Below are positions 1 to 27,211 of a stretch of DNA of 27,211 nucleotides, in pieces (the first letter of the stretch is position 1; every line of letters begins with the position of its first letter). Origin of the DNA: an uncultured Actinomycetes bacterium (GTDB lineage: Bacteria; Actinomycetota; Thermoleophilia; Solirubrobacterales; Solirubrobacteraceae); assembly GCA_937888775.1 (NCBI GenBank), contig CALAQT010000363.1, positions 1 through 27,211 of the forward strand, read 5' to 3'. The translations under genes were made by a program, and so were the position numbers. The notes beneath the pieces are model-generated. The model saw only the letters and a list, made by a program, of their open reading frames with translations, made no database searches and was not told the DNA's origin.

Positions 1-266
1 TCCCGGCGTATGGGGCGTGGAACGTCGAGAAGGTGGCGATGGGAACTGGGGAGGCTCTCCCCGGCCCGACGGCCCTGCGGAGATGTGGCGGTCGGAGCGT
101 CTCGTTCTATAACCGGCCTGCGCCGGGAAGTGGACGGGTGCTGGGTGGGCGTCGGAGGCGGCCGCACTACTGCTTGAGCCGACGGGACAACACAACCCGC
201 GGTGAGGGAAGGGCCGCTGCTTCGTTCATGCGTCACGTATAGGGAAGGGCCGGTGAGTGCCACATC
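1..266 (+). ncRNA. Probable 5' part of a group II intron RNA
   Basis: This stretch lies directly upstream of the intron-type reverse transcriptase remnant and has no convincing reading frame. It contains compact GC-rich hairpins such as GGGGAG-GCT-CTCCCC near 49-62. A 12-bp direct repeat (AGGGAAGGGCCG) occurs at 205-216 and 241-252. In bacterial group II introns the structured 5' domains precede the ORF, which fits, but I cannot fold the RNA here or find its 5' boundary, which may lie outside the window. No domain V is visible downstream, so any intron is incomplete. Confidence 0.4.
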
Positions 267-1035
267 GTGGCTAGGACCGCCAAGCAGGATTCAGTCCGAG
301 AACTACAGCGAACGCTCTACCGGGCGGCCAAGGCCGATCCCGGACGTAGGTTCCATGCGCTCTATGACAAGGTCTACCGCAGGGACGTCTTGGAGTTGGG
401 CGTGGGAGTCGGTGCGCGCCAACAAAGGCGCGGCTGGCATTGACCGACAGACCATCGCCGACGTCGAGCGGTACGGCATCGCCAAGCTGTTCGACGAGCT
501 GGCCGCGGATCTGAAGGACGGCAGTTATCGGCCGCTCGCGGCTCGCCGGGTGTTCATCCCGAAACCCGGCGGTTCGACCGAGCAAAGGCCGTTGTCGATC
601 CCGACGGTCCGTGATCGCGTCGTTCAGGCGGCGTTGAAGACGGTGATCGAGCCGATCTTCGAGGCTGACATGCTCGAGTGCTCCTACGGGTTCCGGCCCA
701 GGCGCTCGCAGCACGACGCGCTCCAGGTCCTCATTGATGAGGCGTGGGACGGCAGGCGATGGGTCGCAGAGTCGGACGTCTCGAACTGTTTCGGGGCGAT
801 TCCGCACGACGGGTTGATGTCGGCGATCGAGGAGCGGATCAGTGACCGTCATGTCCTGAAGCTCTTGCGCGCGATGTTGCGCTCAGGGGTCATGGAGGAC
901 GGGGCGGTCACGCGCGAGGTGACGGGAACCCCGCAAGGCGGCGTAATTTCGCCGTGCCTGTGCAACGTCTATCTGCACCGGCTTGACCGGCAGTGGGCAG
1001 ACTGCGGGCATGGGGTTCTCGTTCGTTTCGCCGAC
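267..1035 (+). pseudogene. ltrA-like: Group II intron reverse transcriptase/maturase, frameshifted and 3'-truncated
   Basis: The reading starts at GTG 267 in one frame (RELQRTLYRAAKADPG... KVYRRDVLEL) and continues, after one extra G in the GGG at about 398-400, in another frame with WESVRANKGAAGID, RPLSIPTVRDRVVQ, YGFRPRRSQHDAL and TGTPQGGVISPCLCNVYL. These are the RT0-RT4 blocks of LtrA-type intron-encoded proteins. The gene breaks off inside the catalytic FADD motif: only VRFAD remains before unrelated sequence. The second catalytic Asp, the thumb, the maturase X domain and any endonuclease domain are missing. Normal family length is about 420-600 residues. With a frameshift and no active site it cannot encode an active enzyme. 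The family call is firm. The exact start is uncertain because no good ribosome binding site precedes GTG 267. Confidence 0.85.
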
Positions 1036-1055
1036 TTATGCGGACATCCGCATAA
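1036..1055. repeat. 20-bp near-palindrome at the break point of the RT gene
   Basis: Arms TTATGCGGA (1036-1044) and TCCGCATAA (1047-1055) are perfect inverted repeats separated by CA. The element sits exactly where the reverse transcriptase homology stops and just before an IS-end-like sequence (1057-1072). It could be a recombination or insertion site, or the inner part of an IS terminus. Confidence 0.6.
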
Positions 1056-1056
1056 A

Positions 1057-1072
1057 TCGGCTTAAGTTCACC
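1057..1072 (-). repeat. IS terminal repeat remnant, inverted copy of 1492-1507
   Basis: TCGGCTTAAGTTCACC is the exact reverse complement of the 16 bp at 1492-1507. Its orientation is that of a right-hand IS end whose body would extend to the left, where the truncated reverse transcriptase now lies. Only about 40 bp of such an element could remain. Confidence 0.55.
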
Positions 1073-1490
1073 TCCAATTCTGCTGTTCACGACGTCAACG
1101 AACCGCCTCTGAGACGGTCCACTGACGGCGTTATGTTCATCGTGGCCCCGACGTCAACGACGTCAACGACGTCTGCTGCATGACTCCCCCGCAGCCAGTG
1201 CGCCCACGACGCGGCCGAGGCCGGACCAGCAGGCGCACGAGAGGACCTCGAGGCGGCTGCAGGCGCCATCCACAGCGGTTGCAAGAGGGAATCGGGCGGT
1301 CGACTGCACTGCTCCCACTGCAACGCTTCCTTCACTGCGCCGTTGACGTGCCCAGAGGAGCCGCCTAGAGCGGGACTTCGGTCGTTTCGGTCGTACGCGC
1401 TTACCGCGTCCCGGTCCCGCCGTCCACGCGCGTCGTCGCGTACATGTCAACGACAGCAATCGCCAGTGCTAGCCGGCCGTTTACACCAAC
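1073..1490. other. Gene-free spacer between two IS-end remnants
   Basis: No recognisable gene was found on either strand. The only structure seen is a short tandem repeat GACGTCAAC at 1150-1158 and 1159-1167, continued as GACGTC to 1173, with a further dispersed copy near 1092. The frames that stay open here are arginine- and serine-rich GC artefacts. Confidence 0.5.
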
Positions 1491-1491
1491 G

Positions 1492-1507
1492 GGTGAACTT
1501 AAGCCGA
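1492..1507 (+). repeat. IS terminal repeat remnant, left end
   Basis: GGTGAACTTAAGCCGA, preceded by one more G, stands 37 bp before the start of the IS1595-like transposase fragment. That is the position expected of the left terminal inverted repeat. Its exact reverse complement is at 1057-1072. Confidence 0.55.
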
Positions 1508-1544
1508 CTACTGGCTATCCATCTAAGCGGAGTAGCCTGGTCGG

Positions 1545-1649
1545 ATGCCCCGCCCGGCCGCAGGAGTCCACTACCCGCGATCGCTCGGTGACTTCCAGGC
1601 GTGGTTCCGGACCGATGCCGACTGCTTGGATTATCTGGAGTGGCTGCGC
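1545..1649 (+). pseudogene. IS1595-family transposase, N-terminal fragment
   Basis: From ATG 1545 the frame reads MPRPAAGVHYPRSLGDFQAW followed by a FRTDADCLDYLEWLR stretch. This matches from memory the conserved beginning of IS1595-type (ISXO2-like) transposases, in which a Y-P-x-S...F...W...D-x-x-C-x-x-Y-L-x-x-L-R-W stretch precedes a zinc-binding motif. Homology stops after 35 codons. The zinc finger and the catalytic DDN/E domain are absent, so this is a stub. Unrelated sequence with CAGCGC/CAACGA repeats follows. Together with the repeat at 1492-1507 it marks the left end of a former insertion sequence. Confidence 0.6.
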
Positions 1650-2036
1650 CCATCGCTCCCCACAGCGCCAGCGCCAGCGCCAACGACGCCGAACCGCGTT
1701 TAACGCTTAGCGTGAAAATCCGCACCGTTACTAACTTCGGCTCCAACGGCCGCTTCGTGATCGTCTGGAAGTTCAACGCCGGACAAGAGGTGATCCATCC
1801 ATGGTTCTCGGCCGGGACCCTCGCCGAGTCCGCGTTCCCCTTCGCGCCCGCCAGCTCCAGGCGAGTGATCGTCACGGTGGGGTAGCAGCGCAGCACACAC
1901 CACCCCTGCCTGATGATGCCGTTCAGGCTAGATTCGAATATGACAGGTAGTTTGAAGTGCACCGTGCGGTCGCGGCCGACTGAAACCCGCTTTGGCCGCG
2001 CGCATTCAGCGAGGGCATGACCGTGAAGTCCACCTG
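1650..2036. other. No gene recognised
   Basis: A plus-strand frame ending at 1885 has a weak beta-sandwich flavour (SVKIRTVTNFGSNGRFVIVW), but it lacks a start context and the tryptophan spacing of a carbohydrate-binding module. The sequence is probably degraded mobile-element or gene debris between the IS stub and the end of the sugar operon. Confidence 0.4.
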
Positions 2037-3101
2037 TTAGGCTCTGGGGACGGGAATCGGGGAGCCACCGCTCGCTGAAGACCGGTACATCGCGTTGAGG
2101 AATAGCACGGTGGCCAACCCGAGCTCGCCGGGTGCTTGATTGATGCCGTGGCCGAGGGCTAGCTGGACGAGGTTGTCGACTGGAGCCCAATGGGGGTAAC
2201 GTTCGTCCGCCTCCGGGGCTGGGAGGTCGCGCCGTTTGCCGCCCGTATAGATCCGCACGTCGCCCTGCACCGCGTCGAGCAGAATGTGGCCCGACTTGCC
2301 GAAGATCCTGTACTCGAGCAGCTCTTCTTGATCAGCGTAGACTGATCCGATCGTGCTCAGAGCGCCGATCGCGCCGCCGTGGAAGCGGACCGCGACGGCG
2401 TCGGCGAGATCCACCCGGAGCTCGAATGCCTCGGTGAATGCCGCGACCGTTTCCGGGATCAGTCCCGTCAGCCACATCAGCAGCGCGACCGCGTGCGTCA
2501 GCTGATTGTGCCCCTGGCCGCCTCCGGCGATTGCCGGGTCGCTGTATGTGCTGGCGGTGGGGGCGTTGACCACGTAGTGGAGCACGTCCCGGTACGGCTC
2601 AGGGTTGCCTCTATACAACTCGCGCACGATCGACGCAAAGAGGCAGGTGACGTGCTCGATCTCGCCGATAACGCCATTGGCAAGATGGTCGCGGAGATCG
2701 AGAAGTTGGCGGTTGTAGTGCCACGGGTAGCTGATCACGAGCTCGACCTCGTGCTGGCGCGCGAGTGCGATCAGCTCGTGGCAATGGTCGGGGTCCTGGA
2801 CCATCGGCTTTTCGAGCAGGACGTGCACGCCCCGCGAAAGTGCGGCGCGGGCGCATTCGTAGTGAAACGCTGGAGGCACAGCGACCACGACAGCATCGGG
2901 TTCGGTTTCGTCAAGGAGCTGCTCGGCTGACTCGAAGCCTGCGGAGACACCGAACGCCTGGGCGGCAGCGGCACGATTCTGGCGGTTCGAATCGGCCAAG
3001 CCAACGATTGCAGCGGAATCGTTGCGCTGCAGAGCAGGCAGGTGGGCGTAGGTTGCCCACCATCCGCATCCGATCACCCCGACGCGTACCGTGTCAGTCA
3101 C
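2037..3101 (-). CDS. Gfo/Idh/MocA-family NAD(P)-dependent oxidoreductase
   Basis: A 354-residue protein with an N-terminal Rossmann fold. The GVIGCGWW nucleotide-binding turn is at residues 8-15, and the family EKP motif at 97-99 carries the lysine that positions substrate and cofactor. The C-terminal alpha/beta domain contains GQGHNQLTHAV, matching the family's catalytic histidine region. Length is normal. Relatives oxidise or reduce sugars, inositols and sugar acids in the cytoplasm; the substrate cannot be read from sequence. It is the last gene of the minus-strand operon, and its start overlaps the end of the upstream lactonase-like gene by 8 bp, implying translational coupling. It probably supplies one oxidation step on a free sugar or keto-deoxy acid. 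Confidence 0.9.
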   Translation of the reverse strand: MTDTVRVGVIGCGWWATYAHLPALQRNDSAAIVGLADSNRQNRAAAAQAFGVSAGFESAEQLLDETEPDAVVVAVPPAFHYECARAALSRGVHVLLEKPMVQDPDHCHELIALARQHEVELVISYPWHYNRQLLDLRDHLANGVIGEIEHVTCLFASIVRELYRGNPEPYRDVLHYVVNAPTASTYSDPAIAGGGQGHNQLTHAVALLMWLTGLIPETVAAFTEAFELRVDLADAVAVRFHGGAIGALSTIGSVYADQEELLEYRIFGKSGHILLDAVQGDVRIYTGGKRRDLPAPEADERYPHWAPVDNLVQLALGHGINQAPGELGLATVLFLNAMYRSSASGGSPIPVPRA

Positions 3102-3975
3102 CGAGTCCGAAGATCCTGATCGCGTTCTCGCAGAACAAGGCGCGCTGCTCCGCCGGTGAGAAGTCGGAGATGATAGAGGCGTACGCGTCGATCACATCCC
3201 CGTAGGAGCTGAACAGGCGATCGACTGGCCAGTTCGTGCCGAAGAAGCTTCGCTCAGTTCCAAACGCCTCGACGCAGCCGAGCACCCACGGCCGGATCGA
3301 GTCGACCGTCCAGTTGTGGTCGCACTGTCCCAGGCCGGAGATCTTGATCACGGTGTTGTCGGCTCCTGCCAACAGGTGCAACCCTTGCCGCCACAGCTCG
3401 AAGTACTCGGCTGAGCGCTGCCGGGGGTAGCCGGCGTGATCGATGCAGAGCGTGATTGCCGGGAACCGGTCAGCGAGCTCGCGGGCGAGGCTGAAATCCT
3501 CGACCGCCGGATCGTCGCAGCAGACAAGTCCGTGCTCCTCGAGCAGCGCGTAGCCACGGAGCCAGCTCGGGTTCGACAGGTAATCGTCGTAGCGGAGGTC
3601 GCGGACGCCGCAGACGTTGGGGTATTCGGTGTGCTGTGCGAGCACGCATTCGGCGTCAGGCGCCGACAGGTTGATGCCGGCCACGATCCCGTTGGGGACT
3701 CCGAGCCGCTCGGAGAACGTCTGGATCCAGCGAGTCTCCTCGACCGGGTCGGTACTGCCGATCGCCGCTTGGACATGGATCACCTTTGCGACGTTGTGAA
3801 ACCGGGTCTCGGCGATGAAGTCGTCGGCCCAATAGCGGATCGACTTAATTGCTTCGTAGTCGCCCAGCTCGGGATCCTCCGCGTCCGGCGTCAGCCATTC
3901 GTAGCGCAGCGCTCGGTTGCGCAGGTCGTGGAAGTGAACGTGAGCGTCTGTGAATGACGGAGCCGCGTGTGGCAT
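3094..3975 (-). CDS. COG3618-type amidohydrolase (sugar lactonase-like)
   Basis: A 293-residue single-domain TIM-barrel amidohydrolase. The metal-binding HxH (DAHVHF, His12 and His14) lies near the N-terminus. GVRDLRYDDY, CIDHAG and FGTNWPVD follow in the order seen in the COG3618 group, which includes L-fucono-1,5-lactonase, L-rhamnono-lactonase and 2-pyrone-4,6-dicarboxylate hydrolase. The last motif has Asn where several relatives have Asp, a common variant. Between an SDR dehydrogenase and a Gfo/Idh enzyme, and near two sugar-acid dehydratases, hydrolysis of an aldonolactone is the most economical role. Its start shares one base with the SDR stop codon (TGATG), so it is very likely translated by coupling. 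The exact lactone is unknown. Confidence 0.85.
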   Translation of the reverse strand: MPHAAPSFTDAHVHFHDLRNRALRYEWLTPDAEDPELGDYEAIKSIRYWADDFIAETRFHNVAKVIHVQAAIGSTDPVEETRWIQTFSERLGVPNGIVAGINLSAPDAECVLAQHTEYPNVCGVRDLRYDDYLSNPSWLRGYALLEEHGLVCCDDPAVEDFSLARELADRFPAITLCIDHAGYPRQRSAEYFELWRQGLHLLAGADNTVIKISGLGQCDHNWTVDSIRPWVLGCVEAFGTERSFFGTNWPVDRLFSSYGDVIDAYASIISDFSPAEQRALFCENAIRIFGLGD

Positions 3976-4763
3976 CAGCGGGTTCCTGGGATGACGCCGA
4001 GGCGGGCTCCCCCGTCAACGTCGAGGGAGACGCCGGTTAGAAAGGAGGCGTGCTCGGAGACAAAGAACAGCACCGCGTCCGCGATGTCCGATTCGGTTGA
4101 GTTGCGTCCGAGCAGGTTGGTGCTGGCGGCGGCGGCTGTGATCTCCTCCGGTGATGCGCCGACATGCGCGACCTTCCAATCCAGCACCCTCTGACCCATG
4201 GGCGTTGTGGGACAGCCGACTGGGCAGATGCAGTTGACCGTCGTGTGGCTGGCGGCGAGCTCGGCGGCTAATGACTCGGTGAGGCCGATCAGTCCGAACT
4301 TGGAGGCGCAGTAGGCGGTCTGTCGGGCGAAGCCACGACGGCCGCAATCGGAGGAGATCGTGACGATTCGTCCGCGACCAGAGCGAGCGATGTGCGGGGC
4401 GGCGGCTTGTGAGACTAGAAACGCTCCCTTGAGGTTGATGTCGAGCGTGGAGTCCCAGTCCTCCTCGGTGACCTCCTCGAGCGGCTTGATGTGGAACACA
4501 CCGGCGCTGATCACAAGCGTGTCGAGCGCCCCGAGTATGCGTACTGCCTCGTCCACCGCAGCGCTCACCTGGTCTGTCGAGCGGACGTCGGCCTGAATCG
4601 CGGCGACCCCGGGGAGCTCGTCAGCCACCTGCTCAAGCCGTTCCTGGTTGACGTCCAGGATTGCCACCCGGGAGCCCAGCGCCATCAGCCGTCGGCTGAT
4701 CTCGACGCCGAAGCCAGAAGCGCCCCCGGTGACGAGCGCCTTTCTGTCCTCTGCCACCTGCAT
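3975..4763 (-). CDS. SDR-family sugar / keto-deoxy acid dehydrogenase
   Basis: A 262-residue classical short-chain dehydrogenase. The cofactor motif TGGASGFG is at residues 12-19, an SAG variant of the NAG motif follows, the active-site Ser is in TISSDCG (about 137-138), and the catalytic YCASK has Tyr151 and Lys155. Asp37 at the end of beta-2 (AILDVN) suggests NAD preference. Length is typical. Related enzymes act as L-fucose/L-rhamnose dehydrogenases or 2-keto-3-deoxy-L-fuconate dehydrogenases, either of which suits the adjacent lactonase and dehydratases. The start is secured by a strong Shine-Dalgarno AAGGAG 7 nt upstream. The next gene overlaps by one base. Confidence 0.9.
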   Translation of the reverse strand: MQVAEDRKALVTGGASGFGVEISRRLMALGSRVAILDVNQERLEQVADELPGVAAIQADVRSTDQVSAAVDEAVRILGALDTLVISAGVFHIKPLEEVTEEDWDSTLDINLKGAFLVSQAAAPHIARSGRGRIVTISSDCGRRGFARQTAYCASKFGLIGLTESLAAELAASHTTVNCICPVGCPTTPMGQRVLDWKVAHVGASPEEITAAAASTNLLGRNSTESDIADAVLFFVSEHASFLTGVSLDVDGGARLGVIPGTR

Positions 4764-4770
4764 TGCTCTT

Positions 4771-4776
4771 CTCCTT
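4771..4776 (-). promoter_or_regulatory. Strong ribosome binding site for the SDR gene
   Basis: The minus-strand sequence AAGGAG lies 7 nt before ATG 4763. It fixes the start, and most neighbours in this operon lack anything comparable. Confidence 0.75.
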
Positions 4777-4786
4777 CCTCGCGGCC

Positions 4787-5767
4787 TCAGCGCGCGATCG
4801 CTCGTGGTGATGAGTGACTGCTTGCCTGCACGGCCTCGGTCACGCGTACACTGCGCACGCCGTCCCAGCCGTCGGCGTGAAAATGCGCACCTCCGTGCAC
4901 GGCGACGGCAAATGCCTCGAGTTGAAGCACGTACGGGCTCTGGCTCCTCGACAGCAGCTCATTGCCATCAGGTCCGATCAGCCTGCCCTCCGGCTGCATT
5001 GTCAGTGCCCCCTCCGCTGCGAGGCTGCCATCGGTTCCATGCACGACGATGCCATTCGGGTGTAGCTCGAATCTTCGCGTCACCTGTATGTCCGCAAGGC
5101 AGTCGCCGAAGGACATCGTGATCAGATCAATCTGATCCATCTGATCGGGCGTGGCATCTGTGATTGCGCTGATGCCGGCTGGTTCGCGGCCCAGCAACCA
5201 GCAGCAGAGATCGAGCACATGGACTCCTATGCCCATGATCGCGCCGCCGCCAGCGATCTGTGGATCGTTCTTCCAGGGAGCTAGAGAGGAGAGGTTGTTC
5301 ATCCCCCAGCTCACGCGGATCAGTCTCGGCTCGCCGATGGCACCAGTCTCGAGCAGCCGCTTCAGCTCCCGGATCGCGGCGTGGTGCCGCACGTGAAAAC
5401 CGACGCCAAGGACGAGCTCGCGACGGTCCGCGGCGCGAGCCATCTCGACCGCGTCGGCCTCCGTCAGCGCCATCGGCTTCTCGACGAGCACATGTTTGTT
5501 CGCGCCCAGCGCCGACAGCGTCTGAGAAGGGTGAAGCCCGTTGGGCGTGGCGATGTAGACGGCGTCGATCTCGTCGTCAGCGAGCATCTCATCGAAGCTC
5601 TGATAGATCCGGTCGATGGCGCAGTCGTGCGCAAGGCGCTTCGCATTCTCGGGGCTCCGGGCTGTGCATCCGATGACTTCGACCCCGGCGGCCTCATGCC
5701 CTGCTCTCGCCATCAGCTCCGAGATCTGGCCAGCGCCGACGATGCCAAGTTTCAGCGATTCGCTCAT
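4787..5767 (-). CDS. Second Gfo/Idh/MocA-family oxidoreductase
   Basis: A 326-residue protein. The Rossmann motif GIVGAGQIS is at residues 8-16, the EKP motif at 96-98, and GGGAIMGIGVHVLDLCCWLLG in the second domain matches the substrate-binding/catalytic helix of the family. It is clearly different from the gene at 2037-3101, so this is not a recent duplication. ATG 5767 was chosen because it leaves the usual 6-7 residues before the first beta strand; an in-frame GTG at 5776 would add three residues, and neither has a clear ribosome binding site. It lies 20 bp upstream of the SDR gene and just downstream of the dehydrogenase fragment, all on one strand. Likely role: NAD(P)-dependent sugar or inositol dehydrogenase. 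Confidence 0.88.
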   Translation of the reverse strand: MSESLKLGIVGAGQISELMARAGHEAAGVEVIGCTARSPENAKRLAHDCAIDRIYQSFDEMLADDEIDAVYIATPNGLHPSQTLSALGANKHVLVEKPMALTEADAVEMARAADRRELVLGVGFHVRHHAAIRELKRLLETGAIGEPRLIRVSWGMNNLSSLAPWKNDPQIAGGGAIMGIGVHVLDLCCWLLGREPAGISAITDATPDQMDQIDLITMSFGDCLADIQVTRRFELHPNGIVVHGTDGSLAAEGALTMQPEGRLIGPDGNELLSRSQSPYVLQLEAFAVAVHGGAHFHADGWDGVRSVRVTEAVQASSHSSPRAIAR

Positions 5768-5780
5768 CCGAGCCACTCGC

Positions 5781-6083
5781 TCAGCACGTGACCGCTGCCG
5801 TGCCGCTGCCGGGCCGACCGTTCACTGCCGCGCAGCGCAGGGGCTCGCCGGATAGAAAACGAGTCGCCTCGAGCGCAACCTCACGCTGCAGCCGGACGCG
5901 CGCAGCATCGGAGAGCCAGGCGACGTGCGGAGTCGCCACCACGTTCGCGAAGCCCAGTAGCGGGTGATCTGCAGGCAAGGGCTCCGGCTCGAAGGTGTCG
6001 AGTCCGGCACCTTCGGGCCGGAGATCTTGATCACGCATCGCCTCGGCGATCAGCCGATGTGGTTGGGGTGTGGGGGGACTCAT
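5781..6083 (-). pseudogene. D-isomer-specific 2-hydroxyacid dehydrogenase, C-terminal fragment
   Basis: The frame keeps only the last third of a 2-hydroxyacid dehydrogenase: AGLDTFEPEPLPADHPL, NVVATPHVAWLSDAARVR and a final catalytic-domain helix. The catalytic Glu (FEPEP) and His (TPH) are present. The NAD-binding Rossmann core and the N-terminal substrate domain, about 220 residues, are missing. The first residues after ATG 6083 are proline-rich and unlike the family, so the start is an artefact of truncation. It ends a few bases before the following oxidoreductase, which suggests that an intact copy once headed the minus-strand operon. The intact enzyme would have reduced or oxidised a 2-keto/2-hydroxy acid. 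Confidence 0.75.
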
Positions 6084-6091
6084 AAGATGAC

Positions 6092-6121
6092 TTGACGACT
6101 AGGTGACCAGTAGTCTACAGT
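6092..6121 (+). promoter_or_regulatory. Candidate promoter with an internal operator-like palindrome
   Basis: TTGACG (6092-6097) and TACAGT (6116-6121), 18 bp apart, resemble -35 and -10 boxes facing the dehydratase run. Between them GACTA (6097-6101) and TAGTC (6111-6115) form an inverted repeat around GGTGACCAG, a position suited to a GntR-type repressor of sugar-acid genes. The regulator itself is not in the window. Confidence 0.45.
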
Positions 6122-6207
6122 AGCGCACCGTGAACGACAAGTCGACCTATTTGGCCAGCTTCCGGACCACGCGAGTGTGGGTCGTCGCTGGCGAGAGGAG
6201 CGCATAG

Positions 6208-6252
6208 ATGACTGGCGTCCCGGATCTCGACACACCGGAAGAAGTCACGTGA
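6208..6252 (+). CDS. Possible 14-codon leader ORF
   Basis: ATG 6208 follows a good GAGAGGAG ribosome binding site (6191-6198) and encodes MTGVPDLDTPEEVT. Its TGA lies within GTGA, overlapping the dehydratase GTG start by 4 bp. The dehydratase has no ribosome binding site of its own, so translation by coupling from this short ORF is plausible. The peptide may have no function itself. Confidence 0.35.
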   Translation: MTGVPDLDTPEEVT

Positions 6253-7388
6253 CACGAGTAGTGAGCCTCACTACCTTCCCGGTGACCTACCGCGAGCCCA
6301 ACGCCAACATGCAGCAGAGATACCTGCTGTTCGTACGCGCACGAACCGACGATGGTCTGAGCGGCTGGGGGGAGGCCGTCACACAATTCGGGCCGGCGAC
6401 TCGGGCCACCGCCACACTCGTCGCGGACCTGGCGGACTTGGTCGTGGGCCGCAGCGCGCTTGACAACCTCGAGATCTGGCAGAAACTGCGCCAAACCACG
6501 TGGTGGTACGGCTATCGCGGCGGCATCGTCTCATTCGCGATCGCCGCGATCGACATGGCCCTCTGGGACCTCAAGGGAAAGCTGCTTGGACAATCCCTCA
6601 GCACGCTGCTGGGCGGGGCGCGACAGCCGCGCTTGCCAGCAATCGCAGCCACAATTACCTCCGACCGATCGCTCGAGGAAGAAGCTGAACTGCACGCCAA
6701 CTACGTGCGCGATGGTGGCTTGATGGGCATCAAGGTCGGGCTCGGAGGTGCCGAAGGTAACAAGTTCGGAAGCGACGCCAAGCTTGATGCTCAACTCATC
6801 GGCCTGATTAGGGAGTCGATCGGGGCGGACGCTTTGCTTGCAGTCGATCGACTTCAGCGCCACCAATGGGACCTTCAGAGCGCGATCTGGCGAGCGGCAG
6901 CCTTCAGCGATCAGGACGTGAAATGGCTTGAAGAGCCATTCGAACCGACCGACGTCAATGGATTTCGCCACCTACGTTCACGCAGCGACCTAATGCTCGC
7001 GGGGGGTGAGAGAGAATGGGACGAAGCTGGCTATACGGAACTAATCGAGCGTGAGGTCGTCGACGTCGTCGGGTGCGATCCCGGGCGGGCGAATGGCGTC
7101 ACCGGGCTGGTTCGCGTGATCGAGATGATCGAGCGCGGCAGTCTGTGGTTCAACTCGCATTCGTGGTCCAGCGCGGTCAACACGGCCGCGTCGATCGCGC
7201 TATCGGCTTCCACCACACGCTGCCTGTGCCAAGAGATCAAGCCGGTCCCGAGTCCGATGCAGGAAGAGCTAATCGCCGAACCGTTCATCATCACAGACGG
7301 ATGGATCGAGGTGCCGACCGCGCCAGGGCTCGGAGTCGAGCCCGACGAAGCCGTGCTGCGCAAATACGACGCCGCAACCGTAAGATAG
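6249..7388 (+). CDS. Enolase-superfamily (mandelate racemase subgroup) sugar-acid dehydratase
   Basis: A 379-residue protein with an N-terminal capping domain and a C-terminal modified TIM barrel (WWYGYRGGIVSFAIAAIDMA, then the barrel). Candidate metal ligands are Asp200, Glu228 and Glu254. Asp277 (CDPGRANG) and His304 (FNSHSW) form the Asp-His dyad of the mandelate racemase subgroup, which includes L-fuconate, D-galactonate and L-rhamnonate dehydratases. Lys162 (GIKVG) matches the second Lys of the usual KxK, while the first is Gly. Length is nearer galactonate dehydratase (~382) than L-fuconate dehydratase (~440). Expected reaction: loss of water from an aldonate to give a 2-keto-3-deoxy acid. 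GTG 6249 was chosen because it begins the conserved TRVVSLTTFPV strand. It is first in a plus-strand run with the broken hydrolase. Confidence 0.85.
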   Translation: MTRVVSLTTFPVTYREPNANMQQRYLLFVRARTDDGLSGWGEAVTQFGPATRATATLVADLADLVVGRSALDNLEIWQKLRQTTWWYGYRGGIVSFAIAAIDMALWDLKGKLLGQSLSTLLGGARQPRLPAIAATITSDRSLEEEAELHANYVRDGGLMGIKVGLGGAEGNKFGSDAKLDAQLIGLIRESIGADALLAVDRLQRHQWDLQSAIWRAAAFSDQDVKWLEEPFEPTDVNGFRHLRSRSDLMLAGGEREWDEAGYTELIEREVVDVVGCDPGRANGVTGLVRVIEMIERGSLWFNSHSWSSAVNTAASIALSASTTRCLCQEIKPVPSPMQEELIAEPFIITDGWIEVPTAPGLGVEPDEAVLRKYDAATVR

Positions 7389-7408
7389 GCCAAGCGGGAC
7401 GCGAAGCG

Positions 7409-8288
7409 ATGCGACTGGTTAGCTACGAGCGCAATGGCGTCTGGCGGCCCGGAATTCTGCTGGAGGCCAAAGTCGTTGACGTGGATGCTGCCGCCCGTCT
7501 CGCCGGACTTGATGGCGATGTCCCGGCAGGAGCCGATTGGAGCTCTCGGGCAGTGATCCAGTCCAGTCCTCAAACGCGAGAGGCGTTGCTCACCGCAGCG
7601 ACGGAACTCATTGCCGGCGCCGAGGCCGTCACGGAGATCCGGTTGGGACCGCCGATTCCGGACCCAGACAAGATTCTCTGTATGGGGCTCAACTATCGCG
7701 ATCACGCCGACGAAGCACAGCTGCCACTACCGATCGTGCCGCTGTTCTTCGCAAAGTTCCGCAACTCGCTAATCGGGCCTGAGGACGAGATTGTTCTCCC
7801 GCCCACGAGCGAACAGATCGACTATGAGGCGGAGCTGGCAGTCGTCATCGGCAAGCGTTGTCGCCGCGTTGCCCCAGAGGATGCCCTCGCTTATTAATAC
7901 GTAGTCGGCGCGATGGCGTTCAACGACGTGAGCGCGCGCGATCTCCAGATGCAGGTCAGCCAGTGGACGGTCGGAAAGGCGATCGACACCTTTGCTCCAT
8001 GTGGGCCAGCGCTCGTCACGATGATGGTGTTCACCGTGCCTGAAGCGGATCGCATTCCTCAGTCAGACTATGACGCTTGAGCCGGGCGACATCATCGCCA
8101 CCGGGACACCAGCCGGCGTCGGGATGGCTCACGATCCACGGGTCTGGCTGCGCGACGGTGACGTGGTCGAGATCGAGATCGACGAGATCGGGACGCTGCG
8201 CAACCGCGTACGCGCTGCCGACGTGAGAAGTGCTTCCAAGGTACGCGATTCGTTCACTGGAGCCAGCTCTGTCCCCGGCGGGGCGTAA
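7409..8288 (+). pseudogene. Fumarylacetoacetate-hydrolase-family gene (diketo-deoxy acid hydrolase-like), broken
   Basis: From ATG 7409 the frame gives a typical FAH-family start (MRLVSYERNGVWRPG), then ILCMGLNYRDHADEA and DYEAELAVVIGKRCRR, the metal-binding core. At 7894-7899 an extra TATTAA-like pair of codons puts in a TAA stop. The same frame then resumes with GAMAFNDVSARDLQMQ and VGKAIDTFAPCGPALVT. Next, about 30 codons are missing and a one-base shift near 8055 moves the reading into another frame, which ends with [20 protein letters not shown] and a normal C-terminus. Intact relatives (about 280 residues) split 2,4-diketo-3-deoxy-L-fuconate or similar compounds. Two or three independent lesions make readthrough or sequencing error unlikely. 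Confidence 0.85.
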
Positions 8289-8314
8289 CGCGGCCAAACC
8301 CCGGCGGACGGACC

Positions 8315-8319
8315 GGAGG
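8315..8319 (+). promoter_or_regulatory. Ribosome binding site of the IlvD/Edd-type gene
   Basis: GGAGG ends 5 nt before GTG 8325 and decides that start. The intact hydrolase product would have ended only 37 bp upstream, so one transcript is likely. Confidence 0.65.
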
Positions 8320-8324
8320 TCGTT

Positions 8325-10121
8325 GTGAGTCTTCGTAGCGGCATCGTCGCTGAGTCGGCCTTGAGCAGCAACAGCTTCCAATCCGCAAACCCCGGCCGCG
8401 ATGTTCAGCGGGTCGGCACAGCGCGCTTCCTTGGCCAGGACGTAGCGAAGATCCACGATCCCGTCTGGGGAGTCACGGGTAGCCTCGGCGACAGCCAGTG
8501 CTATCTCGGCGTGCTGGGGAAGGTGGCCGCCATCCAGACCGCGCTGTCGAAGCGGGTGCGCAGCGACGATCTGGCCGTGCGGCTGATCGCGCCGGCGTAC
8601 ACGATCGGCGTCTCGGACGGGCAGCTCAACGGCACGCCCTGCATGCGCTTCTCGTTGATCGGCCGTGAGCTCGTCAACGAGAGTGTCGACCTGCACCTGA
8701 ACGCCAACGGCATTGCCGGGCTGATCGCCGTCGTTGCGTGCGATAAGCCTCCGGTCGGAACGTTAGCCGCGATCCTTGAGCACAACGCGCCCGCGGTGCT
8801 GCTGTCCGACGGATCGATCAAGCCCGGCGCCGACCCGCAGACCGGAGAGCGGATCGACTTGGTGACGGGCTTCCAGTTCGCTGGGGACCCCGACCGGGCC
8901 ACCCGCGCCCGCATCGCGATGCATGCCTGCCCAGGCCAGGGCAGCTGCGGCGGCATGTTCACCTACAACACGATGCAGACCTTCATCGCTGTGCTCGGTA
9001 TGGAGCCGCTGCAGATGGTCGCTCCGCCGTCCGACGACCCTCGCCGCCTGAAGGAGTTCCCGGACCAGCTGATCGACTGCCTGGTCGCGATGACCGACGG
9101 CGGGATCACTCCTCGCGACATCGTCACGCCGTCGTCGCTGCGCAACGCGCTGACGGTCACGATCGCGATGGGCGGATCGACCAATGTGCTGCTACACAGC
9201 GTCGAGATCGCGCGTGCCGCCGGGTTCGACCTCTGGGACGACGTGCTCAGCTACAGCGAGTTCAACGCACTCTCGCGCCGACTGCCCGTGCTCGTCAACC
9301 TGCGCCCGTTCGGCTACTACTCGATGGTCGACATTGATGCCAAGGGTGGCCTGCAGGTGATCGTCAAGGAGCTGCTCGAAGCCGGCCTGCTCGACGGCGA
9401 GGCGCTGACCTGCACCGGCGAGACTCTTGCCGAGCAGGTCAGCCGTCTCGATCCCCCGGCGCCCGATGGCGACGTGATCCATTCCGTTGCCGAGCCGTTC
9501 AAGGACACCGGCGGGCTGCGGTTGCTGCACGGAAACCTGGCGCCCGATGGCGGCGCGGTGCTGAAGATCGCAGGCATCGAGGGCGGACTCCGGGACGGCG
9601 TCTTCCGCGGCCGGGCGCGCGTTTTCAACAGCGAGCGCCGTCTGATCGAGGCGCTCGAGCAGGACCCCAACTCGTTCGCCGACCACGACATGGTCGTGAT
9701 CCGCTACGAGGGCCCACGCGGGGCCCCCGGAATGCCGGAGCTACTCGACCCGACGTCGCGGATCACTGCCCTTTGCCGCCAGCGCAACACAACGATCGCG
9801 CTGATGACGGACGCACGCTTCTCGGGCGGGTCGGTCGGGCTCGTGATCGGCCACGTCGCGCCGGAGGCGTTCCTCGGGGGCCCGATCGCGCTCATCGAGG
9901 ACGGCGACACGATCGTTGTCGACATTAACGCGGACCGCCTGGACTGCGCAGAGCTCGACGACGCGGACGAGGCCGCGCGCCGCGCGAATGCGTGGCGAGC
10001 CGCGGTCGACGCCAACGGCGGGGTCCACCCGGACGTGACACCGGTCTCGAGCCGCGTACTGAAGCGGATGCGCACGTCCGCGCGGGCGGCGCTGCGCGGC
10101 GCCGGCATGGCGACGGGTTAG
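8325..10121 (+). CDS. IlvD/Edd-family dehydratase (sugar-acid type)
   Basis: A 598-residue protein of the dihydroxyacid/6-phosphogluconate dehydratase family. Likely Fe-S ligands are Cys59 (GDSQC), Cys139 (VACDKP) and Cys208 (GQGSCGGMFTYNTMQ), the last two being family signatures. GGSTNVLLH, RGAPGMPE and TDARFSGGSVGLVIGHVAPEA complete the C-terminal swivel domain with its conserved active-site serine. The N-terminus and the SLGDSQC start resemble the pentonate/sugar-acid branch rather than biosynthetic IlvD. No branched-chain amino acid genes are nearby, so loss of water from an aldonate is preferred. It may overlap in function with, or act on a different epimer from, the enolase-type dehydratase upstream. 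All signature residues are present, so the enzyme should be active. Confidence 0.9.
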   Translation: MSLRSGIVAESALSSNSFQSANPGRDVQRVGTARFLGQDVAKIHDPVWGVTGSLGDSQCYLGVLGKVAAIQTALSKRVRSDDLAVRLIAPAYTIGVSDGQLNGTPCMRFSLIGRELVNESVDLHLNANGIAGLIAVVACDKPPVGTLAAILEHNAPAVLLSDGSIKPGADPQTGERIDLVTGFQFAGDPDRATRARIAMHACPGQGSCGGMFTYNTMQTFIAVLGMEPLQMVAPPSDDPRRLKEFPDQLIDCLVAMTDGGITPRDIVTPSSLRNALTVTIAMGGSTNVLLHSVEIARAAGFDLWDDVLSYSEFNALSRRLPVLVNLRPFGYYSMVDIDAKGGLQVIVKELLEAGLLDGEALTCTGETLAEQVSRLDPPAPDGDVIHSVAEPFKDTGGLRLLHGNLAPDGGAVLKIAGIEGGLRDGVFRGRARVFNSERRLIEALEQDPNSFADHDMVVIRYEGPRGAPGMPELLDPTSRITALCRQRNTTIALMTDARFSGGSVGLVIGHVAPEAFLGGPIALIEDGDTIVVDINADRLDCAELDDADEAARRANAWRAAVDANGGVHPDVTPVSSRVLKRMRTSARAALRGAGMATG

Positions 10122-10854
10122 CGACCGCACGGCCGCGCAACCGGTAAGCACAGGCCTGCTCTAGATCCGCGACGAGCATCTCGAGCGTCACTACTCCCCT
10201 GCTCGAGGCGGCGAGCACGGACGACTTTCGCGCCACGGTGCCAACGTCGGCGAGCTGCTGGCTCTCGCCCGGGCCGACCACGTCGCGCGTCCCCCCCGGC
10301 GCTTCCGGTCTGAACGACCTCGTACGCCCGGCGGCTGAAGGCGACGCTCTGCGCGCGGCGCTGGAGCGCGGGCCGCTCACCGTGCCACCAGCCTATTGAT
10401 CCCTGCGGCGATCTCGGGGCGGGCAGCGCCCGCGGTTGTGCTCGCGCTCGGCTCGCTCACGAGCATCATTCGTCGGCGGCCCGCCGAGCGGTCCGGCGGT
10501 CACCGTCGACGACGGAGGCCAGCTCCTGGACTTCAACCCGGAATTGTGCGACTCGTACGCGTGCCGGGTGATCCTCGCCGCCAAGCTCCCGATGGCGCTC
10601 GCCTGCTTCCCGTTGCAGGCCGCTGGGAATCGTTGCGAGCAATCCGGCATCCGAATCGCTGGTGCAGAGGACCGCGGCCGAGCGGATCGAGCAGCGGACC
10701 GACCCCTGAGAGCGGGGGTCGAAGACGAACCCCACGACACCCCGGTGTCGGGGTGTGTCATCCGCCAAGCGTGCGGGGGGGCATGTGGGTTGCCTAGGCC
10801 TAGGCGCGGGCACCGCTCGCCCGCCGTCACCGGCACCACGCCTATCCGCTTTTC
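10122..10854. other. Gene-poor region after the sugar block
   Basis: No frame on either strand shows a recognisable family; the open frames are Arg/Ala/Pro-rich GC artefacts. Visible structures are an inverted repeat ACACCCC/GGGGTGT (10737-10743 and 10750-10756, loop 6) and a 14-bp perfect palindrome GCCTAGGCCTAGGC (10792-10805). The sequence is probably decayed genes left by recombinase-driven rearrangement. Confidence 0.45.
10792..10805. repeat. 14-bp perfect palindrome
   Basis: GCCTAGGCCTAGGC is self-complementary and contains two CCTAGG hexamers, with CTAG otherwise rare in this window. It could be a dimeric-protein binding site. No gene start lies beside it. Confidence 0.5.
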
Positions 10855-11275
10855 GCGCCCTGAGTGGGTTATTCGAGCGCGCCGAGCAGCTCGCCGCGGC
10901 CGGGGAGCGCCGTGCGGAGCAAGCCGATGAGGCGCGCAGGCCGCTGTCGATCGCGCCGATCGCGCCGATCGCGCCGATCGCGCCGAGCAGCAGTCGCGCG
11001 GCGAGCGTGCCGAGCTCGAGCGCCGGCTAGGCGAGCAGCGCGACGGGCGCCAGGCTGCCGAGGCACGGTCGCGCGCAGGCGGCTCTGGACGCCGAGCAGC
11101 GCCCTGCGCGCCCAGCTGGAGAAGGACCTCACCGGCACCGCAGCACCGGTTCGAGGCCGCGGAGAAGGCGCGCGACACCGCGATCAAGACCCTCGAACAG
11201 GCCGCCGCCACCCGCGGAACCGCGTCACGCAAAGCCGCAGCGGTAGCAGGAGGCTTCCGGCTGGTCGCGAATTAG
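10855..11275 (+). pseudogene. Decayed coiled-coil protein gene
   Basis: Coiled-coil sequence runs through shifting frames: LFERAEQLAAAGERRAEQAD in one, then after about 10940 a run of DRA repeats, EQQSRGERAELERRLGEQRD and, at the end, RFEAAEKARDTAIKTLEQAA... RLVAN followed by TAG 11273. A better internal segment (ALDAEQR...RAQLEKDLTG) sits in yet another frame near 11085-11125, so at least two shifts are present and no start codon serves the main frame. Composition recalls long Ala/Glu/Arg coiled coils such as KfrA-like or partition proteins, but the family is not identified. The stop codon falls inside the left inverted recombination repeat. Confidence 0.5.
10949..10984 (+). repeat. Four tandem GATCGCGCC units
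   Basis: Exact 9-bp unit repeated four times. In the main frame of the decayed coiled-coil gene it encodes Asp-Arg-Ala repeats, consistent with slippage expansion inside a heptad-poor coil. Confidence 0.85.
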
Positions 11276-11302
11276 GTAGCGAGAAGCGACGTTTCCGCTA
11301 CT
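11266..11302 (+). repeat. Left recombination-site-like repeat of the tyrosine recombinase unit
   Basis: A 22-bp block (11266-11287, beginning CGCGAATTAGG and ending GCGAGAAGC) is followed after 8 bp by CGCTACT (11296-11302). The same arrangement occurs inverted at 12316-12352 with a different 8-bp spacer. Within each copy GTAGCG and CGCTAC are inverted half-sites 14 bp apart. Confidence 0.8.
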
Positions 11303-11333
11303 GACGAGTGCCGAAAGGCGGCCCCTCGGGGGG

Positions 11334-12311
11334 CTACAGCACTTCGCCAACGTCGTCGAACGCGGTGGCGGCGCGGATGTAGCGGCGCAGTACGGGGAGG
11401 TCCTTGTGCCGTGAGACGTTGGCGATCTTGCGCTCCTCGACGCCGGCGGCCGCTGCCGCGGTTACATACCCGGCGCGCAGCGAGTGCCCGGAGAGCTGCT
11501 CGGGCCCGAGCCCGGCGGCCTTCGAGCGGCGCTTAACGATCAACGCGACCGACTGGCCGGTGAGCCGCTCGGCGCCGACGATGTCGCCGCGGCGCATCCG
11601 GCGGAATACCGGGCCGCGGTGGATCCCCGCCGCCTCGAGCCACGCCCGCAACGCCCGGACCGCGCACCTGTCGTTTCCCGCGCGCGCATACGGAACGGCC
11701 ACTGTCGCTCCTGCCCGCTCCTGATCGGTCTTCGATGAGGCGATCCTCACCAGCAGCCCGCGGGCGGTGGTGAACTCGAGGTGCTCGACGTCGAGGGTGA
11801 CGAGCTCCGAGCGTCTGAGCGCGGCGGCGAACCCGAGCAGCAGCAGCGCCCGGTCGCGCAGCCCGGCGAGGGTGGAGGTGTCGAGCTCGGCGAGGACCTG
11901 TTCGAGCGGGGAGAGGTCGAGCGGCGCGGCCCTGCGCTCGGGTGCGGTGCCGTGCCGGCGGCGGATCCCCGATAGGACCTGCGCGACCGCGCCCGAGTCG
12001 CATGGGTTCGGATGGTCCTGCGCGCGGTGCGCGGCGGCGATCGCCGCCGCCCGACGCCCGATCGTGACGGGCCGGAACCCGCGGTCGGCTTCGGCGGCCA
12101 GGAACGCCGCGACCGCGGCCGGCGCGGCCGGAATCGCGGGGACGCCGCGCTCCGAGCACCAGTCGGCGAACACCCGCCAGTCGCTCTCGTAGGCGCGGCG
12201 GGTCGCCGGCGCCAGCGCGCTCTGCGCGTAGCGCTCGGCGCTGCGCAGCTCGCGCTCGAGCTCCGCCGGGGCGCCAGCTGCTCGGGGGATCGGAAGCGGT
12301 CTCTCAGACAC
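11334..12311 (-). CDS. Tyrosine recombinase / integrase
   Basis: A 325-residue recombinase with an N-terminal SAM-like DNA-binding domain (about 20-110, LAPATRRAYESDWRVFADWC) and a complete C-terminal catalytic domain: Arg166 (ALRRSEL), Lys194 (SSKTDQERAG), His276-x-x-Arg279 (SGHSLRAGYV), His302 (SRHKD) and nucleophile Tyr311 (LRRYIR). Nothing essential is missing, so it is probably active. GTG 12311 is 5 bp from the inner heptamer of the right repeat, leaving no room for a normal promoter and ribosome binding site inside the unit. Transcription probably comes from across the repeat. The gene fills the 1.09-kb segment between two inverted repeats. It is not obviously related to the recombinase at 24183-25295. 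Confidence 0.93.
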   Translation of the reverse strand: MSERPLPIPRAAGAPAELERELRSAERYAQSALAPATRRAYESDWRVFADWCSERGVPAIPAAPAAVAAFLAAEADRGFRPVTIGRRAAAIAAAHRAQDHPNPCDSGAVAQVLSGIRRRHGTAPERRAAPLDLSPLEQVLAELDTSTLAGLRDRALLLLGFAAALRRSELVTLDVEHLEFTTARGLLVRIASSKTDQERAGATVAVPYARAGNDRCAVRALRAWLEAAGIHRGPVFRRMRRGDIVGAERLTGQSVALIVKRRSKAAGLGPEQLSGHSLRAGYVTAAAAAGVEERKIANVSRHKDLPVLRRYIRAATAFDDVGEVL

Positions 12312-12315
12312 GTTT

Positions 12316-12352
12316 AGTAGCGATAATCAGGCTTCTCGCTACCTAATTCGCG
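12316..12352 (-). repeat. Right recombination-site-like repeat, inverted
   Basis: The reverse complement of 12331-12352 matches all 22 bp of 11266-11287. After an 8-bp spacer, AGTAGCG (12316-12322) is the complement of the left CGCTACT. The spacer differs between the two copies. Confidence 0.8.
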
Positions 12353-12502
12353 GTCGTCGTGAAGACGCCTTCCAGGCGGGAGTCATACTGCCGCCAATCG
12401 GGGCGCCGGCGGTCGGATCGATCGCCCAGAGAACACCGCCTTTGCACCGACGTCGACGCCGCGACGCGTCGTCCGGGCTTGTGCTTGGTGAGGTGTCCGG
12501 CG

Positions 12503-15199
12503 CTATGCGATCTCGTAGGTCTTGAGGACCTCGTCGCCGTGATGGTTGATGATCTTCACGGCGATGGTTCCGGTTGCTGGCGGATCAAAGGGGCGGCTGC
12601 GGGTTCTGTAGAGCGATGCCCATGCGTCCTCGTTGATCTCGGCCTTGAGCGCTTGGCGTAGTCGTTTGTAAGGGTCGTTGGCGCCGGTGAAGTAGGCATC
12701 ACGTACGAAGAAGCTTTCGCCGTTGTAGTTGTTGTCGATGAACCAGCAGGCGATCGCGTCTGTGTCATCGGAGCGGATCTCTCCGGTCGTCGGGTCGTAG
12801 ACGTCGACGCCGCGTACTTCCACCTCGATCATGCCGTCGCTGGTGCGATGGATCTGCAAGTCGGGCTCGCCGAAGACCGTGAACAGGTTCCCGGCGCCGG
12901 TCTGCTTCAGTAGGTCTTCGCCCATCGAGAGATCAGGGTTCATGCGTACGAGCAGCACAGGCAGCCTTCCGAACTTGCGCTCCTCCGCCGTGACTGCCCA
13001 TCCTCCGCCGGTGTCGGGCCGGAACTCGTGCGCGGTTTCCGGGCTCGCGGCGTCGAAGGCGAACCCGCAGACGAGTAGGAGGTCGAAGCCGACTCCCTTG
13101 ACGGCCTCCTTGGCCGCCTCACGAACGTGATCGGCGCCGACCGTGCCGTACTCGGGTCCGAGCGACACGGCAACCTGGCGGATCTCGCCGTCGATGTCTG
13201 TGAACGTGCCCCGGGCGGCGATCCACTCACCGGCGAACGGCTCCAATGAGTCGAACTGCAATCGCTGCTCCCGGACCTGATTCTGAACTCCGGCCTTGAG
13301 TAGGTTGGCCAGCACCGTTGCTTCGAAGGATTCTGTTGAGGTCGGCACGTCCTCAGCATCTGGCGCGGTTTCCTCCGAGATCACGCGGTGCGGCGAGAGG
13401 CTCTCGACGGTGAACGGTCCGCAGACACGGACGATTCGGCGGTCTTTGTACGGCTGGTCGAAGAGCAGCTCCTGGTCGCTGTGGCGAGCAATCGCCTGCT
13501 CAAGCTCCGTCCGCGGCATGCCTTCGCGGATGTCGGGGTTTTGGGCGATATCGCGCAGCATGATGTGCGGGACCCGCCTGTAGACGAAACCCTTGCGGAC
13601 GTCGTTGGCGAACACCGTCTGTGCTAAGGGGCGGCGTGTGATCTCCTCTTCCTTACGAGCTCCGGCGGGTGAGTCTGCGAGTAGGTAGTACGGCAGCCTG
13701 AGAGCGGCCAGTCGTGTGCGCGTCAGCGCCACGGCGACGCGGGAGGTGTCGATCGCGATCCAGCGCCGTCCCCACTCCTCCGCGACGACGGCAGTCGTCC
13801 CGCTGCCGTTGGTGGGGTCGAGCACCAGGTCGCCAGGGTCGGTTGTCATGAGGAGGCAGCGTTGAACGACCTTTGTATTGGTCTGGACTACGTACACCTT
13901 CGGATCACCGAATCCCGAGATCGCGGTGTCCTCCCAAACATTTGTGACCGGGAATGCCTTGAAGTCGTCGAGATAACGGATGTACGTCAGCGTGTTGCCA
14001 ACGACGCCGACTCTGCCGGCGATCAGAAGTCGCTGCATGCCTTCCTCATTGGTCTTCCACCGGCTGTTACCCGGCGTGAACTGGCGATCGCCGATCTCGA
14101 CGGGATACCAGGAGGACGCCCCTTCGCCTTTCTCTCGGCCAGCACTCTGGCTGGTGAGATTGTCGTGTCGAAAAACGCGAGCGTCCGTTGGGATCACGGC
14201 GGGGTTGGCTCGCTCCTCTGGACTAAGCGGCCGTCGGCGCGCGTCCGCCTCCTCAAGGTGCCCGTACTGACCACCTCCGAGACCGCCGACCTCCTTCTCG
14301 CGGTACAGGGCTCGGTACTTCGTCTCGCTCCGGTCCTTGGCGTACCACAGGATGTAGTCGACGACGCCCGGCAGGTAGTCACCCGTCGCGCCGCTCGTCT
14401 TCCGGAACGTGATGAGGCTGATGAAGTTTTCGGCGCCAAACACCTCATCAAGCAAGCTGCGTACCAGATGTACGTTTTCGTCACCGATCTGAACGAAGAC
14501 CGAGCCCGAGCCGGTCAGGAGCTCCCGCGACACGGTCAGGCGGTCCCGGAGGTACGCGAGGTAGCTTTGGATGCCGTCCTTCCACGTGTCGCGAAAGGCG
14601 CGGATCTGCTCGGGCTGGCGGCTTACGTGGTCAAGCTTGCCGTCGCGTACTTCGCGATTCTGGGTGGACACCTGCCAGTTCGACCCGAACCCGATCCCGT
14701 ATGGCGGATCGATGAAGATCGTCTGCACCTTGCCGCGGAGGCCCTCCTTCTCGGCCAGCGACGTCATGACTAGCAGTGAGTCGCCGAGGATCAGGCGGTT
14801 GGACCAGTTCTGCTGGTGCCTGTAGAAGTCAACGAGGTCCTCGAACTCGATGCCGTTGAAGTCGTCGAAGAGGCTGAGCTCTGGCTCGGGTTCGCCCGCA
14901 GCGGCGGTCTGGCGGAGGTTCTCGATGAGGACGCGTGGTTGGATCTTCTCCTGAATGTAGATAGGGACCGTCGGCACCGCGAGGTCCTGTGCGTCCTGCT
15001 CGTCCTTCCCGCGCCAAACGAGCTGCGGGTCGAGCGACGGATCGCGTGGGTAGAGCGTCGGCCTCGGGCGCTTCTCGTCCTCGTCGACGAACCCCCGCAG
15101 CTCGTTCGTCGGGATGTTCGCGCGCTTGTCGTTATGACGAATCACCTCAACGGGGATAGGTCCCGACGCCTTGTTTTTCGCCCCCCTTGGCGGCGTCAT
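12503..15199 (-). CDS. mod: Type III-like DNA methyltransferase (Mod), N6-adenine
   Basis: An 898-residue protein. The catalytic DPPY is at 164-167 (FIDPPYGIGFGSNW), ahead of the SAM-binding DPTNGSGTT at 461-469. This is the beta-class order used by type III Mod subunits, which methylate adenine N6. A target-recognition region lies between them (about 300-400). A C-terminal extension of roughly 350 residues makes it longer than classical Mod (about 550-650). ATG 15199 was chosen because ATGA joins it to the Res stop with a 4-bp overlap and it gives the natural start MTPPRGAKNK. An upstream in-frame start would run deep into res. Mod should supply sequence recognition and self-protection for the pair. 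The recognition sequence cannot be predicted. Confidence 0.92.
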   Translation of the reverse strand: MTPPRGAKNKASGPIPVEVIRHNDKRANIPTNELRGFVDEDEKRPRPTLYPRDPSLDPQLVWRGKDEQDAQDLAVPTVPIYIQEKIQPRVLIENLRQTAAAGEPEPELSLFDDFNGIEFEDLVDFYRHQQNWSNRLILGDSLLVMTSLAEKEGLRGKVQTIFIDPPYGIGFGSNWQVSTQNREVRDGKLDHVSRQPEQIRAFRDTWKDGIQSYLAYLRDRLTVSRELLTGSGSVFVQIGDENVHLVRSLLDEVFGAENFISLITFRKTSGATGDYLPGVVDYILWYAKDRSETKYRALYREKEVGGLGGGQYGHLEEADARRRPLSPEERANPAVIPTDARVFRHDNLTSQSAGREKGEGASSWYPVEIGDRQFTPGNSRWKTNEEGMQRLLIAGRVGVVGNTLTYIRYLDDFKAFPVTNVWEDTAISGFGDPKVYVVQTNTKVVQRCLLMTTDPGDLVLDPTNGSGTTAVVAEEWGRRWIAIDTSRVAVALTRTRLAALRLPYYLLADSPAGARKEEEITRRPLAQTVFANDVRKGFVYRRVPHIMLRDIAQNPDIREGMPRTELEQAIARHSDQELLFDQPYKDRRIVRVCGPFTVESLSPHRVISEETAPDAEDVPTSTESFEATVLANLLKAGVQNQVREQRLQFDSLEPFAGEWIAARGTFTDIDGEIRQVAVSLGPEYGTVGADHVREAAKEAVKGVGFDLLLVCGFAFDAASPETAHEFRPDTGGGWAVTAEERKFGRLPVLLVRMNPDLSMGEDLLKQTGAGNLFTVFGEPDLQIHRTSDGMIEVEVRGVDVYDPTTGEIRSDDTDAIACWFIDNNYNGESFFVRDAYFTGANDPYKRLRQALKAEINEDAWASLYRTRSRPFDPPATGTIAVKIINHHGDEVLKTYEIA

Positions 15200-18195
15200 G
15201 CCGGGACCGGCTCCTTGATCGCCTGATGGATGAACTCTCGGATCGCCGACTGCACGGCCCACGGATCGCCGATCTCGATGAACTGCCAGCGCCCGAACTC
15301 GCCGAGGTTGTTGACGGCCGGCACCCACAGGGTGCGAGCCGCCTCGCACTTCGCCTTCTTGGTATCGAGCACCTGTCCGGAGACCTCGACAATGAGGTTG
15401 AGGAGGTCCTTCTCGCCGTGGCCGTCGTCAATGCGCACGATGAAGTCGGGGAGGAACTCGTGAGCTTGCCCTTCGCGGGTGTAGGGGATCGCGAATCCCA
15501 AGTGGTCGTTCTTGACGTACGCGCGCACCTCATCCATCTCCTCGAGCCGCTCGGCCACCGTGTGCTCCCATCCTGAGTCGGCGACGACATCGGAGACGTG
15601 ACACCGCTCAGGGGCTGTGGGCATGACGCTCTTCGACGTGTCGAAGTCGACCGCGCGCGTTGAACCGACGCGATCGTAGGGGGCGAGCCTTGCTATCAGC
15701 CGCCGTCGTCCCTCGTCGGCGCGCACGATCGCGGTCTGAATGTGTTCGCTGGCGCGTTCGGCGAGCTGGGCGAGCAGGAGCATCTGAACGAAGGTGTTGT
15801 CCTTGAGCGAGACGCAGGTGTCGAGCCAGTCGCGTGAGATACGGAGCAGCTGTGGGAACAGCCAGGGCTGGTCGGGGTAGTAGCGCTCGAGGACGCGCTT
15901 TGCGATCGCAAAGGCGACCTCTTGCGGGCGACGCTGACGCAAATCGTCGAGCGTATGTGTGGTTCTCTGGCCCACGATCGGATGCACGTCAGTCTTGGAG
16001 GGCACGTCCTTCGTCGAGAGCGTCAAGCGGCTGGCGTCGGTGAACTTCGCGGCAAGGCGCTGTCCTTCGAGCTCGTGTCGATATCCGATCACGCGCGGGA
16101 ACGTGATCTCTAGATCGGCGCGGTCCTCGAGAGCGCGGACGCGGTGCACTCTTGCCGGTGGGGCTGGCCCGTCGCTGCCGCTGGCGGGGATGAAGCTGAA
16201 GGGCACGCCGTAGACCTCGGCGTACTCGGGCACGAACTTTCCGTCGTCGCCGACAGCGTAGGAGCGTCGGCGAAGCCCGCGGCCGACAACCTGCTCGCAG
16301 AGGAGCTGCGTTCCAAACGCACGGACGCCGAGGATGTGCGTCACCGTGTTGGCGTCCCAGCCTTCGGTGAGCATCGAGACAGAGACCACGCAGCGGACAT
16401 GCTCTCCGAGCCGGCCGGGCTTACCGACCGTGTTCATGATCTCGCGCATGAGGTCCTCGTCCGTGAGCTCCTCGGCGTCACGGCCCGGGAAGCGTAGGCG
16501 GAATTCTTCTTTGAAGTGCTCGATTTCCGCGGCGGCAGCCTTCTTGAATTCGACAGACATTCCCTCGCCTGAGTCGAGCTGCGCGGAGTCCACGACGATG
16601 CTGTTCGGCCGGGCGAGCCGGTTGCCGTCCTCGTCGACGTTGGAGAAGAGGGGCAGCGCACCCTTGACCGCGACCGTCTCGCCATCATTCCCGACTTGGC
16701 GGTCCCAGCCGGAGATCCAGTCGTAAACAAGCTTCGAGACGCTCGTGTTGTTGCAGACGACGATGAAGACCGGCGGGGTGCTGCCGGCCTGGTGCTCGGT
16801 CTCCATCGCCTGCCACTGTTCGAAGGAATGCTCGTAGTTCGCATACAGCGTGCGAAGCGCGGCCTCGAGAGCCGCTGGGAGTCGGCGCTGGTCGGTGAGG
16901 TTCTGTTGGCGAACGCCTCGCTTCGGGAGGTCTTTACGGATGTGCGCCCAGAGGTTGCGGAATATCGGGGTCTCGGCACCCGTGTTGTCCGAGACAGGGA
17001 CGCGTGGCACCTTGACGAGCCCAGCTTCGATCGCGTCGATGAGCGCGAAGTCCGAGACCACCCAGGGGAACAGGCGGGCCTCCGGATAGCCTGAGCCTGC
17101 GAGGAAGAACGGCGTGGCAGACAGGTCGTAGACCGTCTTGATGCCGTACTTGGCGTTGATCGCCTCTAGACCACCGATCCAGACGCGCGCCTCCTCCTCG
17201 CGCTCCTTGACCTCTTGCTTGCTCTCGGCGGTACGTGCGTCTGGGAGGAAGTCTTCGGCCTCGCCGCCGACGCGATGGCGGTAACAGTGATGGGCCTCGT
17301 CGTTGATGACGATGATCCCGTTCTTGCTTCCGAGTGTCCGACAGACTCGGCGAGCCATCTGGTCCGGGGTCTCCTGAAGCGGATTTCTGGCTCCCGCGCG
17401 GCCGGCGAGCACCTGTTTTGTGACCTTCGGTGCTCCTGAACGGTCGCGCAGCAGGAAACCGTGAAAGTTGGTCACGACGATGCGCGCCTGACCAAGCAGC
17501 TCGTGTCCGCCGGGCGGGATCAGGTCGCGCTCGCGGTAGTAGTTGTCCGGGCTTTCGGGCAACAGGACGCGTAGGCGGTCTCGGATCGTGATTCCAGGCG
17601 AGATCAGCAGGAAGGCATCGGAGAAGCGAGCGTCCTGCTTGTTGGCAGTCTTATTGAGCGCCTGCCAGGCGATCAGCATCGCCATGACCACCGTTTTGCC
17701 GGTCCCGGTCGCCATCTTGACCGCGACGCGGAACAGGCCGGGATTGGCGTCGTCAGCCGCCTGGCGCAGGAAGTTCGTGATCCACGCATCCTGGTGGGCA
17801 GCCTTGTTGATGATCTCGCCGATGTAGATCGCTGTCTCGGCCGCCTCGATCTGGGCGAAGAACAGCTTGCGATCCCTCGTCGTATCGGTCCAGTATTCGA
17901 GCAGTCGTCGCGTTGTCGGGGTCACGCCCGGCCATCCGCCACGGCGCCAGACGCCGACGCGTTCGCGGATCTGGTTGATCGTCCGGTTCTCCTCGATGCG
18001 GTCCGAGGTCCACTCGGTCTCGAACTGCAGCTGATCGCCACCCCGCTTGCTCTTGGGGATCGGAATGAAGTACGACGAGACCCTTCGGCCTTGGACGATC
18101 TCATTCGTGATCCCGTCACGCTCGAATTTCCAGTGACTCTTCGGCTCGTCGAACGGCGAGTTCAGGATGGGGTTGTCGATGACGGCGTCAGCCAT
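15196..18195 (-). CDS. res: Type III-like restriction enzyme (Res), DEAD/DEAH helicase-nuclease
   Basis: A 999-residue SF2 ATPase. Walker A ATGTGKT is at 162-168, DEAH at 299-302, SATPFF marks motif III, and CEQVVGRGLRRR is motif VI. The C-terminal domain has the layout of a PD-(D/E)XK nuclease: FLPDF (Pro916-Asp917), then Glu937-Val-Ser939 (LIVEVSG). The usual catalytic Lys position is therefore Ser. The protein should translocate and cut DNA only in complex with Mod, encoded next with a 4-bp overlap. It is first in the minus-strand operon and faces away from the BrnT-like operon across 200 bp containing a palindrome. ATG 18195 (MADAVIDNPILNSPF) begins the conserved part; no clear ribosome binding site is seen. 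Confidence 0.93.
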   Translation of the reverse strand: MADAVIDNPILNSPFDEPKSHWKFERDGITNEIVQGRRVSSYFIPIPKSKRGGDQLQFETEWTSDRIEENRTINQIRERVGVWRRGGWPGVTPTTRRLLEYWTDTTRDRKLFFAQIEAAETAIYIGEIINKAAHQDAWITNFLRQAADDANPGLFRVAVKMATGTGKTVVMAMLIAWQALNKTANKQDARFSDAFLLISPGITIRDRLRVLLPESPDNYYRERDLIPPGGHELLGQARIVVTNFHGFLLRDRSGAPKVTKQVLAGRAGARNPLQETPDQMARRVCRTLGSKNGIIVINDEAHHCYRHRVGGEAEDFLPDARTAESKQEVKEREEEARVWIGGLEAINAKYGIKTVYDLSATPFFLAGSGYPEARLFPWVVSDFALIDAIEAGLVKVPRVPVSDNTGAETPIFRNLWAHIRKDLPKRGVRQQNLTDQRRLPAALEAALRTLYANYEHSFEQWQAMETEHQAGSTPPVFIVVCNNTSVSKLVYDWISGWDRQVGNDGETVAVKGALPLFSNVDEDGNRLARPNSIVVDSAQLDSGEGMSVEFKKAAAAEIEHFKEEFRLRFPGRDAEELTDEDLMREIMNTVGKPGRLGEHVRCVVSVSMLTEGWDANTVTHILGVRAFGTQLLCEQVVGRGLRRRSYAVGDDGKFVPEYAEVYGVPFSFIPASGSDGPAPPARVHRVRALEDRADLEITFPRVIGYRHELEGQRLAAKFTDASRLTLSTKDVPSKTDVHPIVGQRTTHTLDDLRQRRPQEVAFAIAKRVLERYYPDQPWLFPQLLRISRDWLDTCVSLKDNTFVQMLLLAQLAERASEHIQTAIVRADEGRRRLIARLAPYDRVGSTRAVDFDTSKSVMPTAPERCHVSDVVADSGWEHTVAERLEEMDEVRAYVKNDHLGFAIPYTREGQAHEFLPDFIVRIDDGHGEKDLLNLIVEVSGQVLDTKKAKCEAARTLWVPAVNNLGEFGRWQFIEIGDPWAVQSAIREFIHQAIKEPVPA

Positions 18196-18245
18196 GATCT
18201 ATCGGTAGCGGTTCACGCGCCAGAGCCGCGCGGCTGGTGCCAAGG

Positions 18246-18308
18246 CTAACGCGGCATCCGCAGGGCTTGATCGAATGGCTCGCTGGACTTCTCGATGAAT
18301 GTCTCCAT
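18246..18308 (-). CDS. Possible 20-residue leader peptide upstream of res
   Basis: ATG 18308 has a good Shine-Dalgarno (GGAGAG, 9 nt upstream) that lies inside the palindrome at 18312-18330. The frame encodes METFIEKSSEPF and eight more residues before TAG, 50 bp ahead of res. It could be a leader ORF or the truncated start of a lost gene. No homology is recognised. Confidence 0.3.
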   Translation of the reverse strand: METFIEKSSEPFDQALRMPR

Positions 18309-18311
18309 TTT

Positions 18312-18330
18312 GTATATCTCTCCGGTATAC
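18312..18330. promoter_or_regulatory. Palindromic operator candidate in the divergent res / brnT spacer
   Basis: GTATATC-N5-GGTATAC is an inverted repeat with a single mismatch, in an AT-rich patch that stands out from the GC-rich surroundings. TATACT (18326-18331) overlapping its right arm could be the -10 box of the BrnT operon. It is the size expected of a site bound by a dimeric ribbon-helix-helix protein, which the second gene of that operon encodes. Confidence 0.5.
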
Positions 18331-18399
18331 TCTCTTGCGTGAAGGTGTTGAGCGGTTCTCGACCGAACTACAGACGTTTGCGGTGAACTCGCTGATCTC

Positions 18400-18690
18400 G
18401 TGGGATCGCGTCGACGCGGAGGGCTGCGCCCGCAGTTCGAGTGGGATGAGCAGAACGAGGAGAAGCTGCTGCGCAACCACAACGTCTCCGCGGTCGAGGC
18501 CGAGCAGTGCTTCGCCAATCCGCACAGCAAGCGCCGCCACGGCGACGATCTGCTGATGCTCGGAGTCACCGATGGTGGACGGCTGCTGTTTCTCGTTTAT
18601 GAGCAGAAAGCCGACGGAGTGGTGCGCGTCTACAGCGCCCGCGAAATGACCGACAAGGAACGGCGGACCTACCGCCAGCAGGTACGATGA
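18400..18690 (+). CDS. brnT-like: BrnT-like toxin
   Basis: A 96-residue protein with the BrnT pattern: FEWDEQNEEKLLRNHNVSAV (about 13-32, the F-E-W-D...N...KHxV start of the family), an AEQCFANP segment, a central DDLLMLGVT...LLFLVYEQ beta sheet, and VRVYSAREMTDKERRTY at the C-terminus, which holds the basic residues of the RelE-like ribonuclease fold. BrnT toxins inhibit translation by RNA cleavage and are neutralised by BrnA, a CopG-type antitoxin. The next gene overlaps by 4 bp (ATGA) and carries CopG-like repeats, so the pairing fits. GTG 18400 leaves a 12-residue leader before the conserved start. The family usually begins directly at the F-E-W-D motif, so the true start could be different. 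Confidence 0.8.
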   Translation: MGSRRRGGLRPQFEWDEQNEEKLLRNHNVSAVEAEQCFANPHSKRRHGDDLLMLGVTDGGRLLFLVYEQKADGVVRVYSAREMTDKERRTYRQQVR

Positions 18691-19646
18691 GCCCCGATCG
18701 CCGAGACGAGCTGCTCGAGCGGGATTGGTCGGCCGCGTGGGAGGCGCTGCCGGAGGCGCCTGCGCTAGTCGCGCGACCCAAGACGGCGCAGATCACGCTG
18801 CGGCTTCCGAGCAGCATGCTCACTCGTATTAAGCGGGTTGCTGCTGAGCGGTCGCTGGCCTACCACCCGCTGGTTCGCTCCTGGCTTCTGGACGCTCTGC
18901 GAGAGGGCGTGGTCCCCGCCGGCGAGCTGCCCACCGAGCCGCAGGTGGAGCAGCTGAACGTCAAGCTCGACCAGGACCTGCTCGATGCGGTGAAGACGCG
19001 CGCACACGAGCTCGGGCGTCCCTACCATCGTCTGGTTCGCGAATGGGTCGACGCCGCGCTGGTCGCCGAGGAGAAGCGGCTCGGGCTGGCGGAGGCGTTG
19101 GCCGCCCGTCCTGGTATTAAGGACCTCATGGTGCTCTTGCTGCACGCTGCCGACGCGCGCAGCCACGACGCCGTGCGTGGGATCACCCGCCTGCAGAAGC
19201 TGCTGTTCGTGCTCGAGGAGACGGTCGGTGCGCAGGGTGCCGGGTTCTACGCCTACAACTACGGGCCTTTCAACGAGGGCGTCAATGACGCGGTGCAGGC
19301 GTTGCGGCTTGCGGGCTTCCTCAAGGGAACGGAGGAGGCGGCTCCTGCGGGGCCGCCATCGTTTGCCGAGATGATGGCTACCGCCGTCGACCGTGCTGGC
19401 CCGCGCAGCGACTCGCAGGTTGAGGAGTTTGAGCTCAGCGACCAGGGGCACAAGGCGGCGGAGCGTCTTCGACAGTCGAGCCGCGCCTATGAGGAGCTGT
19501 TTGTGCGGATTCAGGACCTTCGCGCCCAGTGGGACACGCCTGATCTCGTCGAACGCGTGTACGAGACCTGGCCCGAGTACGCCAAGGAGTCGCTGATCAA
19601 AGACGAGGTGGCGGCTCGTCGAGCCCGGCGGCGGTCACGGAGATGA
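18687..19646 (+). CDS. Double ribbon-helix-helix (BrnA/CopG-like) protein fused to a winged-helix-like domain
   Basis: A 319-residue protein. Two similar ribbon-helix-helix segments lie at about 34-73 (QITLRLPSSMLTRIKRVA... YHPLVRSWL) and 88-129 (QLNVKLDQDLLDAVKTRA... YHRLVREWV), sharing the Y-H-x-L-V-R-x-W ending. One such unit is the DNA-binding fold of CopG/BrnA antitoxins, which normally dimerise; here one chain may supply both halves. Residues about 140-319 form a second domain with RLQKLLF (168-174), YGPF (192-195), ELSDQGH and WPEYAKES (295-302). This recalls winged-helix families with an R-L-Q-K-L-L/Y-G-P-F pattern, including Panacea-like antitoxin domains, though that link is only a resemblance. 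It overlaps the toxin gene and the next gene, each by 4 bp. Likely roles: toxin neutralisation and autoregulation at the upstream palindrome. Confidence 0.75.
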   Translation: MSPDRRDELLERDWSAAWEALPEAPALVARPKTAQITLRLPSSMLTRIKRVAAERSLAYHPLVRSWLLDALREGVVPAGELPTEPQVEQLNVKLDQDLLDAVKTRAHELGRPYHRLVREWVDAALVAEEKRLGLAEALAARPGIKDLMVLLLHAADARSHDAVRGITRLQKLLFVLEETVGAQGAGFYAYNYGPFNEGVNDAVQALRLAGFLKGTEEAAPAGPPSFAEMMATAVDRAGPRSDSQVEEFELSDQGHKAAERLRQSSRAYEELFVRIQDLRAQWDTPDLVERVYETWPEYAKESLIKDEVAARRARRRSRR

Positions 19647-20902
19647 TGAGCAGAGCGCCGCTGCATCACGTCGTGCGGGTCCGGACCTCCGATGACCTTG
19701 AGTTTCTGCGGGCGGGAATCATGGACGAGGTCCTGATCAACGCCAACCAGCTGGAAAACAGTCCGGAGAGCACTGCGGCGGCGCTGCGGCGGACCGCGCT
19801 GCCGTTCAGCGTCGATCCCATGCTCTACCGGTTTCAGAAGCCTGGGTGGTGGCGCAACCACAAGGGAGAGACCAAGCGCAACTACGCCCGCCTGGGCAAG
19901 CTCTATGTCGAGGGCACCAGTATCGAGCTTCCTGCTGGACCGCTCGTCGATGTTGTCCCCACCGATCAGGAATGGCGTGTGCTCGCGTGCAACGCCATCA
20001 GCTATCAGCGCTCGCGGCTTGACATGCCAACGCAGCTCGACCTCCTCTCCAACGAGCTGCCCCACGAGCTTCATCCTGTTCGCCTCAACGCGCCTGCCCT
20101 GGTGTCTGACTCAGAGGCCGAGGACCGCGCCAACCGTCTGCTCGCCGAGGCCAGCGTCGACGCCGCGCAGGAGCCGGTCGCGGTATCGGTGATCGTCCCG
20201 CTGCAGCGGCTGGTCGACCCGCGTCAACTCGATCGGTTGCTGGGGTCCCTGCTGAGAGATGGAGTCAGCTCCTACTTCGTCTGGACGCCCGGGGTGACCG
20301 AGGAGCGCCTGCTCGCCGACCACACCGTGTTCGCTGGCCTGCTCAAGCTGATCTCAGGCCTCGTCGAGCGCGGGATCCCAGTCGGTCACCTGCACGGCGG
20401 CTACGTAATCGCCGCGCTGCACGATGCCGGGATCGCCGCGCTGGTCCATCATTTCGGCTGGGTCGATCGCGGCGAACCTGCCCAGCAGAGCGGCGGCGGT
20501 CCACGCTCCTGCCAAACCTACGTCCCGTCCGTCCGGCACTGCCTTCGCTTCGACCGGGCCTACCAGCTCGGCCGATCCCTCGATGCCGCCGACTACGCCG
20601 AGCGCTACTGCGGCTGCGCGTTCTGCGCGGGAGCCTTCGCTAACGGCCAACACCCGCTGGATCTCCTGCTCGAGCAGCGGACCGTCACCGTCGGCGCCAG
20701 CGAGCGGCACACGCCCACCGCCCGCGCCGTAGCGCTCAACACCTGGCACCACCTTCTCTCCCGCCGCAAAGAGATCGAGGCCTTCAACGCGTACACCGCT
20801 GTCGAGGTGATCGACCGGGACATCCGCCGCGCTGCCGCGCTCACCGGTGACCGCGATACTGGCCGGTTCAGCCGACTCGCGGACGAGCTGCGCGTCGGCT
20901 GA
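19643..20902 (+). CDS. Orphan protein with a tRNA-guanine-transglycosylase-like zinc motif
   Basis: A 419-residue protein of no family I can name with certainty. Near the C-terminus Cys323-Gly-Cys325-x2-Cys328 is followed by a His 28 residues later. TGT/DpdA-type base-exchange enzymes have CxCxxC-x25-H at nearly the same place in a barrel of similar length. Alternating strands and helices such as VAVSVIVPLQRLVD, SSYFVWTPGV and GIPVGHLHGGYVIAALHDAG fit a TIM-barrel-like fold. I cannot place the catalytic aspartates of TGT (MDSGG- and FDCVLPTR-like motifs), so activity is open. It could be a TGT-fold base exchanger acting on tRNA or DNA, or an unrelated zinc protein. The start overlaps the preceding stop (ATGATGA: either ATG 19643 or 19646). 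It is last in the three-gene operon. Confidence 0.7.
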   Translation: MMSRAPLHHVVRVRTSDDLEFLRAGIMDEVLINANQLENSPESTAAALRRTALPFSVDPMLYRFQKPGWWRNHKGETKRNYARLGKLYVEGTSIELPAGPLVDVVPTDQEWRVLACNAISYQRSRLDMPTQLDLLSNELPHELHPVRLNAPALVSDSEAEDRANRLLAEASVDAAQEPVAVSVIVPLQRLVDPRQLDRLLGSLLRDGVSSYFVWTPGVTEERLLADHTVFAGLLKLISGLVERGIPVGHLHGGYVIAALHDAGIAALVHHFGWVDRGEPAQQSGGGPRSCQTYVPSVRHCLRFDRAYQLGRSLDAADYAERYCGCAFCAGAFANGQHPLDLLLEQRTVTVGASERHTPTARAVALNTWHHLLSRRKEIEAFNAYTAVEVIDRDIRRAAALTGDRDTGRFSRLADELRVG

Positions 20903-20941
20903 CCTCCACCCGACCGGAAAGTCCAGCACGCCCGGCTGAGG

Positions 20942-20979
20942 CCGCTCGGGAGCGGAGCGCGGGGCACCGGAGCGCCCCG
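20942..20979 (+). terminator. Tandem hairpins after the three-gene operon
   Basis: CCGCTC-GG-GAGCGG (20942-20955) and CGGGGC-N8-GCCCCG (20960-20979) follow the stop codon by 40 bp. No U-tract is present, so a factor-dependent or actinobacterial I-shaped terminator is the most that can be claimed. Confidence 0.35.
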
Positions 20980-21043
20980 TGTCGCGGGGGTGCGGGTCGG
21001 CGCGAGCAGCTGGCGGACATGCTCGGCGCTGACATCCATCCCG

Positions 21044-21067
21044 TGTAGAACGTCGGTCGTATGACAG
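21044..21067 (+). repeat. 24-bp direct repeat, copy 1
   Basis: Matches copies at 22056 and 27096 (TGTAGAACGTCGG...ATGACAG) with one mismatch (T for A before ATGACAG). Similarity stops right after the 24 bp. Confidence 0.8.
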
Positions 21068-22055
21068 TGGGGCGATCCGTTTCGGCGGCGGCGCGGTTCG
21101 CGGGAGGGCTACGAAGCACGGCCCGATGATGGGCAGCGTCGTCGGCGGCGGCGCCGAATAGCAACAGCGTGAACAGAGTCGCGAGCCGTGCTCGCGCTGC
21201 GCGCGAGCTCGACGCCGGGCTACGCGCCCGCAGCTGCACCGCCGCCGGGGAGGGCGACGTGTCGTCCGAGGCCTCCCGGGGCGTCGAGGAGGCGCCAGGG
21301 CTGACTGCCGTCCTCGAGGTTCTCCGCGACGTGTCGCAGATCCCTCCTGGCGGCCCGTGAAAGGGTCGAGCGAGGGTTGCAGATCGCGTGAGCGTTCTGG
21401 CTACATCAGATAGGTGCCCGTTCGCCGCGACCAGGCTCCCCGTAAAGAAGCGCCTTCCGCCGTGATAACTGTGGTGTGAGTGCACCTTCTGCTCAGAGTC
21501 GGCGCGCGAGCCGGGCCGGACGCGTCGTAGACCGTCGTCGTCGACGACGCCCGTCGGGGCTGGCGTGCGCGCGGGCGCTGGTCTCAGAAGATGCGTGTGA
21601 GGGCGTACTACAAACGGGGCCCATACAAGGCGGTAAAGGATGTGGAGCCCTCTCGCACCCGACCGCCTAGATCCCTACCTCCCGGTGCACGGGCGACCGT
21701 CGAGCTGCTGCGCGCTTGCAGCCACGCTCAGGCTCACCATCGACCTCGGCCAAAGGTGCAACGGCTGCGCGGTTACCGCAGCCGTCTCGGCGCCGTTGTC
21801 TTGTTGGCGGTCATCTTCGTCCTCGCGCCGTCCGCCATCTGGCTCCTGGCCATGTTCGCGCCGTGCGTCACGCTTGCTCAGGCGGGGTGGCTCCCGCCGA
21901 GCTTCTTGCGCGGACCGTGGGCTCCGCCGGCGCGCTGTCCATGCCACGAGCATCGCGATCGAGGCGAGCAGCTCGCCCCTTGCCCGCCGCCGATCCGCTC
22001 ACTGACAAACGAGTGGGACGATCCACTGACATCAGCCGGGATTCCCACTGACATC

Positions 22056-22130
22056 TGTAGAACGTCGGTCGAATGACAGCGCCGGACGAGCACCGTCGGC
22101 GGCCAGCTCCTGAACTCGCTTTCCGCGCAA
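22056..22130 (+). repeat. 24-bp direct repeat, copy 2, with extended similarity to copy 3
   Basis: The first 24-25 bp are identical to 27096-27120 and similarity of roughly 85-90 percent continues for about 50 bp more. In that extension both copies can be read as MTA-x-DEHR-x-R-x-APELAFRA from the ATG within the repeat, and half the differences are synonymous, hinting that a gene start was duplicated. Confidence 0.75.
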
Positions 22131-22267
22131 ACCACGGGCCGCCGGCTCGAGCCGCGAGATCCCTGTCAGAGCACCGAAGCGGGTCCCGCCGGCATCGGTC
22201 GATCGCTGCTGGCCCGCTCGGCCGGCGGGTCTCCGACCGGCGTGGACGACGCGGTAGGTCGGGCAAT

Positions 22268-22273
22268 ACCCTG
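22268..22273 (+). promoter_or_regulatory. Leaderless-type -10 box before the Mrr-N gene
   Basis: TACCCT fits TANNNT and ends 7 nt before ATG 22281, which has no ribosome binding site. This spacing is typical of leaderless transcripts in actinobacteria. Confidence 0.4.
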
Positions 22274-22280
22274 TCCACTC

Positions 22281-22697
22281 ATGCCGATTCCGGACTACCA
22301 GACGCTCATGCTGCCCGTCCTGCGGCTTCTCGCCGATGGCGCCGAGCACACGGCCGGCTCCGCCATCGAGGCGCTGTCGGACGAGTTTCAGCTCACCTCG
22401 GCGGAGCGGGAGCAGCTGGTCGGCAGCCAGCGGATCGGCCTCATGGCGAGTCGTGTCCATTGGGCGATGACCTATCTCGCCCAGGCCGGCCTGGCCAACC
22501 CGAGCAGCCGAGGTCACCGCCCCTCGGGGCTCTCCTCGACGACGGACCAGTCAAGGCGGGTAATGGGGAACGGTTCGCCGCGCCGGCGGCGGTCAGCCCT
22601 TGGGGTTGTGTGTGGCCAGCGATTGCGCGGCCAAGGCTCGTCGCCAAAGAGAGAGCGGGCCTTGCGGCCCGCTCTCGGTGATTCTTGTCGGCCATGA
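22281..22697 (+). CDS. Mrr N-terminal (winged-helix) domain protein, nuclease domain missing
   Basis: Residues 1 to about 78 match the Mrr_N winged-helix domain that precedes the nuclease in Mrr-type type IV restriction enzymes: MPIPDYQTLMLPVLRLLADG, HTAGSAIEALSDEFQLT, SAEREQLV and a VHWAMTYLAQAGLA helix. The following RGHRPSGLSS... is low-complexity, and the Mrr catalytic domain (PD-QxK type) is absent. The frame also runs through the hairpin at 22651-22676, so the real gene probably ends earlier or is a truncated remnant. Full Mrr proteins have about 300 residues. Alone, the domain could still bind DNA, but restriction is not expected. The start is supported by the near-universal M-P-I-P-x-Y/F start and the upstream -10 box. 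Confidence 0.65.
   Translation: MPIPDYQTLMLPVLRLLADGAEHTAGSAIEALSDEFQLTSAEREQLVGSQRIGLMASRVHWAMTYLAQAGLANPSSRGHRPSGLSSTTDQSRRVMGNGSPRRRRSALGVVCGQRLRGQGSSPKRERALRPALGDSCRP
22651..22676. terminator. Strong hairpin terminator, probably for the minus-strand small gene
   Basis: GAGAGCGGGCC-TTGC-GGCCCGCTCTC is an 11-bp perfect stem. On the minus strand it is followed by TCTCTTT, and on the plus strand by only scattered T. It therefore best serves the minus-strand gene ending at 22716 and may work in both directions. Confidence 0.75.
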
Positions 22698-22715
22698 CAT
22701 TCCCGTGCGGTGGGT

Positions 22716-22931
22716 TCAGTCTCCGCCGTGAGGCTGGTTAGCGTTGTCTCCTGCCGCCTCTGGGCTCGGACGCTGTGTTGTGATCGAGTAGGCGAACCTT
22801 TTTGACCTAAACGCAATCTGAAATGGGGCTCCGTCCCTCCAAGCGCTCTTAGCTGCCAGGAAGAGGACCGCACAGCTCGTCAGATTTCGAAGAAGCACGC
22901 CGATCGCGATCAAGATCGCGATGGCGTCCAT
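22716..22931 (-). CDS. Small membrane protein, unknown function
   Basis: A 71-residue frame from ATG 22931. It starts with a hydrophobic segment (AIAILIAIGVLL, then LTSCAVLFLAA, about residues 3-27), followed by a basic stretch (KSAWRD...FRSKRFAY) and a polar tail. This layout fits a single- or double-pass membrane peptide with its C-terminus in the cytoplasm. The local sequence is less GC-rich than its surroundings, and the strong hairpin about 40 bp after the stop supports a real transcript on this strand. No homology is recognised. It lies in the stretch between the Mrr-N remnant and the HEPN gene, convergent with the former. Confidence 0.45.
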   Translation of the reverse strand: MDAIAILIAIGVLLRNLTSCAVLFLAAKSAWRDGAPFQIAFRSKRFAYSITTQRPSPEAAGDNANQPHGGD

Positions 22932-23223
22932 GTTCGTCTACCGGTCTGACCGTTTCGTCATAGGCCTGCCTTCTGAGCCGTTGTTCGGGAAGGGACGACT
23001 CCAAAGGATTGTCCCACCCGGCGTAACAAAAGGCAAAATCTCCGATAGCTCGGTCGAGGCCCGGCCGAGTAGCTTGGTTTCGCCCGGACGTTTCTCAGGC
23101 CGTCGGGCTATGTGCGCCACATGGCGCCTGGGATCGAGCCGGCGATGGGCGTCTCTTGGCTGGCGAGTAACGGGGTTCTCCCAACCAAGAGGCATCCGAG
23201 ACTCGGCCTACGATCGCGAGTGC
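22932..23223. other. Spacer upstream of the HEPN gene
   Basis: No gene is supported on either strand. A plus frame is open through here into the HEPN gene, but its residues show no family likeness and its composition changes sharply at 23224, so it is treated as non-coding. TACGAT (23209-23214) 9 nt before ATG 23224 may be a near-leaderless -10 box. Confidence 0.45.
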
Positions 23224-24186
23224 ATGCCCGTCGACCGACCACCCCGCGCGCCAGCCGCACGCATCAGCTCGCAAATCACGCAGACGATCCTCAACTGGAT
23301 CGAGCAGAACGTCCAGTACGGAATCACCCACCTCGCGAATCTCTACCTTGAAACAGAAGTCCATCCCGGACACCGCGAGGCCCTATCCGAACTCGAAGGG
23401 CGCTACGGCCTGGAAGCCGGCGAGCTCGTCACACCCTACGTGTCTCGCCTCTTGGTGATCGGCAAAGGGCGCGCGCGGACCAGTCGGATCGCCAGGATGG
23501 TGCCCGTGGAGTCATTGGGCGTCGACCAGCTCGTTCGCCAATTGCAACCCAGCGACGAGGCGCACATCTTCTTGGAGTGCCTCCCCGAGCCCGAGCTCGT
23601 AACCGCGCTTGAGCTCGGTGGGCGGAGCCTCGCTGATCAGCGTGGCGAGCATCCTGACTTGTTCGGTTATCTGGAGAGGGTGTTCCGTGCCCGCGGTCTG
23701 CCGTACACCGCGTCCGCAACAGACGGCATCCAGTGGGTCGGGGAACGAGCGGTTCGCAAGCACGCGATCGAGCCCGCACTCGCAGCGCTCGCTGATCCGC
23801 GCCTCGCCAACGCGAGTGAGGAGTTCGACAAGGCACGCGGGCACCTGCGACGCGGCGAGCTCAAGGACGCGGGCAAGTGGGCCGGCGACGCGGTCGAGAC
23901 GACGATGGCGATCCTGCTCGGCGCGCACGGCCACCCCCAGCCGCAGACCAAGCACGGCACCGATCTCGTGCAAGCCAAACATCTCTTCGATCAGCTCCAG
24001 AGCACCGCCGTCGGCCTTCTCACCGAGGATCGCGACAAGGAGCTGATCTACGCCCCGATGAAGGTGCGCAACGCCTGCGGCCACGGGGCCGGCGCAAACC
24101 CGAGACCACCCGATCGGGCCTATGTGGAGGCGGGCGTTGCGGCCGCTGCTGTAGCGATCGCCTACCTGGCCTCCAAGCTGCCGTGA
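23224..24186 (+). CDS. HEPN-domain protein, abortive-infection-like
   Basis: A 320-residue protein. The last 125 residues or so (about 194-318) form an alpha-helical domain with FDKARGHLRRGELKDAGKWA, a basic/polar loop (PQPQTKHGTD), and VRNACGHGAG containing Arg282-Asn-x3-His287, the R-x4-H (RNxxxH) signature of HEPN ribonucleases in abortive-infection, toxin and CRISPR effectors. The N-terminal part (ISSQITQTILNWIEQNVQYG...) is helical and unassigned, perhaps a sensor. ATG 23224 was chosen because likely coding sequence begins there and a TACGAT box is 9 nt upstream. Its stop overlaps the start of the tyrosine recombinase (GTGA), so the two are co-transcribed. Likely a phage-defence RNase carried as cargo. 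Confidence 0.65.
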   Translation: MPVDRPPRAPAARISSQITQTILNWIEQNVQYGITHLANLYLETEVHPGHREALSELEGRYGLEAGELVTPYVSRLLVIGKGRARTSRIARMVPVESLGVDQLVRQLQPSDEAHIFLECLPEPELVTALELGGRSLADQRGEHPDLFGYLERVFRARGLPYTASATDGIQWVGERAVRKHAIEPALAALADPRLANASEEFDKARGHLRRGELKDAGKWAGDAVETTMAILLGAHGHPQPQTKHGTDLVQAKHLFDQLQSTAVGLLTEDRDKELIYAPMKVRNACGHGAGANPRPPDRAYVEAGVAAAAVAIAYLASKLP

Positions 24187-25295
24187 GTCTCCCTGCGATC
24201 GCGACCCCTGCGACCCTCGGCGCCGACGACCGCGACGTCGGCCTCGGAGCGGCGGCGGAGCGGTTCGCGCGCACGACGCTGAGAAAGAGCGCGCAGACGC
24301 AGCGGACCTATGCCGGCGCCTACCGTCGTTTCGCTGCCTGGCTGAGCGTCTACACCGGCCTTCCTGATCCGCCGCTGAGTGCGTTCGGCGCCGATGCGCT
24401 CGCGGCCTACCTCGACGAGCTCGAGGACCAGGGTCGCGCACCGGGCACGATCAAGAAGGAGCGCGCTGCGCTCAACCGCCTGGCCAAGTATCTCCACACG
24501 CTCGGAGCGATCGACGCCACGGCGATCCTGCTCGTCGAAGGCACCGCGCTGGATGACCGCGAGCGCACCCGCGACGCGCTCGACCGCGACACCTGGGAGC
24601 GGGTCAAGGCGATCGCCCGCGCGCGCCTGAACGCCTCGCCCCGCAACCGCGCGACGCGCATCGCGGCGCTGCGGGATCTCTGCCTGATCCTGCTGCTCGG
24701 CGACCAAGGTCTGCGCTCCGAGGAGGCCCGCTCCGCCCGCTTCGACGCGATCTTCATCCGCGGTTCGGCGGGATCCCGGCCCTGGCTGCGCGTGACCGGC
24801 AAGGGGTCGAAGCTGCGCGAGCTACCACTCGCCACCGAAACCGCCGAAGCGCTCGCCGACTGGGAAGCCAACCGGCCCGCCGAGCTCGACGAAGACCCGG
24901 TTCTGCTCCCGCGCCTGGGTCGCCCCCGCCACGAGCAGGCCAACCGCTGGGATCGCTCGCAACTGACGTTCCCGCGCGCGGGTGGTCAGCTCTCCGGGCA
25001 AGGGCTCTCAGACATCGTCAAGCCGCTGATGCTCGCTGCCGGCGTCGCCCCAGAGCTGGCGCACCCGCACGTGCTCAGGCACACCTACGGCTCGCTGTAC
25101 ATGGCCCACCCCCGCGCCGAGCTCTCTCGCCTGCAGCGCCTCATGGGCCACGCCTCTCCCGAGACGACCACGGTCTATGTCCACCACGACCGCCAGGCGC
25201 TCGAGGACGACCTCGCCGACCGCGAACGCGAACCCTCAGCGCTCGCTGCGGCCGCGCTGCGGCGGGCGCAGCGCCGCGACCGCGCGGGCGCGTAG
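24183..25295 (+). CDS. Tyrosine recombinase / XerC-like integrase
   Basis: A 370-residue recombinase. An N-terminal SAM-like core-binding domain (about 25-120, TQRTYAGAYRRFAAWL, APGTIKKERAALNRLAKYL) precedes a complete catalytic domain: Arg178 (DQGLRSEEA), Lys207 (VTGKGSKLRELPL), His296-x-x-Arg299 (HVLRHTYGSLY), His323 (MGHAS) and nucleophile Tyr332 (TTVYVHH). GTG 24183 is used because it overlaps the HEPN stop by 4 bp and precedes the first helix sensibly; the longer open frame upstream is out-of-frame HEPN sequence. It is the only recombinase between direct-repeat copies 2 and 3, so it is the obvious candidate for moving that 5-kb segment. Confidence 0.93.
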   Translation: MSLPAIATPATLGADDRDVGLGAAAERFARTTLRKSAQTQRTYAGAYRRFAAWLSVYTGLPDPPLSAFGADALAAYLDELEDQGRAPGTIKKERAALNRLAKYLHTLGAIDATAILLVEGTALDDRERTRDALDRDTWERVKAIARARLNASPRNRATRIAALRDLCLILLLGDQGLRSEEARSARFDAIFIRGSAGSRPWLRVTGKGSKLRELPLATETAEALADWEANRPAELDEDPVLLPRLGRPRHEQANRWDRSQLTFPRAGGQLSGQGLSDIVKPLMLAAGVAPELAHPHVLRHTYGSLYMAHPRAELSRLQRLMGHASPETTTVYVHHDRQALEDDLADREREPSALAAAALRRAQRRDRAGA

Positions 25296-25296
25296 A

Positions 25297-25312
25297 GCGC
25301 CGTGCTCGGCGC
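25297..25312 (+). terminator. Hairpin immediately after the recombinase stop
   Basis: GCGCCG-TGCT-CGGCGC begins 1 nt after the TAG. A third half-site follows (TCGGCGC, 25318-25324), allowing an alternative GCGCCGA/TCGGCGC fold. No T-tract is present. Confidence 0.4.
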
Positions 25313-25514
25313 CGATGTCGGCGCTACCGCTCGCGCATGAGGGACTTGAACGCGACGGTGATCGGGTCTTCGGTGTGCGTACCTCGGGATCGTTCGGCAG
25401 GAACTCGTTTAGGTCCGCGCACGGCTGGCGCGTGACCGGGTGGCGCTCGCGCTGGCGGGCCGCTGGCGACGTGGGGGTCGCTGGGCGACCCGACCCGGCA
25501 AGTACGCTTGCGTC

Positions 25515-26186
25515 GTGCGGCTGGAGAAGCTTTTCAGGAACCCGATCATCGAGGCAGTCGAGAAGGGTGGGCTCGCGCCGAGGGAGTGCACTTTCGATTT
25601 CAACGACGACGGCGGGTGCTGCATCACCCGCGGGCCGTCCGGGTCCTCTTTCGTAGTGGAGGGTCCGTTCGGCCGCCACACGACCACGACGGTCGTCGGG
25701 GAGGGTGCGCCCCAGCAACTCGAAGCCTTCGCCTGGGCGACCGTAGTAGAACGGGTCGAGCGGTGGGCCCGGGACGTCAAGCGGGACGTCGATACGCCCG
25801 ACCTCTTGGCAGAGCTCCAACGCGAGCGGGAGATCCTGACGGGCACTCGCTACGAGGCGGCGGGGAACACGCCCTTCTCGCCGGAGGAGTTAGCGCAGAT
25901 CGCTGAGCAACTCCGAGAGATCAAGGTGTACATGAGCAGGGCGCACGCGCTCTCCGAGGTGCAGATGCTGCACCTAGAAGCGAAGCTCGACGACATCGCA
26001 GCGGCCGCCGGTCGTATGGGTCGGAAGGACTGGGCGCTCTGGGTCAGCGGCGCGCTGCTGGGTGCGTTCGTCCAGGGGATCCTGCCCCCAGAAGTTGTGC
26101 AGCACATCATCAGGATGACGGTCGAAGGCCTCGGCTACCTCCTCGGCGGAGGGGGAACCCCGCCGCTGCTCCCGCCTATGGGGTAG
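25515..26186 (+). CDS. Conserved-type hypothetical protein with a C-terminal membrane segment
   Basis: A 223-residue protein. The N-terminal half (about 1-85) is a small alpha/beta region beginning RLEKLFRNPIIEAVEKGG. A long helical region follows (FSPEELAQIAEQLREIKVYM, LSEVQMLHLEAKLDDIAAAAGRMGRKDW), then a hydrophobic segment ALWVSGALLGAFVQGILPP at about 175-195 and a glycine/proline tail. The T-P-F-S/T-P-E-E...L-x-x-I...G-R-K-D-W layout resembles a widespread family of uncharacterised bacterial proteins, from memory only. GTG 25515 is preferred over the upstream start because a TACGCT box ends 6 nt before it (leaderless style) and the RLEKLF start looks natural. The topology suggests a cytoplasmic coiled-coil sensor anchored by its C-terminus. 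Confidence 0.7.
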   Translation: MRLEKLFRNPIIEAVEKGGLAPRECTFDFNDDGGCCITRGPSGSSFVVEGPFGRHTTTTVVGEGAPQQLEAFAWATVVERVERWARDVKRDVDTPDLLAELQREREILTGTRYEAAGNTPFSPEELAQIAEQLREIKVYMSRAHALSEVQMLHLEAKLDDIAAAAGRMGRKDWALWVSGALLGAFVQGILPPEVVQHIIRMTVEGLGYLLGGGGTPPLLPPMG

Positions 26187-26740
26187 TTAGCCGGGCGGCA
26201 ACGTGTCAGCCTGGCTGGTCCGTGAGCGCGTCCAGCTCGTCATCGAGAACCGCGAGCCATTCGCGCTTACCTATTCGCTCGCGATCGACGCCGCTGGACG
26301 AAACCCCCGCGAGATGATGTTGGCCTGGTTCAGTGCTCCGTTCGTCCTGGATGCAGGCGCGTACTCGGCCGAGCCGCACGCCCGCCCGGGACGAGAAAAG
26401 CAGCGACGCCCAGTCACCTCCGGCACTGCCGCTCACGGAGGGAGAGGAACAGCGAGGACCCGTTCGCACAAGCCCTCGACCGTGTTCGCAGAGCCTTGGC
26501 GCTTTGAGACGCGCTCGGGGCCGCAGCCGGCGCGCGGACTGAGGCCGCTGTACTGGCCGGTGGTAGATGGCGAGACGACGGCCTCGGCACGGCGCTTGAG
26601 CTCCGCCATTGCCTGCGTGCCGCGCTGGTCCCGGGATCGGTGTTCTTGTGCAGGATCCGGAGCGGGTGATCAGCCTCATGCGCCCCAGGTGTTTCACACG
26701 TCCGGCAGAGCTCGTTGGCGCGGCCTGGTGGCCACCGACG
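26187..26740. other. No gene confidently recognised
   Basis: A plus frame from GTG 26203 begins plausibly (MSAWLVRERVQLVIENREPF ALTYS..., about 50 residues) and then becomes Arg/Pro-rich until 26781. It may be the head of a truncated gene. No minus-strand frame is better. The region probably holds debris next to the island edge. Confidence 0.35.
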
Positions 26741-26916
26741 CTACTTCGGCGTCAGCTGCCAGGGATCCAGCTCCACGGTGAACGGTTACCGGGCCACTGG
26801 GCGTGCGCCCAGCTGAAGAAGTCCTGGTCGTCATCGAGCTCGATCGTGCGACGTTGCTGGCCGCAAATCACCCAGGGTTGATCGGGGTCGTGTTCGACGA
26901 CCGAAAAGCTATACAT
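26741..26916 (-). CDS. Short SOS-linked gene of unknown function, possibly frameshifted
   Basis: From ATG 26916 the minus strand reads MYSFSVVEHDPDQPWVICGQ, then a QRRTIELDDDQDFFSWAHAQ stretch and WPGN. This is well-composed protein sequence in a region without other genes. In the same frame it ends after GNRSPWSWIPGS at 26752 (54 residues). A one-base shift near 26790 instead gives FTVELDPWQLTPK ending at TAG 26741, which looks like a more natural C-terminus (W-x-V-E-L-D-P-W-Q-L). So it is either a 54-residue protein or a recently frameshifted gene of about 58 residues. The LexA-type box 5 nt upstream of the ATG and a TACGAT-like -10 box beyond it suggest induction by DNA damage. Function is not recognised. 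Confidence 0.55.
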
Positions 26917-26921
26917 GCGCA

Positions 26922-26935
26922 CGAACGCATGTTCG
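26922..26935 (-). promoter_or_regulatory. LexA-type SOS box
   Basis: CGAACGCATGTTCG contains GAAC-N4-GTTC with flanking C and G, the known Gram-positive/actinobacterial LexA operator pattern. It lies between a candidate -10 box (TACGAT on the minus strand, 26941-26946) and ATG 26916, so bound LexA would block the start of that transcript. Confidence 0.65.
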
Positions 26936-26949
26936 CATTTATCGTAGAC

Positions 26950-27095
26950 GTCTCGTCTGCCTTGTCTTCGCCCCGTCCGCGTCGGCTCGCTCGTAGCTGT
27001 AGGGCGTCTCCTAGCGGCTCGTTTGGCGCTGCCGTTCAGATGAGGCCCGACTCTTCAGCGACGCAAGAGCCCGACAGAAGCATTTCAAACCAATA
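26950..27095. other. Spacer between the SOS box and repeat copy 3
   Basis: No gene is seen on either strand. The sequence is less GC-rich towards 27095, where AGAAGCATTTCAAACCAATA leads directly into the repeat. Confidence 0.4.
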
Positions 27096-27170
27096 TGTAG
27101 AACGTCGGTCGAATGACAGCGGCGGACGAGCACCGGCAGCGGTCAGCTCCAGAGCTCGCTTTCCGCGCGT
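27096..27170 (+). repeat. 24-bp direct repeat, copy 3, with extended similarity to copy 2
   Basis: Identical to copy 2 over the first 24-25 bp and about 85-90 percent similar for the next 50 bp. It lies about 5.04 kb from copy 2 in the same orientation and could be the right attachment site or duplication edge of the island. Confidence 0.75.
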
Positions 27171-27211
27171 TGCAGGGCAGTCGGGATCACGCCCGAGATG
27201 CCCGTCGCGGA
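27113..27211 (+). CDS. Possible gene start, running off the window
   Basis: ATG 27113 lies inside repeat copy 3 and opens a frame (MTAADEHRQRSAPELAFRAL...) to the window end. The matching frame at copy 2 (ATG 22073) starts MTAPDEHRRRPAPELAFRA. Three of six differing codons are synonymous, a weak sign of coding. No function can be given, and the similarity may instead be purely a DNA repeat. Confidence 0.25.
   Translation, partial: MTAADEHRQRSAPELAFRALQGSRDHARDARRG

Follow-up and report, generated by a model that had tools for sequence, protein, structure and literature searches.

A three-gene brnTA-like operon with a long, two-part candidate antitoxin and a predicted TGT-fold protein in uncultured bacteria

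Introduction

Base-altering toxins are, to our knowledge, few among toxin-antitoxin systems, and DarT is the clear case. The C-terminal domain of DarG blocks DarT through mimicry of single-stranded DNA, as described in the available part of PMC11481870. In brnTA systems, which are described as two-gene operons or as fusions of both genes, the toxin BrnT is placed in the BECR fold class alongside RNases of the colicin E5/D type, and its in vivo dependence on ribosomes is called unclear (PMC11980606, in the part available). Here we describe a unit consisting of brnT, a much longer antitoxin-like gene and a third gene, which is a conserved operon across uncultured bacteria of several lineages.

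Results

In the window, by which we mean the whole 27,211-nucleotide stretch of DNA analysed, the unit is made up of three genes on the same strand:

18400..18690, forward strand: brnT, predicted BrnT-family RNase toxin, 96 aa, GTG start (Pfam BrnT_toxin)
18687..19646, forward strand: middle gene, candidate two-headed antitoxin, 319 aa (CopG_antitoxin match and structural model)
19643..20902, forward strand: third gene, predicted TGT-fold protein and putative second toxin, 419 aa (predicted fold)

An ORF check of the window finds all three reading frames, joined by two 4-base ATGA overlaps, as a sequence-only reading of this DNA had described them. That reading also proposed a search for this gene order in other genomes, and the same trio in identical order is present at four of four further genome loci (L001-L004), all from metagenome-assembled genomes, which is more than chance would produce. 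Gene 3 was the query that retrieved these loci. They therefore show it in the company of genes 1 and 2, a sample that addresses this direction and not its converse. Counting the window, gene 3 has an antitoxin gene beside it in five of the five loci read. The overlap of brnT and gene 2 is 4-8 bases in all four further loci; genes 2 and 3 overlap by 4 bases in L001 and L002 and are separated by 3 bases in L003 and by 1 base in L004. All three proteins are highly conserved. In the 10 pairs that the five loci form, which are not independent of one another, protein 2 identities (44-82%) and protein 3 identities (46-83%) rise and fall together, with an r of 0.99.

We found 281 relatives of protein 3 in public genomes and metagenomes (E <= 0.001) and 332 of the middle protein. 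Names attached to matches of these two proteins include Solirubrobacteraceae, Acidimicrobiales, Limnocylindrales and Dormibacteraceae. For each protein we compared the best 120 matches, represented by the longest contig per cluster, so that the following counts are lower bounds and are silent on how often a gene stands alone. Equal-sized longest contigs were common to the gene-2 and gene-3 lists in at least 31 of 118 rows, against a mean of 1.2 and a maximum of 5 in shifted controls, and, among contigs of at least 5 kb, in at least 22 of 50 (control mean 0.1, maximum 2). When the BrnT list was set against the gene-2 or gene-3 list, the corresponding counts were at least 26 of 119 (control mean 2.3, maximum 8) and at least 12 of 40 (control mean 0.2, maximum 2), and at least three contig sizes were common to all three lists.

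The three-gene unit looks rare and patchy. A survey of 298 genomes from one order found protein 3 in three genomes and full-length protein 2 in those three as well, and neither was found in the other 295; the three were known beforehand, so the information added lies in the absence from the 295. Parts of protein 2 were matched in 6 further genomes of this survey. In two other surveys protein 3 turned up once among 396 genomes and once among 301, each time in the seed genome. The absences in these surveys are soft, because only part of the first-pass candidates was scored. No relative of protein 3 was found in plasmids, phages or viral contigs. Of the four host genomes, the one designated G004 appears to come from a different phylum than G001-G003.

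The first gene had been read as being of the BrnT type, and its product scores 44.5 bits against Pfam PF04365 (gathering score 34.5, E 2e-11). It also matched a ribonuclease-toxin family in PHROGs, and a PDB sequence search matched it to 7vd7, a "toxin" (0.0028). A lysine, a histidine, a phenylalanine and a glutamate are reported to matter for RNase activity in BrnT or a BrnT relative (PMC10714953, in the part available). In a set of 124 BrnT-clade sequences (window, L001-L004 and 119 relatives), His27, Phe38 and Glu87, which by eye appear to be the counterparts of the RNase-relevant residues of that relative, are constant in 124 of 124. The position corresponding by eye to the lysine holds R in 73 of the 124 sequences and N in 43. 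Because the lysine is not conserved in this clade, its BrnT may have a shifted specificity, or R may partly take the lysine's place.

The middle protein can be divided into two parts:

18783..19082, forward strand: tandem RHH, residues 33-132, predicted single-chain RHH dimer (structural model)
19107..19631, forward strand: DarG-like C-terminal domain, residues 141-315, putatively toxin-neutralising (profiles, hhalign and fold)

At 319 aa, this protein is 3.4 times as long as the antitoxin in a canonical brnT-copG pair (94 aa), which agrees with the earlier estimate of at least twice the usual BrnA length. Its gene directly follows brnT, and it matches Pfam CopG_antitoxin in two stretches with 58.5 bits (gathering score 28, E 1.2e-15); the distant copy from L004 reaches 22.2 bits, under the cut-off of 28. 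The NCBIfam BrnA equivalog NF047399 is matched by 30 of 40 members of the middle-protein family at E <= 0.01, and because the score of 29.3 bits lies below this model's cut-off of 60, we file the protein as BrnA-like rather than BrnA. The predicted structure, of moderate quality (pLDDT 77, pTM 0.49), contains two RHH units followed by a helical/winged domain, so the double RHH and winged helix proposed from the letters reappear in it.

That the C-terminal half is DarG-like is a feature that the sequence-only reading had missed. Family profiles, hhalign and fold all assign this half to the DarG type, as a homolog of the DarG C-terminal domain. Only the C-terminal part of the whole DarG model is matched, with 18.9 bits against a curated cut-off of 250, so the protein as a whole is not a DarG. 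The same stretch matches a PADLOC model of type I specificity subunits in 30 of 40 members, with a best value of 5.6e-7 versus 6.2e-5 for DarG, and the domain is a winged-helix relative whose ligand could be DNA or something else. The mean net charge of the DarG-like half is +0.15 (range -9 to +6), a value that gives no help to the idea of nucleic-acid mimicry. For proteins 2 and 3, sequence searches of the PDB returned no convincing match, whether a single protein or a profile was the query.

Upstream of the operon lies a conserved site:

18311..18330, forward strand: palindrome TGTATA-N9-TATAC, likely operator of the operon, starting 89 bases upstream of brnT

This palindrome occurs perfectly at a single place in the 27 kb window, where reading the site in reverse gives a further match with 1 mismatch, and it appeared in 0 of 100 shuffles. 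In L001-L004, TGTATA-N9-TAT begins 95-101 bases upstream of brnT, and three of the four loci have the full TATAC. TGTATA-N9-TAT is also found 27 bases upstream of brnT in the canonical two-gene brnT-copG pair, at locus L047. The RHH half of the middle protein likely uses the palindrome as its operator, and conservation of the site is suggestive of autoregulation. The three-gene unit probably arose when a plain brnTA pair acquired another RHH, the DarG-like domain and gene 3. We rejected a hairpin reading of the site, as folding excess was absent (z -0.2). A sigma-70 promoter scan of positions 18150-21300 found none.

The third protein carries the following conserved positions:

19814..19816, forward strand: Asp58, invariant (44 of 44), likely equivalent to Asp89 of E. 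coli TGT, placed by eye from strand order
20609..20626, forward strand: CxCxxC (Cys323, Cys325 and Cys328 in 44, 43 and 44 of 44), likely zinc site
20747..20749, forward strand: His369 (44 of 44), likely fourth zinc ligand, within NTWH, placed by eye against TIHN at 331 of E. coli TGT

The predicted structure of this protein has the fold of the TGT superfamily, a TIM barrel with a zinc subdomain, and it is by fold only that we assign it there. The TGT likeness proposed from the letters thus holds in the predicted structure, and Pfam TGT (PF01702) was matched by 0 of 40 members at E <= 1. A tie to TGT at the level of sequence was rejected: hhalign against 31 genome TGTs and E. coli TGT gave a prob of 0.3 over the CxCxxC stretch only. 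The zinc-site pattern CxCxxC...H is present (C323, C325, C328, H369). The earlier version of this pattern, CxCxxC-x27-H, was right in its cysteines and wrong in its histidine, since the x27 position (H356) falls in a column where L is the most frequent residue (13 of 44), and the conserved histidine is H369.

In E. coli TGT the catalytic pair is Asp89 and Asp264. Placed by eye from strand order, the Asp264 position of protein 3 holds no Asp, V268/H269 being found there, and with no evident counterpart of the TGT nucleophile, base exchange may not be the reaction of this protein. The L002 copy has an in-frame gap over His269-Gly277. Invariant positions gather at the active-site ends of the modelled barrel, with 25 of 72 there, 35 of 347 in the rest of the protein and 8 of 71 at the barrel's opposite ends; this pattern speaks for a selected enzyme. 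Amidohydro_2, another TIM-barrel family, was touched by 2 of 40 members (best 0.0075). A viral fold library gave weak matches that include phage/virus queuine tRNA-ribosyltransferases at ranks 8, 11 and 24. PHROGs had no useful match (0.08) and PADLOC no family at E <= 1, which is still compatible with a distant tie to DpdA/Dpd. The copy of Pfam used has no model for the gene 3 family, despite its hundreds of relatives.

The operon of the window lies in the following surroundings:

11334..12311, reverse strand: flanking tyrosine recombinase (Pfam Phage_integrase, 1.6e-14)
12503..15349, reverse strand: type III-like DNA methyltransferase (PADLOC MTase_III, 919.5 bits)
15196..18195, reverse strand: type III-like restriction endonuclease of the BPTD_3080 family (NCBIfam, 1184 bits, cut-off 800)
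23877..25295, forward strand: second flanking tyrosine recombinase (Pfam Phage_integrase, 3.4e-18)

It adjoins the type III-like endonuclease and methyltransferase genes, so that the restriction-modification neighbour noted earlier is confirmed by NCBIfam and PADLOC, and it is flanked by the two recombinases. The vicinity of L001 contains a tRNA-Leu gene and an AAA_21/DUF3696 ATPase; that of L002 an AbiEi-type regulator over its cut-off and an AbiEii-like gene under it; that of L003 a HAD hydrolase and a PAS-LuxR protein, with no defence neighbour; and that of L004 a RES-Xre pair and an RNase H/helicase protein. Toxin-antitoxin or defence-type neighbours are thus found in four of the five loci, as a raw count.

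Discussion

We tentatively favor, while stopping short of calling it probable, a reading in which the operon is a two-toxin, one-antitoxin defence switch, with one long antitoxin restraining a BrnT-type RNase and a TGT-fold nucleic-acid enzyme together. The RHH half of the middle protein would bind TGTATA-N9-TATAC and repress the operon; with the N-terminal segment it would also block BrnT, as BrnA does. In the TGT-fold protein, the DarG-like half would fill the cleft for nucleic acid, just as the C-terminal domain of DarG fills that of DarT. Loss of the antitoxin, through phage take-over or host shut-off, would be the trigger, upon which freed BrnT would cut RNA, the freed TGT-fold protein would excise or exchange a base in RNA or DNA, and growth and phage production would halt. 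Rather more doubtful is the specific form of this idea, that a bispecific antitoxin combining a BrnA-type RHH with a DarG-type nucleic-acid-mimic domain simultaneously holds back two nucleic-acid toxins of different chemistry, the second of which would be the first TGT-fold toxin, excising or exchanging bases with a nucleophile unlike that of TGT.

Several observations lend the two-toxin reading tentative support: the linkage of the trio, the matched divergence of proteins 2 and 3, the DarG-like domain, the TGT fold, the BrnT residues, the common palindrome and the toxin-antitoxin or defence neighbours. Against it, with the same reserve, we count the specificity-subunit match, the net charge of the DarG-like half, the moderate model of protein 2, the low DarG score, the apparently missing nucleophile, the Amidohydro_2 hits, the gap in the L002 copy, the loss of the BrnT lysine and the lack of a defence neighbour at L003. 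A housekeeping-like or self-marking role would suit the strong conservation of the three proteins equally well.

In a self-marking role, protein 3 would exchange or modify guanine, for example in a tRNA anticodon or in DNA, and BrnT would spare the marked RNA, an RNA-level form of restriction-modification logic that leaves the DarG-like half with no more than nucleic-acid or partner binding. The predicted TGT fold and the trio's high conservation suit this explanation, as does the marking of DNA by DpdA in defence systems, with a like role proposed for the TGT found in some BRC loci (PMC12839542, in the part available). Moreover, BrnT shares the BECR fold class with the colicin RNases of the E5/D type (PMC11980606), and colicin E5 targets tRNAs able to carry queuosine, although its cleavage is independent of queuosine (PMC5372726, in the part available). 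Canonical TGT (PF01702) is found in one of the four host genomes, whose completeness is not established, and QueC has some match in all four, three of them over the cut-off, but is full-length in two, the other two having short matches only. On these counts no shared 7-deazaguanine supply is visible, and we rejected the idea of one common to the hosts. In a sample of 61 genomes from G004's phylum, 50 carry a PF01702 TGT. Self-marking, the leading alternative, also leaves the DarG-like domain unexplained, and we consider it unlikely.

Protein 3 might instead be a non-catalytic or altered TGT-fold sensor that binds an anticodon loop or phage-modified nucleic acid and then pulls the antitoxin off BrnT, in a three-part relay of sensor, antitoxin and toxin. 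The apparently missing nucleophile, the antitoxin gene beside gene 3 in all five loci read, and an antitoxin whose second half is possibly protein-binding would fit this scheme, but the invariant polar residues clustered at the barrel's active-site end, together with the conserved zinc-site pattern, suggest catalysis, and we think a sensor quite improbable. That gene 3 is a passenger with an unrelated job, merely co-transcribed with a BrnTA pair in a mobile island, might be supposed from the window, where the unit sits between two tyrosine recombinases and beside a restriction-modification system. With the order kept at four of four other loci despite differing surroundings, and with the divergence of proteins 2 and 3 matched, we give this very little credence.

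The sequence-only reading had proposed a toxin-antitoxin-enzyme system in which the enzyme sets or senses the state of BrnT's target. It named two outcomes that would speak against it, a third protein of unrelated structure and a gene order without recurrence. Neither was seen, as the predicted structure of protein 3 is TGT-like and the order recurs. By analogy, the DarG-like half points to a second toxin rather than to a setter or sensor of BrnT's target, and the earlier interpretation as a whole is partly supported.

If the two-toxin reading is true, the base-altering toxins would gain a new enzyme fold in the shape of a TGT-fold partner controlled by a DarG-like domain, and the operon would show that a single antitoxin can be built from two unrelated toxin-blocking parts. 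The operon is also a lead on the substrate of BrnT. In literature searches that covered few subscription papers, we found nothing joining BrnT with tRNA-guanine transglycosylase, nothing joining BrnT, antitoxin and Panacea, and nothing relevant combining YwgA, DarG, antitoxin, RHH and tRNA-ribosyltransferase; a search on PDC-M19 found nothing. Since brnTA is described as a two-gene operon or fusion in the available text, no relevant literature was found and TGT homologues in defence are known for Dpd and suggested for BRC loci, we regard the operon as a toxin-antitoxin variant new to the literature covered, and its predicted TGT-fold family is absent from the Pfam copy used.

Its likeness to brnTA lies in a BrnT toxin encoded first, an RHH antitoxin second, overlapping genes and the palindrome shared with the canonical pair at L047; it differs in its 319-aa antitoxin with two RHH units and a DarG-like domain, and in its third gene. 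With DarTG it shares an antitoxin that has a DarG-type C-terminal domain, but here the match to the DarG model is confined to its C-terminal part, RHH units are joined to the domain, DarT is absent from the three genes and the partner would be a TGT-fold protein. BRC (BREX-related capture) and Dpd likewise place a TGT-related protein within a conflict locus, but these are multi-gene systems for which DNA marking is known or has been proposed (PMC12839542, in the part available), and BrnT has 0 occurrences in the main text of that paper. Compared with TGT, arcTGT and DpdA, protein 3 has no sequence-profile match, no evident Asp264 or Asp143, a zinc histidine 40 residues past the last cysteine rather than 25, and a place in a toxin-antitoxin operon. 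HipBST and TAC are, like this unit, three-gene toxin-antitoxin operons, but HipBST is a split kinase toxin system and TAC is described as a chaperone-dependent one, and neither has a nucleic-acid base enzyme.

Surroundings of the three-gene unit

Window 202-1065: gene with a reverse transcriptase domain (Pfam RVT_1, 3.8e-25)
L001 6157-8015: tRNA-Leu gene and DUF7662-matching ORF, upstream of the unit
L002 9992-11221: third gene of the trio, missing an in-frame stretch

Between the window's two tyrosine recombinases lie the type III-like restriction-modification pair and the three-gene unit, and the stretch that these recombinases bound (11334-25295) is a possible island. Two window ORFs (21591-22681 and 22921-24186) had no Pfam match above cut-off. 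At L001, another locus with the trio, the DUF7662-matching ORF separates the unit from the tRNA-Leu gene, which could be an integration site. The third gene of the trio at L002 lacks the strand holding His269-Gly277 through its in-frame gap; this copy may have decayed, or the assembly may be at fault. We found a full-length QueC (at L050) in the host genome G001; PF01702 TGT was not found in this metagenome-assembled genome, which has no completeness figure.

Related loci

L045 460-2031, minus strand: stand-alone relative of the DarG-like domain, three-gene arrangement
L046 1432-3023, plus strand: the same
L047 1113-1704: canonical two-gene brnT-copG

In each of two genomes, the stand-alone DarG-like relative heads the same arrangement of three genes: next comes a likely membrane protein of 183-218 aa, then a protein that on visual inspection resembles a PD-(D/E)XK nuclease and for which Pfam gave nothing above cut-off. 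This arrangement is perhaps another conflict module. The palindrome that precedes our three-gene unit, TGTATA-N9-TATAC, is also present at the canonical brnT-copG pair, where it begins 27 bases upstream of brnT.
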